A stretch of 64,000 nt of DNA, taken from contig NZ_SLXU01000007.1 in assembly GCF_004343505.1 (NCBI RefSeq), forward strand, positions 1 through 64,000, given 5' to 3'. Positions 1-64,000 of this stretch are shown here, piece by piece. Numbering within the stretch: position 1 is the first letter of the stretch; every line of letters begins with the position of its first letter. Both the position numbers and the translations under genes were made by a program. The stretch is from Rhodovulum bhavnagarense. Its GTDB lineage: Bacteria; Pseudomonadota; Alphaproteobacteria; Rhodobacterales; Rhodobacteraceae. The notes beneath the pieces were generated by a model. The model made no database searches, was not told the DNA's origin, and saw only the letters and a list, made by a program, of their open reading frames with translations.

Positions 1-221
1 TGCGCAATTGCTTTATTCGGTTTGGCAGTTGCTTGTGAAAGAGCTTTCTGGTTGCGCCTTTTCTCTTGCCACCAAACAAGCGCGACCGGGGCGCCGAAAG
101 CAAACAGCATCTGGCCGCCAACCGGCCAACCCTGAAGACCAAAAGCAACGATCAAGAGCGCGATGAAGAAATAAACTGCAAAGAAGAAGAGAATCCGGAG
201 CAGCTTGAAAATAGCTTTCAT
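1..221 (-). CDS. small two-helix membrane protein (partial, runs off left edge)
   Basis: The frame opens with ATG at 221 and stays open to the window edge, giving at least 73 residues; the C-terminus is outside. A GAGG Shine-Dalgarno core lies about 8 bases before the ATG. The protein starts MKAIFKLLRILFFF and has two hydrophobic stretches (about residues 4-28 and 36-49) followed by a basic tail with KRRNQK, so it is probably an inner-membrane protein with two helices. I do not recognise a family. The DNA is clearly less GC-rich than the genes after position 800, which fits acquired DNA next to the tRNA-Glu gene. The reading frame itself is convincing; the function is unknown. Confidence 0.6.
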   Translation of the reverse strand, partial: MKAIFKLLRILFFFAVYFFIALLIVAFGLQGWPVGGQMLFAFGAPVALVWWQEKRRNQKALSQATAKPNKAIA

Positions 222-652
222 AGAAGGACCCTCGTCAATCACCCATCAGCGCGTCGATGTTTGCATGAGCCTCATCGCCCGTCGACCCTCTCGTCAAGAA
301 ACTGCGTATCAGATCGGGTCTTTCAGCCAGCGAGTTTCGCCTGGTCGTGATGCCGAAGGTCGAGGAAGCAGAACCTCGGCAAGCATCACGTCAGTTCAGT
401 GTGAACCGGGTACGGGTGTAGTTGCGGATCTTGCCGCTTTGGCCGGTCTATCGAACCCGGACCGAGGCGTCTCAGATCGTCCATGCGACGAGTCACTCAC
501 ACCCGCGGCACACAACGGAGGGTCCCAATCTGGTTTGTCCCGCCCCACCAAATCCCACCTCACAACAGAATCCGACTGATGGGATTTATGGTGGGACAGA
601 TCAACGGCGAAGCCGTTTTTCTGTTTAAAATCAACAACTTAAGGGGAAGAAA
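222..652. other. non-coding gap of 431 bases beside tRNA-Glu, possible island boundary
   Basis: I see no convincing gene in this stretch. Short open frames on the plus strand have no family resemblance and mixed composition. The right half carries the GGTGGG-like repeats listed separately, and the final 20 bases before the tRNA are A-rich (ends with aaggggaagaaatgg). The composition is closer to the small membrane protein on its left than to recJ on its right. Confidence 0.5.
522..598. repeat. cluster of GGTGGGA/TCCCACC repeats next to tRNA 3' end, candidate integrase arm sites
   Basis: Between 536 and 598 there is an imperfect inverted repeat: the left arm at 536-559 begins tgtcccgccccaccaaat and the right arm at 578-598 reads gatgggatttatggtgggac. 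On the minus strand the left part also contains tandem AGGTGGGAT and TGGTGGGGC units. Repeats of this kind beside a tRNA 3' end resemble the arm-type sites bound by P4-like tyrosine integrases. The inverted repeat is seen directly; the att interpretation is inference, and no integrase gene lies inside the window on this side. Confidence 0.4.
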
Positions 653-727
653 TGGCAGCCCGTAGGGGAATCGAACCCCTCTTTCCAGGTTGAAAACCTG
701 GCGTCCTAACCGATAGACGAACGGGCC
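653..727 (-). tRNA. tRNA-Glu (TTC)
   Basis: On the minus strand the acceptor arm GGCCCGT pairs with ACGGGCT, using a G-T wobble at the first pair, followed by discriminator G and an encoded CCA. The anticodon stem CCAGG/CCTGG encloses the seven-base loop TTTTCAA, giving anticodon TTC for glutamate. The T arm carries the GTTCGATTC signature. The 3' end faces the low-GC region, as expected if an element integrated into this tRNA gene. Confidence 0.95.
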
Positions 728-803
728 ATCCGGTGCGTGCGGCGTTATCTAGGGAAACTGGCCGGGGCGCGCAAGAGGATTCTTGCCCCATCTCGCCGTT
801 TTT

Positions 804-2552
804 TCAGCCCGCGCGGGCGGCGTCCTCCAGCCGCAGTTGAACCCGGTTCTGGCCGCGCCAGGTATTGACCTCCAGCCGACCGGCAAGGTGGAACCGCGCG
901 CCGCCATGCCCCTCGAGCAGGGGGCCGAGCGGGCCATCGAAGGCGCCGAAGGCGATCGCCTCCAGCCTTGCGCCCATGCCGTTGCCGAAACCGACCTTGA
1001 GGTGGCTCTCTCCGACCCGGCGAACGAATCCCAAGGCCATGTCGGCAAAGGCAAAGCGGGGCGCGGGTGCGCCCGCGCCGAAGGGGCCCGCGGCCTCGAT
1101 CCGGTCGACCAGTTCGACGGTGGCGGCCCCCGGCATCAGGAGCCCGGCAAGCCGCAGGTCCGCCGGGCCTGCCGCGCCCGCGCCCTGGCGAGCCAGCAAT
1201 TCACCCAGCCGCGCCATCGCCTCATCCAGTTTGTCGCGCGTCACGCTCAGCCCCGCCGCCATCCGGTGGCCCCCGCCTTTGACCAGCAGCCCCTCTGCCG
1301 CCAGACGCTGCACCGCCGCGCCCAGGTCGACACCCGAGACCGAACGGCCCGATCCCTTGCCCTCGTCGCCATCGAATCCGATCACCACGGCGGGGCGGTT
1401 GGTGGCCTCTTTCAGGCGGCTGGCCACGATTCCGACCACACCTGGATGCCAACCCTCGCCCGCCGCCCAGACCAGCGGCCCGTCCAACCCGCGCGCCTCG
1501 GCCTGGGCCAGCGCCGCGGCACGCACCGCGTTCTCGATCTCGCGTCGCTCGGTGTTGAGCTGGTCCAGCCGTTCGGCAATGGCCGCGGCCTCGGCGGGGT
1601 CGGCGGTGGCCAGCAGCCGCGCGCCAAGATCGGCCTTGCCGATCCGCCCGCCCGCATTCACCCGCGGCCCCAGCAGGAACCCCAGGTGATAAGGCGTCGG
1701 CGCGCTGTCCATCCGCGCCACGTCGGCCAGCGCGACAAGGCCCGGACGGCCGCGCCCGGCCATGACCTTGAGCCCCTGGCGCACCAGGGCACGGTTCACC
1801 CCCACCAGCGGCGCCACGTCCGCAATGGTCGCCAGCGCGACAAGATCCAGAAAAGCCAGCAGATTGGGGCCGGATAGCCCCTGCGCCCGCATCTGCCGGT
1901 TGACCTCGACCAACATCAGGAACACCACGCCCGCGGCACATAGATGCCCCAGCGCGCCATCCTCGTCCTGCCGGTTGGGATTGACCACCGCCAGCGCAGG
2001 CGGCAGGGTTTCGCCGCCCAGGTGATGATCCAGAACGATCACGTCGGCCCCCATGGCCGCGGCAATGGGTTCGTACGACAAGGTTCCGCAATCGACGCAG
2101 ACGATCAGGTCGTGGTCGCGGGCAAGACGTTGCATCGCGGGCACGTTGGGCCCATAGCCCTCGTCGATCCGGTCGGGGATATACAACGTGGCGCCCAGCC
2201 CCATCTCGCGCAGCCAGCTCAGCAACAGCGCCCCCGACGCCCCCCCGTCCACGTCGTAATCGGCAAAGACCGCGATGCGCTGCCGCCCGGTGACGGCGGC
2301 AAGAAACCGCCCGGCCGCGGCCCCCATGTCACGCAGGACAAGCGGATCGGGCAACAGATCCTTCAGGGTGGGTTCAAGAAACCGTTCGACCTCTTCGAGG
2401 GGAACGTGGCGCGCGGCCAGGATCGCGGCCAGGGCATCGGGCAGGCGCGCGGCTTGGGCCAGCGCCTGCGCCTGCCGGTCCTCTTCGGCCGAGGGGCCAA
2501 CCCAGCGCCGCCCGGTGGCCGAGCATTCAACACCCAGGAACGGCGCTGACAT
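804..2552 (-). CDS. recJ: single-stranded-DNA-specific exonuclease RecJ
   Basis: The 582-residue protein matches RecJ, the 5'-3' single-strand exonuclease used in recombinational repair and mismatch repair. The DHH-family core is clear: ADYDVDGG near residue 96 and the DHH motif in VLDHHLGG near residue 174 are metal ligands, with CVDCGT between them. A DHHA1 region follows, including the GGGHRMAAG motif near residue 430, and the C-terminus fits the OB-like nucleic-acid-binding domain. Length is normal for the family. It starts three bases after the glpX stop, so the two are almost certainly co-transcribed and translationally coupled, an order common in Rhodobacteraceae. Confidence 0.95.
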   Translation of the reverse strand: MSAPFLGVECSATGRRWVGPSAEEDRQAQALAQAARLPDALAAILAARHVPLEEVERFLEPTLKDLLPDPLVLRDMGAAAGRFLAAVTGRQRIAVFADYDVDGGASGALLLSWLREMGLGATLYIPDRIDEGYGPNVPAMQRLARDHDLIVCVDCGTLSYEPIAAAMGADVIVLDHHLGGETLPPALAVVNPNRQDEDGALGHLCAAGVVFLMLVEVNRQMRAQGLSGPNLLAFLDLVALATIADVAPLVGVNRALVRQGLKVMAGRGRPGLVALADVARMDSAPTPYHLGFLLGPRVNAGGRIGKADLGARLLATADPAEAAAIAERLDQLNTERREIENAVRAAALAQAEARGLDGPLVWAAGEGWHPGVVGIVASRLKEATNRPAVVIGFDGDEGKGSGRSVSGVDLGAAVQRLAAEGLLVKGGGHRMAAGLSVTRDKLDEAMARLGELLARQGAGAAGPADLRLAGLLMPGAATVELVDRIEAAGPFGAGAPAPRFAFADMALGFVRRVGESHLKVGFGNGMGARLEAIAFGAFDGPLGPLLEGHGGARFHLAGRLEVNTWRGQNRVQLRLEDAARAG

Positions 2553-2555
2553 GCC

Positions 2556-3527
2556 TTACTCGGCGGGCGTGCGATAGCGCATCCGCCGGACCGAGCCGGT
2601 CTTGGACCGCATCAGAAGGGTCTCGGCGGTCAGCCAGCCGACCTCGCGCTTGATCCCCGGCAGAAGCGAGCCGTCGGTCACCCCGGTTGCCGCGAATATA
2701 ACGTCCGCCGTCACCATGTCGTCGCGGGAATAGACGCGGCCCAGGTCGGTCACGCCGTGTTTGGCCGCACGGCCCCGTTCGTCATCATTGCGAAACAGCA
2801 ACTGGCCGAACATCTGCCCGCCCATGCATTTCAGCGCGGCAGCAGCCAGCACCCCCTCTGGCGCCCCGCCAGAGCCCATGTACATGTCGATCCCCGTGCG
2901 TTCGGCCTCGGCACAGTGCATCACGCCGGCCACGTCGCCATCGGTGATCAGGCGGATCGCGGCGCCGGTGGAACGGACCTCGGCGATCAATGCCTCGTGC
3001 CGGGGACGTTCGAGAATGCAGACGGTGATGTCGTTGGGATCGCCGCCCTTTTCACGGGCCAGTTGCCGAACCCGTTCGGCCGGCGGCATGTCCAGCGTCA
3101 CGATCCCCTCGGGATAGCCCGGCCCGATGGCCAGCTTTTCCATGTAGACATCGGGCGCGTGCAACATCGAGCCGCGCGGCCCCATCGCGATCACGGCCAG
3201 CGCGTTGGGCATGTCCTTGGCGGTCAGCGTCGTGCCCTCCAGCGGGTCCAGCGCGATATCGACCGCAGGCCCATCGCCGCTGCCAACCTCTTCGCCGATA
3301 TACAGCATCGGCGCCTCGTCACGCTCGCCCTCGCCGATGACCACTACCCCGCGAATATCCAGCCGGTTCAACTCGGTACGCATCGCGTCGACCGCAGCCT
3401 GGTCGGCAGCCTTTTCGTCGCCATGGCCGATCAGCCGGGCCGAGGCCAGCGCCGCCTTTTCGGATACGCGGGCAAGACCAAGGGACAGCATCCGGTCATT
3501 GAAATCGAGGGGCGCAGAACTGGGCAT
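2556..3527 (-). CDS. glpX: class II fructose-1,6-bisphosphatase GlpX
   Basis: This 323-residue protein is a GlpX-type fructose-1,6-bisphosphatase, which hydrolyses fructose 1,6-bisphosphate to fructose 6-phosphate in gluconeogenesis and, in autotrophs, the Calvin cycle. Seen motifs are GEGERDEAPMLYIGEE near residue 64, the DPLEGTT metal/substrate loop near residue 97, and the GSGGAPEGVLAAAALKCMGG segment near residue 220. An AGGA Shine-Dalgarno lies 7 bases before ATG 3527. It is directly upstream of recJ. In many relatives a homoserine dehydrogenase gene precedes glpX; here an unrelated HAD phosphatase does. Confidence 0.95.
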   Translation of the reverse strand: MPSSAPLDFNDRMLSLGLARVSEKAALASARLIGHGDEKAADQAAVDAMRTELNRLDIRGVVVIGEGERDEAPMLYIGEEVGSGDGPAVDIALDPLEGTTLTAKDMPNALAVIAMGPRGSMLHAPDVYMEKLAIGPGYPEGIVTLDMPPAERVRQLAREKGGDPNDITVCILERPRHEALIAEVRSTGAAIRLITDGDVAGVMHCAEAERTGIDMYMGSGGAPEGVLAAAALKCMGGQMFGQLLFRNDDERGRAAKHGVTDLGRVYSRDDMVTADVIFAATGVTDGSLLPGIKREVGWLTAETLLMRSKTGSVRRMRYRTPAE

Positions 3528-3613
3528 GAGAAATCCTGTGGCTACCGAAGAAAATCACCCCAATCTCTAGCCGCGCCACCCGGTTCAAGACAAGGGGGCG
3601 CAGGGCCGCGCCC

Positions 3614-4327
3614 TCAGTCGGCGAGGCTGTCGAGATATGACGGCAGGTGCCCAATGTCGGCCAGGATCACATCGGCCAGGTCAGACAGGTCGCCTGATCG
3701 GGCCGGGCCGGTGAGAACGGCGATCGTGGTCATCCCCGCCGCCCGCCCCGCAGCCAGGTCGTGGCGGCTATCGCCGACCATCGCGATTTCGCCTGGCGGG
3801 CGGCCGATCGCGCCGGCAAAGGCCAAGAGCTGACCGAGGCCGGGTTTGGCGCCGTGACCGCTGTCGCAACCGGCAACGAAATCGAAATGCTCCAGGATGC
3901 CCGCGGCGGACAGGTGGGCGCGCGCGGGCGCCTCGGCATCGTTGGTCGCCACGCCCAGCGCCAGCCCGCGGCCGGCAAGATCCTGCATCAAGGGCCGCAG
4001 CGGAACGGCCGGACATAGCGGGGCCTGCGCCGCGCTTGCATTCATCCGGGTCAAAAGGCGTTCGGGCGTCATCCCCGGCAGGTGCGGCAGCATCAGCGCC
4101 GCGATCTCGCCTGGTGTTCCCGCGATGACCGGGCTGGCCCGGTCAAACCGCGCGGCCCCCGGATCAAACCCGATCGCGGCCCCCAACGCGTCGCGCCGCG
4201 CCAGGTCACCCTCGGCCAGCTCGGCCAGGAACTCTGACGCCCATATGCCCCAGGTGGCATGGAAATCGAAAAGCGTGCCGTCCTTGTCGAAAAGGATCGC
4301 GCCCAGCCTGGCAATCGTTCCGCTCAT
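3614..4327 (-). CDS. HAD-superfamily phosphatase (phosphoglycolate-phosphatase-like)
   Basis: The protein has 237 residues from ATG 4327, chosen because AAGGGG sits 8 bases upstream; the frame is open further upstream but without family sequence. The HAD nucleophile motif FDKDGTLFD is at residues 12-20, the cap domain follows, the motif II/III region is around residues 120-160, and motif IV is MVGDSRHDLAAG near residue 190. This is the Gph/subclass I fold and suggests a small-molecule phosphate monoester substrate such as 2-phosphoglycolate. The substrate cannot be fixed from sequence. It lies 86 bases upstream of glpX on the same strand and 43 bases downstream of the DUF3572 gene. Confidence 0.8.
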   Translation of the reverse strand: MSGTIARLGAILFDKDGTLFDFHATWGIWASEFLAELAEGDLARRDALGAAIGFDPGAARFDRASPVIAGTPGEIAALMLPHLPGMTPERLLTRMNASAAQAPLCPAVPLRPLMQDLAGRGLALGVATNDAEAPARAHLSAAGILEHFDFVAGCDSGHGAKPGLGQLLAFAGAIGRPPGEIAMVGDSRHDLAAGRAAGMTTIAVLTGPARSGDLSDLADVILADIGHLPSYLDSLAD

Positions 4328-4370
4328 TTCCGCGCCCCTTTTGCCGGACCGGCCCCGGCCCCGCAAGCCA

Positions 4371-4646
4371 TCAGGTCCAATGTGGCCCCGTTCCGCCGGG
4401 CAGGCCCACCCGCGCGCGCATCACCGTCTCGCCCGGCACGCCCTCGGCAGCACAAAAGGATAGCACCCAGGCATCGTCCATCAGCAGAAAATCCAGAACC
4501 GAAGCCAGGAATTCGGGCTCTGCGGCACGCGCACGAAGATCGTCCTCACCCGCGCCGGTCGCCCCGAGAAAGACAGGCAACAACTCGTCATTGCCCACCA
4601 GCCATGTCAGCGCCCTGAGCGCAATGGTTTCGGCATGTTCTACCAC
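4371..4646 (-). CDS. DUF3572 family protein
   Basis: This is a 91-residue protein from GTG 4646, with GGAG about 10 bases upstream. The same frame is open to 5207, but that extension is antisense to the diguanylate cyclase gene. The sequence begins VVEHAETIALRALTWL and includes LPVFLGATGAGEDDLR and FLLMDDAWVLSFC, which I recognise as the short alphaproteobacterial DUF3572 family. Its function is unknown; it is probably cytosolic, acidic and helical. It is divergent from the PleD-like gene, so the roughly 115 bases between them must carry both promoters. DUF3572 next to a PleD-type regulator is a familiar pairing in this family. Confidence 0.75.
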   Translation of the reverse strand: MVEHAETIALRALTWLVGNDELLPVFLGATGAGEDDLRARAAEPEFLASVLDFLLMDDAWVLSFCAAEGVPGETVMRARVGLPGGTGPHWT

Positions 4647-4760
4647 GGGACGGCATCTCCGGATCGAGGTTAAAAGGTTTTTAACGCTTCCTACCGGAAA
4701 CTGAAGGGTGTGACATGGGGATTGAATGCCGCGTCGCGGCACATGCAGGGAAAAGGCCGT

Positions 4761-6158
4761 ATGCCTCGAACGATCCTGATCGTGGACGACCTGGCAACCA
4801 ACCGTATCGTCATCAAGGTCATGCTGGACCGAGCACATTACAACGTCGCGCAAGCCGCGAACGCGGCGACGGCACTGGACCGGATTGCCGATGCGCGCCC
4901 CGACCTGGTTCTGCTGGATATGCGGCTGTCCGACATCGACGGGATCGCCTTTTGCAAAAAGTTGAAATCGTCCCCCGACACCGCCGATCTGCCGGTCATC
5001 GCGATCAGCGCGTCCCCTGATCCGGGCGCGCGGCTGCGGGCGCTTGAGGCCGGCGCCGACGAGGTCCTGACAAAACCCCTGAACGAGGCATCGCTGCTGG
5101 CGCGTGTGCGCAGCCTGTTGCGCGCGCGCGCCACCCTCGAGGATCTGACCTTGCGCCGCGACACCCACAGGGCGTTGGGCTTTGCCGAACCGACGGCGCG
5201 GTTTCATGGCCCGGCGCGGATCGCCCTGATCGCCCCTCCGCGCGTCACCCGCACCTGGCGCGACGGGCTGCGCCGGGTTTCCAGCGACCGGCTGATCCCG
5301 ATGCGACAGTCAGAGGCGTTGCAACTCGACAAGGGAGGCGCTGCGCCCGATCTGTTCGTCATCGGAACCGATCCGGGCTGCGAGGCATCGGGGCTGCGCC
5401 TTGTCAGCGAATTGCGCACACGGCCCGAGACGCGGCATGCCGCGCTGATCCTTGCCGCGCCCGAGACCGCACAGGACAGCGCCGCCATGGCATTGGACCT
5501 CGGGGCGAACGACCTGGTCACAATGCCGGTGGACGCGCGCGAACTTGCGCTGCGCATCCGCAACCAGATGGCGCGGCTACGGCTGGAACGAACGTTACGC
5601 GACACGCTGAAGGACGGGTTGCGCCTGGCGGTCACCGACGCGTTGACGGGGTTGCACAACCGTCATTATGCCCTGCCCTACCTGGCCCGGATTGCCGCGC
5701 GCGCCGCGAAGACCGGCGAGGATTTTGCCGTTATCTCGATCGATATCGACCGGTTCAAACAGGTCAACGACCGTCACGGCCATGCCGCGGGCGATGCCGT
5801 TCTCACCACGGTCGCCTGCCGGCTGAAACAGGCGATGCGCGAGATAGACCTCGTGGCGCGGGTCGGCGGCGAGGAATTCCTGCTTGCCCTGCCCCAGACC
5901 GACCGGCACGGCGCCGAAACCATCGCCGAAAGGTTGCGACAGGCAGTGGCCGGGCACCCTGTCGCGCTGCCCTGCGGCACTGGCGAGATCGCGGTAACGA
6001 TCAGCATCGGCGTGGCGATCGGCCGGGGGGGCGGCCTGCCGGATGGCCCGACGCAGGTCGACCTCGTGAGAGCGTTGATGCAGGCCGCGGACCGCGCGCT
6101 TTATGCCGCCAAGGCCGCCGGGCGCAACGCGGTTCATTTCAGCCGCTGCGCCGCCTGA
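4761..6158 (+). CDS. pleD: PleD-type response regulator with GGDEF diguanylate cyclase domain
   Basis: The protein has 465 residues from ATG 4761 (AAGG just upstream; earlier in-frame starts add no family sequence). A first receiver domain (residues 1-120) has the VDD acidic pair, phospho-acceptor D in LLDMRL and K in LTKPL. A second, degenerate receiver (about 150-285) has an RDGLRR/GANDL pattern but no clear phospho-acceptor. A GGDEF domain follows, with DALTGLHNRHY and RVGGEEF near residue 375, and an REID sequence five residues before the active loop matches the RxxD inhibitory c-di-GMP site. It should make c-di-GMP from GTP under phosphorylation control, as PleD does. No EAL domain is present. 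Confidence 0.9.
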   Translation: MPRTILIVDDLATNRIVIKVMLDRAHYNVAQAANAATALDRIADARPDLVLLDMRLSDIDGIAFCKKLKSSPDTADLPVIAISASPDPGARLRALEAGADEVLTKPLNEASLLARVRSLLRARATLEDLTLRRDTHRALGFAEPTARFHGPARIALIAPPRVTRTWRDGLRRVSSDRLIPMRQSEALQLDKGGAAPDLFVIGTDPGCEASGLRLVSELRTRPETRHAALILAAPETAQDSAAMALDLGANDLVTMPVDARELALRIRNQMARLRLERTLRDTLKDGLRLAVTDALTGLHNRHYALPYLARIAARAAKTGEDFAVISIDIDRFKQVNDRHGHAAGDAVLTTVACRLKQAMREIDLVARVGGEEFLLALPQTDRHGAETIAERLRQAVAGHPVALPCGTGEIAVTISIGVAIGRGGGLPDGPTQVDLVRALMQAADRALYAAKAAGRNAVHFSRCAA

Positions 6159-6166
6159 ACACCATG

Positions 6167-6688
6167 CTAGCGCGGCGCGGAACCATCGCGGCGCGGATGG
6201 GACGGCCCCCGGCGCAGAACACGCTCCAGCCTGTCGGCGAAGGCCGCGCGCTGCTCGGGCGTCATGGCCGCCAACCGTTCGGTCATCAGGTCACGCCAGA
6301 TCTCGCCCTGGTCACGGGCATGGGCCTCTTGCGTGGCCAGGATGACAGCAACGTGTTCGGGCATGTAAGGCTCTGCCCTCAACGCATCCAGAAGATCGTT
6401 GAATCCCTGCCGCACGGCCTTGCGATTTTCGCGCAGGCGCGGCGCCTGGGACCGCATCGCCGCACGCAGGGCGGCGCGATCCTCATCAGCGAGCGCACGA
6501 GCATATGGACCATAGGCCGCCTCGCCCAGGTCGGCGCGCGTCGACGCACCGCGATGCCCGACCACCGCGCCCCCGACCATGCCCAGGATCAACAGGTTCA
6601 GCGCAAGGCTTGCGATCAGCATCACCCGCACCCAGGTCCGGGTCGGTGGCGCAGTTTCGTTTCGAGTTCTACCCTCTGCCAAGCTCAT
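6167..6688 (-). CDS. membrane-anchored Spy/CpxP-like periplasmic heavy-metal sensor protein
   Basis: This 173-residue protein has one N-terminal membrane helix (VMLIASLALNLLILGMVGGA, about residues 18-38) and a helical, Arg-rich periplasmic part with EDRAALRAAM, LRENRKAVRQGF and MTPEQRAAFADRLERVL, the pattern of periplasmic heavy-metal sensor and CpxP/Spy-like families. ATG 6688 overlaps the preceding stop as ATGA. However, the AGGAGG sequence almost touches that ATG and is spaced correctly (7 bases) for a TTG codon at 6682, so the true start may be TTG. It is the last gene of the sigma-factor operon and is probably an envelope-stress or metal-responsive partner of the regulators. Confidence 0.7.
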   Translation of the reverse strand: MSLAEGRTRNETAPPTRTWVRVMLIASLALNLLILGMVGGAVVGHRGASTRADLGEAAYGPYARALADEDRAALRAAMRSQAPRLRENRKAVRQGFNDLLDALRAEPYMPEHVAVILATQEAHARDQGEIWRDLMTERLAAMTPEQRAAFADRLERVLRRGPSHPRRDGSAPR

Positions 6689-7068
6689 CCCTCCTGAAGA
6701 AACGTATCGAGGCTGGGAACCAGGTCGACCGGTTCGTATCCGCCCCCCAGCATGACCGTCGTGACGATGTCCAGGGCCGCGGGATCGGCATAGCCGATCC
6801 ATATGCCGGCCACTGTTGCGCTGGCCAGGCCGGCCATCGACGGCCAGCCGCCCAGCGTGCTCAGCATCGCGCCGATGACCCCGCGCCGCGTCGCGGGCGT
6901 CGGGGTCTGCTTGCCCACCACGAGGGGTGCGGCGCGCACGCCTGCCTCGGCCATGGCATCGTCCATCACCCGCGCCAACAGCGCCGCCGACGGGGCGGGT
7001 CCGGTGTCCCGACCAACCTGGAACAGCGCCTCAAGCGCTTCGTCCGTGATTTCTGTCCGCTCAGTCAT
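6685..7068 (-). CDS. membrane protein, probable anti-sigma-type partner of the ECF sigma factor
   Basis: The protein has 127 residues from ATG 7068, overlapping the sigma-factor stop by 8 bases (ATGACTGA). It has a soluble N-terminal half (DEALEALFQVGRDTGPAPS...) and a hydrophobic stretch around residues 68-100 containing GGWPSMAGLASATVAGIWIGY. Proteins of this kind follow ECF sigma factors in Rhodobacteraceae and are sometimes mislabelled dihydroorotate dehydrogenase, for which there is no support here. Position, overlap and a cytosolic-then-membrane layout suggest an anti-sigma factor. I see no zinc-binding HxxxCxxC motif, so it would not be a ZAS-type protein. Function is inferred from context. 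Confidence 0.6.
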   Translation of the reverse strand: MTERTEITDEALEALFQVGRDTGPAPSAALLARVMDDAMAEAGVRAAPLVVGKQTPTPATRRGVIGAMLSTLGGWPSMAGLASATVAGIWIGYADPAALDIVTTVMLGGGYEPVDLVPSLDTFLQEG

Positions 7069-7639
7069 CCTGCAACCCCAATTCCCCGCGCCGCGCGGCG
7101 AGTTCCGCCTTGAGCGCCCTCTTGCCACGGGCGGTCAGGCTTTCGACCGCCTCGGTGCCGATTTCCATGACCTGCGCGATCTCGGGGTTCGACAACCCCT
7201 CGATATGGCGCAGGATCACCGCCTGCCGCTGCCGCACGGGCAACGCGTCAAGCGCCTCTTGCAGCGCTTGCGCCCGTTGCCCTGACAACAGGCGCGCTTC
7301 GGCACCGGGTGCCTCGTCATGTGGTTCGGGCACTCCGTCCAGCCCCTGCCCCCGACGCCGCCGCAGCCGGTCGGTACACAGGTTCCCGGTTACCCGGAAC
7401 AGCCAGGTGGACACACGCGCCTCGCCCGCGCGCCAATCCGGGGCGATCTTCCAGAGCCTCAGCATCGCCTCTTGCGCGACATCCTCGGCCTCGGCCGCGT
7501 CCCCCAAAAGCCGCGCGGCATGCGATAGCACCCGCGGCGTAAACCGAAGCGTCAGCGCACGCGCGGCCTGGGCGTCGCCCCGCCCATAGGCGGCCAGCAA
7601 CGCCTCGTCCGATTGAGCGCCCGCTGCATCGAAAGGCAT
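7061..7639 (-). CDS. ECF-type RNA polymerase sigma factor
   Basis: The protein has about 192 residues. Region 2 is visible as DEALLAAYGRGDAQAARAL, AEDVAQEAMLRLWK and ARVSTWLFRVTGNLCTDRLRR; region 4 is LPVRQRQAVILRHIEGLSNPEIA with EAVESLTARGKRALK, the usual helix-turn-helix. I chose ATG 7639 because CAGG lies 6 bases upstream; an in-frame ATG at 7645 is also possible. It heads the three-gene operon 6167-7639, with the membrane partner and the Spy-like protein downstream. ECF factors with membrane partners normally answer envelope, oxidative or metal stress. The stimulus here is unknown. Confidence 0.9.
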   Translation of the reverse strand: MPFDAAGAQSDEALLAAYGRGDAQAARALTLRFTPRVLSHAARLLGDAAEAEDVAQEAMLRLWKIAPDWRAGEARVSTWLFRVTGNLCTDRLRRRRGQGLDGVPEPHDEAPGAEARLLSGQRAQALQEALDALPVRQRQAVILRHIEGLSNPEIAQVMEIGTEAVESLTARGKRALKAELAARRGELGLQDD

Positions 7640-7719
7640 GTCCATCCTGCCTGTGGCCTATCCCGTCGAGGTCCCTGCGGCAATCGCGGCGGCGCATCAT
7701 CGCGCCGCCGCGAGCCAGT

Positions 7720-8337
7720 TTAGCGCATCACACCCTGCGGGCCGAAGCGTCCGCCGAATTTCTTCGCGGCCGCGTCGAATTCGTCGCGCGAAATCGTGCC
7801 ATCTCCATCGGCGTCCACCCGGTTAAAGATCATTTCGGGCCCCGGACGAGTGGCCATTTCATTGGCCGAAAGCTTACCGTCGCCATCGGCGTCCAGCATC
7901 TCGACCATATCGGCTGCCCGCGCGGCACGCTCTTCGTCGGTCAGCGCGGGATCGCCAAAGCCCCCCTGCATCGGCCCCGTGCCCTGCATCCCGCCGAACA
8001 TGCCATAGCCCATCCCCGGATGACCCTGGATCCTGCCCGACCCCATACCATAGCCCCCCCGCGCGCCATCGCGGCGGCCCGACGGCTTGCCCAGGCGCGC
8101 CGCCTCATCGGCGGACAACAGCCCGTCGCCATCGTTATCGAGCGCCTCGAAACGCGCCTTGGCGCGGGCAGTGAATTCATCGAGGCTGAGATTGCCGTCC
8201 TTGTCGGTATCGATCATCGCAAATGCGCCGCCGCCCATTCCCCGTGCCTCGGCCATGCCCGGCAGCGCACCAAGCAAGACCGCCACCGTCCCCGCCGCCA
8301 GCGCGCTTAGCGCCACATCTTTCAGAATGCGTGTCAT
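7720..8337 (-). CDS. exported EF-hand calcium-binding protein
   Basis: The protein has 205 residues from ATG 8337 (AGGAG 7 bases upstream). An N-terminal signal peptide (residues 1-32) has hydrophobic core ALSALAAGTVAVLLGALPG and ends AEA. Four EF-hand loops follow as two pairs: DTDKDGNLSLDE, DNDGDGLLSADE, DADGDGKLSANE and DADGDGTISRDE, all with canonical Asp/Glu ligands. The pairs are separated by a Gly/Met-rich linker (GYGMGSGRIQGHPGMGYGMFGG). It should bind calcium in the periplasm. It lies 80 bases upstream of the sigma factor on the same strand and may belong to the same regulatory unit. Confidence 0.85.
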   Translation of the reverse strand: MTRILKDVALSALAAGTVAVLLGALPGMAEARGMGGGAFAMIDTDKDGNLSLDEFTARAKARFEALDNDGDGLLSADEAARLGKPSGRRDGARGGYGMGSGRIQGHPGMGYGMFGGMQGTGPMQGGFGDPALTDEERAARAADMVEMLDADGDGKLSANEMATRPGPEMIFNRVDADGDGTISRDEFDAAAKKFGGRFGPQGVMR

Positions 8338-8538
8338 CTCTTTCTCCTGTTCCAGTTCGCCGTTGGGCATCGCGACGACCGTTCCGGCCGCCTTGTTCCC
8401 TTTCTACGGGCGGACCCCGAGGTTCCGTCGCGGCCCATGCGAAGGTTTTGCGACATCCCGCCGCACGGACAGCGCGTCATCTGTGAAAAATCCACCGGTT
8501 TCCTACCTTGGGAATGCGCGCGGAAGGGAGGCGCGTCC

Positions 8539-8937
8539 ATGGCGACAACTGACGGACATATGTGCGATACCGAGCGCAGACCGGTTGGGTCTGCAATGCT
8601 CCGCGGGTGGCGCAAGAAATGCCCCAGCTGCGGCGCGGGGCCGCTTTTGGCCGATTACCTGACCGTGCGCGACCATTGCCCGGTCTGCATGGAAGAGTTG
8701 CATCATCACCATTCCGACGATGGCCCGGCCTACCTGACCGTGCTGATCGTGGGTGCCTTGGTGACGCCGCTGCTGGCCTGGGCCGTATCGGCCCTCGATC
8801 CCGATCCGCTGGTGGTCACCTCCGTTTTCACCGTTGGCTGCGTGGCGCTGGCGCTATACCTTCTGCCCCGACTGAAAGGCGTTATGGTGGCGTTGCAATG
8901 GGCGAAACGGATGCACGGCTTCGGAGAGCACAGATAG
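8539..8937 (+). CDS. DUF983 family membrane protein
   Basis: The protein has 132 residues from ATG 8539, preceded by GGGAGG. The N-terminal half has a zinc-ribbon-like pair, CPSC near residue 29 and CPVC near residue 48, then two membrane helices (YLTVLIVGALVTPLLAWAV and VTSVFTVGCVALALYLLP) and a short basic tail. This is the DUF983 pattern, widespread in alphaproteobacteria and of unknown function. Its last 40 bases overlap the start of the Nudix gene, implying translational coupling. Confidence 0.8.
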   Translation: MATTDGHMCDTERRPVGSAMLRGWRKKCPSCGAGPLLADYLTVRDHCPVCMEELHHHHSDDGPAYLTVLIVGALVTPLLAWAVSALDPDPLVVTSVFTVGCVALALYLLPRLKGVMVALQWAKRMHGFGEHR

Positions 8938-9605
8938 ACGGCCCGCCGATCCGCGACGCGGCGACGGTGATCGTGCTGCGCGATGCGGCAACGGCCCCGC
9001 GCGTGCTGATGGGCCAGCGCGGGTCGGGCGCGGCGTTCATGCCGAACAAGTTCGTCTTTCCCGGCGGCGCAGTGGATGCCGCCGATGCCGGGGTGCCGCT
9101 GGCCTGCCCGTTAAACGCCGCGTGCGAAACCCGGTTGAGGGCAGAGACCGATCCCGCCCTTGCCCCCGCCCTGGTTGCCGCTGCGATTCGCGAGGTATGG
9201 GAGGAAACCGGGCTGATCTTTGGTGTGCCCGGCGCTTGGGACCGCCCCGCGCCCGAAGGATGGGAAGGCTTTGCCGCCAGCGGGCACCTGCCCTCGCCAA
9301 GGGGATTTCACTTTGTCTTTCGCGCGATCACGCCACCGGGCCGCCCACGCCGGTTCGACGCACGCTTTTTCCTTGTCGAGGCCGAGGCGGTGGTCAACGA
9401 TCCCGACGATTTCTCGGGCGCCCAGGAAGAGCTGAGCCACCTGCAATGGGTCCCCCTGCCCGAGGCGCGCGGCTTTGACCTGCCCTTCATAACAGAGGTG
9501 GTTCTGGCAGAGGTTGCGCGGCTGTCCCGACAGGGCTTGCCGCCCGATAGCGTGCCGTTCTTCAACAACCGCACCGGCAGGTCAGAGTTCCTGCGGCTGG
9601 ACTGA
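8898..9605 (+). CDS. Nudix hydrolase with an insertion in the Nudix box
   Basis: The protein has 235 residues from ATG 8898, inside the DUF983 gene, with GGTGG upstream. The start of the Nudix box (FPGGAVDAAD, near residue 55) and its catalytic end (REVWEETGLIFG, near residue 97) are separated by an insertion of about 30 residues, as in the NUDT7/NUDT19-like branch. The REVWEE glutamates that bind divalent metal are present. It probably hydrolyses a nucleoside-diphosphate-linked compound or a CoA derivative; the substrate is not determined. A start further inside is possible because the overlap with DUF983 is unusually long. Confidence 0.8.
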   Translation: MGETDARLRRAQIDGPPIRDAATVIVLRDAATAPRVLMGQRGSGAAFMPNKFVFPGGAVDAADAGVPLACPLNAACETRLRAETDPALAPALVAAAIREVWEETGLIFGVPGAWDRPAPEGWEGFAASGHLPSPRGFHFVFRAITPPGRPRRFDARFFLVEAEAVVNDPDDFSGAQEELSHLQWVPLPEARGFDLPFITEVVLAEVARLSRQGLPPDSVPFFNNRTGRSEFLRLD

Positions 9606-9670
9606 CGCGCGCGCCGGGACAGATGCATCCCGCGCAGCGCGCATTCCGGCCCGCGCGAAAGGCTTGCGGC

Positions 9671-9979
9671 TCAGCGGGCGGCTTTTTCGGCGATACCGGA
9701 TGTGCCCTCGCGCCGTTCCAGTTCGGCGAAAACATCTGACAGCGTCACGTCGCGCGCCGCCAGCATCACCAGCAGGTGATAGAGCACATCCGCCGCCTCG
9801 GCCGTCAGGCGGGCACGATCGCCCCGGACCGCCTCGATGATCGCCTCGACCGATTCCTCGCCGAATTTCTCGGCGCATTTCTCGGCCCCCCTGGATAGCA
9901 GTTTCGCCGTCCACGAACTGTCGGGATCGGCCCCCTTGCGCGCCTCGATGGTGGCGGCCAGTCGCTCCAGCGCGCTCAT
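9671..9979 (-). CDS. hisE: phosphoribosyl-ATP pyrophosphatase HisE
   Basis: The 102-residue protein is HisE, which converts phosphoribosyl-ATP to phosphoribosyl-AMP in the second step of histidine synthesis. The MazG-like helical fold shows in [17 protein letters not shown] near residue 34, with its metal-binding glutamates, and in [13 protein letters not shown] near residue 60, with the conserved Asp. The start ATG overlaps the hisF stop by four bases. HisI, which carries out the next step, is not in this window. Confidence 0.95.
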
Positions 9980-10737
9980 GCCGGCCTCACTGGGATGCCG
10001 GCCGCGGCCATGTGGGCCTTGGCCTCGCCGATGGTGAAGGTGCCGAAATGGAAGATCGAGGCCGCCAGAACCGCGCTGGCACCGCCCTTGGTCACGCCCT
10101 CGACCAGGTGGTCCAACTCGCCCACCCCGCCCGAGGCGATCACCGGCACATCGACCGCATCGGAAATCGTGCGCGTCAGTTCCAGGTCAAATCCCGACTT
10201 GGTGCCATCGCGATCCATGCTGGTCAGAAGGATTTCCCCCGCGCCCTTGGCCACGACCGTTTTCGCGAATTCCACCGCATCGATACCCGTGGATTTACGC
10301 CCGCCATGGGTAAAGATTTCCCATTTGCCCGGGGCGACCCGTTTGGCGTCGATGGCAACCACGATGCACTGGCTGCCGAACTGGTCGGCGGCCTGGCGCA
10401 CCACGTCGGGATTGGCCACCGCGGCCGAGTTGAAGCTGACCTTGTCGGCGCCCGCCAGCAGCAGGGCGCGCACATCCTCGACCGTGCGCACGCCGCCGCC
10501 CACGGTCAGCGGCATGAAGCACTGTTCCGCCGTGCGCTGGACCACGTCGAACATCGTGCCGCGGTTTTCATGGGTGGCGTGGATATCGAGGAAGCACAGC
10601 TCGTCCGCGCCGGCGGCGTCATAGGCCTTGGCGGCCTCCACCGGGTCTCCGGCATCGATCAGGTTGACGAAGTTGACGCCCTTGACCACGCGGCCGTCGG
10701 CCACGTCGAGACAGGGGATGATGCGGGTCTTCAGCAT
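9976..10737 (-). CDS. hisF: imidazole glycerol phosphate synthase cyclase subunit HisF
   Basis: The 253-residue TIM-barrel protein starts [20 protein letters not shown], the HisF signature with the catalytic Asp of CLDV. The second catalytic Asp is in [15 protein letters not shown] near residue 130, and phosphate-binding loops are [11 protein letters not shown] and [12 protein letters not shown]. It makes imidazole glycerol phosphate and AICAR using ammonia channelled from HisH. hisF lies 76 bases after hisA and overlaps hisE. No hisH is visible in this stretch, so it must be encoded elsewhere. Confidence 0.97.
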
Positions 10738-10813
10738 GGGGCGGCTCCTTTCGCGTTCTCATAACGCGGCGCCGCGCCAGAGGAAAGCGCCGCGCGCGCC
10801 CCGTTCCCCGGTC

Positions 10814-11533
10814 TCAGCCCGCAAGCGCCTCAAGGGCCGCGGCGAGGTCCAGCGCCCCGTCATAAAGCGCCCGCCCCGAGATCGCCCCGCCGATAACCCC
10901 GGTATTGCGCAGCGCAACCAGGTCGGCCAGCGAGGACACCCCGCCCGAGGCGATCACCGGGATCGACACGGCCCGCGCCAAGGCTTCGGTTGCGGCGATG
11001 TTCGGCCCGCCCATCGCGCCATCGCGGTCGATATCGGTGTAGATGATCGCGGCAACGCCCGCATCCTCGAGAGATTTCGCAAGGTCGCTTGCCATCACGT
11101 CGGTCTCCGTGGCCCAGCCCTTGGTCGCCACGCGGCCCTTGCGCGCGTCGATACCGACCGCAACCTTGCCGGGAAAGGTGCGCGCGGCCTGCCGCACGAG
11201 ATCGGGATTTTCCACCGCCACGGTGCCCAGGATCACACGGGCCAGCCCCTTGTCCAGCCACATCTCGATCGTGGCCATGTCGCGGATGCCGCCACCCAGT
11301 TGGGCGGGCACATCCGTCGCGGCCAGGATCGCCTCCACCGCCGCGGCGTTGACTGGCCTGCCCGCGAAGGCGCCGTTCAGGTCCACCAGGTGCAGCCATT
11401 CGCAGCCCGCATCCTGAAAGGCGCGCGCCTGGGCCGCCGGATCGTCGCCGAACACCGTCGCCTTGTCCATCTCGCCGCGCAGCAGGCGCACGCATTGGCC
11501 GTCTTTCAGGTCGATGGCGGGGTAAAGGATCAT
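10814..11533 (-). CDS. hisA: phosphoribosylformimino-AICAR ribotide isomerase HisA
   Basis: The 239-residue TIM-barrel protein begins [20 protein letters not shown], with the catalytic Asp in AIDLKDG. It also has [13 protein letters not shown] near residue 80, [15 protein letters not shown] near residue 166 with the second Asp, and [13 protein letters not shown]. It isomerises ProFAR to PRFAR, the HisF substrate. It is the first gene of the his run hisA-hisF-hisE here. The DNA upstream to 11662 is the divergent promoter region shared with the DUF2147 gene. Confidence 0.97.
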
Positions 11534-11662
11534 GGGGCGTGCTCCGCTTGGCTGAATTGCGCGCCCTTATGCAGCATTCCCCAACGAATGCAATAAAACC
11601 CGACGTCACGCTTGCCCAACCGCATTCTCCCGCGCCAGACTGACCCGAAAGGGGAGGACAAC

Positions 11663-12058
11663 ATGACACGGATCTTTCGCATCGCGGCCCTTGGCCTTTT
11701 ACTGGCGGGCCCCGCCCTTGCCGCCGACCCCGTCGAGGGCACCTGGCAGACCGGGTTGGACGACAACGGCAATTTCGGTCACATCCGCATCGCCCCCTGC
11801 GGCGAACGGCTCTGCGGCACGCTGGTGCGCGCCTATGACGGCACAGGTCGGCAGATCGACACCGGCAACGTGGGCAAACCCATTGTCTGGGACATGCAAC
11901 CCCAGGGCAGCGGGCGCTATGGCAATGGCAAGGTCTGGACCCCCGACCGGGACAAGACCTACAATTCCAAGATGCTGCTAGAGGGCGATTTCCTGTCGAT
12001 TTCAGGCTGCGTGATGGGCATATGCCGCAATGGCGGCAAGTGGAAACGCGTGCGCTAA
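11663..12058 (+). CDS. exported DUF2147 family protein
   Basis: The protein has 131 residues from ATG 11663, preceded by GGGGAGG. An N-terminal signal peptide (hydrophobic core IAALGLLLAGPALA, cleavage likely after residue 20) precedes a domain typical of DUF2147: VEGTWQTG, GHIRIAPCGERLCGTLV, GKVWTPDRDKTYNSKM and LSISGCVMGIC. Four cysteines could form disulfides in the periplasm. Function is unknown. Its last four bases overlap the convergent CoA-binding gene. Confidence 0.8.
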   Translation: MTRIFRIAALGLLLAGPALAADPVEGTWQTGLDDNGNFGHIRIAPCGERLCGTLVRAYDGTGRQIDTGNVGKPIVWDMQPQGSGRYGNGKVWTPDRDKTYNSKMLLEGDFLSISGCVMGICRNGGKWKRVR

Positions 12059-12531
12059 AGCCGCGAGGAAACGATATCTGTCACGAACCCGAGGCGCCCC
12101 AGCTCGCCGAAAAGCCGCTGATACTCGATCTTGGGACAGCGGTCCTGGATCACCGTGCATCCGGCCGCCCCCGCGCGCGCCGCGGCACCTTCGTTGCGCA
12201 CCCCGATCTGCATCCAGACTGTACGCAAGGAGGGCAGACAGGCCAGCGCCTCGTCCACGATGGGCGGCACATGCTCGGGGCGGCGAAAGATATCGACCAT
12301 GTCCACGGGCTGATCGGCGGGTATCGCGGCCAGGTCGGCATAGACGGTTTCGCCGAGGATCTGGCTGCCGGCAAGGCGCGGATTGACCGGGATCACCCGT
12401 TTGCCGCGCCGTTGCAGATAGCGCCCGACATAATGGCTGGGCCGGATTGGGTCATCAGACAGACCCACCACCGCGATCACACGGGTATCGCGCAGAATGG
12501 TCCGAAGATCCTTGTCCCCCGGCGCGTTCAT
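12055..12531 (-). CDS. CoA-binding domain protein (YccU-like)
   Basis: The protein has 158 residues from ATG 12531, with GGTGGGG about 8 bases upstream; the frame is open further but that part is not protein-like. A Rossmann-type CoA-binding domain is clear: RVIAVVGLSDDPIRPSHYV, KRVIPVNPRLAG and VDMVDIFRRPEHVPPIVDEA. This matches the succinyl-CoA-ligase-like CoA-binding domain found as a stand-alone protein in the YccU family. No biochemical role is known. It ends convergently on the DUF2147 gene. Confidence 0.8.
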   Translation of the reverse strand: MNAPGDKDLRTILRDTRVIAVVGLSDDPIRPSHYVGRYLQRRGKRVIPVNPRLAGSQILGETVYADLAAIPADQPVDMVDIFRRPEHVPPIVDEALACLPSLRTVWMQIGVRNEGAAARAGAAGCTVIQDRCPKIEYQRLFGELGRLGFVTDIVSSRL

Positions 12532-12757
12532 GACACGTCCCCACCCGAAAAAAGGCGCCCGGGCCAGGGCGCCGGGCGCGAGTCGCGGAACGAGGGACAG
12601 TGAAGCGGGACAAGACCGTTCCGAGGGCCCTGCCCCATGCGCAACAGGTGGGGGCACGGGCCGCGCTTTCCAATGCGGATCATGCAACCGTGATCGCCAC
12701 GCCCAGGCGTAACGCGCCGCGCGCGCCCATTGGATAACGCTTTCGCCTCTGGCGTGA

Positions 12758-13546
12758 TCATGCCCTCGCGGCCTCCGCCGCCGCGTAAAGGGCAATCGCC
12801 GCCGCGTTCGACACGTTGAGCGACCCGAACCCCCCCGCAAAGGGAATGCGCACCAGCCGGTCGCAGGTGTCGCGCGTCAACTGCCGCAGGCCCGGCCCCT
12901 CGGCCCCAAGAACCAGCCCCACCGGCGCATCACCGAGTTCGGCAAGCGTATTGCCCAGCCCGGCCTCAGCCTCGCCATCGAGGCCCAGCAAGGTATAGCC
13001 AAGACCCCGCAACTGTTCCATCGCACGCGCGAGGTTGGTCACGCGAAGGTAAGGCTGGCGTTCCAGCGCGCCAGAGGCCGTTTTCGCCAGCGCCCCGGTC
13101 TCGGGCGCGGAATGACGATGGGGCGCGATGACCGCGCGCGCACCAAAGACCTCGGCCGAGCGCAGGATCGCGCCGGCATTATGCGGATCGCTCACCCGGT
13201 CCAGCAGCACAACCCGCGCGGGGCCCACCCCCGGCGCGCACAGATCGGCCAGTTTGCCCCAATCCAGCGGCCGGGTCTCAAGAGCCGCGCCCTGGTGGAC
13301 GGCGCCGGGGTCCAGCGGCACGGGGAATTTGCGCGGATCGGCGATTTCAGGCGTGATCCCGGCCGCCGCGATCACATCGGCCAGCTTGTCGGCGGCATTC
13401 CTGGTCACCACAAGCCGCAGCTTGACGCGCGCAGGGTTGGCCAGCGCATCGCGCACCGCGTGCAATCCGAACAGCCACAGCGTCTCGGCCGCCGCTGCCC
13501 GGCGCGCCCGCTCTTTCTCGATTACCCAGGTCGGCTTTTTCGCCAC
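12758..13546 (-). CDS. rlmB: TrmH/SpoU family RNA 2'-O-methyltransferase (RlmB-type)
   Basis: The protein has 262 residues from GTG 13546, with AAGGG 8 bases upstream; upstream in-frame sequence does not resemble the family. It has an N-terminal L30e-like substrate-binding domain (WLFGLHAVRDALANPAR...) and a C-terminal SPOUT domain with the three motifs VLLDRVSDPHNAGAILRSAE, GLVLGAEGPGL and IPFAGGFGSLNVSNAAAIAL. This is the RlmB/TrmH 23S rRNA Gm2251-type arrangement, using SAM. The exact target nucleotide is inferred from family. The gene diverges from tRNA-Tyr. Confidence 0.88.
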   Translation of the reverse strand: MAKKPTWVIEKERARRAAAAETLWLFGLHAVRDALANPARVKLRLVVTRNAADKLADVIAAAGITPEIADPRKFPVPLDPGAVHQGAALETRPLDWGKLADLCAPGVGPARVVLLDRVSDPHNAGAILRSAEVFGARAVIAPHRHSAPETGALAKTASGALERQPYLRVTNLARAMEQLRGLGYTLLGLDGEAEAGLGNTLAELGDAPVGLVLGAEGPGLRQLTRDTCDRLVRIPFAGGFGSLNVSNAAAIALYAAAEAARA

Positions 13547-13657
13547 GTTTGCACCCTTTCGCCGGATCAGGGCGCGACCATGCGCAATCCCCTGCGCCAC
13601 GGCAAGGATTTTCCTGTTGACGGGTCGCCGCCCCGGCCTTATGCAACCGCCCACTTA

Positions 13658-13741
13658 GGGCGACGCGCTGCAAGGTGCGGCAGCGGACTGTAAATCCGCC
13701 GGGGAGACCCATGCCTGGTTCGATTCCAGGGTCGCCCACCA
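13658..13741 (+). tRNA. tRNA-Tyr (GTA)
   Basis: The acceptor stem GGGCGAC pairs with GTCGCCC, followed by A and an encoded CCA. The anticodon stem GCGGA/TCCGC encloses loop CTGTAAA, giving anticodon GTA for tyrosine. A long variable arm of about 15 bases follows, as expected for a class II tRNA, and the T arm carries GGTTCGATTCC. The total of 84 bases is normal for bacterial tRNA-Tyr. Confidence 0.95.
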
Positions 13742-13857
13742 CTTCCCCCCACGATCCTCCCCGACCCAGCAAATCCCGCGTGACGGTGGAGGTCAGGGTT
13801 TTGGCCCGGCGGATTTGCCCCTATAGTCACGGCCAGACCCATGAGGCAGGATCGGAC

Positions 13858-14862
13858 ATGGCGGCAAAGCGCAAGGCGGGCCAGCCTTTCAACATCGTGA
13901 TCGTCGGACAGAACGGGCGACTGACCTACGAGGCCGTGACATTCGCCGCATCGCTGCGCGCCTCGGACCCCGGGTTCAACGGCCGGCTGCTGGTCGCGGA
14001 GCCCCAGCCGGGCCCGCGTTGGAACGGCGATCCGAGAATGAGGGACGAGGCCGCACGCGACCTGCTGGAAGGCTTCGGCGCACAGATCGTGCCCTTCGAG
14101 AACCATGTCTTCGGCGCGTCCTATCCCCATGGCAACAAGATCGAGGCGCTTTTGGCGCTGCCCGAGGGCGAGCCTTTCGTGTTCTTCGACACCGACACCT
14201 TGATCACCGGGGCGCTGAGCGCCGTGCCCTTCGATTTCGACCGCCCCTCGGCCTCGATGCGGCGCGAGGCAACCTGGCCCGAGATCGAGCTTTACGGTCC
14301 TGGCTATGGCGCGACCTGGAAAGCCCTTTACGACAGGTTCGGGCTGGATTTCGAAACGTCGCTCGATACCCGCTGGCCCGACGAATACTGGCAGCGATAC
14401 CTCTATTTCAACGCGGGCTGGTTCTTTTTCCGCTGTCCGCGCGTCTTTGGACAGCGGTTTCTCGACTATGCCCGCACAATCCGCGACGACCCGCCCGCCG
14501 AGCTGGTCTGCCAATCGCTCGACCCCTGGCTCGACCAGGTGGCGTTGCCGCTGGTGATCCATTCCCTGGGTGGCGGACGGCCGGGGCCGGACCTGGACGG
14601 GCTGGATGGCGATGTGAGTTGCCATTGGCGCCTGCTGCCGCTGCTTTATGCGCGCGAGAGCGACAGGGCGGTGGCGGTGATGGAGGAGATCACCGCCCCC
14701 AACAAGGTCAAGAAGGTGCTCAAGGCGCATGAGCCGTTCAAGCGCTTTGTCTTCCAGGGCAGGGGCGCCAAGGCGCGGGCGCTGTTCGACCGGGCGCAAT
14801 TGCCCCGGCGTGAAAGGACGATCCGAAACATGCTCAAGAAAAACAGGCTATGGCTGCGCTGA
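13858..14862 (+). CDS. hypothetical protein, possible glycosyltransferase-like fold
   Basis: The protein has 334 residues from ATG 13858; the frame is open back into tRNA-Tyr, so earlier starts are excluded. It begins with KRKAGQPFNIVIVGQNGRLTYEA, then a Rossmann-like segment. FVFFDTDTLITG near residue 105 places a DxD-like motif after a hydrophobic strand, as in GT-A glycosyltransferases. YLYFNAGWFFFRCP and the Trp-rich middle also resemble nucleotide-sugar transferases. I do not recognise a named family. The C-terminal 70 residues are strongly basic (KKVLKAHEPFKRFV, RERTIRNMLKKNRLW). The enzymatic reading is inference only. Confidence 0.6.
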   Translation: MAAKRKAGQPFNIVIVGQNGRLTYEAVTFAASLRASDPGFNGRLLVAEPQPGPRWNGDPRMRDEAARDLLEGFGAQIVPFENHVFGASYPHGNKIEALLALPEGEPFVFFDTDTLITGALSAVPFDFDRPSASMRREATWPEIELYGPGYGATWKALYDRFGLDFETSLDTRWPDEYWQRYLYFNAGWFFFRCPRVFGQRFLDYARTIRDDPPAELVCQSLDPWLDQVALPLVIHSLGGGRPGPDLDGLDGDVSCHWRLLPLLYARESDRAVAVMEEITAPNKVKKVLKAHEPFKRFVFQGRGAKARALFDRAQLPRRERTIRNMLKKNRLWLR

Positions 14863-14928
14863 GCCGGCAAAGGGGGGCGGGAGCCTGCTTCCCCGGCCGC
14901 TTGCCGACCCTGTGAGAGGGTCCGCCAT

Positions 14929-14952
14929 GGGTATTTTCACCAAGAAGAAGAA
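14929..14952 (+). repeat. Rhodobacterales-type intergenic motif, copy 1
   Basis: The sequence gggtattttcaccaagaag and following bases align with 40044-40067 (gggtatttgtgccaagaag) at about 20 of 24 positions, and more loosely with the two arms at 29153-29198. It lies in the 242-base gap before metY, just after a small GACCCT/AGGGTC inverted repeat (14906-14922). It also starts a 37-codon frame (14926-15039) of doubtful reality. Confidence 0.5.
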
Positions 14953-15104
14953 CAGGGTTGCGCGCCGGACCCTGCCGGGCGCATGGCTGTTCCAGCCGGC
15001 GTGCCGCGCCCGGAAGGTTGTCCTTTTCGCGGGGAGGTGATGTTGCCGGGCTGGCGGCAATGGCCTAATCCTGTGGCGAAACGGGACTTGGGAGAGACCA
15101 TTCC

Positions 15105-16391
15105 ATGAGCGACGACCGGCAATACGGATTCGATACCTTGCAGGTGCATGCGGGCGCGCGGCCCGACCCGGCAACCGGGGCGCGGCAGGTGCCGATCTAC
15201 CAGACCACGGCCTATGTGTTCCGCGATGCAGATCACGCCGCGGCATTGTTCAACCTTCAGGAGGTCGGCTATATCTATTCGCGCCTGACCAACCCCACCG
15301 TGGCGGTTCTAGCCGAGCGGATCGCGACGCTGGAGGGCGGTGTCGGGGCGGTATGCTGTTCGTCGGGACATGCCGCGCAGATCATGGCGCTGTTCCCGCT
15401 GATGGCGCCGGGGCGCAACGTGGTGGCCTCGACGCGACTGTACGGTGGCACGATCACCCAGTTTTCCCAGACGATCCGACGCTTTGGCTGGTCGGCGAAA
15501 TTCGTCGATTTCGACGATCCGGACGCGGTCAGGGCGGCCATCGACGACGACACCCGCGCCGTGTTCTGCGAGGCGGTGGCAAACCCCGGCGGCTATGTCA
15601 CCGACCTTGATGCGATCACGGGGGTGGCCGATGCGGCGGGCCTGCCGCTGATCGTGGACAATACCTCGGCCACGCCCTACCTGGTGCGCCCGATCGAACA
15701 TGGCGCGACGCTGGTGGTGCATTCGACCACGAAATACCTGACCGGCAACGGCACAGTCACCGGCGGCGCAGTCGTGGATTCGGGGAAATTCGACTGGTCG
15801 GCCAGCGACAAGTTTCCCTCGCTTTCCGCGCCGGAACCGGCGTATCATGGGATGAAATTCCACGAGACCTTTGGCCCCCTGGCCTACACGTTTCACGGCA
15901 TCGCCGTGGGGCTGCGCGACCTGGGCATGACGATGAACCCGCAGGCGGCGCATTACACGCTGATGGGGATAGAGACGCTGTCGCTGCGCATGGCGCGCCA
16001 TTGCGAAAACGCGGTCAAGGTCGCGACCTGGCTGGAAACCCATCCCAAGGTGGCCGCGGTCACCTATGCCGGGCTGCCGTCCTCGCCCTATGCCGAGCGG
16101 GCGAAACGCATCTGCCCGCGCGGCACCGGGGGCCTGTTCACCTTTGCCCTGAAGGGCGGATACGACGCCTGCGTCAAGCTGGTGGATTCGGTCAACCTGT
16201 TCAGCCATGTGGCGAACCTGGGCGATACCCGGTCGCTGATCATCCATTCGGCCTCGACCACGCACCGCCAGTTGACCGAGGAGCAGCAGGTCGCCGCGGG
16301 CGCGGCCCCCAACGTGGTGCGCGTCTCGATCGGGATCGAGGATGCCGATGACCTGATCGCCGATCTCGACCAGGCGCTGGCCGGAATCTGA
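15105..16391 (+). CDS. metY: O-acetylhomoserine sulfhydrylase (aminocarboxypropyltransferase)
   Basis: The 428-residue PLP enzyme of the Cys/Met metabolism family has the length and sequence of MetY. It makes homocysteine from O-acetyl-L-homoserine and sulfide. Seen motifs are IYQTTAYVFRDADHAAALF, YSRLTNPTVAVLAERIATLEGG, the PLP lysine in VVHSTTKYLTGNGTVTGG near residue 207, and the C-terminal STTHRQL and VRVSIGIEDADDLIADL. A GGGAG sequence is just upstream of ATG 15105. I looked for a SAM riboswitch in the upstream gap and did not recognise one. Confidence 0.93.
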   Translation: MSDDRQYGFDTLQVHAGARPDPATGARQVPIYQTTAYVFRDADHAAALFNLQEVGYIYSRLTNPTVAVLAERIATLEGGVGAVCCSSGHAAQIMALFPLMAPGRNVVASTRLYGGTITQFSQTIRRFGWSAKFVDFDDPDAVRAAIDDDTRAVFCEAVANPGGYVTDLDAITGVADAAGLPLIVDNTSATPYLVRPIEHGATLVVHSTTKYLTGNGTVTGGAVVDSGKFDWSASDKFPSLSAPEPAYHGMKFHETFGPLAYTFHGIAVGLRDLGMTMNPQAAHYTLMGIETLSLRMARHCENAVKVATWLETHPKVAAVTYAGLPSSPYAERAKRICPRGTGGLFTFALKGGYDACVKLVDSVNLFSHVANLGDTRSLIIHSASTTHRQLTEEQQVAAGAAPNVVRVSIGIEDADDLIADLDQALAGI

Positions 16392-16394
16392 GAT

Positions 16395-17078
16395 TCAGTT
16401 CGCCAGTTCAAACACCATCGTGACCCGGGCCGAGAGCGTCACCTCGCCCGCGGCCACGGGGACGGGGGCCGACAGGCGCGCGGCCTCCATCATCATCGGC
16501 ACGGGCTGCGCCGTGCCGGTTTCAGAGATCGAAACGAGGGCGCCCAGGTCGTGACCGGCGGCCTCGGCATAAAGCCGGGCCTTGCGCATCGCATCGGCCA
16601 CAGCCTGTCGTCGTGCCTCGTCGCGCGCGGAGGCGGGATCCTGCAAGCCGAAGCCGATGCCCTCGAAGCTGTTGGCGCCCTCGCCGATCACCTGGTCAAG
16701 CAGTTCGCCAAGCCCCTCAAGGCCACGGACCCGCACGCTGAGCGTGTTGGCCGCACGAAACCCGGTGATCTCGCGCCGCTGACCGGAGTCATGGCTGGAC
16801 CAGACCGGCGACAGGTCGAGCCCGCTGGTCTGAAGGTCGCGCGGCGCAATCCCTGCGGCGCCCAGACGGTCAAGTATTGCGCCCATGTCCGACGAGACCC
16901 CGGCCATCGCGGCCTGGGCGCTGCGGGCCTCGCGCACGACGCCCAGGCGCAGCATGGCCATGTCGGGCGCGGCGGCGACCTCTGCCATCCCCGTCACGGT
17001 CAGGCGCGGCGAATCGTCGGCCAGGACAGCCTCGGCAGGAAATAAAAGGGCAGAAAAAACAAGCGTCAGAATGCGCAT
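16395..17078 (-). CDS. exported SIMPL (DUF541) domain protein
   Basis: The protein has 227 residues from ATG 17078, with AAGGAG 7 bases upstream. An N-terminal signal peptide (MRILTLVFSALLFPAEAVLA) is followed by a SIMPL domain: LTVTGMAEVAAAPDMAMLRLGV, LQTSGLDLSPVW, NTLSVRVRGLEGLGELLDQV, AVADAMRKARLYAEAAG and a C-terminal VTLSARVTMVFEL. The family is periplasmic or outer-membrane associated, with roles reported in oxidative stress, but is not enzymatically defined. It ends 3 bases from metY and is convergent with it. Confidence 0.85.
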   Translation of the reverse strand: MRILTLVFSALLFPAEAVLADDSPRLTVTGMAEVAAAPDMAMLRLGVVREARSAQAAMAGVSSDMGAILDRLGAAGIAPRDLQTSGLDLSPVWSSHDSGQRREITGFRAANTLSVRVRGLEGLGELLDQVIGEGANSFEGIGFGLQDPASARDEARRQAVADAMRKARLYAEAAGHDLGALVSISETGTAQPVPMMMEAARLSAPVPVAAGEVTLSARVTMVFELAN

Positions 17079-17232
17079 CACGTGCTCCTTCGGATGATGC
17101 CCGGCCCCGAGGGTCGGCTGCGATGCCTTGCGTTGCAAGGAAATTCCGCGCCCTGCATGTCGGATGGCGATTTCCCGCACAGGGCCTTGGTTTTTCTTTT
17201 TCCCCGGCGATGGGTTGGTATAAATAGCCGCG

Positions 17233-19782
17233 ATGAGACCTGATTTTGCCCTGACGCTGTCCGAAGACGGGATCGGATTGCTGTACCGCGCCAAGGGTGG
17301 ATGGCGCAGCCTTGGCGAGACGTCGCTTGACGATCCGGGGTTGGGAGAGACGTTGCGCCTGATGCGCGAGACCGCGCAATCGCTGGCCCAGGGCCCGATG
17401 CTGACCAAGCTGGTCATTCCAGACAGCCAGATCCTTTACACCACCTTGCCGTTGCATGGCCATGGCCGGGCAGAGAAACGCGCGGCGCTGCGCAAGGCGC
17501 TGGACGGGCGGACACCTTACGCGCTGGACGAACTGGTCTTTGACTGGACCGATGACGGCGAAAGCGCGCGCCTGGCCGTGGTGGCGCGCGAGACGCTGGC
17601 CGAGGCCGAGGCCTTTGCCGTGCAACATGCGTTCGACCCGGTCTGTTTCGTTGCCGCGCCGCAAGAGGCCGCCGCCTTCGGGGGCGAGCCTTTCTTTGGC
17701 GCCTCGGAACTGGCGGCCGAGTTGTTGCAGGGTGCCACCCATCCTCGGGCCGACGACCATCCAGCACGGCCGGGGGCAATGGCGCCTGCCCATTCCAAGG
17801 CGACAGCGCCTCGGGCTAACCCCACCGAGCCGGAGCCTGCCTGCGCGCCAGAGCCGCCCGCCGTCACCTTCAGATCGCGGCGCGGCGAAACCGATACGCC
17901 CCCCGTCCAACCGCTCGTGCCGTCACGGGATGAACCGTCGCCCACCGTGCAAGGGCCGCGCAGGCTGGATCTGGCGGCAGCCTCAAGCGAGGCCGCGCCG
18001 AGGCTCGCACCCGTGCCCCACAAGGCAAGCGCAAAGGCCGACCCGATCACGAAAGCAGCGTCGGACACGGCATCCCCCGCCGCGCCAGAGCGCCCCCTCG
18101 CCCCCGGAACTGCGTCCGCCGTATCCGCGCCGCGGCAGGCCGACGAGAGGATGGGCCGAGCCGCGCCCGTTTCGGCCGATCAACTCTCGAAGGCGGTCAA
18201 GGTGATCGCGCCCACCCTGGCCAAGGGCGCCGCATCGGCGGGTCTGTTGGCCTCAAGGGCAGGCGGGGCGATGGCCGGGGCACTGGAACAGGTGCGCAGC
18301 GGGGTGTCGCGCGGGGTCCGGAGGCTTGGCAAGGCGCGCGCCGGGGCAAAGCTTTCCGCAAAGCGATCGGGGTCCATGCCGGCACGGCCCGGAACCGGGG
18401 CGTTGACCCCGTTCGGCGCAAGACGTGTGAGTAGTGCGCTGACCATGTCGCCCGCCCGGCGCCGCGGCCTGATGCTGGGTGCGGGGGGGGTGGCCTTTGC
18501 CGCGGTGGCCGGGCTGTGGATGTTGTTGCTCTGGGAAGAGTCCCCCGGCAACAGCCCGGAGCAGATCGCCGCCCTGCCCGAACGCACTGCCCCAGCCCTG
18601 CCCCGCGAAGCGGCAGACGCTGAAATACCGGCCGTCGCGCCAGCCGCCCCCGACGCAGCCGCGCCCGACATGACGGCCAAGGATGCGCCGGGCACGTCCG
18701 CGCCGCGCGGTATTGCGGCGCCCACGCTGACGCTGGAGGAGGCCCAGGGCACCTATGCCGCGACCGGCCTCTGGCAGCGCGCACCAGAGGCGCCGGCGCT
18801 GCCTGTCGAGGGACGAATCGACAGCCTTTACCTGGCGGGTATCGATCCCGCGATCCGGCCCCCGCAAAAGATATCGCTGCCCGATCCCGACAGGCAGCGC
18901 GCGAATGACGCGGCTCTTGCCGTGCAGGTGGACCCGCCCGGCCCCGGCCAGACCTTTGACCTGGACGATCGTGGCCTTGTCGAGGCCACGCCAGACGGGG
19001 CAGTGACGCCGCTGGGCATCACGGTGACAGCCGGCCGCCCGGCCATGGTTCCCCCGGCCCGGCCCGAGGGCCTGGTTCCCGACTTGCCCGATGGTGTCGT
19101 GATGGCGCCTAGCAACGCGGCGGCCACCCGGCTGGCCCCGTTCCGGCCGCGCCTGCGGCCGGAGGGGCTGACACCCGCCGCCGTGCCTGCGCCCGGCATT
19201 GCGGTCGATGACGACGCTCTCGATCCCGCGACAGGCCCCGCCCCCGCACTATCCGCTCCCCTCGGGATCAGCCCGCCCCGCCGTCCGGAAACGATCGCCC
19301 CGACCGGTCCTGGCAACGCGGCTGACGCCCCCCCCGCCGAGTCGTCAGGCGGGCAGGACGCCACCGCGCCCGCCGACGACGAGGCGACAGCCGGTACAGG
19401 CGAGGGCCCTCTATCGGCGCTTGCGCTCGCGCGCTCGCCACAACCGCGCTCACGTCCTTCCGGGCTGCCCGACAAGGTCGCAGCGCTTGCCCCGGCCGTT
19501 CCAAAGGCCGCCGCTGCGGCGCCCCCGGCGATACCCACCACGGCCTCGGTGGCCAAGCAGGCAACGTTGCCCAACGCGATCAACCTGCGCCAGATCAACC
19601 TGATCGGCGTTTACGGAACAGACAACGCCCGGCGCGCGCTGCTTCGGTTGCCTTCGGGGCGCTATGTCAAGGTCCAGGTCGGCGACCGGGTGGATGGCGG
19701 CCAGGTTGCCGCGATCGGCGAGGACAGCCTTAGCTATGTCAAGGGCGGGCGCAGCACGATGCTGGAATTGCCTGGAGGCTGA
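17233..19782 (+). CDS. large Pro/Ala-rich single-pass membrane protein with GspL-like N-terminus and PilP/GspC-like C-terminus
   Basis: The 849-residue protein has three parts. Residues 1-170 look like the actin-like cytoplasmic domain of GspL/PilM proteins (FALTLSEDGIGLLYR, LVIPDSQILYTTLPL, ALRKALDGRTPYALDEL). A long low-complexity Pro/Ala/Arg linker contains a membrane helix at about 413-434 (GAGGVAFAAVAGLWMLLLW). The last 70 residues (INLRQINLIGVYG, RRALLRLPSGRYVKVQVGD, DSLSYVKGGRSTMLEL) resemble the PilP/GspC homology region. The periplasmic linker holds degenerate RPxxRPEGL repeats. No other secretion or pilus gene is nearby. A structural role bridging membrane and wall is inference. The Shine-Dalgarno is weak. 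Confidence 0.6.
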   Translation: MRPDFALTLSEDGIGLLYRAKGGWRSLGETSLDDPGLGETLRLMRETAQSLAQGPMLTKLVIPDSQILYTTLPLHGHGRAEKRAALRKALDGRTPYALDELVFDWTDDGESARLAVVARETLAEAEAFAVQHAFDPVCFVAAPQEAAAFGGEPFFGASELAAELLQGATHPRADDHPARPGAMAPAHSKATAPRANPTEPEPACAPEPPAVTFRSRRGETDTPPVQPLVPSRDEPSPTVQGPRRLDLAAASSEAAPRLAPVPHKASAKADPITKAASDTASPAAPERPLAPGTASAVSAPRQADERMGRAAPVSADQLSKAVKVIAPTLAKGAASAGLLASRAGGAMAGALEQVRSGVSRGVRRLGKARAGAKLSAKRSGSMPARPGTGALTPFGARRVSSALTMSPARRRGLMLGAGGVAFAAVAGLWMLLLWEESPGNSPEQIAALPERTAPALPREAADAEIPAVAPAAPDAAAPDMTAKDAPGTSAPRGIAAPTLTLEEAQGTYAATGLWQRAPEAPALPVEGRIDSLYLAGIDPAIRPPQKISLPDPDRQRANDAALAVQVDPPGPGQTFDLDDRGLVEATPDGAVTPLGITVTAGRPAMVPPARPEGLVPDLPDGVVMAPSNAAATRLAPFRPRLRPEGLTPAAVPAPGIAVDDDALDPATGPAPALSAPLGISPPRRPETIAPTGPGNAADAPPAESSGGQDATAPADDEATAGTGEGPLSALALARSPQPRSRPSGLPDKVAALAPAVPKAAAAAPPAIPTTASVAKQATLPNAINLRQINLIGVYGTDNARRALLRLPSGRYVKVQVGDRVDGGQVAAIGEDSLSYVKGGRSTMLELPGG

Positions 19783-19787
19783 ACAGG

Positions 19788-20243
19788 TCAGCCCCGCCGT
19801 GCGGCAAAGAACGCCTTGAGAAGCGCCTCGGCCTCGGCAGCATCGATGCCGTCATAGACCTCTGGAACATGGTGACTTTGGGGATGCTGAAAGATGCGGG
19901 GGCCATGCGCCACGCCGCCCGATTTAGGATCGGCCGCCCCGTAATACAGCCGCGCGATGCGTGCCTGGCTGATCGCAGATGCACACATTGGGCAGGGTTC
20001 CAGCGTGACGTAAAGATCATGGCCCGGCAAGCGTTCCGACCCGGCCGCCGCGCAGGCCGCGCGCAAGGCAAGAATCTCGGCATGGGCGGTGGGATCGTTC
20101 AATTCGCGTGTGCGATTGCCCGCGGCGGCAATCACCGTTCCACCGGGCGATACCACCACCGCCCCCACCGGCACCTCGCCGCGGGCCGCCGCGGCGCGGG
20201 CCGCGGCAAGGGCGGCCTTCATGTGACTGCGAAAGGGGCTCAT
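19788..20243 (-). CDS. tadA: tRNA adenosine deaminase TadA
   Basis: The protein has 151 residues from ATG 20243; the frame continues upstream but is antisense to rluB. The deaminase zinc motif TAHAEILALRAA (His ligand and catalytic Glu) is near residue 58 and the PCPMCASAI cysteines are near residue 88. GEVPVGAVVV and ARIARLYYGAADPKSG also fit TadA, which converts A34 to inosine in tRNA-Arg(ACG). It ends five bases after the convergent 849-residue protein gene. Confidence 0.92.
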   Translation of the reverse strand: MSPFRSHMKAALAAARAAAARGEVPVGAVVVSPGGTVIAAAGNRTRELNDPTAHAEILALRAACAAAGSERLPGHDLYVTLEPCPMCASAISQARIARLYYGAADPKSGGVAHGPRIFQHPQSHHVPEVYDGIDAAEAEALLKAFFAARRG

Positions 20244-20318
20244 GCGGTTTTCATGCCGCCTGACTGCCCGCCGCGCAAGGCGCTTTCCCGTCACCGCGAA
20301 GCCGCGTAAAGGAAACGC

Positions 20319-21101
20319 ATGGAAAACCAAACCGAAAAGGGCGATCGTATCGCCAAGGTTCTGGCGCGGGCCGGCATCGCCTCGCGCCGCGAAGCAGAAC
20401 GCATGATCGAGGCCGGTCGCGTCAGCGTCAATGGCCACAAGATCGACAGCCCCGCCCTGAACGTCACTGCGGCCGACAAGATCACCGTGGACGGAAAGGC
20501 CCTTGCCACGCCCGAACCGCCGCGGCTGTGGCTTTATCACAAGCCCAGTGGCCTTGTGACCACGGCACGGGACGAAAAGGGCCGGCCGACCGTGTTTGAA
20601 AAGCTGCCCGAGGATATGCCGCGGGTGATGTCGGTTGGACGGCTTGACCTGACCTCTGAGGGCCTGCTGCTGCTGACCAATGATGGCGAGATCAAGCGGC
20701 GGCTGGAACTGCCCAGCACGGGCTGGCTGCGCAAGTACCGCGCGCGGGTCAAGGGCACCCCCAAGGACGAGGATTTCGCGCCCTTGCGCCGCGGGATCAC
20801 GATCGATGGCGAAAAGTTCCAGCCCATGGAAGTGACACTTGACCGCCAGCAAGGCGCGAACGCCTGGATCACCGTTGGCATCCGCGAGGGCCGCAACCGC
20901 GAAATTCGACGCGCGATGGAGGCAATCGGGCTGAGTGTGAATCGCCTCATCCGGGTCAGTTACGGCCCCTTCCGCCTGGGCGATCTGAAACCGGGCGCCG
21001 TCGAAGAGGTGCGCGCACGCGTGTTGCGCGAACAGCTCGGGCTGGACAAGGCATTCCAGCCACAGTCCAAACCCCGCCCGAAACGCGGCCCCAGACGCTG
21101 A
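20319..21101 (+). CDS. rluB: 23S rRNA pseudouridine synthase, RluB/RsuA family
   Basis: The 260-residue protein has an N-terminal S4 RNA-binding domain (IAKVLARAGIASRREAERMI...VNG, residues 10-55) and a catalytic domain with LWLYHKPSGLVTT and the Asp-containing SVGRLDLTSEGLLLLTNDG near residue 107. GIREGRNREIRRAMEAIGL confirms the RsuA/RluB/E/F group. The Lys/Arg/Pro-rich tail (last 15 residues) is typical. RluB modifies a uridine near position 2605 of 23S rRNA; the exact target is inferred from family. It is divergent from tadA. Confidence 0.9.
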   Translation: MENQTEKGDRIAKVLARAGIASRREAERMIEAGRVSVNGHKIDSPALNVTAADKITVDGKALATPEPPRLWLYHKPSGLVTTARDEKGRPTVFEKLPEDMPRVMSVGRLDLTSEGLLLLTNDGEIKRRLELPSTGWLRKYRARVKGTPKDEDFAPLRRGITIDGEKFQPMEVTLDRQQGANAWITVGIREGRNREIRRAMEAIGLSVNRLIRVSYGPFRLGDLKPGAVEEVRARVLREQLGLDKAFQPQSKPRPKRGPRR

Positions 21102-21172
21102 AATACCGCATGAGGCTTGCATTTCATCGCGCTGTCGCATCCCATGGGTAGGCAGAGGTGGAAAGGGCGGCC

Positions 21173-21256
21173 ATGTCGGGTTCGGGGCTTCGGAAACTGG
21201 CGTTTTTCCTGCTGATGGCACTTGTCATCTACGTGGCCTTCGCGGGGGGCGCGTGA
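21173..21256 (+). CDS. 27-residue single-helix membrane microprotein
   Basis: This short frame, ATG 21173 to TGA 21256, encodes MSGSGLRKLAFFLLM followed by ALVIYVAFAGGA: a basic start, one membrane helix and a Gly/Ala end. AAAGGGCGG lies just before the ATG, and the TGA overlaps the ATG of the next gene (xpaC-like). The overlap, Shine-Dalgarno and hydrophobic periodicity make translation likely. It may be a small partner of the XpaC/TelA proteins or a leader coupling translation of xpaC. I do not recognise a family. Confidence 0.55.
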   Translation: MSGSGLRKLAFFLLMALVIYVAFAGGA

Positions 21257-22167
21257 TGGCACAGCGGTTCGGCGGAAAATACAGTCCCGCGCAACAGCCG
21301 CCCGCCAGCGGGACGCCGCCACCGCGCCACCCGTTCCATGGCAAGACGCCCAGCCGCGCGGGCGGGCGGGCAAACATGATGTTCTTCGTGCCGCTGGTCC
21401 TGTTGCCGAGGGCCTTTGGTTCTGATCCGAACGGCCTGGCGCTGACACTGGTGGCCTTTGGTGCGCTGATCCTGGCCGCGTGGCTTACCCGCGAGGGCCT
21501 GAAGGCCGAAGATGCCTGGTCCACGCGCAAGATCGCGCGCCGCCCGGCCATCCCGCGCAAGATCTTCGGCTCGGCCCTGACCGGAACGGGACTGTTCCTG
21601 GCAGGGTTGGACGGCACCGGGCTGATAACGCCGCTGGTTTACGCCATCCTGGGGGCGGGTCTGCACAGTCTGGCATTCGGGCTGGACCCGCTGTCGGACA
21701 AGGGGATCGAGGGGATCGACACCTTTCAGCAGGATCGCGTCGCCCGCGTGATCGACGAGGCCGAGAAACATCTCGGTGCAATGACCGACGCGATCCGGCG
21801 GGCAGGTGATCGCGGGCTTGAGGCGCGCATGGCGCGGTTTCAGGACACCGTGCGAGAGATGTTTCGCACCATCGAGGAAGATCCCCGCGATCTTGCCGCG
21901 GCGCGCAAATACCTGGTGGTCTATCTCCTGGGTGCGCGCGATGCGACGCGCAAATTTTCAGAATTTTACGGCCGCACCCGCGACAATGCGGCCCGCAAGG
22001 ATTTCGAAACGCTTCTGGATGACCTGGAAACGAATTTTTCGGCAAGAACGCGCGCGATGCTTCTGGATGATCGCAGCGATCTGGATGTCGAGATTGAAGT
22101 GCTGCGCGAAAGGTTGCAACGTGAAGGCGTGCGGCTTCGGCCAGAAACAGCCATCAAGGGAGAATAG
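21256..22167 (+). CDS. XpaC-like protein (5-bromo-4-chloroindolyl phosphate hydrolysis family)
   Basis: The protein has 303 residues from ATG 21256. A Pro-rich N-terminus (1-35) is followed by hydrophobic segments around 36-52, 57-76, 97-113 and 116-133, then a long soluble helical part (ID EAEKHLGAMTDAIRRAGDRGL, FQDTVREMFRTIEEDP, LVVYLLGARDATRKFSEFY, DFETLLDDLETNF). This layout and the TelA gene 3 bases downstream identify it as the XpaC family, which is nearly always paired with TelA. Its molecular function is unknown; it probably acts at the membrane. Confidence 0.8.
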   Translation: MAQRFGGKYSPAQQPPASGTPPPRHPFHGKTPSRAGGRANMMFFVPLVLLPRAFGSDPNGLALTLVAFGALILAAWLTREGLKAEDAWSTRKIARRPAIPRKIFGSALTGTGLFLAGLDGTGLITPLVYAILGAGLHSLAFGLDPLSDKGIEGIDTFQQDRVARVIDEAEKHLGAMTDAIRRAGDRGLEARMARFQDTVREMFRTIEEDPRDLAAARKYLVVYLLGARDATRKFSEFYGRTRDNAARKDFETLLDDLETNFSARTRAMLLDDRSDLDVEIEVLRERLQREGVRLRPETAIKGE

Positions 22168-22170
22168 ACC

Positions 22171-23349
22171 ATGTCGCAAACCGTTCGTCAAAAGGCCGAG
22201 GCGACCCTTGCCGATGTGCAACAGCTTACCTCCGTCATCCTGCCGGACCCCGCGGGCGAGATCGTCCCGTTGGAACAGGCCGATGCAACCGTCGCACTGG
22301 GCATTCGCACCCGGATGGACGAGATCGACATGGCAGATACCAATTCGATCATCTCTTTCGGGTCTTCGGCCCAGGCCGAGTTGCAGGAGATCAGCCAGTC
22401 GATGCTGGCCGATGTGCGCAACAAGGATATCGGCCCGGCCGGGGACAGCCTGCGCGAGATCGTAACCACGATCCGTGGCTTTTCGGTTTCCGAACTGGAC
22501 GTGCGCCGCGACCGAAGCTGGTGGGAGAAACTCCTGGGCCGCACCGCGCCCTTCGCCAATTTCCTGGCCCGGTTCGAAACGGTGCAGGGACAGATCGACA
22601 AGATTACCGACAACCTACTGACGCATGAGCATACTTTGCTCAAGGATATCAGGTCGCTGGACAAGCTCTATGAAAAGACGCTGAGCTTTTACGACGAGTT
22701 GGCGCTGTATATTGCCGCCGGCGAGGAAAAGCTGAAAGAGCTGGACGCACACGCCATACCCGCCAAGGAGGCCGAGGTGACCGCCGCCCCCGAGGGCGAC
22801 CAGGTGCTCAAGGCGCAGGAATTGCGCGACATGCGCGCCGCGCGCGACGACCTGGAACGGCGGGTGCATGATCTGAAACTGACCCGCCAGGTCACGATGC
22901 AATCGTTGCCCTCGATCCGGTTGGTTCAGGAAAACGACAAGTCGCTGGTGACCCGGATCAATTCGACACTGGTCAATACCGTACCGCTATGGGAAACCCA
23001 GCTTGCGCAGGCCGTCACGATCCAGCGATCGAAAGAGGCTGCGGAGGCCGTGCGCGGTGCCGCCGACCTGACCAACGAATTGTTGACTGCCAATGCCGCG
23101 AACCTGCGCGCTGCCAACAAGATCGTGCGCGAGGAAATGGAACGCGGCGTCTTTGATATCGAGGCGGTGAAAAAGGCCAATTCCGAACTTATCGCCACGA
23201 TCGAGGACAGCCTGGCCATCGCAGACGAGGGCAAGACACGCCGCGCCCGCGCAGAGGAAGACCTCAAGAAGATGGAGACAGAACTACGCGACACGCTGGC
23301 GGCTGCAAGGTCGCGCGCCACCGCTGCGGCCGCGGCACCGGGAGGCTGA
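22171..23349 (+). CDS. telA: TelA family protein (toxic anion resistance)
   Basis: The 392-residue soluble, mostly helical protein matches TelA/KlaA: the SIISFGSSAQAELQEISQSML segment near residue 50, WWEKLLGRTAPFANFLARFETVQGQIDKI near residue 113, and the central long coiled coil with SLPSIRLVQENDKSLVTRI and VPLWETQLAQAV. The C-terminal 60 residues are coiled coil (EEDLKKMETELRDTLAA). The family was named for tellurite resistance and is also linked to cell-envelope antimicrobials, but the mechanism is not settled. It is cotranscribed with the XpaC-like gene. Confidence 0.88.
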   Translation: MSQTVRQKAEATLADVQQLTSVILPDPAGEIVPLEQADATVALGIRTRMDEIDMADTNSIISFGSSAQAELQEISQSMLADVRNKDIGPAGDSLREIVTTIRGFSVSELDVRRDRSWWEKLLGRTAPFANFLARFETVQGQIDKITDNLLTHEHTLLKDIRSLDKLYEKTLSFYDELALYIAAGEEKLKELDAHAIPAKEAEVTAAPEGDQVLKAQELRDMRAARDDLERRVHDLKLTRQVTMQSLPSIRLVQENDKSLVTRINSTLVNTVPLWETQLAQAVTIQRSKEAAEAVRGAADLTNELLTANAANLRAANKIVREEMERGVFDIEAVKKANSELIATIEDSLAIADEGKTRRARAEEDLKKMETELRDTLAAARSRATAAAAAPGG

Positions 23350-23357
23350 ACAGGATC

Positions 23358-24308
23358 GTGCGGCAGGTTTCGGGAACTGTTCTCTTGGCGGGGCTGGCCC
23401 TTTTGGGGCTGGCCTCGTGCCAGGTGGCGGTGCCCGATCCCGCTCTCGCACCCTCTCCCCGGCCCCGGATGAGCGCCCCGGACAATCCCCCGCCCCCCGG
23501 TCCGGCCAGCGCCGAGATCGCCCGCCATTTCGCACAGGTGCAGGCCGATCTTCTGTCGCGGGGACTGTTGCGCACCGATGGCGGCGGCAAGGATGCCCCC
23601 TTTTCACAGCGCGCCGTGGTCGACAACTTCATCCGCATCGCGCTTTACGACGAATATGTTTCCGAGTCGGGCAAGCTGGTCGCGCGCCAAACCGAAAGCC
23701 GCCTGCGCCGTTGGGAGACGCCGATCCGGATGGGACTGGTCTTTGGCCCCTCGATCCCCGCCGCACAGCAGGCCAGGGATCGTGTGGCCGTCACCGCCTA
23801 TGCCAGGCGGCTGTCGCGGCTGACCGGGCACCCGATCCAGATCACCGCGCCAGAAAACGCAAATTTCCACGTCCTGATCCTGAACGAGGATGAAAGGCGC
23901 GACTTCGCCCCCGAGTTACAGCGACTAGTGCCGGGCATTGCGCCCTCGGCCGCGCGCATGATCACCGATGTACCACGCTCGACCTTCTGCCTGGTTCTGG
24001 CCTTTTCAAAGGGCGAAAGCGCAAGCTATTCGCGCGCGGTGGCCCTGATCCGGGGCGAACATCCCGACCGTATGCGCAGATCTTGCATCCATGAGGAACT
24101 GGCCCAGGGCATGGGGCTTGCCAATGACAGCCCCCTCGCGCGGCCGTCGATCTTCAACGATGACGAGGAATTCTCCCTGCTCACCCCGCATGACGAGTTG
24201 CTTTTGCAGATCCTCTATGACCGCCGCCTCTCGCCCGGCATGACCCCGGCGGCGGCCCGGCCCATCGTGGAAACGATTGCCGCGGAATTGATGGGGGGCG
24301 AGAGTTGA
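23358..24308 (+). CDS. DUF2927 family lipoprotein
   Basis: The 316-residue protein is started by GTG 23358, 8 bases after telA. The N-terminus has a hydrophobic stretch ending LLGLASC, a lipobox with Cys at residue 21, then a Pro-rich spacer (30-50). The folded part contains FIRIALYDEYVSESGKLV, LRRWETPIRMGLVFG, LTGHPIQI, NFHVLILNEDER and CIHEELAQGMGLANDS. HEELAQGMGL with following NDSPL looks like a degenerate HExxxxxxGL/N arrangement of zincin-like peptidases. DUF2927 is common in Rhodobacteraceae; activity is unproven. The lipoprotein should sit on the outside of the membrane. Confidence 0.8.
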   Translation: MRQVSGTVLLAGLALLGLASCQVAVPDPALAPSPRPRMSAPDNPPPPGPASAEIARHFAQVQADLLSRGLLRTDGGGKDAPFSQRAVVDNFIRIALYDEYVSESGKLVARQTESRLRRWETPIRMGLVFGPSIPAAQQARDRVAVTAYARRLSRLTGHPIQITAPENANFHVLILNEDERRDFAPELQRLVPGIAPSAARMITDVPRSTFCLVLAFSKGESASYSRAVALIRGEHPDRMRRSCIHEELAQGMGLANDSPLARPSIFNDDEEFSLLTPHDELLLQILYDRRLSPGMTPAAARPIVETIAAELMGGES

Positions 24309-24352
24309 GCCCCGCGTTGCTTTTTCACCGACCGTTTCACGGAGACTGACCC

Positions 24353-25450
24353 ATGGGTATTTTCGACTTTCTCTCCGGTGAATTCATCGACGTCATCCAC
24401 TGGACCGACGACACCCGCGACACGATGGTCTGGCGCTTCGAGCGCGAAGACCACGAGATCAAGTATGGCGCCAAGCTGACCGTGCGCGAGGGCCAGGCCG
24501 CCGTCTTTGTCCACGAGGGTCAATTGGCCGACGTCTTTACCCCCGGTCTTTACATGCTGGAAACCAACAACATGCCGGTGCTGACCACCTTGCAACACTG
24601 GGATCACGGGTTCAGATCGCCGTTCAAGTCCGAGATCTATTTCGTCAACACCACGCGGTTCCACGATCTGAAATGGGGCACCAAGAACCCGGTGATCCTG
24701 CGCGATCCCGAATTCGGCCCCACCCGCATCCGCGCCTATGGCACCTATTCGGTACGGGTGACGGACCCGGCGCGCTTCCTGGTGGAAATCGTCGGCACCG
24801 ACGGCGAATTCACGATGGACGAGATCAGCTATCAGATCCGCAACATAATCGTGCAGGAATTTTCCCGCGTTATCGCGGGCGCGGGAATCCCGGTGCTGGA
24901 CATGGCCGCCAATACCGACGACTTGGGGCGCCTGGTCGCGGCGGAGGTCTCTAAGACGCTGGCCGGTTACGGCCTCGCGATGCCGGAATTCTATATCGAG
25001 AACATCTCGTTGCCTCACCCCGTCGAAAAGGCGCTGGACAAGCGCACCTCGCTGGGGCTGGCAGGCGATCTGGGACAGTTCACGCGTTATTCCGCCGCCG
25101 AGGCCATGACGAGCGCCGCGCAGGCCCCTGCCGGGGGCGGCATGGCCGCCGGTCTTGGCGCGGGCATGGGGATGGCGATCGGGGCGCAGATGGGGCCTTG
25201 GGGCGCCATCCCTGCACCGGTTCAGCCCCCGCCCCCACCGGTCGAACATGTCTGGCACATCGCCGAGAACGGTCAGACACGGGGGCCCTTCAGCCGCGCC
25301 ACAATGGGCCGAATGGCCGCCGATGGCAGCCTGAGACGCGAAACCCATGTCTGGACGCCCGGCCAGGACGGCTGGCTGCGCGCCGAGGACGTGCGCGAGC
25401 TGGCCCAGCTTTTCACCGTCGCGCCCCCGCCCCCGCCACCGGGTGTCTGA
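24353..25450 (+). CDS. SPFH-domain protein with C-terminal GYF_2 domain (virion-core-protein-like, YdjI family)
   Basis: The 365-residue protein begins MGIFDFLSGEFIDVIHW. An SPFH/band-7-like domain (about 20-240) includes VREGQAAVFVHEGQLADVFTPG and KSEIYFVNTTRFHDLKWGT. A Gly/Ala/Met-rich linker (about 255-290) follows, then a Pro-rich stretch and a GYF_2-like domain (VWHIAENGQTRGPFS, HVWTPGQDGWLRAEDV). The family is called virion core protein in databases and is homologous to Bacillus YdjI. SPFH proteins usually form membrane-associated oligomers; GYF domains bind proline-rich ligands. The protein ends in seven prolines nearly in a row, so it could self-associate. Confidence 0.82.
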   Translation: MGIFDFLSGEFIDVIHWTDDTRDTMVWRFEREDHEIKYGAKLTVREGQAAVFVHEGQLADVFTPGLYMLETNNMPVLTTLQHWDHGFRSPFKSEIYFVNTTRFHDLKWGTKNPVILRDPEFGPTRIRAYGTYSVRVTDPARFLVEIVGTDGEFTMDEISYQIRNIIVQEFSRVIAGAGIPVLDMAANTDDLGRLVAAEVSKTLAGYGLAMPEFYIENISLPHPVEKALDKRTSLGLAGDLGQFTRYSAAEAMTSAAQAPAGGGMAAGLGAGMGMAIGAQMGPWGAIPAPVQPPPPPVEHVWHIAENGQTRGPFSRATMGRMAADGSLRRETHVWTPGQDGWLRAEDVRELAQLFTVAPPPPPPGV

Positions 25451-25494
25451 CCTGCGCGGCCCGGTCCTGAACTTTGGCGGAAAAGGCGGTCCTG

Positions 25495-26583
25495 ATGCCC
25501 CGCTCATCCCGATCCGAACACCGTTTTCCCTGCGACCAATGCGGGGCGGATTTCCGCTTTTCTCCGTCAGAGGGACGGCTGGTTTGCGACCATTGCGGGC
25601 AGAGTGCCAAGATCGACGATGACGGCCCCGGCCCCGATGGGATTGCCGAAAATGACTTTCTGGCCGCGCTGAACGCCAAGACACCGCAGGCCGAGGCCGA
25701 AAATATCGACCGCCTGAAATGCCCCAATTGCGGCGCCGAGCTGGAACTCGACCTTGGGGCCCATGCCGGCGAATGCCCGTTCTGCGCCACGCCCATGGTG
25801 ACCGATACCGGCCCCCAACGCCTGATCAAGCCCCGCGCCGTGATCCCTTTTGCCCTGGAGGAACGCGAGGCCCAAAAGGCAATGACCGACTGGCTGGGCG
25901 GGCTGTGGTTCGCCCCGAACGGGCTGCGGAACCATGCCCGCAAGGGCCGCCGGATGCAGGGCGTCTATGTCCCTTACTGGACCTTCGACGCCGACACCCA
26001 AAGCCGCTATTCCGGCGCGCGCGGCATGGTAGTGCGTGAGAACAACCGGGTGCCCCGCAACGGTCAACCCCGGACCGTAAGGGCACAAAAAATCCGCTGG
26101 ACCCCGGTTTCGGGCCATGTAGCCCGGTTCTTCGACGATATTCTGGTGCTGGCCGCGACAAGCCTTCCCAAATCCTATACCGACGCGCTGGAGCCGTGGA
26201 ATCTTTCGGCGCTGCGCCCCTACCACCCCGAATACCTGGCCGGCTTTCGCGCCGAGGGCTACACGATGGACCTCTCCGAGGGCTATGACGAGGCGCGCGC
26301 CAGGATGGACCGGGCAATCCGGCACGACGTGCGCCTTGACATCGGCGGCGACCGGCAGCGGATCGAAACCCTGGACACCCAGGTCCGCGGCGTGACCTTC
26401 AAGCATGTGCTGCTTCCGGTATGGACGGCCGCCTACAAGTATCGCGGCAAGACCTACCGCTTTGTCGTGAACGGCCAGACCGGACGGGTAAGGGGCGAAC
26501 GGCCCTGGTCAGCGTGGAAAATCGCGCTGGCCGTGCTGCTGGCGGCCGGTCTCGGCTATCTCGCAGCGTTCTGGCAGGGCTGA
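25495..26583 (+). CDS. zinc-ribbon protein with C-terminal membrane helix (TFIIB-type zinc finger family)
   Basis: The protein has 362 residues from ATG 25495, with AAAAGGCGG upstream; a TTG at 25474 is an alternative. Two zinc-ribbon pairs lie at the N-terminus: CDQC/CDHC (about residues 13 and 32) and CPNC/CPFC (about 76 and 93). A long domain with VYVPYWTFDADTQSRYSGARG, ILVLAATSLPKSYTDAL and FKHVLLPVWTAAYKYRGKTY follows. A single helix at the extreme C-terminus (ALAVLLAAGLGYLAAFW) anchors it in the membrane. In other genomes this family travels with SPFH and TelA proteins. Function is unknown. Confidence 0.78.
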   Translation: MPRSSRSEHRFPCDQCGADFRFSPSEGRLVCDHCGQSAKIDDDGPGPDGIAENDFLAALNAKTPQAEAENIDRLKCPNCGAELELDLGAHAGECPFCATPMVTDTGPQRLIKPRAVIPFALEEREAQKAMTDWLGGLWFAPNGLRNHARKGRRMQGVYVPYWTFDADTQSRYSGARGMVVRENNRVPRNGQPRTVRAQKIRWTPVSGHVARFFDDILVLAATSLPKSYTDALEPWNLSALRPYHPEYLAGFRAEGYTMDLSEGYDEARARMDRAIRHDVRLDIGGDRQRIETLDTQVRGVTFKHVLLPVWTAAYKYRGKTYRFVVNGQTGRVRGERPWSAWKIALAVLLAAGLGYLAAFWQG

Positions 26584-26699
26584 GCGAACACGGTCACACA
26601 ACCCGGCACAGGTTGCACCCCCGCCTTTCAGGGGGCAATCATGCCAAGGCAACAGGCCCGAGCGGCAAGATGCGAAACGGGCAATCGGGAGTAGGCCAG

Positions 26700-27623
26700 A
26701 TGATCCTTTGCGCGGGCGAAGCCCTGGTGGACATGCTGCCGTGCAAGACGGCCGAGGGCGCACCCGCCTTTACCCCGCATCCCGGTGGCGCGGTCTTCAA
26801 TACGGCCGTCGCGCTGGGGCGGCTCGGGGCGCGGGCGGGGTTGCTGGCCGGTCTGTCCACCGGCATGTTCGGCGCGTTGCAAGAGCAGACCTTGACCGGA
26901 TCGGGGGTCGACATCACGCTTTGCCCCCGCTCGGCACGCCCTTCAACGCTGGCCTTCGTCACGCTGACGGACGGGCAGGCGCGCTATGAGTTTCACGACG
27001 AGAATACCGCGGGTCGCATGCTGACAGATACCGACCTGCCGATGTTACCCGACGCGGTAGAGGCGGTGTTCTGCGGTGGGATCTCGCTGGTGACCGAACC
27101 CTGTGGCAACGCCTTCGAGGCGCTGTTTGCGCGCGCGCAAGAGGCGCGGGTGACAATGCTCGACCCCAATATCCGGCCGGGCTTCATCGTCGACGAGACC
27201 CGTTATCGCGCCCGTATCGCGCGGATGATCGCCGCGGCCGATATCGTCAAGATGTCGGATGAAGACCTGCACTGGCTGGAAGGTCAGGGCGAGGCGGCAG
27301 AACTGGCGCAAAGACTGCTGGCGCGGGGGCCGCGACTGGTGCTGGTGACACGCGGTTCGGCAGGGGCCAGCGCCTTTGGCAAGGCGGCAGAAGCCCATAT
27401 CGCGGCCCCACAGGTCGAGCTGGTCGATACCGTCGGGGCGGGCGACACCTTCAACGCCGGAATCCTGGCCGCACTGCAAGAGGGGGGCAAGCTGAACAAG
27501 ACCGCGATCCCATGGCTGTCCGCCACGACCCTGGAAAATGCGCTTGACCTCGCGGCGCGTGCCGCGGCCGCCACCGTCACACGCGCGGGCGCAAACCCGC
27601 CCTGGGCAGGGGAGCTGGCATGA
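26700..27623 (+). CDS. PfkB-family sugar kinase (fructokinase-like)
   Basis: The protein has 307 residues from ATG 26700 (GGGAG and AGG upstream). It begins [15 protein letters not shown], typical of PfkB kinases, has [18 protein letters not shown] near residue 28, and the C-terminal signature [18 protein letters not shown] with catalytic Asp near residue 250. A fructokinase or ribokinase-like role is likely; the sugar cannot be assigned. The gene overlaps dtd by four bases (ATGA). The gap between the zinc-ribbon gene and this one holds a CCCCC/GGGGG inverted repeat at about 26617-26634. Confidence 0.88.
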
Positions 27624-28057
27624 GGGCCCTGGTTCAACGTGTCAGCGAGGCCGCGGTCCGGGTTGACGGCGCATCGTTGGGCGAAATCGGGCCGGGGCTG
27701 ATGATCCTGGTCTGCGCGATGGCGGGCGACGGAACGGCACAGGCGGAAAAGCTGGCTGGCAGGATCGCGAGGATGCGCATCTTCAGGGATGCAGATGACA
27801 AGATGAACCTGTCGATTCTGGACACCCACGGCGCCGCGCTGGTGATCAGCCAGTTCACGCTGGCCGCCGATACAGCACGCGGCAACCGGCCCGGCTTTTC
27901 GGCCGCTGCCCCCCCGGCCGAGGCAGAGCGCCTGTACGAACATTTCGCGCAAGCGCTGCGCGCACAGGGCATCGCGGTCGCCACCGGACGGTTCGGGGCT
28001 GATATGAAAGTGTCGCTGGTCAATGACGGGCCGGTGACGATCTGGATCGAGGCATGA
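27620..28057 (+). CDS. dtd: D-aminoacyl-tRNA deacylase
   Basis: The 145-residue protein is DTD, which removes D-amino acids from tRNA. It begins [17 protein letters not shown] and carries the [23 protein letters not shown] segment containing the SQFTL motif near residue 78, and [16 protein letters not shown] at the end with the NxGPVT motif. Length is standard. It follows the sugar kinase with an ATGA overlap and ends 6 bases from the convergent ruvB. Confidence 0.95.
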
Positions 28058-28063
28058 GGCGCC

Positions 28064-29092
28064 TCAATCCTCGAACAGGCCGCCCTGCCCCGGCGTCCGG
28101 GGCGCGGGCAGGCCAAGATGCGCCCAGGCCTTGGCCGCCAGCATCCGCCCGCGCGGGGTGCGCTGGATCAGGCCCTGTTGCAGCAAGTAGGGCTCGATCA
28201 CCTCTTCCAGCGCGTCGCGGGATTCCGACAGCGCCGCGCTGATCGTTTCGATTCCGACCGGGCCGCCGCCGTAATTGTCAGCGATCAGGCGCAGGTAACG
28301 CCGGTCGGCACCATCCAGCCCCAAAGCGTCCACTTCCATCCGGGTCAGGGCGTGATCGGCCACGGCGCGGGTGATCCGCCCCTCGCCCTCGATCAGCGCG
28401 AAATCCATCACCCGGCGCAGCAGGCGCCCCGCGATACGCGGCGTGCCGCGCGCCCGGCGCGCGATCTCGCGCAGGCCCTCGGAATCGGCCGGCACCCCCA
28501 TCAGCCGCGCGCCACGGCCAACGATCTGTTCCAGTTCCCCGGCCGTGTAGAATTGCAACCGCACCGGAATACCGAAGCGGTCGCGCAACGGCGTGGTCAA
28601 CAGGCCCAGCCGGGTGGTCGCGCCGACCAGCGTGAAGGGCTGCAACTCGATGCGCACGGTGCGCGCGGCCGGGCCTTCGCCGATCACCAGGTCCAGCTCG
28701 AAATCCTCCATCGCCGGGTACAGCACCTCCTCGACCACGGGGCTGAGGCGGTGGATCTCGTCGATGAACAGGACATCGCGCGCCTCAAGGTTGGTCAGGA
28801 TCGCGGCCAGGTCGCCCGCCTTGGCCAGAACCGGCCCCGAGGTCATGCGGAAATTGACGCCAAGTTCCCGCGCCATGATCTGCGCCAGCGTGGTCTTGCC
28901 GAGGCCCGGCGGGCCATGGAACAGCGCGTGGTCCATCGCCTCGCCCCGGCGCCGTGCACTTTCGATAAAGACGCGCAGGTTGGCGCGGGCCTCGGCCTGG
29001 CCGATGAAATCGCCCAGATGCTGGGGGCGCAGGGCGCGGTCGGCATCCTCGGGCTGGGCCTCGGGGCGCAGGGTGGGGTCTGGCGTGGTCAT
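28064..29092 (-). CDS. ruvB: Holliday junction branch migration helicase RuvB
   Basis: The protein has 342 residues from ATG 29092 (GGGGAG 8 bases upstream). It is an AAA+ ATPase with Walker [15 protein letters not shown] near residue 56, Walker [11 protein letters not shown] near residue 108, the sensor motif [20 protein letters not shown] and the C-terminal winged helix ([31 protein letters not shown]). It drives branch migration with RuvA. Its start overlaps the stop of a 54-codon frame between ruvA and ruvB. Confidence 0.97.
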
Positions 29093-29253
29093 TCGCAACT
29101 CCCCGCGCATGGTTGCCCGCGCAGCGGGGGCTGCCTGCCCCCGCACCCCCGGGGATATTTTTCCCAAAGCATTCGAACCTGCTTTGATCCAAATATCCTC
29201 GCCGAAGGCGTTTTTTTGCGGCCCATGCCGCCCATCTCGACGATGAGGCGCAT
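29089..29253 (-). CDS. small 54-residue frame bridging ruvA and ruvB, built from an intergenic repeat
   Basis: ATG 29253 starts 3 bases after the ruvA stop, with AAAGGA 6 bases upstream. The stop overlaps the ruvB start as ATGA. The predicted peptide begins [17 protein letters not shown] and is basic and Gly/Cys-rich; its middle ([18 protein letters not shown]) is simply the translation of the inverted repeat at 29153-29198. The signals for translation are good, yet the content is repeat-derived. It may serve to couple ruvB translation to ruvA rather than to make a functional protein. Confidence 0.4.
29153..29198. repeat. imperfect inverted repeat of the Rhodobacterales GGATATTT type
   Basis: The left arm GGATATTTTTCCCAAAGCA (29153-29171) and the reverse complement of the right arm, GGATATTTGGATCAAAGCA (29180-29198), agree at 15 of 19 positions around an 8-base spacer. 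A run of C (29146-29150) precedes the left arm. The same core appears as single copies at 14929 and 40044. I know closely similar GGGGATATTT...CAA motifs from intergenic regions across Rhodobacteraceae; their role is not known to me. Confidence 0.6.
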
Positions 29254-29256
29254 TCG

Positions 29257-29928
29257 CTATCCTTTCGGCGCGAGCAGTTTAAGCGCCGCGCGGATCAGCG
29301 CGGGCGTATCGGCCTGCGGCGCCGCACCCGCAGCCTGGGCCACGGCCTGCGCGGCTTCGGAGGGGGCATAGCCAAGGTTGCCCAGCGCCGACAGCGCCTC
29401 GGCCTGTGCCGAAGCCGCAGAAGGGGGGCGCTGCCCGGGCGCGGGGCCGACAGGATTGGGCGGGGGCGCCATGTCGACGGTTGAGATCCCGGTCGCCTCT
29501 TGCAGGCTGCCGCCCAATGCCATCACCCCGGGCGCCTTGTCGCGCAGTTCGTTCACCACGCGCTGCGCGATCTTGGGACCGATGCCCGGGGCGGCCTTGA
29601 TGGCGCCCCAGTCGCCCAGCGCGATCGCACGACTGACCCCCTCTGGGCCCAGCGTGCCGAGGATGGCCATCGACGCCTTGGCCCCGATCCCCTGGACACC
29701 GACCAGCAAGCGGTGCCATTCGCGTTCGAGCAGTGTCGGGAACCCGAAAAGTTGCAGCAGGTCTTCGCGCACCAGCAACTCGGTGTAAAGCGCCACGGCC
29801 TCGCCCGGCCCCGGCAGGCTGGCCAGCGTGCGCTCGGAGACGTGGACCTCGTAGCCGACCCCGCCCACGTCGATCATGACCCGGTCGGTCCCGCGATGAA
29901 CAAGGCGTCCCGCCAGCCGCCCGATCAT
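29257..29928 (-). CDS. ruvA: Holliday junction DNA helicase subunit RuvA
   Basis: The protein has 223 residues from ATG 29928, which overlaps the ruvC stop by four bases; the frame continues upstream only as a shadow of ruvC. The OB-fold domain is [28 protein letters not shown], the two helix-hairpin-helix motifs are [17 protein letters not shown] and [17 protein letters not shown], and domain III lies at the C-terminus ([19 protein letters not shown]). A Pro/Gly linker separates domains II and III. It targets RuvB to Holliday junctions. Confidence 0.96.
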
Positions 29929-30431
29929 GCGCCAGCCCGGGCCAGCGCCGCGGCCAGCCGCCCGCCGGTCTGCATGTGATGGGCATGGCAAAGCGCCACC
30001 GCAAGCGCGTCGGCGGCATCCGCGCCGGCGATCGCCACGCCGGGAAATTGCAGCCGCACCATGTGATCGATCTGCCGCTTGTCGGCATGTCCCACGCCCA
30101 CAACGGTCTTTTTCACCGCGTTCGGCGCGTATTCGCCCACCTCCAGGCCCGCCCGCGCCGGCACCAGAAGCGCGATACCGCGCGCCTGTCCGAGTTTGAG
30201 CGTGCCCGCGGCATCGCGATTGACGAAGGTCTGTTCGACCGCGGCCGTGTCCGGGGCGAACCGCAAAACGATGTCGGTCAACTGATCGTGCAGGGACAAC
30301 AGCCGCGCCGCCAGTGCCCCCTCGCCTGACGGGCACAGCCCGTTGGCGACATGGGTCAGCCTGCTGCCCGTTGCCTCGATCACGCCCCAGCCGGTGGTAC
30401 GCAGGCCGGGATCGATCCCCAAAACACGCAT
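29925..30431 (-). CDS. ruvC: crossover junction endodeoxyribonuclease RuvC
   Basis: The 168-residue RuvC resolvase has catalytic acidic residues in [16 protein letters not shown] (Asp7), [10 protein letters not shown] (Glu about 66) and the C-terminal [17 protein letters not shown]. It cuts four-way junctions formed in recombination. It is the first gene of the ruvC-ruvA-ruvB operon, and a candidate LexA box lies 38 bases before its ATG. Confidence 0.96.
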
Positions 30432-30468
30432 CCTCGCGCCCCGATCACTCCGTCTGTTTCAGCGGTTA

Positions 30469-30483
30469 GCACGAAAAGAGAAC
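30469..30483 (-). promoter_or_regulatory. candidate LexA (SOS) box upstream of ruvC
   Basis: On the minus strand the sequence GTTCTCTTTTCGTGC matches the alphaproteobacterial LexA consensus GTTC-N7-GTTC at 7 of 8 fixed positions. It sits 38 bases before the ruvC start in a 130-base intergenic region, where a repressor would overlap the promoter. SOS control of ruvCAB would make biological sense. The single mismatch lowers confidence. Confidence 0.4.
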
Positions 30484-30561
30484 ATCGGCCAGCAGGAATG
30501 CGGCGCATCCGGGGGGGCAAGGCGGGCCCGCCATGTTCCGGGAACGAAAATGTTGGTTCTT

Positions 30562-30918
30562 TCAGCCCCGCCCCCGGGCCGGGACCATCTCACGCAATGC
30601 GTCGCCCAGCCATGCGGTGAGGGGATCGACCTGCATCACGTAAGCCCCGGCACGTTCGACCAACGACCCGTCAGCGGCCCGCGCCAGGCGGTCGTTGTAA
30701 TCCAGCGCCCCGACCTGTGACAGGATCAGCGCCTTGATGACCAGCACCGAAGCCGCGACCACGATCAACGGACGAAGGATCGGCAAGCGCGCGCGATTTC
30801 GGCGCGTGTAGCAGGACCGGCCGATCGTGCCCGGCGCCTCGAAGCCGAAACCGCGCCGGTGCATCCGGTCAAGCCGCGCAAGGCGGCCGTGAAATTCTCG
30901 CATCTGCGGATCGTACAT
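30562..30918 (-). CDS. hypothetical single-pass membrane protein
   Basis: The protein has 118 residues from ATG 30918, with AAGGGAG 7 bases upstream. A basic N-terminal third (HGRLARLDRMHRRGFGF, CYTRRNRARLP) precedes a helix at about residues 53-72 (LRPLIVVAASVLVIKALIL) and a periplasmic tail (DYNDRLARAADGSLVERAGAYVMQVDPLT). I do not recognise the family beyond its similarity to small Rhodobacteraceae membrane proteins. It lies between prmA and ruvC on the same strand. Confidence 0.65.
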   Translation of the reverse strand: MYDPQMREFHGRLARLDRMHRRGFGFEAPGTIGRSCYTRRNRARLPILRPLIVVAASVLVIKALILSQVGALDYNDRLARAADGSLVERAGAYVMQVDPLTAWLGDALREMVPARGRG

Positions 30919-30982
30919 GGCACGCTCCCTTGTGCCCCACCGTGGCCACAATGCGATGAAATCAGGGCAGAAATATGACCAC

Positions 30983-31855
30983 TCAGGCAGTTTTTCGTAG
31001 ACAAAGAGTTGTCCAGTCGCCGATTTCCTCGGCGGCGTGAACGGTGAGGCCATGTTCGGCATAAGCGGCGCAGACCTCGTCGGCCTGTTCGTTCAGAAGG
31101 CCAGACAGGATGGCAATACCCCCCGATGACAGGGCCGCGGCCATGTCGGCGGCAAGTGCGATCAAGGGGGCCTTGAGGATATTGGCAAAGATCAGGTCAA
31201 ACGGCGCGGCCGCGGCAAGATCTGGATGGTCAAGGCCCGTGGCCTCAAGACAGCGGACTCGCCCCGCCAGGCCATTGGCCACGACATTCGCCTCGGCCAC
31301 CTCGACGGCAACAGGATCGATATCGGAGGCCAGAATGGGGACATCCCACAAATGCGCCGCCGCCATGGCCAGAACCGCCGTACCACAGCCTATATCGGCA
31401 ACTGCGCGGGGACGGATGCCCTGCACCGCCAGCCGGTCCAGCGCCCGCAAACACCCCTGGGTGGTGCCGTGATGACCGGTCCCAAAGGCCATCGATGCCT
31501 CGATCAACAGGCCGATCCTGTCCTCGGGCAGCTTGTCGGCATCATGGCTGCCATAAACGAAGAAGCGCCCCGCCTCGACCGGGGCAAGTTCCCGGCGCAC
31601 TTTTGCGACCCAATCCGTTTCCGGCAATTGCGAAACGGTGAAATCGCGCGCGCCATGCATCGCCGCCAACAACGCCAGTCCCGCCGCGTCGGGCGTTTCG
31701 GTAAAATAGCCGCCGACTTCCCAGAGGCCAGAGCCATCCTCGATCTCGAAGACGCCCACGCCGGTCGGTTCGGGATCGAGTTGTTCCATCGCGGCGGCCA
31801 GCGCCTCGGCCTGGTCCTTGCCGGTCAGCGTGGTCAGGGCGGTAAAGGTGGGCAT
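30983..31855 (-). CDS. prmA: ribosomal protein L11 methyltransferase PrmA
   Basis: The protein has 290 residues from ATG 31855 with AAAGGA 7 bases upstream. The C-terminal SAM-dependent methyltransferase domain shows AFGTGHHGTTQGCLRAL, VADIGCGTAVLAMAAAH (SAM-binding) and the FANILKAPLIALA motif IV segment. The N-terminal half is the L11-recognition region. PrmA trimethylates ribosomal protein L11. The annotation is secure. Confidence 0.92.
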   Translation of the reverse strand: MPTFTALTTLTGKDQAEALAAAMEQLDPEPTGVGVFEIEDGSGLWEVGGYFTETPDAAGLALLAAMHGARDFTVSQLPETDWVAKVRRELAPVEAGRFFVYGSHDADKLPEDRIGLLIEASMAFGTGHHGTTQGCLRALDRLAVQGIRPRAVADIGCGTAVLAMAAAHLWDVPILASDIDPVAVEVAEANVVANGLAGRVRCLEATGLDHPDLAAAAPFDLIFANILKAPLIALAADMAAALSSGGIAILSGLLNEQADEVCAAYAEHGLTVHAAEEIGDWTTLCLRKTA

Positions 31856-31918
31856 GGGGCATCCTTTCGCTGGGTTCGGGGCCGCGATAGACCCCACCCT
31901 GCCCACCGTCAAGCGCGC

Positions 31919-32569
31919 TCAGGCCCCGGTACCGATGGGGCACACAACCCCGGTGCCGCCCAGACCACAATAGCCGCCCGGATTCTTGGCTAGGTATTGC
32001 TGGTGATAGCCCTCGGCGTAGTAGAAATGCGGCGCGGGCAGGATTTCGGTGGTGATCGCGCCATGGCCGGCCGCACGCAGGCGCGCGGCATACAGCTCAC
32101 GGCTGGCCTCGGCGACCTGGCGCTGCGGCTCGCCAAAGGTGTAGATACCCGATCGGTACTGTGTACCCCGGTCATTGCCCTGGCGCATGCCCTGGGTCGG
32201 GTCGTGCCCCTCCCAGAAGGTGCGCAGCAACTCGTCGTAGGAAATAACGGCCGGGTCGTAGACCACGCGCACCACCTCGTTATGGCCCGTGCGGCCGGTG
32301 CAGACCTCTTCATAGCTGGGGTTGGGGGTAAAGCCCGCCGCATAGCCAGCCGCCGTCATCCACACACCGGGCAGTTGCCAGAACATCCGTTCCACGCCCC
32401 AGAAACAGCCCATGCCGAAGATCGCCTCTTGCATGCCCTCGGGAACGGGGGCCTTGAGCGGACGGTGAAAGACGAAATGTGTCTCGGCGGTCGCGATAGG
32501 GTCGCGGCGCCCTGGCAAGGCTTCGGTCGGGCTGATCATGTCGGTCTTGCGGCTGAAAAGCGAAAACAT
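31919..32569 (-). CDS. msrA: peptide methionine sulfoxide reductase MsrA
   Basis: The 216-residue protein contains the MsrA active-site motif [13 protein letters not shown] with catalytic Cys near residue 54, then [28 protein letters not shown] and the C-terminal [20 protein letters not shown] with the resolving cysteines. It reduces the S-form of methionine sulfoxide using thioredoxin. No signal peptide is seen, so it is cytosolic. It lies 63 bases upstream of prmA. Confidence 0.95.
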
Positions 32570-32641
32570 GGCGTCTCCTGCAAACTCTGGCTGTTCCGGG
32601 ATATAGCGTGCCCGGACGAAAGGCCCACAGGCTGTGCGCGC

Positions 32642-33874
32642 CTATTCCGCCGGGGTGGCAACCAGAGCCGAGAACACCGTTTCATTGCCAGGTTCGGGAT
32701 GGCGCGGAATCATCAGCGCCAGGATCAGCGACATCGCCGCCATGCCCGCGGCCAAGGCAAAAACACCGCCCGGCGAGGTAACCCAGAGATAGCCCAGCGC
32801 GGCGGGCAGGAACACGGCCGCGATATGGTTGATGGTAAAGGCCACGGCGGCGGTGGGCGCGATGTCGCCCGGATCGGCGATTTTCTGGAAATAGGTCTTG
32901 AGCGCGAAGGCAAGCGCAAAGAACAGGTGGTCGATCACGTAAAGCGCCGCGGCCAACGCCACGCCCCAGCCGAAATAATAAATCCCGCCATAAGCCAGGA
33001 ATACCGCGATCAGCCCGACATACTCAAAGGCCAGCGCGCGCCGTTCCCCCCATTTCGCCACGGCCCGCCCCATCAGCGGCGCAAAGGCCATATTGGCGAG
33101 AAAGTTGATCAGGAACAGCGCGGTGACCTCGTGCACCTCGAAACCGAAGCGTTCGACCATCATGAAGGCGGCGAACACGACAAAAATCTGCCGCCGCGCG
33201 CCCGACATGAATTGCAAAAGGTAATACAGCCAGTAACGGCGGCGCAGGATCAGCCGTTTCACCTGTGGATTGGGCGCCTCGAACTGGGGATAAGCCAGCA
33301 GGCAGAACAGGGCCACCGCGGCGGTGAACCCGCCCGCGGTCAGGTAGACAAAGGCATAGGACAGATCGAACGCCTTCCATGTGACCACGAGCAGACCATA
33401 GGCGACCAGCGAGGCCGCCGAACCCGCCGCCACCAGCCAGCCCAGCGTTTGCGGCGCACGATCCTTGTCGATCCACTGCAATTGCAGCGACTGGTTCACC
33501 GTCTCGTAATAGTGAAACCCGATGGAGCTGAGCATCGTGACGGTCAGAAGCCCGCCCAGCGACGGGAACCACGCGGTCACGGCCGTCGCCGCCCCCAGCA
33601 GCATCAACGCCACCACGCCCAGCACCTGTTCGCGGATCACCATGATCAGCGCGATTACCCCGATGGCCAGGAAACCAGGTATCTCGCGCACCGTGTGCAG
33701 CCAGCCGATATCGACCCCGTCGAAATCGGCAACCTCTATGACGAAATTGTTCAACAGCGCCGACCAGGTAGCAAAGGCCACCGGCATGGCAAAGGCCATC
33801 ACGAACAACAGGCTGACCGGGCGACGCCATAACGGCAGCGTACCGGCCTCGGACAGGCGGACCAGGTGCATCAT
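32642..33874 (-). CDS. MFS transporter
   Basis: The 410-residue protein is almost entirely hydrophobic, with about 11-12 helices, for example VSLLFVMAFAMPVAFATWS, GFLAIGVIALIMVIREQVLG and VVALMLLGAATAVTAWF. The layout and the cytosolic loop after helix 6 (KRLILRRRYWLYYLLQ) fit the major facilitator superfamily. I see no motif that gives a substrate. It is divergent from the YeeE/YedE gene, with a 127-base gap between them. Confidence 0.8.
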   Translation of the reverse strand: MMHLVRLSEAGTLPLWRRPVSLLFVMAFAMPVAFATWSALLNNFVIEVADFDGVDIGWLHTVREIPGFLAIGVIALIMVIREQVLGVVALMLLGAATAVTAWFPSLGGLLTVTMLSSIGFHYYETVNQSLQLQWIDKDRAPQTLGWLVAAGSAASLVAYGLLVVTWKAFDLSYAFVYLTAGGFTAAVALFCLLAYPQFEAPNPQVKRLILRRRYWLYYLLQFMSGARRQIFVVFAAFMMVERFGFEVHEVTALFLINFLANMAFAPLMGRAVAKWGERRALAFEYVGLIAVFLAYGGIYYFGWGVALAAALYVIDHLFFALAFALKTYFQKIADPGDIAPTAAVAFTINHIAAVFLPAALGYLWVTSPGGVFALAAGMAAMSLILALMIPRHPEPGNETVFSALVATPAE

Positions 33875-34001
33875 TCCTGCCCTTTACGCCCAAACCTCTC
33901 GGCGGGCGAGCGCAAATGAGCGCATCGCCTGATCTGAATCAAGGCACCGCCCCCGCCCTTGTTGCAAAGCCAATGAAATTCGCAGACCGGGAGACCTGCG
34001 C

Positions 34002-35066
34002 ATGGATATCCTAGCCCTCGTGGAACGCATCGGCGAGGCGCCGACCGCGGCGATTTTCGGCCTGATCACCGGCATGATCTTTGGCGTTGCGGCACAGCGT
34101 TCCAGTTTCTGCCTGCGCGCGGCGACGATCGAATTCGCCCGCGGCCGGTTAGGCGACCCGGTGGCGGTTTGGCTGTTGTGCTTTTCCACCGCGCTGGTCT
34201 GGGTCCAGGCGGCAGACCTGGCCGGCTTGATGCGCACAGAAGATGCGCGGATGATGGCCGTGCCCGGATCATGGTCGGGGGCAATCATCGGCGGGCTGAT
34301 CTTCGGCGCAGGCATGGTGCTGGCACGCGGCTGTCCGGGGCGGCTGCTGGTATTGGCGGCCACGGGCAACCTGCGCTCGGTCGTGTCGGGGCTGATCTTT
34401 GCGGTGCTTGCACAGATGAGCCTGCATGGCTGGCTGTCACCGCTGCGCGACAAGCTGGCTGCGCTGTGGATCACGCCGGGCGGGCGCAACGTGAACCTGA
34501 TCGACGCGGCAGGGCTGCCGGATATATCGGGACTGCTGCTAGGGATTTTCTGTGCCGCGATCGCATTATGGATGGCCTATCGCAACCGCATCTCGATCCG
34601 CAAACTGGTCTTCGGCGCGGGCGTCGGGTTTTCGGTGGCGGTGGGCTGGGTTCTGACCTTCGGCCTGTCCGAGGTCAGCTTCGACCCGGTCCAGATCGAA
34701 AGCCTGACCTTCACCGGCCCCTCGGCCAACACGCTGATGTTCTTCCTCGAACGACCCGCGATCCTGCATTTCGACATCGGCCTGGTGCCCGGCGTGTTCC
34801 TCGGCTCGTTCCTGGCCGCCTGGATCGCGCGAGACCTGCGATTGCAGGGCTTCGAAAGCGAAGTGAACATGCGCAAGGCGATGATCGGCGCCGCGCTGAT
34901 GGGCTTCGGCGGGATGCTGGCCGGGGGCTGCTCGATCGGGGCGGGGGTCACCGGCGGGTCGATCTTTGCCGGCACGATGTGGGCTGCGCTGGCCGCGATG
35001 TGGGTCGGCGGCATGGCGACCGATTACCTGGTGGACCAGAACCGCGGCGCGGCGCGCACGGCCTGA
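34002..35066 (+). CDS. YeeE/YedE family membrane transporter (TsuA-like)
   Basis: The 354-residue integral membrane protein is preceded by GGGAG. Three conserved cysteine motifs of the YeeE/YedE (DUF395) family are visible: QRSSFCLRAA near residue 32, ARGCPGRLL near residue 108 and AGGCSIGAGVTGG near residue 312. In the thiosulfate transporter TsuA such cysteines line the pathway, so uptake of thiosulfate or a related sulfur compound is likely. No TusA-like or sox gene is adjacent, so the substrate remains inferred. Confidence 0.82.
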   Translation: MDILALVERIGEAPTAAIFGLITGMIFGVAAQRSSFCLRAATIEFARGRLGDPVAVWLLCFSTALVWVQAADLAGLMRTEDARMMAVPGSWSGAIIGGLIFGAGMVLARGCPGRLLVLAATGNLRSVVSGLIFAVLAQMSLHGWLSPLRDKLAALWITPGGRNVNLIDAAGLPDISGLLLGIFCAAIALWMAYRNRISIRKLVFGAGVGFSVAVGWVLTFGLSEVSFDPVQIESLTFTGPSANTLMFFLERPAILHFDIGLVPGVFLGSFLAAWIARDLRLQGFESEVNMRKAMIGAALMGFGGMLAGGCSIGAGVTGGSIFAGTMWAALAAMWVGGMATDYLVDQNRGAARTA

Positions 35067-35081
35067 TCCCCCCAGCACCCG

Positions 35082-35273
35082 TCAGACCAGCCGCAGATGC
35101 GCGCGTGCCCCGCGCTGGCCCAGCATCGCGGCCACAAGGGCACGCCCGTCACGGGTCGGCTGACCCTGCGCATCGATCCAGCCCCGGCGGCGCGCGGTCG
35201 CAAGCGGGTTGGTCGGATCGCCTTGGTGACGAGCGATGGCGATCAGACGGCGGGACAATTCACGATGGGTCAT
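35082..35273 (-). CDS. small basic hypothetical protein
   Basis: The protein has 63 residues from ATG 35273, with a strong GGGAGG 8 bases upstream. It begins MTHRELSRRLIAIARHQG, is rich in Arg and Ala, and ends GARAHLRLV. There are no membrane helices and no cysteines. I do not recognise a family. It lies between the YeeE/YedE gene (convergent, 15 bases apart) and priA (97 bases upstream on the same strand). Confidence 0.6.
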   Translation of the reverse strand: MTHRELSRRLIAIARHQGDPTNPLATARRRGWIDAQGQPTRDGRALVAAMLGQRGARAHLRLV

Positions 35274-35370
35274 GCTGTATCCTCCCTTTGGGGTCGGATA
35301 CGCCCGAGGGCGCCTTGTGGTTCTGCCATGCGGCTCACAGCTTCGTGATCATATCCCCTGCCTACGGGCG

Positions 35371-37563
35371 TCACAGGAAACTTTGCGGGTCGATATCCAC
35401 CGCAAGGCGCAACTGCGCGGGCAGTTTTACCGGCGCCAGCCAGTCGGAAATCGCCACCTGAAGCGGGGCGCCCTTTTCCGCCTTGATCAACAATCGTACC
35501 CGGTGGCGTCCGCGCACGCGGGCAATCGGGGCAGGCGCAGGGCCAAACACCTGCGCGCCGATCCGCCTGAGCGGCCCGTCATTGCGCGCCAGCATGGTGC
35601 CCAGGTCAAAGGCCGCTTTTGCCTCGGGCGCGGAAATCACGATCCCCGCCATCCGCCCGTAGGGCGGCACGCCTGCCGCGCGCCGCTCTGCCGCCTCGGC
35701 CCGCCAGAAACCTTCCTCGTCGCCGGTCAGGATCGCGCGGATCACCGGGTGCTCGGGCTGAAAGGTCTGCAACAGCGCCAGACCCTTTTGCGCCCCGCGC
35801 CCCGCACGGCCCGCCACCTGCCGCATCAATTGAAAGGTGCGCTCGGCCGCGCGCAGGTCGGACCCTTGCAACCCGAGATCAGCGTCGATCACGCCAACCA
35901 GTGTCAACAGCGGAAAGTTGTGCCCCTTGGCCACCAGTTGCGTGCCGATGATGATATCGGCCTCGCCCGCCGCGATGGCATCAATCTGGGCCTTCAACGC
36001 GCGGGCCGTGGCAAACAGGTCCGAGGACAGCACCGCAACCCGCGCATCGGGAAAACGTTCGGCGGTTTCCTCGGCAAGCCGTTCCACGCCAGGGCCAACC
36101 GCGGCCAGCTTTCCCTCGACATGGCAGGACGGGCAGGCTTCGGGCATCGGCCTGGTTTCGCCGCATTGATGGCAGACCAGCCGTTTCAGAAACCGGTGTT
36201 CGACCATCCGCGCGTCGCAATGCGCGCAGCCGATCTGATGGCCGCAGGCCCGGCAGACCGTGACCGGCGCATAGCCACGGCGATTGAGAAACAACAGCGC
36301 CTGTTGGCCGGCGGCCAGCCTTGCGCGCATCGCGGCCTCAAGCGTAGGTGAAATCCAGTGACTGGCGGGCAGCGTTTCGGACCGCATGTCGATGGCGCGC
36401 ATCTCGGGCAGGCCGGCCTCGCCAAACCGCGATGTCAGATCGAGGCGCGTGTATTTGCCCGCCTCTGCATTGGCCCAGCTTTCAAGGCTGGGCGTGGCAG
36501 AGGCCAGAACGACCTGCGCCGAAGCCAGCGAGGCGCGCAGCACGGCCATGTCGCGGGCGTTGTAGAGAACGCCCTCTTCCTGCTTGTAGGAGCTGTCGTG
36601 TTCCTCATCCACGACGATCAGGCCCAGGTCGCGAAACGGCAGGAACAGGGCTGATCGCGCACCCACCACCAGTTGCGCACCGCCCCGTCCGACCATGCGC
36701 CAGAGACGCCGCCGCTCGGCCATGGTCATGCCGGAATGCCATTCGGCGGGCCGCGCACCGAAACGGCGCTCGACCCGGGTCAGAAACTCGGCGGTCAGGG
36801 CGATCTCGGGCAAAAGAACCAGCGCCTGGCGTCCACCTGACAGGCACTCGGCCACGGCCTCAAGGTAGACCTCGGTCTTGCCCGACCCGGTCACCCCCTT
36901 GAGAAGCGTCGTGCCATAGGACCCGCCCGCCACGCCGGCGCGCAGCCGCGCCGCGGCGCGTGCCTGGTCCTCGGCCAGGCTCACGCCTCCCCGCGCCGGG
37001 TCGAGACGGGGATAGGGCTGGTCGCGGGGGGCGTCCTCTTCCAGCACCGCGCCCGAAGGGATCAGCCCCTTGACGACCGAGGGCGACACGCCCGCCTGTT
37101 CAGCCAGTTCCCCCAGCGTGAAGGCCAGGCCGCCATAGCTCTCCAGCACCTCCAGCACGCGGGCGCGGGCGGAGGTCATGCGGTCGGGTCCCCCCGCCCC
37201 CCGGCGATACAACCGCCGCATCGAGGGCGGATCGCCAAGACCGGGCGCACGGGTGGCCAGCCGCAGCATCGCCGGCAGGGGCGTCAGGGTGTAATCGGCC
37301 GCGCGTTCCAGAAAGAGGCGCATCTCGTCACGCATCGGGGCGGCGTCCAGCACGCGGATGACCGCGCGCAGCCGGCCCGCATCCACGTCGCCAGCCCCCG
37401 CCCCCCAAACCACGCCAAGAACCTTGCGCGGGCCCAGGGGCACTTCGACGAACTCGCCTGTCGAACAGCCCCCCTCGGGCGCATGATAATCGAACGGGCG
37501 GCCAAGCGGCTGTGCCGTCAGCACCGCGATGCGCGCGCCCCGGGCAAATTCCGCACCTGTCAT
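35371..37563 (-). CDS. priA: primosomal replication-restart helicase PriA
   Basis: The 730-residue protein has the N-terminal 3' DNA-binding domain ([25 protein letters not shown]), Walker [19 protein letters not shown] near residue 222, the DEEH box [13 protein letters not shown] near residue 318, and zinc-binding cysteine pairs ([35 protein letters not shown]) inserted before helicase motif [12 protein letters not shown] and [12 protein letters not shown] complete the core. It restarts stalled replication forks. It is divergent from the aldolase gene. Confidence 0.96.
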
Positions 37564-37647
37564 GCCCGCCCTCCTGCCAGGGCTTTCGGCGGTGCAGCAT
37601 ATCGGCTAGACCGGGTGCGACAGAACGCAGCAAGGCGTGAGGGCCCC

Positions 37648-38301
37648 ATGAAATTCTTCGTCGATACCGCCGATGTGGACGCGATCCGCGAACTTGCCGA
37701 CCTGGGCATGGCCGACGGGGTGACCACAAACCCCTCGCTCATCATGAAATCGGGACGCGATATCCTTGAGGTCACACGCGAGATCTGTGCCATCGTCGAG
37801 GGTCCGGTCTCGGCCGAGGTCGTGGCGCCAGACGCCCCCGCGATGATCGCGGAGGGCCGCGAACTGGCGCGGATCGCCCCTAACATCGCGATCAAGGTGC
37901 CGCTGACCTGGGAGGGGCTGAAAGCCTGCAAGGCGCTGTCGGGCGAGGGCCACAAGGTCAATGTCACACTCTGTTTCTCTGCCGCGCAGGCGATCCTGGC
38001 GGCCAAGGCCGGGGCAAGCTTTGTCTCGCCGTTTCTCGGGCGTCTGGACGACATCAACCTGGATGGCCTGCAACTGATCGCCGACATCCGCGCGATCTAT
38101 GACAACTATGGCTTCGGGACCGAGATACTGGCGGCCTCGATCCGGTCGGTCAACCACATCACCGAGGCCGCGAAGATCGGTGCCGATGTCGTGACCGCGC
38201 CCCCCGCCGTCATCAAGCAGATGGCCGCCCACCCCCTGACCGACAAGGGGTTGGCCATCTTCATGGCGGATTGGGAAAAAACGGGGCAGAAAATCCTATA
38301 G
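37648..38301 (+). CDS. fsa: transaldolase-like fructose-6-phosphate aldolase
   Basis: The protein has 217 residues from ATG 37648; the frame is open back into priA but lacks family sequence there. It begins [18 protein letters not shown] and has the catalytic Lys in [14 protein letters not shown] near residue 86, with VTTNPSLI and [15 protein letters not shown]. Length identifies the short TalC/MipB-type (transaldolase 3B) group. It may act as a transaldolase in the pentose phosphate pathway or as a fructose 6-phosphate aldolase; sequence alone does not decide. GAGGG precedes the start. Confidence 0.9.
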
Positions 38302-38323
38302 ATTTCGGGTAATCTGGCGGCAA

Positions 38324-39061
38324 ATGACCAAATACCACGAGGGGCAGATGGGCAGCATTCCGGCAATCGCGGAGGATCTTCGCGCAAGGATCATCGCCGA
38401 TCCTGAAATGATCCTTGACGACCCCGACGTGATGCGCGCGCTGGTCGCGGCGAATGAAAAGGCGCTGGGCGCCAATATCGTCGACCTTCGTGGCATCGCG
38501 ATGGAACGACTCGAGGCAAGGCTGGACAGGCTTGAGGAAACTCACCGTTCGGTTATCGCGGCGGCCTATGACAATCTTGCTGGCACCAACCAGATCCACC
38601 GCGCGGTGCTTCGCCTGCTGGACCCGGTCGATTTCGAAAGCTTCCTGTCCGGCCTGTCGAAGGACGTCGCCACGATCCTGCGCGTCGATTGCGTCCGGCT
38701 GGTGCTGGAATCGGCGCGCAATGCCCAGGGCGAGGCGCTGGGTGCGCTGGGCGATATGGTGCATGTCGCCCGGCCCGGCTTTGTCGACGAGTATGCCGGC
38801 GGGCCACATGGGCGCGATGCCGCGGCGCGCCCCGTGACGCTGCGCCAGGGCGTGCCGGGCGGCGAGGAACTCTACGGGGACAAATCCGGCGATCTGCGTT
38901 CCGAGGCGCTGCTGCGCCTGGACCTGGGAACAGGTCGGCTGCCGGGGATGCTGGCGCTGGGATCGGAAGACCCCCACCAGTTTGCCCCCGGACAAGGCAC
39001 CGACCTGCTGGCTTTTTTCGGGGGCGTGTTCGAACGGGTGATGCGCCGCTGGCTGGCATGA
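38324..39061 (+). CDS. DUF484 family protein (GAF-like)
   Basis: The 245-residue cytosolic protein has the family opening ALDL-like segment LRARIIADPEMILDDPDVMRALVAAN, an amphipathic coiled region (VDLRGIAMERLEARLDRLEE) and a GAF-like C-terminal domain (VATILRVDCVRLVLES, LDLGTGRLPGMLALGSEDPHQF). An in-frame ATG at 38348, after GAGGGG, fits the family N-terminus and may be the real start. Its stop overlaps xerC by four bases. DUF484 upstream of xerC is conserved in proteobacteria; the molecular role is unknown. Confidence 0.85.
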   Translation: MTKYHEGQMGSIPAIAEDLRARIIADPEMILDDPDVMRALVAANEKALGANIVDLRGIAMERLEARLDRLEETHRSVIAAAYDNLAGTNQIHRAVLRLLDPVDFESFLSGLSKDVATILRVDCVRLVLESARNAQGEALGALGDMVHVARPGFVDEYAGGPHGRDAAARPVTLRQGVPGGEELYGDKSGDLRSEALLRLDLGTGRLPGMLALGSEDPHQFAPGQGTDLLAFFGGVFERVMRRWLA

Positions 39062-39981
39062 GCCTGGATCTTTGTCCCGGCGCGCGGGATGCGCTGGCGC
39101 GCTGGCAGGACGAGCTGCGCGCGCTGAACGGGGCCTCGAACAACACCTTGAAGGCCTATGTTGCGGATGTGCAGGGTTTCCTGGCGTTCCTGGCCGGCTA
39201 TCACGGCGAACCGGCCGGGCTGGCCAGGCTGGCGCGGGTAGATCTGCGCGACATCCGGGCCTGGATGGCGCATGAGCGCAGCCGCGGGGTCGCGCCGCGG
39301 TCGCTGGCGCGGGCGCTGTCCTCGGTCAAGAGCTTTTACCGCTGGCTGGGCCGGCAGCAGGGGTTCGAACCGACTGCGGTGTTGTCGGCCAGGGCACCGA
39401 AATTCCCGCGCAAGCTGCCCCGCCCACTGGCCGAGGACGCCGCATGCGCGGTCCTGGACCGCGTGGGCGAGAGCGCCAGCGTCCCATGGGTGGCCGCCCG
39501 CGATGCGGCGGTGGTAACCCTGCTTTACGGTTGCGGGCTGCGGATTTCCGAGGCGCTGTCCCTGTCGGGGGCCGACGCGCCGCTGGGCGAGGTGCTGCGC
39601 ATCCGGGGCAAGGGGGACAAAGAGCGGATCGTGCCGGTCATCGCCCCCGCCCGTGACGCGGTAAACGCCTACACGGCCCTTTGCCCGCACGATCTGTCCC
39701 CCGAGGAGCCTTTGTTTCGCGGCGTTCGCGGGGGCGCGCTGAACCCGCGCCTGATCGCGCGGGCAATGGAACAGACGCGCGCCCGGCTGGGCCTGCCGTC
39801 CACGGCCACGCCGCACGCCCTGCGCCACAGCTTTGCCACTCACCTGCTGAACGCGGGCGGCGATCTGCGCGCGATACAGGAATTGTTGGGCCATGCCTCG
39901 CTGTCGACGACACAGGCCTATACGGCCGTGGATACCGCGCGTTTGATGGAGGTCTACGAGGCCGCGCATCCCAAGGCATGA
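39058..39981 (+). CDS. xerC: tyrosine recombinase XerC
   Basis: The protein has 307 residues from ATG 39058 (ATGA overlap with DUF484). The catalytic set is complete: Arg in YGCGLRISEAL near residue 160, Lys in GKGDKERIVPV near residue 187, the HALRHSFATHLLNAGG box near residue 254, His in LLGHASLSTTQAYT and the Tyr nucleophile in the same segment. The N-terminal SAM-like core-binding domain is also normal. With XerD it resolves chromosome dimers at dif. Confidence 0.92.
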   Translation: MSLDLCPGARDALARWQDELRALNGASNNTLKAYVADVQGFLAFLAGYHGEPAGLARLARVDLRDIRAWMAHERSRGVAPRSLARALSSVKSFYRWLGRQQGFEPTAVLSARAPKFPRKLPRPLAEDAACAVLDRVGESASVPWVAARDAAVVTLLYGCGLRISEALSLSGADAPLGEVLRIRGKGDKERIVPVIAPARDAVNAYTALCPHDLSPEEPLFRGVRGGALNPRLIARAMEQTRARLGLPSTATPHALRHSFATHLLNAGGDLRAIQELLGHASLSTTQAYTAVDTARLMEVYEAAHPKA

Positions 39982-39983
39982 GG

Positions 39984-40040
39984 ACCCAAGGGTTTTTGGA
40001 AAAACCCTTGGGTTGGAAAAATCTTCGAGAAGATTTTTTT
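39984..40040 (+). terminator. two tandem hairpins with T run after xerC
   Basis: ACCCAAGGGTTTTT at 39984-39997 is perfectly repeated in inverse at 40000-40013. Immediately after, AAAAATCTTC (40017-40026) pairs with GAAGATTTTT (40029-40038), followed by more T. The second hairpin with its T run is a good intrinsic terminator for xerC on the plus strand, and its A-rich start makes it usable from the ileS direction too. Confidence 0.75.
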
Positions 40041-40043
40041 CTT

Positions 40044-40070
40044 GGGTATTTGTGCCAAGAAGAAGATCAA
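40044..40070 (+). repeat. Rhodobacterales-type intergenic motif, copy 2
   Basis: The sequence gggtatttgtgccaagaag and following bases match the motif at 14929 and, less closely, the arms at 29153 and 29198. It directly follows the terminator hairpins after xerC. The remaining 118 bases before the ileS stop show no gene. Confidence 0.5.
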
Positions 40071-40188
40071 CGCGAGCGAAGACGACAGCCACCGCGCGCC
40101 CGATCCGCATCGATCAGGGTTCCCTTCGGACCGATGACAGCCCCGGCGCGACCGTCAGGCACGAAAGACAGGGACCGCCGCGATCACC

Positions 40189-43100
40189 TCAGCCCAGGGC
40201 AGCGTTGCATCGCGCGCAGGTCTCGGCATGGGCATGGCTGCCCACATCGGGCAGGATTTTCCAGCAGCGGCCGCATTTCTGCCCGTCGGCCTTTTCGAAG
40301 ACCACGCCGACGCCATCCACTTCCGGAAGGCGGAAGGCCTCGTTCGGGCTGGGATCGCCGGTGAACTGGATCGCGGAGGTGATGCAGATATCGGCGAAAT
40401 CAACGGTTTTGAGCGCGGCCAGGACATCCTTGTCGCGGACATGGACCACCGGGGCGGCCTCGAGGCTGGCGCCGATCACCTTGTCGCGGCGCTGGATTTC
40501 GAGGGCGGCGGTAACCACGCGGCGGACCCGGCGCAGGCCCGCCCATTTCGCGGCCAGCGCGTCATCGCGCCAGGCCTGCGGGGTTTCGGGGATGTCCTGG
40601 AGGTGGACGGAGCTGTCCTCGCCCGGGAAGCGGTCGAGCCAGACATCCTCCATCGTGAACACCAGGATCGGGGCGAGCCAGGTGGTCAGCCGGTGGAACA
40701 GGATATCGAGCACGGTGCGGGCGGATTTGCGGCGGATCGAGTCGGGGCCGTCGCAATAGAGCGCGTCCTTGCGGATGTCGAAATAGAAGGACGAGAGATC
40801 CACCGTGCAGAAGTTGAACAGCGCCTGGAACACGCCCTGGAAATCGTAGGCATCGAAGCCCTGGCGCACGGTGTCATCCAGTTCCGCGAGGCGATGCAGC
40901 ACCCAGCGTTCGAGTTCCGGCATGTCGGCGGGGTCGACGCGTTCGGCATCCGAGAAGCCCGCGAGGTTGCCCAGCAGGAACCGCATGGTGTTGCGCAGGC
41001 GGCGATAGCTGTCGGCCACGCCCTTCAGGATTTCCGGGCCGATGCGCAGGTCGGCGGTATAGTCGGACTGCGCCACCCAGAGGCGCAGGATGTCGGCGCC
41101 GTATTGCTTGACCACTTCCTCGGGCGCGACGGTGTTGCCCAAGGACTTGGACATCTTGTTGCCCTTCTCGTCGAGCGTGAAGCCGTGGGTCAGCACGCCG
41201 CGATAGGGGGCCCGCCCGATGGTGCCGCAGGCCTGGAGCATCGAGGAATGGAACCAGCCGCGGTGCTGGTCTGTGCCCTCAAGATACAGGTCGGCGAGGC
41301 CGTCGTCGGACCCATCGGCGCGGTCGCGCAGGACGAAGGCGTGGGTGGAGCCGGAATCGAACCACACGTCGAGCACGTCGAACACCTGGTCGTAATCGTC
41401 CGCGTTGTGATCGTCGCCGAGGAAGCGTTCCTTGGCGCCCGGTTTGTACCAAGCATCGGCGCCTTCCGCCTCGAACGCGGCGGCGATGCGAGCGTTGACG
41501 GCCGGATCGCGCAGCAGGAAGTCGGGGTCGGTCGGCTGCGCGCCCTTTTTCACGAAGCAGGTCAGCGGCACGCCCCAGGCGCGCTGGCGCGAGAGCACCC
41601 AGTCGGGGCGGGCCTCGATCATCGAGTAAAGCCGGTTGCGGCCCGTCTGGGGCGTCCATTTCACCAACTGGTCGATGGAGGTCAGCGCACGGCTGCGGAT
41701 CGTGTCGCCATAGGTGCCCATGCCATCGTCGAGCTTGTGGTCGATGGCGGCGAACCATTGCGGGGTGTTGCGGTAGATCAGGGGCGCCTTGGAGCGCCAG
41801 CTATGGGGATAGCTGTGTTTCAGCTTGCCCTTGGCCAGCAGGGCCCCGGCATAGGCCAGTTGCTTGATGACCGAGACATTGGCGGGGCCTTCCTTGCCCT
41901 CGGAAGTCAGGATGTGCTGGCCCCCGAAGATCGGCAGGTCGGGGCGGAAGGACCCGTCTTCCAGCACGTTGTAGGTCATCGGCAGGCCGTATTTCAGGCC
42001 GATCTGGTAGTCGTCGTCGCCATGGCTGGGCGCGGTGTGGACGAAGCCGGTGCCCGCGTCGTCGGTGACGTGGTCGCCGGGCAGCATGGGAACGTCGAAG
42101 TCCCATTCGCCGTTGCCGCCCTCGATGCCACGGAAGGGGTGGGCCAGCGTCAGCGCGCCGAGTTCCTCGGCACTCACATCGCGGACCCGTTCCAGCGTGG
42201 CGCCCCTGGCGGCGGCGGCGACGCTTTCGGCCAGCGCATCGGCGAGGATCACGGCTTCGCCGGGCTTGGCCGTGCTGCCCTCGGGCGCCTCGGTCACGCG
42301 GTAGAGGCCATAGGCGATGTCGGGGCCGAAGCAGACCGCGCGGTTCTGCGGGATGGTCCATGGCGTGGTGGTCCAGATGACGACCTTTGCATCCTTAAGC
42401 GAGAAGTAGTCAGGGTTATCGGCCAAAATCCGTCTAACCTCGTCCTGCCATTCTGCGTTCCGAGCCTTCATTACCTCGACAGTCAATTCGACGCGACGAT
42501 CCGAAGGGAAGGATCCAACATCCTCAGAACGGTAGTTTGGGTGAGCCTGAAGCGCGATCCAGTCAGCATCAAAAGCGGGATCAGAATACCCTATTATGGG
42601 GAACTTCACCCAGATCGTGTGGCTCTGGTGGTCGTGGTATTCGACCTCGGCCTCGGCCAGCGCGGTCTTTTCCACCGGCGACCACATCACGGGTTTGGAT
42701 CCCTGGTAGAGCGTGCCGTTCATCAGGAATTTCATGAATTCCTGCGCGATGACGGATTCCGCGTGGTAGTCCATCGTCAGATACGGATCGGCCCAGTTGC
42801 CGGTGATGCCCAGGCGCCGGAACTCGTCGCGCTGGATGTCGATCCAGCCCTCGGCGAAGCGGCGGCATTCCTGGCGGAAATCGACGACGTCGACCTCGTC
42901 CTTGTCCAGCCCCTTGGCGCGGTATTGCTCCTCGATCTTCCACTCGATCGGCAGGCCGTGGCAGTCCCAGCCGGGGACATAGCGGGCATCCTTGCCCATC
43001 ATCTGCTGCGAGCGCACGATGAAATCCTTGAGGATCTTGTTCAGCGCGTGGCCGATATGCAGGTGCCCGTTGGCGTAGGGCGGGCCGTCATGCAGGATGA

Positions 43101-43260
43101 AGGGCGGGCGGCCCGGTTTCTCGCGCAGGCGGTCATAGATGCCGATCCGGTTCCACCGTTCCAGCCAGCCGGGTTCGCGGGCGGGCAGGCCCGCGCGCAT
43201 GGGAAACTCGGTTTCGGGCAGGAACAGGGTGTCTTTATAGTCGGGCGTCTCGGCACACAT
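40189..43260 (-). CDS. ileS: isoleucyl-tRNA synthetase, with an unusual internal insert
   Basis: The 1023-residue class I synthetase has its HIGH motif as NGHLHIGHALNKIL near residue 65, the KMSKS motif as GNKMSKSLGNTVAPEE near residue 710, WTTTPWTIPQNRAV at the editing domain, and a C-terminal zinc site (CGRCWKILPDVG...CARCNAAL). Residues about 220-290 (DNA 42390-42600) form an extra segment before WTTTPWTIP that is longer than I expect for the family, and its codons (ATA, AGA, TCT, TTG) differ from the rest. The frame is intact, so the enzyme should be functional. It charges tRNA-Ile. Confidence 0.95.
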   Translation of the reverse strand: MCAETPDYKDTLFLPETEFPMRAGLPAREPGWLERWNRIGIYDRLREKPGRPPFILHDGPPYANGHLHIGHALNKILKDFIVRSQQMMGKDARYVPGWDCHGLPIEWKIEEQYRAKGLDKDEVDVVDFRQECRRFAEGWIDIQRDEFRRLGITGNWADPYLTMDYHAESVIAQEFMKFLMNGTLYQGSKPVMWSPVEKTALAEAEVEYHDHQSHTIWVKFPIIGYSDPAFDADWIALQAHPNYRSEDVGSFPSDRRVELTVEVMKARNAEWQDEVRRILADNPDYFSLKDAKVVIWTTTPWTIPQNRAVCFGPDIAYGLYRVTEAPEGSTAKPGEAVILADALAESVAAAARGATLERVRDVSAEELGALTLAHPFRGIEGGNGEWDFDVPMLPGDHVTDDAGTGFVHTAPSHGDDDYQIGLKYGLPMTYNVLEDGSFRPDLPIFGGQHILTSEGKEGPANVSVIKQLAYAGALLAKGKLKHSYPHSWRSKAPLIYRNTPQWFAAIDHKLDDGMGTYGDTIRSRALTSIDQLVKWTPQTGRNRLYSMIEARPDWVLSRQRAWGVPLTCFVKKGAQPTDPDFLLRDPAVNARIAAAFEAEGADAWYKPGAKERFLGDDHNADDYDQVFDVLDVWFDSGSTHAFVLRDRADGSDDGLADLYLEGTDQHRGWFHSSMLQACGTIGRAPYRGVLTHGFTLDEKGNKMSKSLGNTVAPEEVVKQYGADILRLWVAQSDYTADLRIGPEILKGVADSYRRLRNTMRFLLGNLAGFSDAERVDPADMPELERWVLHRLAELDDTVRQGFDAYDFQGVFQALFNFCTVDLSSFYFDIRKDALYCDGPDSIRRKSARTVLDILFHRLTTWLAPILVFTMEDVWLDRFPGEDSSVHLQDIPETPQAWRDDALAAKWAGLRRVRRVVTAALEIQRRDKVIGASLEAAPVVHVRDKDVLAALKTVDFADICITSAIQFTGDPSPNEAFRLPEVDGVGVVFEKADGQKCGRCWKILPDVGSHAHAETCARCNAALG

Positions 43261-43419
43261 GGGACTTGGTCCTCGGGATACAGGGTCTCGGGCAATGTCT
43301 TGAAAGGGGCGGCGCGACAGGTCAAGCGCCTTGTCCCGGCGACTCTGGTCTCAGAGCGCCGGGCCGGTAATTCGACGGATGGGCGTCTGGCCAAGCATCA
43401 TGGGCGTTGTATAGGCCGG

Positions 43420-43453
43420 CCGCGGCGCGGCGTAAAGGGACGCCGCGCCGCGG
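43420..43453. terminator. strong GC hairpin at the 3' end of the ycjF gene
   Basis: CCGCGGCGCGGCGT at 43420-43433 is perfectly inverted at 43440-43453 with a 6-base loop. It sits 2 bases beyond the ycjF stop, in the gap before ileS. There is no clear T run, so it may terminate transcription weakly or act as an mRNA-stabilising end. Confidence 0.5.
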
Positions 43454-43455
43454 CA

Positions 43456-44748
43456 TCAACCGTCCGACCTGTCGAACACACCGGCCAGCGCCCGTTTGAC
43501 CAGCGCCCCGACCGAGGGGCGCGTCAACGCTCGGAAGGGCAACGGACGGCAAACCTCCATCGCGGCCACGCCCACGCGGGCGGTCAGCGCGCCATTGACC
43601 ACACCCTCGCCGAATCGGCGCGAGACACGGGCCAGCACGCCCCCCCCGGCGATGGATGAAATCATGTCGTCGCCCACCGCAACGATCCCGGTGGCGACCA
43701 GGTGGGTCAGAACCGCGCGGGCCAGCCGGATACTGCCCAGCAGCCCCCCGCGCCCGCCATATATTTCGGCGATGCGGCGGATCATTCGCAGGTTGGCCGA
43801 CAGCGCCGCGATCATGTCGGCCAAGGTGATCGGCACCAGCGCGGTAACCGCGGCCACGGTGCGCGCGGCAAGTTCCACCTCGCGGGTGGCGGCACCGTCC
43901 AGCGGAGCCAGCAATTCCCGTTCCAGCATGGTCAACAGGCCATCGGCATCCATGACCTCGTCGCGCCGTTCCGCGAGGCGGTCGCGCCCCCAGGCCGTGT
44001 CATCGCGTTGGGCATAGAACCGCATCAGGCGGTCGAATACCGCGCGGGCCTGTTCGAGATCCTGCGCGGCAATGGCGGCATTGGCCTGCTGGTGCAGCGC
44101 GTCGAGACGGCGCAAGCGTGAAAACGTTGCCAGTTCGCGCAGGATAACCAGCAGCAGCGCAAGCGCGACCACCCCCAGAAGGATCAGCGCGACCCCACCC
44201 AGCGCCGCGCTGCGCTGTAACAGGCCAGTGACGAAATCCCACGCCGCAACAGAGACGATAAAGGCCAATAACCCGCCCAGCGCGGTCCAGAAAAAGCGTG
44301 ACAGGCGCGAGGAACGGCGCGCGGCCAACATGGCAAGCGTCTGCATCGCGCGTCCCTCGGGGCCTGGCGCCCCGTCCGCACCCAGGTCGGGAACCGGGGG
44401 GGCGGTGGCGGGCGTCAGAGGCTCCGTCGCCGAGCCGGGCATCGCTTTTTCGGCATCGAACAGCCGGGGGGAAGGTCGGGGCCGGGCGCCCGTTTTCGGC
44501 TGGGCGGCCTGTGGTCGCGCGCGAGGGGCATCCTGCGGCGCAGGGACCAGGCCCTTGGCCGGGTTCGCGGCCTCTGCCGGTTCCCGTTCGGCCTGTTCAC
44601 GCTGGGCGCGTTCCCGTTCGGCGCGTTCCCCTGCGATCCTCTCTCGTTCGGCACGATCGCGTTCGGCCTGTCCATTATCGGCGGGCTTGTCCTGGCCGCG
44701 TTCCTCGCCCTCGCCACCAAGATCAAAGAGAATGGGCCGCCGGGTCAT
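43456..44748 (-). CDS. ycjF: YcjF family (DUF697) membrane protein
   Basis: The protein has 430 residues from ATG 44748, which overlaps the ycjX stop by four bases. The N-terminal 130 residues are charged and repetitive (ERDRAERERIAGERAERERA), possibly coiled coil. Two helices follow at about 153-205 (WTALGGLLAFIVSVAAWDFV, LGGVALILLGVVALALLLVI), then the DUF697 part (VTALVPITLADMIAALSANLRMIRRIAEIYGG). It pairs with YcjX in many bacteria; both are stress associated, with no known mechanism. The N-terminal tail appears longer than in E. coli YcjF. Confidence 0.85.
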   Translation of the reverse strand: MTRRPILFDLGGEGEERGQDKPADNGQAERDRAERERIAGERAERERAQREQAEREPAEAANPAKGLVPAPQDAPRARPQAAQPKTGARPRPSPRLFDAEKAMPGSATEPLTPATAPPVPDLGADGAPGPEGRAMQTLAMLAARRSSRLSRFFWTALGGLLAFIVSVAAWDFVTGLLQRSAALGGVALILLGVVALALLLVILRELATFSRLRRLDALHQQANAAIAAQDLEQARAVFDRLMRFYAQRDDTAWGRDRLAERRDEVMDADGLLTMLERELLAPLDGAATREVELAARTVAAVTALVPITLADMIAALSANLRMIRRIAEIYGGRGGLLGSIRLARAVLTHLVATGIVAVGDDMISSIAGGGVLARVSRRFGEGVVNGALTARVGVAAMEVCRPLPFRALTRPSVGALVKRALAGVFDRSDG

Positions 44749-46169
44749 CGCAGCCGGTCCCCGAACAGGAACTCGGCCGCCTTGTCCAGCCGGATATGCG
44801 GCGGACCTTCGCCCGGGCGCAGTGTCAGCCCGGCGGGCGCAAAGTGCATGATGTTGTAATCGGCCTCCAGCCAGGCATCGGCGCCCGCGCGCGCCGGGTC
44901 CAGCAAAACGGCAGGATCCTGGGGCAATTCGCCGGGGTAAAGCGCCGCCTGGCGCCCCGTTTCCAGCAGCGTTCCGCGAACGCAGGCCAGGTCTTCGCCC
45001 TCGTAGGTGCGCATTTCCTCGACGGTGGCGCGCAGCGCGGCGATGGACATGGCCGCGGTGTCGGCCCCCGCGAAATCGGCGCGGCGGCGGGCATCGCGCA
45101 TCAGCTCCTGCATGATCGCGGTCAGGCGGGCATGCTGTGTATGGTGCAGGTGATCGGCCTTGGTGGCGGCAAAGAGGATCTTTTCCACCCGCTTTCCGCC
45201 CAGCAGCGCACCAAGCCACGGGTTGCGACCAGGCCGAAACGCCCCCAACATTTCCGTCATCGCAAGGCGCATGTCCTCGACCGCACGGGGGCCGGCATGG
45301 ATCGCGCCCAGCGCATCCACCAGTACCACCTGCCGATCGATTCTTGAAAAATGGTCACGGAAAAAGGGTTTCACGACCTCGCGCTTGTATGCCTCGAAGC
45401 GGCGATCCATTTCGCGCCAGAGGCTGCCGCGCGGCGTGGCGCCCCGCGGTTCGGGAAGCGGCACGAAGGTCAGCACCGGAGAGCCTTCCAATTCGCCGGG
45501 CAACAGGAAACGCCCAGGCGAACAATCCGAAAAACCCGCAAGCCGCGCCTCTTTCAGCGCCTCGGTATAGGCACCGGTCAGGGCCTGCGCCTGCGGCTCG
45601 TCAAGGGGGGCGGCCGGGTCGGTTTCCGCCAGCATAACGCGGAACCCGTCGCCCCCCGGCCGTTGGGCCATCCGCGCCAGCATGTCGCCCGACCAGGTGG
45701 CATAGGTCTTGTCCAGGAGCGCCAGGTCGAGAATCCACTCTCCCGGATAATCCACGATGTCGATATGCACCGTGCGCGGCCCGGTCACCGCCCCCAACAG
45801 GCCCGAGGACCGCACCTTGAGCGACAGCCGCAACTCTGACACGGCGCGCGTCGATTGCGGCCAGTGCGGCGCCTGTCCGGTCAGCGCGGAAAGGTGGGTT
45901 TCGAAATCGAACCGCGCGATCGTGTCATCGGGCTGGGGCCGCAGATAGGCCGCCGTGATCGCGCCCGAGGCCGCCGCACGCAATTGCGGCATCCGTCCGC
46001 GTTCCATGAGGTTGGCCACCAGCGAGGTAATGAAAACGGTCTTGCCCGCCCGCGACAGCCCCGTGACCCCCAACCGGATCACCGGCTCGAAAAAGGTCTC
46101 CGACAGGTTGGCCGAAAAGGTTTCAACGCCCCGACCGATCCCGTCTGCGATATCACCGATACGAACCAT
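44745..46169 (-). CDS. ycjX: YcjX family (DUF463) P-loop protein
   Basis: The protein has 474 residues from ATG 46169, after GAGGGG; the frame continues upstream without family sequence. Walker A is RLGVTGLSRAGKTVFITSLV near residue 32, and VHIDIVDYPGEWILDLALL near residue 138 resembles the DxxG region of GTPases. VLVDALGAIHAGPRAVEDM and LFAATKADHLHH (TKAD-like guanine motif) also fit. YcjX is a dynamin-like or Ras-like GTPase of unknown role, induced by heat shock and phage-shock factors in E. coli. It is coupled to ycjF. Confidence 0.87.
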   Translation of the reverse strand: MVRIGDIADGIGRGVETFSANLSETFFEPVIRLGVTGLSRAGKTVFITSLVANLMERGRMPQLRAAASGAITAAYLRPQPDDTIARFDFETHLSALTGQAPHWPQSTRAVSELRLSLKVRSSGLLGAVTGPRTVHIDIVDYPGEWILDLALLDKTYATWSGDMLARMAQRPGGDGFRVMLAETDPAAPLDEPQAQALTGAYTEALKEARLAGFSDCSPGRFLLPGELEGSPVLTFVPLPEPRGATPRGSLWREMDRRFEAYKREVVKPFFRDHFSRIDRQVVLVDALGAIHAGPRAVEDMRLAMTEMLGAFRPGRNPWLGALLGGKRVEKILFAATKADHLHHTQHARLTAIMQELMRDARRRADFAGADTAAMSIAALRATVEEMRTYEGEDLACVRGTLLETGRQAALYPGELPQDPAVLLDPARAGADAWLEADYNIMHFAPAGLTLRPGEGPPHIRLDKAAEFLFGDRLR

Positions 46170-46273
46170 GTCCCCTCGCAAGCCTGCCTGACAGTTAAGC
46201 ACGCCTGACGCATCCTGCCAGCCCCCGATGCACCCGATTGCCATGGAAGCATTGTCGCGGTAACCGGGGCGCC

Positions 46274-47041
46274 ATGCCCCGCTATGCACTGAAAATCGAA
46301 TATGACGGCACGCCGTTCTCTGGTTGGCAACGCCAGGCCGACCAGCCCTCTGCCCAGGGTGCGGTCGAGGCCGCACTGGCGCGGCTGGAACAGGGCGTGC
46401 CCTCGATCTCGGCGGCGGGCAGGACGGATGCGGGCGTGCATGCGCTTGCACAGGTTGCCCATTGCGATCTCGAAAAGCACTGGGACCCGTTCCGCCTGTC
46501 AGAGGCGTTGAACTATCACCTGAAACCCGCCCCGGTCGCTGTGGTGGCCTGCGCGCGGGTGAACGAGGAATTTCACGCGCGGTTCTCTGCCCATGAACGG
46601 CGCTACCTGTTCCGACTGGTCAGCCGCCGCGCGCCGGTGACCCATGACCGGGGCCGGGTCTGGCAGGTAGGTCATCCGCTGGCGCTTGCCCCGATGCAAG
46701 AGGCTGCGCGCCACCTGTTGGGGCGGCACGATTTCACGACCTTTCGCGCCTCGATCTGCCAGGCGGCCAGCCCGGTCAAGACGCTGGACGCGCTGGAGAT
46801 CGAAGAGCTTGCCTATCCCGGCGGCGCCGAATTCCGGTTCCATGTCCGCGCGCGCAGTTTCCTGCATAACCAGGTGCGCAGTTTCGTGGGCACGCTGGAA
46901 AGGGTAGGCGCGGGCGCCTGGGCGCCCGAAGACGTGAAAACCGCACTCGCGGCAAGAAACCGCGCCGCCTGCGGGCCGGTCTGTCCGCCGCAGGGGCTGT
47001 ATCTTGCCGGGGTCGGCTATGATCCCGATCCGTTCGCCTGA
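46274..47041 (+). CDS. truA: tRNA pseudouridine(38-40) synthase TruA
   Basis: The protein has 255 residues from ATG 46274. It begins [19 protein letters not shown], and [17 protein letters not shown] near residue 46 contains the catalytic Asp of Tru[19 protein letters not shown] and [22 protein letters not shown] also fit. TruA modifies U38-U40 in the tRNA anticodon arm. Its last 25 bases overlap the convergent cysteine-desulfurase-like gene. Confidence 0.94.
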
Positions 47042-48297
47042 CGCCCGCAGCCAACGATGTCGTGCATCGCCGCAAGGAAGAGGGCAACTTCCTGCTCGGT
47101 ATTGTAATGGCACAGCGAGACGCGCACCGCGGCCTCCATCCCCAGAGGTGTCAGGATGTTGCCAGAGTAATGGTCGGCCTTGCGTGTATGTGTACGGATG
47201 CCCGCGGCGTTGAGCCGGTCCACGATCTCGGCGGCGGGCATGCCGTCGAGGGTGAAGGAGACCAGCCCCTCGCGCCGGGGGTTGTCGATGCCGCCGATTA
47301 CGGTAACGCCCGCGATCTGTGCCAGCCCGGGCAGGTTGCCGGTGCCGTGCAGCATGGCGTTTGTCAGCCGGGCCTCATGGGCGTGGATGGCGCGGCCGGC
47401 GGCCTCGATCCTTGTGCGGGGATCGGCGCTGTCGGTGAACTGGCCGCCCAGCCAGTCGAAATAGGCGACCACATCGGAGAAGGTGGCATAGGCACCGGTA
47501 TCGCGGGTGCCCAGTTCCCACGGGGAACCGGGGGCGTTCATCAGGCTGTCATGGGGCAGCGCGGCAAGGCGGTCGGACAGCCAGGCAAGCCCGTAGCCGT
47601 GGCGCGAAAACGCCTTGTAGGGCGAGATCACGTAGCCGTCGATGCCATAGGCCGAGAGGTCGATGCGGCCATGGGCGGCGTGCTGGATGCCGTCGACGAT
47701 GATATAGGCCTCGGGCGCGATGGCCCGGATTTCGGCGGCGATTGCGGCGACATCCACGCCCATGCCGGTCACCGGCGAGGTGTGCAGGATCGTGGCAACC
47801 CGCGTGTCCGCGGTGATCTGCGGCGCATAGGCCGCCGCATCGACCGAGCCCGTGGCATCGTCATGGGCGACCAGAACATGGGTCTTTCCCGAGAGCGGTG
47901 CGTAGCGGTCGGCCGCGCTGCGCGAGGCCGGGTGTTCGAGGGTGGAGCCCAGAACGCGGCCCGACCCGGTGCCCAGGCACGCCGTGCCGATCAGGCGGAA
48001 CAAGAGTTCCGTGCCGCTTTCGCCGACGATGAACTGGCCGTCGGGCGCGTTGAAGAAGGTGGCCATGTCGGTGCGCGCCCTGGCGATGACCTCCATCAGC
48101 GCGGCGGCGGCGGGGTTGGCGCGGCCCTGGTTGTCGGGGATCGCGGCGAATTTCGCGGATGTGTCGACAACGGACGTCAGGGTCAGCGCGCCGCCGGCAT
48201 TCTCGAAAAACACCCGTTCGCCCTGGAAGGGGCAGCTTTCGACATGGGCGAACCGCGCGCGGATCTCCTGCATCAGGCCGGGAACCGTGTCGAACAT
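47017..48297 (-). CDS. cysteine desulfurase-like aminotransferase class V protein
   Basis: The protein has 426 residues from ATG 48297. The fold type I PLP enzyme shows [15 protein letters not shown] near residue 40, [62 protein letters not shown] with the cofactor Asp, and the PLP Lys in [18 protein letters not shown] near residue 235. It belongs to a cysteine-desulfurase-like subfamily distinct from IscS/NifS/SufS, and its substrate is unknown. The 3' end overlaps truA by 25 bases. Confidence 0.83.
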
Positions 48298-48444
48298 CGC
48301 TGATCTCCTGTCTTGGGGCCGCGCGAGAAAACCGCAAAAGCGCAGCGGCCGCAAGGCGCGGAGTCGCAAGGCGGGTTTGCCCCTTCATCATCGCGTCTGC
48401 CTTGCCTAAGCTGCCGGCGAACCGCCCCGGACAAGGACCCCGAC

Positions 48445-49434
48445 ATGCCAGATACCTCTCCCAATCCGCGCCGCGTCTTCATGCTGGGGGCGACGGGCAC
48501 GATCGGCCGGGCGACGGTGGCCGCCCTGCTGGACAAGGGGCACGAGGTGGTCTGTTTCCTGCGCCCCCGCCCCGATGCGGACCCGCGCCGCGGCCTGCCC
48601 GAGGGGGCGGAGATCCGCACCGGCAACGTGACCGACCCGGGATCGCTGGCGCGCGACGGGTTCCGGGGCGAGCGGTTCGATGCGCTGGTCTCGTGCCTGG
48701 CCTCGCGCAGCGGCGCGCCTGCGGACGCCTGGGCCATCGACCACAAGGCCCATTCCGATGCGCTGGCCGCCGCCAGGGCCGCCGGTGTGGGCCAGATGGT
48801 TCTGCTGTCGGCGATCTGCGTGCAGAAACCTGACCTGGAATTCCAGAAGGCGAAACTGGCCTTCGAGGACGAGCTGGTGAAATCCGGCCTGACCTATTCC
48901 ATCGTGCGTGCGACGGCCTTCTTCAAGTCGCTGTCCGGGCAGGTGGAGCGGGTGCGCAAGGGCAAGCCCTTTCTCGTCTTCGGCGATGGCAGGCTGACCG
49001 CCTGCAAGCCGATCAGCGATGCCGATCTTGGCACCTATATCGCAGAGTGTCTGGACGATCCCGCGCGGCAGAACCGCATCCTGCCCATCGGCGGCCCCGG
49101 CCCCGCGATCACGCCGCTGGACCAGGGCCGGATGCTGTTCGAGTTGCTGGGGCAAGAGCCGAAATTCAAACATGTCCCGGTGGCGATGATGGACACGATC
49201 ATCGCGGTGCTGACCCTTCTGGGAAAAGTCTCGGCAAAGATGCGCAACAAGGCAGAGTTTGCCCGGATCGGCAAGTATTACGCGACCGAATCGATGTTGG
49301 TGCTGGACCCGGTTACCGACCGGTATGACGCCGACGCCACCCCCGAGGCGGGCCGCGATACCCTGAGGGTGTTCTACGCCCGGCTGATCGCGGGCGAGGA
49401 AACGGTGGATTTGGGCGAACACGCGGTCTTTTGA
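48445..49434 (+). CDS. bciA: divinyl (proto)chlorophyllide a 8-vinyl-reductase, BciA type
   Basis: The protein has 329 residues from ATG 48445 (AAGGA upstream). The N-terminal Rossmann motif is VFMLGATGTIGRATVAALL. The rest closely resembles BciA and plant DVR: LVSCLASRSGAPADAWAIDH, FQKAKLAFEDELVKSGLTYS, FGDGRLTACKPISDADLGTY, NRILPIGGPGPAITPLDQG and RIGKYYATESMLVLDP. It uses NADPH to reduce the C8 vinyl group during (bacterio)chlorophyll synthesis. No other bch or crt gene is in this window, so the main photosynthesis cluster must be elsewhere; its presence is inferred. Confidence 0.85.
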   Translation: MPDTSPNPRRVFMLGATGTIGRATVAALLDKGHEVVCFLRPRPDADPRRGLPEGAEIRTGNVTDPGSLARDGFRGERFDALVSCLASRSGAPADAWAIDHKAHSDALAAARAAGVGQMVLLSAICVQKPDLEFQKAKLAFEDELVKSGLTYSIVRATAFFKSLSGQVERVRKGKPFLVFGDGRLTACKPISDADLGTYIAECLDDPARQNRILPIGGPGPAITPLDQGRMLFELLGQEPKFKHVPVAMMDTIIAVLTLLGKVSAKMRNKAEFARIGKYYATESMLVLDPVTDRYDADATPEAGRDTLRVFYARLIAGEETVDLGEHAVF

Positions 49435-49567
49435 CACGCCCGGCGGGTGCCCGGCCCGGCACCGGCCCGGCAACAAGATGCCCAACCAGCGGGCAAGCCG
49501 CGCATCCCGCGCCCCCGCACACGGCAAGACCATTCCCCGCCTTGGCAAATCGCGCTAGGGCAAGGAT

Positions 49568-52084
49568 ATGGATATCGTCGTTCTCACCACCATCGTCGCG
49601 TCGCTATTCGTCGTGATCGGACTGGCAGAGCCCCTGGCCGGCTGGTTGCGCCTGCCTTACAGCGTGATCCTCGCGATGCTCGGGATGCTGATCGCGGCCG
49701 GGGCGATTTTGCTGCTGCGCACCGAAATCACGGATGCGCTGAACCCGGCGGCCGAGGCAATCCTGGGATTGCCGATCCGGTCAAACGTCTTTCTCTACGT
49801 TTTCTTGCCGACTCTGCTGTTCCAGGTCACGCTGGGCATGAACCTGCGCCGCATGCTGGACGACTGGGTGCCGATCCTGGTGCTGGCGGTGGTTGCGGTG
49901 GTGGTGGCGACCATGATGGTCGGCTATGCATTGGCCTGGGTCAGCCCTCTGCCCCTGGTTGCCTGCCTGCTGATCGGGGCGATCGTCTCGACCACCGATC
50001 CCTCTGCCGTGGTGTCGATCTTCCGCTCGCTTTCCGCGCCGCGCAGGCTGGCGCGGATCATCGAGGGCGAAAGCCTGCTCAACGATGCTGCGGCGATCAC
50101 GCTGTTCGGGCTGTTCATGGGATTTGTGATGCTGGGTGTGCCCGACCCCAGCCTCGGGGACGCGTTGGCCCGCTTTCCACTGTTGATCGCGGGCGGTGCG
50201 CTGACCGGATGGGTTGCCGCGCGGGTGGCGATCTGGGTGATGGGGCTGTTCGAGCGTCACGAGCTTGCGCAGATCTCGATCTCGGTTGCCCTGCCCTACC
50301 TGGCATATATCGGCGCGGAACAAAGCCTGGGCGCCTCGGGCGTGATCGCCGTGGTGGCGGCTGGCCTCACGCTGAACCTTTCGGGGCCGGGGCGGCTTGC
50401 CCCGCAGGCCTGGGCGAACCTGCGCGAAATCTGGGATCTGCTGGCGCATTGGGCCGGCGCACTGATCTTTATCCTTGCCGCGCTGCTGATTCCGCGCCTG
50501 CTGGAAGAGGTCAGAACCGAGGATTTCGTTCTTCTGGGCGTGGTGATCCTGGCCGCCATCGCGGCGCGCGCCATCATCTTGTTTGGCCTGTTGCCATTGC
50601 TGCGGCTCATACGGCTTTCACCGGCAGTTGAACGGCCCTATCGCGTCGCGATCCTGTGGGGCGGTCTGCGCGGTGCGGTCACGCTGGCGCTGGCACTGGC
50701 AGTCACCGAAAGTTTCCGCGTGCCCCTGGAGGTCAAGCGCGAGGTAGGCGTCCTGGCCACCGGGTTCACTCTATTCACCCTGATCGTGCAGGGGATAACG
50801 TTGCGTCCCGTGATCCGCTGGCTGGGGCTGGAACGGCTATCACCATTGGACGAGGCGCTGTCGCGGCAGGTGGTCGCCGTGGCCTTGCAGACAGTGCGCG
50901 AAGACGTGGCGAAAACCACGGAAAATTATGACCTGCCCCATGACGTCGTCCGTTCAGAGGCCAAACAGTTCGGCGCGCGGCTGGAAGAAGCCGTGCGCAG
51001 CGCCGAGGAAAATACCGAGATTCTCGACCGCGACCGCATCACCCTGGGCCTGATCGCGCTGGCCGGCGCCGAGCGTGACGCGGTTGTGAGCCGCCTGCGC
51101 GAACGCAGCGTATCGGGGCGGCTGGCAGACAGGCTGTTGTCGGATGCCGACCGCCTGATCGAAGGGGCACGCACCGGTGGGCGGCTGGGCTATATGCGCG
51201 CGGCGCGCGAGGGGCTGACCTATCGCTGGTCGTTCCGGGTCGCGGTGGTTTTGCACAACCGCGTCGGGCTGACGCGGCCACTTGCGCGGCTGACCGCCGA
51301 CCGCTTTGAACGGCTGCTGTCAAAACGCCTGATCCTGCGCGATCTCGGCGGCTTCATCGAGGGGCGCATCCGCCGAATCCATGGCCGGCGCGTGGCCGAA
51401 TTGCTGCAAGAGTTGCTCTCGCGTCGGATCGAGGCGGTCGAGACCGCTCTTGAGGGGCTGCACCTGCAATATCCGGGCTATGCCGAGGAACTGGAACGCC
51501 GCCTGATCCGCCGCACAGCGCTGAGGCTGGAGGAGCGCGAATACACGCTGATGCGAGAGGACGGCCTGATCGGACCAGAGCTGTTCACCGCGCTCATGCA
51601 GGACATCACCGCGCGCCGCGCCGCCGCCGAAGAGCGCCCGCCGCTGGACCTGGCCGCACGCGCGACCGAAATGGTGCGTCAGTTTCCGTTATTTGCCGAT
51701 CTCGACGATGAACGGCTGGCCCGGCTTTGCAAGGCGCTGACCAGCCGCTATGTCGATGCCGGCGAGGTGATCCTGCGCAAGGACAGTACGCCGCGCAAAG
51801 TCTATTTCATAGCATCGGGCGCAGTAGAACTGGAAAGCGCGGGCCAGACCTCGCGGCTGGGACGGGGCGACATGTTCGGTCAATTGGCGGTGCTGATGCA
51901 GCGGCCGCGCCGGACCGAGGTGCGCGCGATCGCGCCCTCGACCTTGCTGGAGCTTGACGAGGCGCGGTTCCGCCGCCTTCTGAAACGCAGTCCGATCCTG
52001 CGCGCGGGCGTGCGCGACAGCGCGGGCAAGCGGGGCATCGCCGCCGAGGCGCTGTTGTCACAAGGCGGCCCGCGCAACGTCTGA
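49568..52084 (+). CDS. CPA1-type Na+/H+ antiporter with C-terminal cyclic-nucleotide-binding domain
   Basis: The 838-residue protein has an N-terminal antiporter domain of about 11-12 helices (residues 5-420), with GAIVSTTDPSAVVSIF near 142, EGESLLNDAAAITLFG near 167 and LWGGLRGAVTLALAL near 365, all CPA1 signatures. A long soluble helical region (430-700) follows, then a cNMP-binding-like fold: FPLFADLDDERLARLCKALTSRYVDAGEVIL, VYFIASGAVEL and RLGRGDMFGQLAVLMQRPRRTEVRAI. The whole resembles plant SOS1 and the bacterial NhaP-cNMP type. It exchanges Na+ or K+ for H+, probably under nucleotide or allosteric control. Confidence 0.88.
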   Translation: MDIVVLTTIVASLFVVIGLAEPLAGWLRLPYSVILAMLGMLIAAGAILLLRTEITDALNPAAEAILGLPIRSNVFLYVFLPTLLFQVTLGMNLRRMLDDWVPILVLAVVAVVVATMMVGYALAWVSPLPLVACLLIGAIVSTTDPSAVVSIFRSLSAPRRLARIIEGESLLNDAAAITLFGLFMGFVMLGVPDPSLGDALARFPLLIAGGALTGWVAARVAIWVMGLFERHELAQISISVALPYLAYIGAEQSLGASGVIAVVAAGLTLNLSGPGRLAPQAWANLREIWDLLAHWAGALIFILAALLIPRLLEEVRTEDFVLLGVVILAAIAARAIILFGLLPLLRLIRLSPAVERPYRVAILWGGLRGAVTLALALAVTESFRVPLEVKREVGVLATGFTLFTLIVQGITLRPVIRWLGLERLSPLDEALSRQVVAVALQTVREDVAKTTENYDLPHDVVRSEAKQFGARLEEAVRSAEENTEILDRDRITLGLIALAGAERDAVVSRLRERSVSGRLADRLLSDADRLIEGARTGGRLGYMRAAREGLTYRWSFRVAVVLHNRVGLTRPLARLTADRFERLLSKRLILRDLGGFIEGRIRRIHGRRVAELLQELLSRRIEAVETALEGLHLQYPGYAEELERRLIRRTALRLEEREYTLMREDGLIGPELFTALMQDITARRAAAEERPPLDLAARATEMVRQFPLFADLDDERLARLCKALTSRYVDAGEVILRKDSTPRKVYFIASGAVELESAGQTSRLGRGDMFGQLAVLMQRPRRTEVRAIAPSTLLELDEARFRRLLKRSPILRAGVRDSAGKRGIAAEALLSQGGPRNV

Positions 52085-52097
52085 ACCCGCCCGCGCG

Positions 52098-53087
52098 TCA
52101 GCCCGCCTGTTGCAACCGGGTTTCCCCGGCGATCAGGCGGGCACCCTCATGGGGCGGCAAGGCGACCGGGGCGGCATCGCCCTCGGCCATGCGCGGTGGC
52201 GACCACAGCGCATGAATCAGACGAACCAGCCTGGCGGCATCGGGGTGGCGCGTGCCCGGCGCATGGGGCGGCAGGGCCTGAATGCGGGGATGGCCGGGGG
52301 CGGGACGCATCGCGGGCCATTCGACCATCTCGAACTGCCCTTCGAGAGTCTCGATGACGGCGGTATGGTGCCCTCCCTCCTGCTTGGCACCGGTCCATGA
52401 CCCGCAATTGGCCAGCAGGATGCCGCCCTGCCTGCGCATCAAGGGCAAATGGCTGTGGCCGCAGACGATCCCGTCCATCCCGTCCTCCGAGGCGCGGCGC
52501 AGCGCCCGGCGCGCATAGCGATTGGCAAGATGGAGCGCGTTCTTTGCGATTTCCTTTCCCAGCGACCAGCGCCGTCCCCGGCCCGGGGCATTTTCGTCAC
52601 TGGGGCGCGGGCGGACCAGCGCCCGTTCAACCAGGAACGACCAGATCCGATCCGCAAACCGGGAACTGCTCCGCGTCAGCGCGCCGTCGAACTGGTCGCC
52701 ATGCATCACAAGATATTCCCGCCCATCGCGGGCACGGTGGACGATCCGTTCCTCGACCCTGATGCCGAACCTGCGCAACAGAACCGGACGGAACAGGATC
52801 GCAAGGATGTCGCGCAGCTTTTCGTCATGGTTGCCGGTGATCAGGGTGATACGCACCCGGCGGCGGCGACGTTCCAGCAACATGTCTACAAGATCGCTGT
52901 AATCCTGGTTCCAGTACCAGCGGCTTTCCAGTTTCCAACCGTCCAGCACGTCACCGACAAGATAGATACGCTCGAATTCATGGGCGCGCAGAAATGCGTT
53001 CAACGCCGTGATATCCGCCCCCTTGTAGCCCAGATGCAGGTCAGAGACGAAAACGCTGCGGACCTTTCTCGGCTTTGGGTTGCTCAT
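52098..53087 (-). CDS. plcP: PlcP-type metallophosphoesterase (phospholipase C for lipid remodelling)
   Basis: The 329-residue calcineurin-like phosphoesterase carries all metal motifs: FVSDLHLGYKG, VGDVLDGWKLE, ITGNHDEKLRD, VMHGDQFDG and VCGHSHLPLM with GSW following. Databases often label it UDP-2,3-diacylglucosamine hydrolase-like. Its length and its adjacency to a glycosyltransferase of the phosphate-starvation type point instead to PlcP, which releases diacylglycerol from phospholipids. It overlaps the glycosyltransferase stop by four bases. Regulation by PhoB is expected from the intergenic Pho box. The substrate choice rests on context and family, not on a decisive residue. Confidence 0.75.
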   Translation of the reverse strand: MSNPKPRKVRSVFVSDLHLGYKGADITALNAFLRAHEFERIYLVGDVLDGWKLESRWYWNQDYSDLVDMLLERRRRRVRITLITGNHDEKLRDILAILFRPVLLRRFGIRVEERIVHRARDGREYLVMHGDQFDGALTRSSSRFADRIWSFLVERALVRPRPSDENAPGRGRRWSLGKEIAKNALHLANRYARRALRRASEDGMDGIVCGHSHLPLMRRQGGILLANCGSWTGAKQEGGHHTAVIETLEGQFEMVEWPAMRPAPGHPRIQALPPHAPGTRHPDAARLVRLIHALWSPPRMAEGDAAPVALPPHEGARLIAGETRLQQAG

Positions 53088-54223
53088 GTGCGCAGGCCCG
53101 CCGCGTGGGCCTGGAAATCGCGCGCCACCTCGTCCCAGCTATAGCGCGCGCGCGTGGCCGCGTAACGATCGGCCCGCGTACCCGGCGCGGCCAACGCGCG
53201 CGCGACAGCGCGGCCCAGGTCGTCGTCGATTGCCCCGAACAGCGGCTCGCCGGCAACGATGTCGCGCGGGCCCGGCGCATCATGGGCGGCCACCGGCAGG
53301 CCGCAAGCCAACGCCTCAAGCAGGACATTGCCAAAGGTGTCTGTGCGCGAGGGAAATACGAAGACATCCGCCGCGCGATAGGCGTCGGCCAAGGGTTTGC
53401 CGGTCAGTGTGCCGCGGAACTCGACCTGCGGATAGCGGGCGCGCAGAACGGCCAGTTGCGGCCCGTCGCCGACCACAACCTTGCGCCCCGGCAGGTCGAG
53501 CCTCAGGAAAGCCTCTATGTTCTTTTCCGGCGCGACCCGGCCGACGAACAGCATCACCGGACCGGCACCGGGTGTGCGGGGCTGGCTGCCGGGATTGAAC
53601 TGGTCGAAATCCACACCGCGCGACAACCGGACGATCCGGTTGGCAAATCCCCATTGCCGTAACTGGGCCTCGATCGAGGGGGCGGCGACATAGATATGGC
53701 GCGCCGGCGCATGGAACCGGCGCAACATCGCCACCGACAACCCCGCGGCACCGCGGCGCAGCGCACCGGGCATGCGCACGGCGACGTAGGCAGGGAAATT
53801 GGTATGGAAGGCGGTCGAGAATCCGACCCCTTTTTCCAGGCACCAGCGCCGCGCGGCCCAGCCCAGCGGCCCCTCGACGGGGATATGGATCGCCTCGGGG
53901 GCATAGGATTCGATCCGCTCGGCCAGCGCGCGAAAGGGTCGGACCGCCAGCGGGATTTCCGGATAGGACGGCAAGGCCACGTTACGGAATTCCGCCGGGC
54001 CGATCACCTTGACGCTGCAACCGCGCGCCTCAAGAGCGGCGCCAATATGTTCATAGGTGCGCACAACGCCATTGACCTGCGGTGCCCAGGCGTCGCTGAC
54101 GATCAGGAACCGCCGGGGCAGCCACTGAGCGTCAGTCACGAGAGGATCGGGCGCGCGGACCGACACCTGCGCTGCCCCACCAGGTTCGGCAACCGGCGCC
54201 ATGCCATCCAGGGCCATGGACAT
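53084..54223 (-). CDS. agt: glycosyltransferase family 4 (Agt-like, glycolipid synthesis)
   Basis: The protein has 379 residues from ATG 54223 (AAGGA 8 bases upstream; TTG 54229 is an alternative). It has the GT-B fold with DAWAPQVNGVVRTYEHIG near residue 47, GPLGWAARRWCLEKGVGFSTAFHTNFPAYV in the middle, and the donor-site LFVGRVAPEKNIEAFLRL, VVVGDGPQLAVL and FVFPSRTDTFGNVLLEALACG (GT4 E-x7-E motif). Proteins of this kind (Agt, SqdX/MgtA-related) add a sugar to diacylglycerol. Paired with PlcP it would complete phospholipid-to-glycolipid replacement under low phosphate. Sugar donor unknown. Confidence 0.78.
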   Translation of the reverse strand: MSMALDGMAPVAEPGGAAQVSVRAPDPLVTDAQWLPRRFLIVSDAWAPQVNGVVRTYEHIGAALEARGCSVKVIGPAEFRNVALPSYPEIPLAVRPFRALAERIESYAPEAIHIPVEGPLGWAARRWCLEKGVGFSTAFHTNFPAYVAVRMPGALRRGAAGLSVAMLRRFHAPARHIYVAAPSIEAQLRQWGFANRIVRLSRGVDFDQFNPGSQPRTPGAGPVMLFVGRVAPEKNIEAFLRLDLPGRKVVVGDGPQLAVLRARYPQVEFRGTLTGKPLADAYRAADVFVFPSRTDTFGNVLLEALACGLPVAAHDAPGPRDIVAGEPLFGAIDDDLGRAVARALAAPGTRADRYAATRARYSWDEVARDFQAHAAGLRT

Positions 54224-54536
54224 GGGCAATTCCTTTCAGTGCACATCCTTGAATTGCACGCCTGTTAACGGCGCCACATGACAAATCCGTGTCACGTTAC
54301 CGATCGGGCTGCGGCAGATCGCGCAACGACCGGCACGCAATGACAGGCCGCGCATCCGATGGCCTTGCTTTGCCCGCCCCGGACGCGATCAACATTACCC
54401 CGATTCACACGGCGGAACCGCCCCTCGCATCTGTCATAAAACCGTTGTAAAAATTTTACAAAAGGGTCGCTGACGGCCGGTACCCAACAGCGGCAGGTGC
54501 GAATCTGCACCCGAAAGCAAATCTTCAGGAGCACGC
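54224..54536. promoter_or_regulatory. divergent promoter region between agt-plcP and pst operon
   Basis: This 313-base gap separates agt (leftward) and pstS (rightward) and holds no gene. It carries the Pho box at 54431-54448, a TGACA/TGTCA inverted repeat at 54279-54294, and an isolated CTGTCAT half-site on the minus strand at 54340-54346. All are in positions to control one or both operons; only the first is strong. Confidence 0.6.
54431..54448 (+). promoter_or_regulatory. Pho box upstream of pstS
   Basis: CTGTCATAAAACCGTTGT has a perfect first heptamer (CTGTCAT), a 4-base A spacer, and a second heptamer (CCGTTGT) matching 4 of 7. This is the PhoB-binding arrangement of two direct heptamers, 11 bases apart. 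A further AT-rich stretch (aaaaattttac) follows, as usual for the third unit and promoter. It is 88 bases before the pstS start codon. Confidence 0.65.
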
Positions 54537-55568
54537 ATGTCCTATATCAAAGTGACCGCCTCGGCGCTGGCGATCGCGGCCGTCTCGGCCACCTCCGCCG
54601 CCGCGCGCGACAACGTTCAGATTGCCGGTTCTTCGACCGTGCTGCCCTATGCCTCGATCGTGGCCGAGGCCTTCGGCGAAAACTTCGATTTCCCGACTCC
54701 CGTCGTGGAATCGGGCGGCTCCGGCGCGGGCCGCAAGAAACTGTGCGAAGGCGTGGGCGAAAACACCATCGACATCGCCAACTCGTCCTCGCGCATCAAG
54801 CAGTCGGACATCGACCTGTGCGCCCAGAACGGCGTGACCGAGATCCAGGAAGTCCGCATCGGCTATGACGGCATCGTCTTTGCCTCGGACATCAACGGCC
54901 CCTCCTTCGCCTTCACCCCGGCCGACTGGCACGCCGCGCTGGCCGCCAAGGTCGTCAAGGACGGCCAGCTTGTCGACAACCCGAACAAGACCTGGGCCGA
55001 CGTGCGCGCCGACCTGCCGGCGCAGGACATCCTGGCCTTCATCCCGGGCACCAAGCACGGCACCCGTGAAGTGTTCGACGAGAAAGTGATCATCGCCGGC
55101 TGCGAAGAGAATGGCACCCTGGCCGCCCACGAGGCCGCCGGCGCCGAAGACGCCGAGGACGCCTGCATGCAGCTGCGCACCGACGGCGTGTCGATCGACA
55201 TCGACGGCGACTACACCGAGACGCTGGCACGCGTGGATGCCAACAAGAACGGCATCGGCGTGTTCGGCCTGTCGTTCTACCAGAACAACACCGACAAGCT
55301 TCAGGTCGCCACGATGAACGGAGTGGTTCCCTCGGTCGAGTCGATCGCGAAGGGCGAATACCCGGTGTCGCGTCCGCTGTATTTCTACGTCAAGAACGCG
55401 CATCTCGACGTGATCCCGGGCATGCAGGAATACATCGAGTTCTTCGTGTCCGACGACATGGCCGGCCCCGACGGCCCGCTGGCCGCCTATGGCCTGGTGT
55501 CCGACCCGGAACTGGCCAAGACGCAGGAAATGGTTCGCAACCGCACCCCGATGGGGCCGCTGAACTGA
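54537..55568 (+). CDS. pstS: phosphate ABC transporter substrate-binding protein PstS
   Basis: The 343-residue protein has a signal peptide (MSYIKVTASALAIAAVSATSAAA), the phosphate-binding loop GSSTVLPYASIVAEAFGE, SGGSGAGRKKLCEGVGE with conserved Ser/Gly, and FIPGTKHGTREVFDEKVI near residue 165. A Shine-Dalgarno AGGAG lies 6 bases before ATG 54537. It binds periplasmic phosphate for PstCAB. A hairpin follows the gene before pstC, suggesting that pstS mRNA is made in excess. Confidence 0.95.
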   Translation: MSYIKVTASALAIAAVSATSAAARDNVQIAGSSTVLPYASIVAEAFGENFDFPTPVVESGGSGAGRKKLCEGVGENTIDIANSSSRIKQSDIDLCAQNGVTEIQEVRIGYDGIVFASDINGPSFAFTPADWHAALAAKVVKDGQLVDNPNKTWADVRADLPAQDILAFIPGTKHGTREVFDEKVIIAGCEENGTLAAHEAAGAEDAEDACMQLRTDGVSIDIDGDYTETLARVDANKNGIGVFGLSFYQNNTDKLQVATMNGVVPSVESIAKGEYPVSRPLYFYVKNAHLDVIPGMQEYIEFFVSDDMAGPDGPLAAYGLVSDPELAKTQEMVRNRTPMGPLN

Positions 55569-55580
55569 TCAAGACCTAGG

Positions 55581-55618
55581 CGGGCGGCGCAGCACGCGCC
55601 GCCCGTCCCCTTTTCTTT
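55581..55618 (+). terminator. hairpin with T-rich tail between pstS and pstC
   Basis: CGGGCGGCGC (55581-55590) pairs perfectly with GCGCCGCCCG (55596-55605) around a 5-base loop, followed by tccccttttcttt. This is an intrinsic terminator-like structure inside the pst operon. It would reduce readthrough from pstS into pstC or protect the pstS mRNA 3' end, giving more binding protein than permease. Confidence 0.7.
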
Positions 55619-55632
55619 GGGGTGGATATTTC

Positions 55633-57093
55633 ATGAGCGCAGGCATCCTCATCACGATCGTGCTGGTTCTGGCGATCGTTGGCTTCGTTCTCGGTCGCAG
55701 GCGCGCCGTGGCGACAGCGGGCGGCGACGGCAGGCGCTTGCATTCTCTTCCAGGCTATTACGGCCAGTCGGTGGCGCTGTTCGCGGCTGTGCCGGCACTG
55801 TTGTTGATGGCGGTGTGGCTGTTCATGCAACCGGTCGTGATCGACGGCCGCATCGGCGAGATGATCCCCGACAGCGCCGTGCCCGATGGCGGAAGCCGCG
55901 GCCTGGTGATGTCGGACGTGCGCCGCATCGCAGACGGCATCGAACAACTTGTCGATCAGGGCCTGGTGTCCGAGACCGACCTAGCAACGATGCGCGCCGA
56001 TTTTACCAATGTCCGCGGTCGGCTCGGCGAGGTGGGCATCGCACTGGGGTCTAACGTGTCGCCCGGTGTTTTCGAGGCTGCCAAGGTCTATCGCGACGCC
56101 AACCGGACCGGCGGCTTGATTATGACGATCGCGGTTCTTGCGGTGGCTGCGGCATGTTTTGCCTGGTCCTACCTGCGGATCAAACCCGATCTGCGCGCCC
56201 GCAACATCAGCGAGACCTTCGTCATGGCCTTGTTGATCGGGTCGTCGCTGGTCGCGATCCTGACCACGGTCGGCATCGTCGCGTCGCTGGTGGTCGAAAC
56301 ATTTCACTTCTTCCAGATGTATCCAGCCTCCGAGTTCTTTTTCTCGACGACGTGGAACCCGCAGTTCCGCGGAGGATCTGACCTGGGCATCCTGCCGCTG
56401 TTGTGGGGCACGCTCTACGTCTCGTTCGTGGCGCTGGTGGTCGCGGTGCCGATCGGGCTGATGATCGCGATTTACCTGTCGGAATATGCCAGCAAGACGC
56501 TTCGCAGCCTGGCCAAGCCCGCGATCGAGATCCTCGCCGGGATTCCAACGATCGTCTACGGCCTGTTCGCGCTGATCACGGTCGGACCCTTTATCCGCGA
56601 CTGGATCGCCGAACCGACGGGCCTTGGCTCGTCCTCGTCCTCGGTTCTGACGGCGGGCGTCGTGATGGGCATCATGCTGATCCCCTTCGTCAGTTCTCTG
56701 TCGGATGACATCATCAACTCGGTGCCGCAGGCGATGCGGGATGGCGCCTACGGCCTGGGCGCGACCCGCTCCGAGACGATCCGCCAGGTCGTTCTGCCCG
56801 CCGCGTTGCCCGGCGTTGTGGGCGCGATCCTGCTGGCGGCGAGCCGCGCCATAGGCGAGACGATGATCGTGGTGCTGGGGGCTGGGGCCGCGGCCAAACT
56901 GGGCCTGAATCCCTTCGACGCGATGACGACCGTCACGGTCAAGATCGTCAGCCAGTTGACCGGCGACACCGAATTCGCCAGCCCCGAGACGCTGGTTGCC
57001 TTCGCGCTGGGTCTCACGCTTTTCGTTTTCACGCTGGGGCTGAATGTCCTCGCCCTTTATATCGTGCGCAAATACCGGGAACAGTACGAATGA
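55633..57093 (+). CDS. pstC: phosphate ABC transporter permease PstC
   Basis: The 486-residue inner-membrane protein is longer than E. coli PstC because of a roughly 190-residue N-terminal part with two or three helices (ILITIVLVLAIVGFVLG, LFAAVPALLLMAVWLF, VFEAAKVYRDANRTGGLI). The permease domain follows: TTWNPQFRGGSDLGILPLLWGTLYVSFVALVVAVPIGLMIAIYLSEYA, and the EAA loop in AMRDGAYGLGATRSETIRQVVLPAALPG near residue 375. The extended form is usual in Rhodobacteraceae. It overlaps pstA by four bases. Confidence 0.93.
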   Translation: MSAGILITIVLVLAIVGFVLGRRRAVATAGGDGRRLHSLPGYYGQSVALFAAVPALLLMAVWLFMQPVVIDGRIGEMIPDSAVPDGGSRGLVMSDVRRIADGIEQLVDQGLVSETDLATMRADFTNVRGRLGEVGIALGSNVSPGVFEAAKVYRDANRTGGLIMTIAVLAVAAACFAWSYLRIKPDLRARNISETFVMALLIGSSLVAILTTVGIVASLVVETFHFFQMYPASEFFFSTTWNPQFRGGSDLGILPLLWGTLYVSFVALVVAVPIGLMIAIYLSEYASKTLRSLAKPAIEILAGIPTIVYGLFALITVGPFIRDWIAEPTGLGSSSSSVLTAGVVMGIMLIPFVSSLSDDIINSVPQAMRDGAYGLGATRSETIRQVVLPAALPGVVGAILLAASRAIGETMIVVLGAGAAAKLGLNPFDAMTTVTVKIVSQLTGDTEFASPETLVAFALGLTLFVFTLGLNVLALYIVRKYREQYE

Positions 57094-58451
57094 CCGACGC
57101 GACCGACCCCTCGGCCCAACCCGCCGCAGCGCCCCAGCGCCGATCCTCTCTGTTGCAGCTTGACGAGCGCACCCGCCGCCGCAATGCCGCCGAGGCACGC
57201 TTTCGCCTGATGGGGCTGATCGCCGTGACAATCGGCATCCTGGCGGTGATCGGGCTCATCTCGTCGATCCTGTTCAACGGGGCGTCCTCGTTCCGCCAGA
57301 CCTTCATCACGCTGGATGTCTACCTGGACCCGGCAAAACTCGACAAGGCGGGCACCCGGGATCCAGAGGCGATTTCCAAGGTCACCACCTTCGGCTACGC
57401 ACCGCTTCTGCAAAAGGGGCTGGTGGATACGATGGCCGCACAAGGTATCGCACTGGATGGTCTGACAGCAAAACAGGCGGCCGAGCTGATCTCGAAAGAG
57501 GCCCCCGCGCAGCTTCGTCGCTACGTGATGGCCGATGTTTCACGCATCGGACAAACAGTGACATTCGACGTGCTGGCCGCGGGCCGGATCGACGGCTATT
57601 TCAAAGGCCGGGTGACGATGGAAAGCGCCGCGCTTGACCGCAACGTCTCGCCCGAACAACTGATGCTGGCCGACCGCCTTAAAGAGGCCGGGATGCTGCG
57701 CACCAAGTTCAACCTCGACTTCTTCACCGCGCCCGATGCGTCCGACACACGGCCCGAGGCCGCAGGGCTTGGCGTGGCGATCCTCGGTTCGGCCTACATG
57801 ATGCTGGTGGTGCTGGTGCTGGCGCTGCCGCTGGGCGTGGCTGCCTCGATCTATCTCGAGGAATTCGCGCCCAAGAACCGTTTTACCGACCTGATCGAGG
57901 TGAACATCTCGAACCTGGCCGCGGTGCCCTCGATCGTGTTCGGTATCCTGGGCCTTGCCGTTTTCATCAACTTCGCCGGGCTGCCGCAATCGGCGCCGAT
58001 CGTGGGCGGTCTCGTGCTGACGCTGATGACGCTGCCCACGATCATCATTGCCACGCGCGCCTCTCTCAAGGCGGTGCCGCCCTCGATCCGCGACGCGGCG
58101 CTGGGGGTCGGGGCGTCGAAGATGCAGTCGGTGTTCCACCACGTTCTGCCGCTGGCGATGCCGGGCATCCTGACCGGCACGATCATCGGGCTGGCGCAGG
58201 CGCTGGGCGAGACCGCGCCGCTCTTGCTGATCGGCATGGTGGCCTTCGTGCGGGAATATCCCTCGGGCCCGCCCGACGGCTTTTTCGAACCCGCTGCCGC
58301 GCTGCCGGTGCAGGTCTACAACTGGACCCAGCGCGGCGACCCGGCCTTTGTCGAACGGGCCTCGGGCGCCATCATCGTTCTGCTGGTTTTCCTCGTGATC
58401 ATGAACGCGATCGCCATCATCCTGCGCCGTCGCTTCGAGCGCCGCTGGTAG
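57090..58451 (+). CDS. pstA: phosphate ABC transporter permease PstA
   Basis: The 453-residue protein has an N-terminal DUF3333-type extension (about residues 1-220, one helix near 50-68, then a periplasmic part with LDVYLDPAKLDKAGTRDPE) and a PstA permease domain: GLGVAILGSAYMMLVVLVLALPLGVAASIYLEEFAP, VEVNISNLAAVPSIVFGILG and an EAA loop in SIRDAALGVGASKMQSVFHHVLPLAMPG near residue 332. It starts in an ATGA overlap with pstC and is followed by pstB after 21 bases. Confidence 0.93.
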   Translation: MTDATDPSAQPAAAPQRRSSLLQLDERTRRRNAAEARFRLMGLIAVTIGILAVIGLISSILFNGASSFRQTFITLDVYLDPAKLDKAGTRDPEAISKVTTFGYAPLLQKGLVDTMAAQGIALDGLTAKQAAELISKEAPAQLRRYVMADVSRIGQTVTFDVLAAGRIDGYFKGRVTMESAALDRNVSPEQLMLADRLKEAGMLRTKFNLDFFTAPDASDTRPEAAGLGVAILGSAYMMLVVLVLALPLGVAASIYLEEFAPKNRFTDLIEVNISNLAAVPSIVFGILGLAVFINFAGLPQSAPIVGGLVLTLMTLPTIIIATRASLKAVPPSIRDAALGVGASKMQSVFHHVLPLAMPGILTGTIIGLAQALGETAPLLLIGMVAFVREYPSGPPDGFFEPAAALPVQVYNWTQRGDPAFVERASGAIIVLLVFLVIMNAIAIILRRRFERRW

Positions 58452-58472
58452 GGCCGGGAAAGGACCCGTAAC

Positions 58473-59270
58473 ATGTACGACAATCCATTGACGAAGAGGG
58501 ACGCAGTGACCAAAGAGGTGAAAATCTCGGCCCGCGGCTGCCAAGTGTATTATGGCGACACCCATGCCATCAAGGACGTGGACGTGGACATCGAGGACAA
58601 GACGGTGACGGCATTCATCGGCCCCTCGGGCTGCGGCAAGTCCACTTTTCTGCGTTGCCTGAACCGAATGAACGACACCATCGATGTCTGCCGCGTAGAG
58701 GGCGATATCCGACTTGACGGCGAGGACATCTACGACCCCAAGGTCGACCCGGTGCAATTGCGCGCCAAGGTCGGCATGGTGTTCCAGAAACCCAATCCGT
58801 TCCCCAAGTCGATCTACGACAACGTGGCCTATGGCCCCAAGATCCACGGCATGTCCCGCAACAAGGCCGAGCTGGACGAGATCGTGGAACGCGCGCTGCG
58901 CCGCGGCGCGATCTGGGACGAGGTCAAGGACAGGCTGGACGCGCCGGGCACCGGGCTTTCGGGCGGCCAGCAACAGCGTCTGTGCATCGCGCGCGCGGTG
59001 GCGACCGAACCCGAGGTTCTGTTGATGGACGAGCCCTGTTCGGCGCTCGATCCGATCGCAACCGCCCAGGTCGAGGAGTTGATCGACGAGCTGCGCGAGC
59101 AGTATTCGGTGGTGATCGTCACCCACTCGATGCAGCAGGCCGCCCGCGTCAGCCAGAAGACCGCGTTCTTCCACCTCGGCAATCTCGTGGAATATGGCGA
59201 GACGGGGCAGATCTTTACAAATCCACAAGACCCCAGGACCGAAAGCTACATCACCGGCCGGATCGGCTGA
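58473..59270 (+). CDS. pstB: phosphate ABC transporter ATP-binding protein PstB
   Basis: The 265-residue ABC ATPase has Walker [16 protein letters not shown] near residue 49, signature [18 protein letters not shown] near residue 162, Walker [14 protein letters not shown] near residue 182 and the His switch [12 protein letters not shown]. The Q-loop [19 protein letters not shown] is the PstB-specific form. AAAGGA is 9 bases before the ATG. It powers the PstCA channel. Confidence 0.96.
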
Positions 59271-59283
59271 GGGAGGATTGTCC

Positions 59284-60009
59284 ATGTCGGAATCTACAAA
59301 GGGCCCACATATCGTCAGGTCATACGACCGCGACCTCGAGGCGATCCAGGCACTCATCATGAAGATGGGCGGCCTTGTCGAAGCCGCGATCCTGGAATCG
59401 GCGAATTCGCTTGAGGCACGGGACGAGGAACAGGCCGAACGCGTGCGCAAGGGCGACAAGGCCATCGATGCGCTGGAAGAACAAGTCAACGAAGAGGCCG
59501 CACGCCTTTTGGCACTGCGTCAGCCATCGGCGGGTGACCTGCGCACGGTTCTGACCGTGATGAAGATCTCTGCCAACCTGGAACGCGTTGGCGATTACGC
59601 CAAGAACATGGCCAAGCGCACCGGGGTTCTCTTGCAGATGGCCCCGATCGAGGGATCGTCGGGCGCGATCCGGCGCATGGCCAAGGCGGTCGAGATCATG
59701 CTCAAAGATGCGCTGGACGCCTATATCCAGCGCGACGTCGAACTGGCCCAGGACGTGCGACTGCGCGACCACGAGGTCGACCAGATGTATAATGCACTGT
59801 TCCGCGAATTCCTGACCTTCATGATGGAAGACCCGCGCAACATCACCGCCTGCATGCATCTTCACTTCATCGCCAAGAACATCGAGAGGATGGGGGATCA
59901 TGTCACCTCGATCGCGGAACAGGTGATCTACCTGGTCACCGGCGAGTTGCCCGAGGACGAGCGCCCCAAGGCCGACCGGACCGCCATAGACCCGACGACG
60001 GCACAGTGA
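59284..60009 (+). CDS. phoU: phosphate signalling protein PhoU
   Basis: The protein has 241 residues from ATG 59284; the frame extends upstream through the pstB 3' end without family sequence. It has two three-helix bundles with the metal-cluster motif EADKAID-like KGDKAIDALEEQVNEEAARLLALRQP near residue 60 and LRDHEVDQMYNALFREFLTFM near residue 165. PhoU links PstSCAB to PhoR and keeps the regulon off when phosphate is plentiful. It precedes phoB by one base. Confidence 0.95.
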   Translation: MSESTKGPHIVRSYDRDLEAIQALIMKMGGLVEAAILESANSLEARDEEQAERVRKGDKAIDALEEQVNEEAARLLALRQPSAGDLRTVLTVMKISANLERVGDYAKNMAKRTGVLLQMAPIEGSSGAIRRMAKAVEIMLKDALDAYIQRDVELAQDVRLRDHEVDQMYNALFREFLTFMMEDPRNITACMHLHFIAKNIERMGDHVTSIAEQVIYLVTGELPEDERPKADRTAIDPTTAQ

Positions 60010-60010
60010 C

Positions 60011-60703
60011 ATGAGCACGGTCGAACAACCCACGGTTCTGGTCGTCGAGGATGAACCGGCACAGCGCGAGGTGCTGGCCTATAACCTTGAGGCCGAGGGC
60101 TTTGTCGTGGCGAGGGCCGCGACCGGCGATGAGGCGCTCTTGCTGGTCGACGAGGTGTCGCCCGATATCGTTGTCCTCGACTGGATGCTGCCTTCGGTCT
60201 CGGGGATAGAAGTCTGCCGCCGGCTGAAATCCCGGCAGGAAACGCGCAACCTGCCGATCATCATGCTGTCGGCCCGCGCCGAAGAGGTGGACCGGGTGCG
60301 CGGGCTTGAAACAGGCGCGGACGATTATGTGGTCAAGCCCTATTCCGTGAACGAGTTGATGGCGCGGGTGCGTGCGCATCTGCGCCGCACTCGCCCCGCC
60401 GCGGTCGGTCAGAAACTGGAATTCGAGGATATCCTTCTCGATTCCGAAACCCACAAGGTCTTTCGCGGCGAAAAGCTGTTGAAACTCGGGCCGACCGAAT
60501 TTCGCCTTTTATCCACCTTCATGGAAAAGCCCGGCCGCGTCTGGAGCCGCGAACAATTGCTGGACCGGGTCTGGGGGCGCGACATATATGTCGACACGCG
60601 CACTGTCGACGTGCATATCGGCCGCCTGCGCAAGGCGCTGTGCCAGCATGGCGGCGCCGACCCGGTGCGCACCGTGCGCGGTGCCGGTTACGCCCTGGGT
60701 TAA
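60011..60703 (+). CDS. phoB: phosphate regulon response regulator PhoB
   Basis: The 230-residue OmpR-family regulator has an acidic pair VVEDEPAQ, phospho-acceptor Asp in VVLDWMLPSVSG near residue 56, Lys in DDYVVKPYSVNELMARV near residue 107, and a winged-helix domain (LGPTEFRLLSTFMEKPGRVWSREQLLDRVWG, VDTRTVDVHIGRLRKAL). It binds Pho boxes. The sensor kinase PhoR is not next to it in this window. It ends 18 bases from the convergent allophanate hydrolase gene. Confidence 0.95.
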   Translation: MSTVEQPTVLVVEDEPAQREVLAYNLEAEGFVVARAATGDEALLLVDEVSPDIVVLDWMLPSVSGIEVCRRLKSRQETRNLPIIMLSARAEEVDRVRGLETGADDYVVKPYSVNELMARVRAHLRRTRPAAVGQKLEFEDILLDSETHKVFRGEKLLKLGPTEFRLLSTFMEKPGRVWSREQLLDRVWGRDIYVDTRTVDVHIGRLRKALCQHGGADPVRTVRGAGYALG

Positions 60704-60721
60704 GCGGGGGACCAGACGCGT

Positions 60722-62530
60722 TCACCAGTCCCCCGGCCCGGCCTGTTTTTTCATGCAATAGCTGCGCCATCCCCCGAACGCGGTGATATCGCGCGCGTCT
60801 TCGACCGCATGGGCCTCGCATAGGAAACCGCTTGCGCTGGTTCCGTCGCAAAGCGCGATCTTGCCGATGCCAAGCGGCGCGGGGATGCCCGACACGAAGG
60901 CGCCGAACCCGGCCAGGGGCAGCGCCCAGAGTTCCACCTCGATCCCCGGCCCCGCAAAACCCGGCGCGCGGACCAGCCCCGGCTTGGGCGGGTCGGTGTT
61001 CGCCAGCGCAAAAAGCCGGTAATCGGCCGCGGTCCGGGTCGCCCGCAGACAAACACCGCCTCCGGCGACAAGTTCGCGGTTCAGCGGCATGCCGCTGAGA
61101 TGCGCGCCGACCACGGCAAGCGAGGTCCAGCCCTCAGGCACCTGCCCCGCCAACGGCGCAAGGGGCAAGGCAGCGGCGCGGTCTGCCCCGACCCCCGACG
61201 CGGTGGCGCCATGCAGGGCGGCGGCGAAAGGCACCAGTGCCTCGTCGCTGAAACCCGGCCCGACCAGGGTGACGCCGGCGGGCCGGCCCGAGGCGGCAAA
61301 ACCCGCAGGCACCGCGATGGCGGCAAGCCCCATCAGGTTGACGAAGTTTGTATAACGCCCGAGCCGGCTGTTCAGGCGCACCGGGTCGGCCACCATTTCG
61401 GCAACCGTATAGCTGGTGGGTGCAGTAGGCAGCATCAGGATATCGACCGCGTCCCAGACCGGGGCAACCGCGCGACGCAACGCTTGCAATCTGTAAATCC
61501 CGCGAAAGGTTTCAACCGCGGACATACCTTGCGCGCTTTGCACGATCTCGCGCACGGTGGGGTCGAGGGCCTCGGGATGTTCGGCCAGGAAATCCTCGAT
61601 GGCGGCCAGCCTCTCTGCGACCCATGGCCCCTCGTAAAGCAGCGCAGCGGCCTCTCTGAACGGCGCGTAGTCGAAGGGCACCAACGTGGCACCCAGCGCC
61701 TCGGCCCGTGCCAGGGCCGCATCGTAAAGCGCCTCGGCATCGCTGTCGCCGAAAAACTCGCGCTCGGCCCCATCAAGCACCCCGATCCTGGGCGCGACGG
61801 GCAGCGGCACCGGCAGGGCCGGGCGCGAGAACGGATCGTCCGCGTCCTCGCCTTGCATGATCCGGCGGATCTCGGCGGCCTCGGGTACCGTGCCGGAAAA
61901 AACCGTCACCACGTCAAGACTGCGGCAGGCGGGCACCACGCCCGTATTCGGCACAAGCCCCGGCGTCGGCTTGAGGCCGACAAGGTTGTTAAAGGCCGCG
62001 GGCACACGCCCCGATCCGGCCGTGTCGGTACCCAGCGCAAAGGCGCACAGCCCCGACGCCACCGCCACCGCCGAGCCAGATGACGATCCACCTGAGATAT
62101 CGGCGGGATCGAAAACCGAACGTGGTGCGCCGTGCGGCGAGCGGGTGCCGTTCAGCCCGGTGGCGAACTGGTCGAGATTGGTCTTGCCGATCACCAGCGC
62201 CCCGGCCGCACGCAGCCGCGCCACCACTGCGGCATCGGCGGCGGGCAGGTAGGCATAGGCCGGACAAGCGGCGGTGGTAGGCAGGCCGGCCACGTCGATA
62301 TTGTCCTTCACGGCAAAGGGTATACCGAAAAGCGGCCGGTTCGCGGGCCCGTCCTGCATCAACCTGCGCGCCTCGGCGCGCAACGCGTCATCGGGGGTGG
62401 GGGTGATGAACACTGCCGGATCGGCCAGCGCGGCGCGGCGCGCGATGACCTCTTCGACAACGTCCATCGGGGTGGCACCCGCGCCATAGGCCGCCCGCAG
62501 CGCGGCAAGCGTCAGCATCCTGGGCAGCAT
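60722..62530 (-). CDS. atzF: allophanate hydrolase
   Basis: The protein has 602 residues from ATG 62530, preceded by GGAGGT; an ATG at 62518 is possible. The amidase-signature domain (residues 1-440) contains the catalytic Lys in FGIPFAVKDNIDVAGLPT and the Ser-cisSer in ISGGSSSGSAVAVASG, with TDTAGSGRVPAAFNNLVGLKPT. A C-terminal domain of about 150 residues (VVGAHLSGMPLNRELVAGGG...) is the AtzF-type domain. It splits allophanate to ammonia and CO2, the second step of urea amidolysis, and is coupled (TGATG) to the urea carboxylase gene. Confidence 0.9.
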   Translation of the reverse strand: MLPRMLTLAALRAAYGAGATPMDVVEEVIARRAALADPAVFITPTPDDALRAEARRLMQDGPANRPLFGIPFAVKDNIDVAGLPTTAACPAYAYLPAADAAVVARLRAAGALVIGKTNLDQFATGLNGTRSPHGAPRSVFDPADISGGSSSGSAVAVASGLCAFALGTDTAGSGRVPAAFNNLVGLKPTPGLVPNTGVVPACRSLDVVTVFSGTVPEAAEIRRIMQGEDADDPFSRPALPVPLPVAPRIGVLDGAEREFFGDSDAEALYDAALARAEALGATLVPFDYAPFREAAALLYEGPWVAERLAAIEDFLAEHPEALDPTVREIVQSAQGMSAVETFRGIYRLQALRRAVAPVWDAVDILMLPTAPTSYTVAEMVADPVRLNSRLGRYTNFVNLMGLAAIAVPAGFAASGRPAGVTLVGPGFSDEALVPFAAALHGATASGVGADRAAALPLAPLAGQVPEGWTSLAVVGAHLSGMPLNRELVAGGGVCLRATRTAADYRLFALANTDPPKPGLVRAPGFAGPGIEVELWALPLAGFGAFVSGIPAPLGIGKIALCDGTSASGFLCEAHAVEDARDITAFGGWRSYCMKKQAGPGDW

Positions 62531-64000
62531 CAGTCTACCTCCATCACGGCAAGAATGTCGCCGGCGCACACCGTGCGCCCCGGCGCGGTATGAAAGCCTT
62601 GCACCCGTCCGGCCACGGGGCTTTGCACGGCGATTTCCATCTTCATAGACTCGACGATGGCCACGGGTTGACCCGCCGCGACCCTTGCGCCGGGTTCGAC
62701 AAGGAATTTCCAGATATTGCCCGGCACCGGGCTTTCGATCCCGATCGCGCCCTCGGGCAACGCGCCCGTGGATGCGGGGGGGGCGTCCGCGGCGGTAAAG
62801 CTGTCCAGTCCCTCGGCCTTCCAGCGGTCGCGTTCCGCGTCGAAGGCGGCGCGCTGATGGGCACGAAAGGCGGCGATATCACCCGCCTGAGCCGCGAGAC
62901 GTTGTTTCTCGGCGGCCCAATCGAACCGGCCCTCATCAATGCGCACCGGATAGCCACCGTGGGGAAAAGCTTCGCGGGCCTCGGCGAGTTCCGCAGGGCT
63001 GACCGGGAAAAACCGGATCACATCGAAGAAATCCAGAAGCCACGGTTTGTCACGGAACGCACCCGTGCGCCGCCAGGTGTTCCACACCTGGATCGTGCGC
63101 CCGAAAAGCTGGTAGCCGCCCGGCCCCTCCATCCCGTAGATGCACATATAGGCCCCGCCAATGCCCACCGCGTTTTCCGGGGTCCAGGTACGGGCGGGGT
63201 TGTATTTGGTCGTGACCAGCCTGTGACGCGGGTCGACCGGCGTGGCAACCGGCGCCCCCAGATAGACATCGCCCAACCCCATCACCAGGTAGCGCGCATC
63301 GAAGATCGTGCGCTGCACCGCCGCCTCGTCCTCAAGACCGTTGATGCGCCGGATGAACTCGATATTGCAGGGACACCAGGGCGCGTCGGGACGCACGAGT
63401 TCCTGGTATTTCTGCATCGCGCGTGCCGCCTCCGGGTCGTTCCAAGACAGCGGCAGATACAGGGTGCGGCTGGGCACGCTGACCGTTTCGGCAGGGGCAA
63501 GGCCCGCCTCGATCACGCGCAACTCGGCCAGCAGATCGGCCCGCGCGATGCGCGCCGGGTCGTAATGCAGTTGCAACGAGCGGATGCCGGGGGTCAGGTC
63601 GATCACCGGCAGGCCCGCCTCGGCCACCGCCCGTTGCAGCAGATGCACCCTGAGCCGGGTTTCGATATCCAGAACCATGGGCCCGTATTCCACCAACAGG
63701 TTCTCGTCGCCCTGCCGACGATAGGTCACGTTCACCCCACCCGCGCTGTGCTCGTCCAGGACCGCCGCGCCGGCGCGCGCATAGGCAGGCCCGGCCACCG
63801 GGTCGGCCGGACGCGGCGCCGGGGTAAACCGCACCCTGTCGCCGGGACGCAATTGACCGATCTTCCACATGTGCTCGGCGGCGACCACTGCGGGGCAGAC
63901 GAACCCGCCGAGGCTTGGCCCGTCGGGCCCCAGGATGATCGGCATGTCCCCGGTAAAGTCGATCGCGCCGACGGCATAGGCGTTGTCATGCAGGTTCGAG
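62530..64000 (-). CDS. uca: urea carboxylase, C-terminal part (runs off right edge)
   Basis: The frame is open to 63999, beyond the ATG at 63945; the reading upstream of that ATG (SNLHDNAYAVGAIDFTGD) continues the family sequence, so the start is outside. It contains the end of the AHS2/KipA-like carboxyltransferase half (GPDGPSLGGFVCPAVVAAEH), the AHS1/KipI-like half (RRQGDENLLVEYGPMVLDIE, GIRSLQLHYDPARIARADLL), and a C-terminal biotinyl domain with the biotin Lys in ESMKMEIAVQSP. With allophanate hydrolase it forms the ATP-dependent urea amidolyase pathway. At least 489 residues are visible; the biotin carboxylase domain should lie further right. Confidence 0.88.
   Translation of the reverse strand, partial: SNLHDNAYAVGAIDFTGDMPIILGPDGPSLGGFVCPAVVAAEHMWKIGQLRPGDRVRFTPAPRPADPVAGPAYARAGAAVLDEHSAGGVNVTYRRQGDENLLVEYGPMVLDIETRLRVHLLQRAVAEAGLPVIDLTPGIRSLQLHYDPARIARADLLAELRVIEAGLAPAETVSVPSRTLYLPLSWNDPEAARAMQKYQELVRPDAPWCPCNIEFIRRINGLEDEAAVQRTIFDARYLVMGLGDVYLGAPVATPVDPRHRLVTTKYNPARTWTPENAVGIGGAYMCIYGMEGPGGYQLFGRTIQVWNTWRRTGAFRDKPWLLDFFDVIRFFPVSPAELAEAREAFPHGGYPVRIDEGRFDWAAEKQRLAAQAGDIAAFRAHQRAAFDAERDRWKAEGLDSFTAADAPPASTGALPEGAIGIESPVPGNIWKFLVEPGARVAAGQPVAIVESMKMEIAVQSPVAGRVQGFHTAPGRTVCAGDILAVMEVD

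Follow-up and report, generated by a model that had tools for sequence, protein, structure and literature searches.

As far as the available portions of the published reports go, non-phosphorus lipid modules with a PlcP include two arrangements. Type 1 is the betaine-lipid module plcP-btaAB of Phaeobacter MED193, which acts by BtaA and BtaB (PMC4796936). In the type 2 arrangement agt lies downstream of plcP (PMC4796936), as described for PA3219-PA3218 of P. aeruginosa (PMC8528852) and for Methylosinus (PMC9239053); P. aeruginosa Agt1 was shown to make MGDG. Motifs of Agt and GTcp proteins are GRVAxEKN and FPSxTDTFG, with Asp where MshA has Glu (PMC8231724). The gene pair described here was found in a 64,000-base stretch of Rhodovulum DNA, the whole of which is called the window. 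Like type 2, it combines an Agt-family GT4 glycosyltransferase and a PlcP-like phosphoesterase in one operon with a Pho-box-like site; unlike type 2, agt comes first, the operon stands back to back with pst, and the PlcP-like protein, which has an insertion and an extended C terminus, falls in a separate clade. The pair resembles plcP-btaAB as a non-phosphorus lipid module with a PlcP, but plcP-btaAB makes a betaine lipid and has no agt beside it. Among the literature listings examined, no title or abstract opening mentions such a pair in Rhodovulum or next to pst. The pathway is already known; this variant of the pair and its locus are new.

The features of the locus are collected in Table 1. 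The preliminary description had placed a phosphoesterase and a glycosyltransferase gene, overlapping by four bases, divergent from pst-phoU-phoB across 313 bases, and the open reading frames, the ATGA and the coordinates confirm all of this. The agt frame is open from a TTG at 54229 (53084-54229), but the ATG at 54223 is the likelier start, so that the intergenic region runs from 54224 to 54536. PstS passed the Pfam cut-off but remained below that of its NCBIfam subfamily (132 versus 206.6 bits). No sigma-70-type promoter was found by a scan of positions 51900-55700.

Table 1. Features of the agt-plcP and pst region (positions in the window)
Feature	Position	Strand	Remark
plcP-like calcineurin metallophosphoesterase	52098..53087	-	329 aa, second gene of operon; Pfam Metallophos and Metallophos_2
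ATGA overlap, agt stop/plcP-like start	53084..53087	-	sequence
agt-like GT4 glycosyltransferase	53084..54223	-	first gene of operon; Pfam Glyco_transf_4 and Glyco_trans_1_4
Pho-box-like site GTGACACGGATTTGTCAT facing agt	54278..54295	-	10 of 14 consensus positions
Pho-box-like site CTGTCATAAAACCGTTGT on the pstS side, 88 bases upstream of the pstS start	54431..54448	+	11 of 14 consensus positions
pst block, 86% identical to pst operon of congener G150	54433..60699	+	blastn of window against locus L193; identities, trees
pstS	54537..55568	+	Pfam PBP_like_2 passed
pstC	55633..57093	+	over NCBIfam cut-off
pstA	57090..58451	+	over NCBIfam cut-off
pstB	58473..59270	+	over NCBIfam cut-off
phoU	59284..60009	+	over NCBIfam cut-off; ATG about 59284 (scan from 59281)
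phoB	60011..60703	+	over TIGR02154 (NCBIfam) cut-off

The glycosyltransferase is 48.8% identical to P. aeruginosa Agt1 over 344 columns. Both GTcp motifs are present, as GRVAPEKN and FPSRTDTFG (Asp in place of Glu), the invariant His aligns in the expected FHT block, and the predicted structure has a GT-B fold (pLDDT 88). The protein shares the Asp for the MshA Glu and the invariant His with GTcp of Candidatus Pelagibacter HTCC7211 as reported in PMC8231724, a likeness by motif only, the GTcp sequence itself lying outside our alignments. In the tree it is placed among Agts; the distant outgroup is badly placed, its six rows being very long and not on one side of a branch. Locus L071 was left out of this tree, and the L072 row is an ORF that leaves the correct frame in its N-terminal part. 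Every Agt feature tested is therefore present, and identity, motifs and tree position support the assignment to the Agts made in the preliminary description.

The phosphoesterase is 33-36% identical to the PlcPs of P. aeruginosa and S. meliloti. The metallophosphoesterase motifs (DxH, GD, GNHD, GHxH) were recovered in two alignments, with invariant D16, H18, D46, N86, H87, D88, H211 and H213, and the blocks GNHDE, HGDQFD and GHSH are present. Most annotated homologues examined are labelled UDP-2,3-diacylglucosamine diphosphatase in the databases, a misleading name of the kind that the preliminary description had expected. This label would fit an enzyme of lipid A, either LpxH or one with an equivalent function, with the pair acting on LPS. 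So would the closest solved structures, the first 25 Foldseek matches being LpxH (17-21% identity, TM 0.42-0.46 by query length). A sequence search of solved structures gave no match at E 0.001. Profile scores, by contrast, are far under the LpxH cut-offs, at 20.1 of 190.35 bits for TIGR01854 and 30.9 of 134 for PRK05340, compared to 389 and 364 bits, respectively, for the E. coli LpxH control. The three LpxH rows of the alignment have GNRDF where the window protein has GNHDE, and both PlcP-type blocks, NCGxW and DGxxCGH, are absent from them. An LpxI-like gene, over both Pfam cut-offs but under that of NCBIfam (200 of 400 bits), adjoins lpxB in the same genome. Finally, the phosphoesterase lacks a homologue at E 0.001 in 5 of the genus's 16 genomes, which indicates that it is not essential there. 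We consider a role in lipid A synthesis highly improbable.

The motifs, the profile scores and the LpxI-like gene support a PlcP-like rather than an LpxH protein, and it is on these that LpxH was rejected. The tree, whose root is unsettled, was not used for this purpose. In it, the window protein belongs to a clade of its own (support 99/100) with a long stem, apart from the two characterised PlcPs included, those of P. aeruginosa and S. meliloti; the sequences of MED193, Pelagibacter and Methylosinus were left out. AU tests allow this clade either outside or inside the characterised PlcPs, and do not reject LpxH joining on its stem (p 0.374), a point that leans towards the lipid A reading. 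The earlier distinction of PlcP from LpxH thus holds for motifs, profiles and the LpxI-like gene, whereas the phylogeny proposed as its check gave a separate clade and did not exclude LpxH from that stem. The first tree comprised 41 of the 80 named loci and the careful one 32, rows L245, L143, L130, L101, L118, L113, L097, L142, L126 and L114 having been dropped before the latter.

The clade is also set apart by its gene order, an agt-like gene lying directly upstream of the plcP-like gene in all of its 13 loci, window included, which is the reverse of the type 2 order. The agt match of congener G156 falls in two frames, and the gene may be disrupted there. Clade phosphoesterases carry 7 extra residues after the GNHDE block and are extended at the C terminus by a tail with a predicted helix. 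The long stem leaves room for another substrate: the pair could make a glycolipid while its phosphoesterase acts on something other than the substrate of classical PlcP, for instance phosphatidic acid, a glycerophospho-sugar lipid or one particular phospholipid. The separate clade, the insertion, the tail and the reversed order would all agree with such a difference from classical PlcP, but the metal-site blocks are kept, the partner has the motifs and sequence identity of an ordinary Agt, and the helix is not unusually amphipathic: its moment of 0.56 is not above background (14-mers of this protein reach 0.68 at the 95% level), giving no sign of an amphipathic membrane helix. A different substrate appears improbable to us. 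A broader proposal, which we put forward as an unlikely one, is that the clade with the glycosyltransferase gene first represents a second remodelling system with a biochemistry of its own, in which the phosphoesterase would differ from PlcP in substrate or membrane attachment and co-evolve with its own Agt branch, the clade, the betaine-lipid module and the pst alleles being swapped as separate cassettes in Rhodovulum.

The bare Pho-box consensus is not in excess in the window, with 2 matches at up to 3 mismatches versus 2.23 expected from shuffles over the whole 64,000 bases. The case for both candidate sites was therefore built on conserved position in relatives. The agt-facing site occupies one position in all 8 loci aligned, and 8 of the 11 invariant columns fall inside it; loci L088 and L213 have no such site. 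On a matrix derived from pst sites it scores weakly, both in the window (2.3 bits, empirical p 0.24) and in L069 (2.6 bits, p 0.22). For the pst-facing site, 14 of 15 congeners have a counterpart 87 to 116 bases ahead of pstS, and 13 rows were aligned over it. Relatives whose operons are separate keep both sites in place, the agt-facing one with the exceptions just given. The intergenic Pho box announced by the preliminary description is thus supported, with two candidates in place of one, and the two operons are likely, judging from these sites, to be co-regulated through separate boxes.

The linkage itself is another matter. Another 6 genomes of the genus have the agt-plcP pair, and in none of them does it adjoin pst. 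The window pst operon corresponds to a divergent allele common to congener G150, a species carrying the betaine-lipid module, and the block of similarity has its two edges within the Pho box and at the phoB stop; the remainder of the 20 kb compared with the G150 locus gives no match. The LigA and PstC trees of the congeners conflict (the LigA tree was made from tblastn pieces, G154 being represented by one of two). Linkage being absent from these six congeners and the pst allele being of the G150 type, an exchange or relocation of the pst operon is the likely explanation for these sequences, and the proximity of the pair to the uptake genes appears to be the result of a local rearrangement.

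Alternatively, the back-to-back arrangement may itself be selected, with one regulatory region serving one response unit. Two candidate boxes within a single 313-base region would suit this explanation, as would the recurrence of plcP near pst genes in 4 of the 80 named loci (Robiginitomaculum and Phenylobacterium, with a convergent pstS, and two Undibacterium), which suggests that adjacency may bring some benefit. However, agt-plcP has a box to itself and six congeners carry it away from pst, so that the linkage is dispensable and not conserved; separated operons retain their boxes, and the pst allele looks newly placed. Selection for the arrangement is, in our opinion, very unlikely. The suggestion of the preliminary description that physical linkage makes one coordinated unit is not supported as such by these observations, nor does the best phoR match of the genome, which is on another contig, speak for it.

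Our preferred reading, which we hold with good confidence, is that the pair forms an operon for remodelling membrane lipids at low phosphate, responding together with pst through separate sites, and that adjacency results from the placement of the pst allele. Upon phosphate starvation, phosphorylated PhoB would bind the agt-facing box and switch on agt-plcP. By homology, the PlcP-like metalloenzyme would remove the phospholipid head group, yielding diacylglycerol and freed phosphate, and Agt would then transfer a sugar (glucose or glucuronic acid, for example) from a UDP sugar to diacylglycerol to give a glycolipid, as published biochemistry of the family suggests. The pst operon would be switched on by the same regulator through its own box, the two operons responding together by way of these sites and not of their neighbourhood. 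Comparison with congeners suggests that agt-plcP was resident in this species and that the divergent pst allele arrived upstream of it.

Within the genus, none of the 7 genomes with agt-plcP has a btaA-family match, and 3 of the 4 genomes with such a match (G150, G153 and G163) contain plcP-btaAB, whose PlcP is 35-40% identical to the window phosphoesterase. This pattern is as expected of alternative non-phosphorus lipid modules. The window phosphoesterase shares with LpxH a calcineurin-like fold and, on its homologues, a database name, but differs from it in motifs and profile scores. For a group of alphaproteobacterial proteins the misleading name UDP-2,3-diacylglucosamine diphosphatase is corrected, and a PlcP-like branch emerges that holds neither of the characterised PlcPs used. 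Related Rhodovulum species differ in this respect, some having a glycolipid module, some a betaine-lipid module, and others a different arrangement or no module, so that this genus offers a direct test of which phosphorus-free lipid is chosen and of how that choice relates to phosphate-uptake alleles. If the cassette proposal made above were true, species would reassemble their low-phosphate response from interchangeable parts.

The two open reading frames with their ATGA overlap, the divergent pstSCAB-phoU-phoB genes and the 313-base spacer were all found in the window, which belongs to a genome of 3.15 Mb. Coordinates are collected in the following table, in which the pair denotes the agt-like glycosyltransferase gene and the PlcP-like phosphoesterase gene.

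Coordinates of features in the window and at comparison loci (L-numbers) from other genomes (G-numbers)
Feature	Sequence	Coordinates	Strand	Remarks
tRNA-Tyr	window	13658-13741		called by ARAGORN; absent from the Rfam gathering scan list
Gene order shared with congener G149	window	47055-54121		runs from the antiporter genes to within the 5′ end region of agt
Sodium/proton antiporter	window	49568-52084		C-terminal cyclic-nucleotide-binding domain; also adjoins the pair in G149
Phosphoesterase gene	window	52098-53087	-	
Glycosyltransferase gene	window	53084-54223	-	
agt-facing candidate Pho box	window	54278-54295	-	
pstS-facing Pho box	window	54431-54448	+	
pst block shared with congener G150	window	54433-60699	+	one border within the Pho box, the other at the stop of phoB
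Same block in G150	L193	5843-12095		
agt-like match of congener G156	L072	10277-11301		matches in two pieces that overlap but differ in frame; gene disruption or a sequencing error is possible
Best phoR match	L208	10423-11460		about 7 kb downstream of lpxI-lpxB
plcP region, Undibacterium jejuense	L108	3289-12006		by eye: plcP directly 3′ of an acyltransferase-like gene, between pstS-like genes; SixA-like gene, polyphosphate-kinase-like gene and pstC nearby
plcP-agt region, Robiginitomaculum / Phenylobacterium	L092 / L150	5971-12718 / 1027-7649		by eye: convergent with pstS, then porin-like and phosphonate-transport-like genes

The phosphoesterase is of the calcineurin type, with every metal-site block present. 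LpxH models gave it 30.9 and 20.1 bits, against cut-offs of 134 and 190.35, while the same models gave 364 and 389 bits for E. coli LpxH and 55 and 45 for P. aeruginosa PlcP. It carries GNHDE where LpxH has GNRDF, and the genome has an LpxI-like gene directly 5′ of lpxB, above both Pfam cut-offs and below the NCBIfam equivalog cut-off (200 vs 400 bits). An LpxH identity was rejected on the low LpxH scores, the GNHDE motif and this LpxI-like gene. The structural model (pLDDT 78) resembles LpxH, which membership of this superfamily would predict, and superposes modestly (TM 0.42-0.46 normalised by query length). Identity was 33.0% to P. aeruginosa PlcP and 35.7% to S. meliloti PlcP, whose gene adjoins an acyl-homoserine-lactone synthase gene and a LuxR-type gene, a neighbourhood which we take to fit SMc00171. 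In the careful 56-row phylogeny, the phosphoesterase of the window fell in an 11-row clade (99/100) containing neither of these characterised PlcP rows. AU tests of the rooting gave p 0.3 for the classical rows as one clade, 0.374 for the window clade with LpxH and 0.277 for the window clade with the classical rows. Residues and context argue for a PlcP-like enzyme and not LpxH; with the root not fixed by these tests, we call it PlcP-like without placing it inside the PlcP clade.

The glycosyltransferase has GT4 domains, reaches the cut-off of none of the NCBIfam models, and contains the motifs GRVAPEKN and FPSRTDTFG. Motifs of this type are those described for the GTcp/Agt group, the second having a catalytic Asp in place of Glu (PMC8231724). 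A confident AlphaFold2 model (pLDDT 88) has structural matches among GT-B enzymes, including MshA, BshA and PimA. The protein shares 48.8% identity across 344 alignment columns with a P. aeruginosa protein encoded directly 3′ of PlcP, beside cyaB, which we take to be PA3217. From this gene position, the plasmid-borne P. aeruginosa copy used is taken to be Agt1 (PA3218), which makes MGDG from DAG and UDP-glucose according to PMC8528852. The Agt and PlcP-like identities of the preliminary description were borne out, the phosphoesterase representing a distinct branch within a known kind of enzyme; the database label of LPS hydrolase type is misleading, as it had claimed. Matches to plcP and agt1 also occur in three P. 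aeruginosa entries deposited as plasmids (hits H2, H4 and H5, including pHOU1-1); on pHOU1-1 (L168), the sole one examined, cyaB lies beside both genes, as it presumably does on the P. aeruginosa chromosome.

Both the pathway and its control by the Pho system are already known (PMC4796936, PMC8528852, PMC9239053). Searches of the literature, in its available parts, found no report of a glycosyltransferase-first clade, of agt-plcP alternating with a betaine-lipid module inside one genus, or of a relocated pst allele.

In the published arrangement agt lies downstream of plcP (PMC4796936), whereas in the window's phosphoesterase branch it lies 5′. The glycosyltransferase gene came first in 13 of the 13 loci of this branch examined, namely the window, six congeners (L068-L073), G347, G214, G832, G806, G612 and one Micavibrio record, the agt match of G156 being split over two frames. 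Twelve glycosyltransferase-first rows formed one group (100/100) among Agts, in a tree whose outgroup was badly placed and whose G156 row was partly out of frame. Among 80 named loci found with a mixed PlcP profile, the best of at least 587, agt was directly 3′ of plcP in 42, 5′ in one (the Micavibrio record) and beside it on the opposite strand in one. It was not found at E 1e-20 within the fetched flank in the other 36, two of which have fewer than 1500 bases downstream; one of these two, L102, shows an agt start cut by the contig end.

A close form of the phosphoesterase (65-100% identity) was present in 7 of the 16 genomes of the genus and a 37-40% homologue in 4, and the remaining 5 had none at E 0.001. 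Downstream of three of these distant homologues lie btaA- and btaB-like genes, and downstream of the remaining one are genes resembling a glycosyltransferase and DedA (Pfam DUF3419 for two of the three btaA-like genes; btaB and DedA assigned by eye). A btaA-family search matched 4 of the 16 genomes, the three with plcP-btaAB and, more weakly, G152, and none of the seven agt-plcP genomes. On the LigA tree the lipid modules require 6 changes (minimum 3; mean after shuffling 7.8, with a count this low in 11 of 200 shuffles). Any homologue was found in 146 of 385 genomes of the class and 65 of 390 of the order. The latter sample, which held only four of the genus's 16 genomes, gave an intact homologue above 50% identity in five genomes including the window's. 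In the same sample G141 has a plcP-like gene, 53% identical and from this branch too, that appears in two pieces (L002 and L027) and may be decayed.

In 14 of 15 congeners a pstS-facing site agreeing with the consensus at 9-14 of 14 positions is found 87-116 bases 5′ of the start, the best match in G159 being elsewhere; that of the window has 11 of 14, 88 bases 5′ of the start (the alignment covered the window plus 12 of the 15 congeners). Of the 11 columns that are invariant in the alignment of eight agt-upstream regions (window, six congeners and G806), 8 fall within TGACAnnnnnnnGTnA, the agt-facing candidate at 54278-54295. The best candidate site ends 162-181 bases 5′ of the conserved DAW codons in all eight, and 98 bases 5′ of them in another three genomes, where the N terminus is shorter. 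Weighing against this candidate, on the pst-box matrix it scored only 2.3 bits in the window (empirical p 0.24) and 2.6 in L069 (p 0.22); no such site was found in L088 and L213. The plain Pho-box consensus is no commoner in the window than by chance. Three congeners, G160 (L205), G162 (L206) and G159 (L207), have a third pst allele (PstS 43-46% identical to the window's), with a 14 of 14 Pho box 5′ of pstS in G160 and G162.

Physical linkage had been proposed as the basis of co-ordination, and this did not hold: the fetched stretches show pst beside the pair in none of the six other congeners that have it. In five of them pstS occupies a different contig, and in G156 about 490 kb separates it from the pair. 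The agt genes of G159 and G162 are close to the end of a contig, but in both genomes over 10 kb of sequence lies upstream of pstS before its own contig ends, which excludes a back-to-back arrangement at pstS. Phosphate-uptake genes were near plcP in 4 of the 80 named loci, the best of at least 587 (Robiginitomaculum, Phenylobacterium and two Undibacterium, all but one Undibacterium looked at in detail), so such clustering recurs but is not the rule. phoR lies directly 5′ of pstS in 10 of 15 congeners; in the window genome the best PhoR match (306 bits, short of a cut-off of 334.2) and pst are on separate contigs, and the match retains a short upstream block that 3 of the 8 relatives examined also have.

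At the DNA level the pst operon of the window is 86% identical to that of G150, and across the 20 kb compared the two loci match nowhere else. PstS shares 97% identity with that of G150 and 71-73% or 43-45% with the 14 others, while LigA is 83% identical to G150 and 86% to G149. PhoB does not follow the PstS pattern (89% to G150, 92% to G149). The LigA tree groups the window genome with G149 (96/94) and G150 with three others (100/99), in conflict with the PstC tree, which groups the window genome with G150 (95/94), and this suggests exchange between species. G149 shares the window's gene order on the antiporter side and has pst elsewhere. The simplest reading of these sequences is that congeners exchanged a divergent pst allele, or at least its pstSCA part, which thereby became the neighbour of a resident agt-plcP operon.
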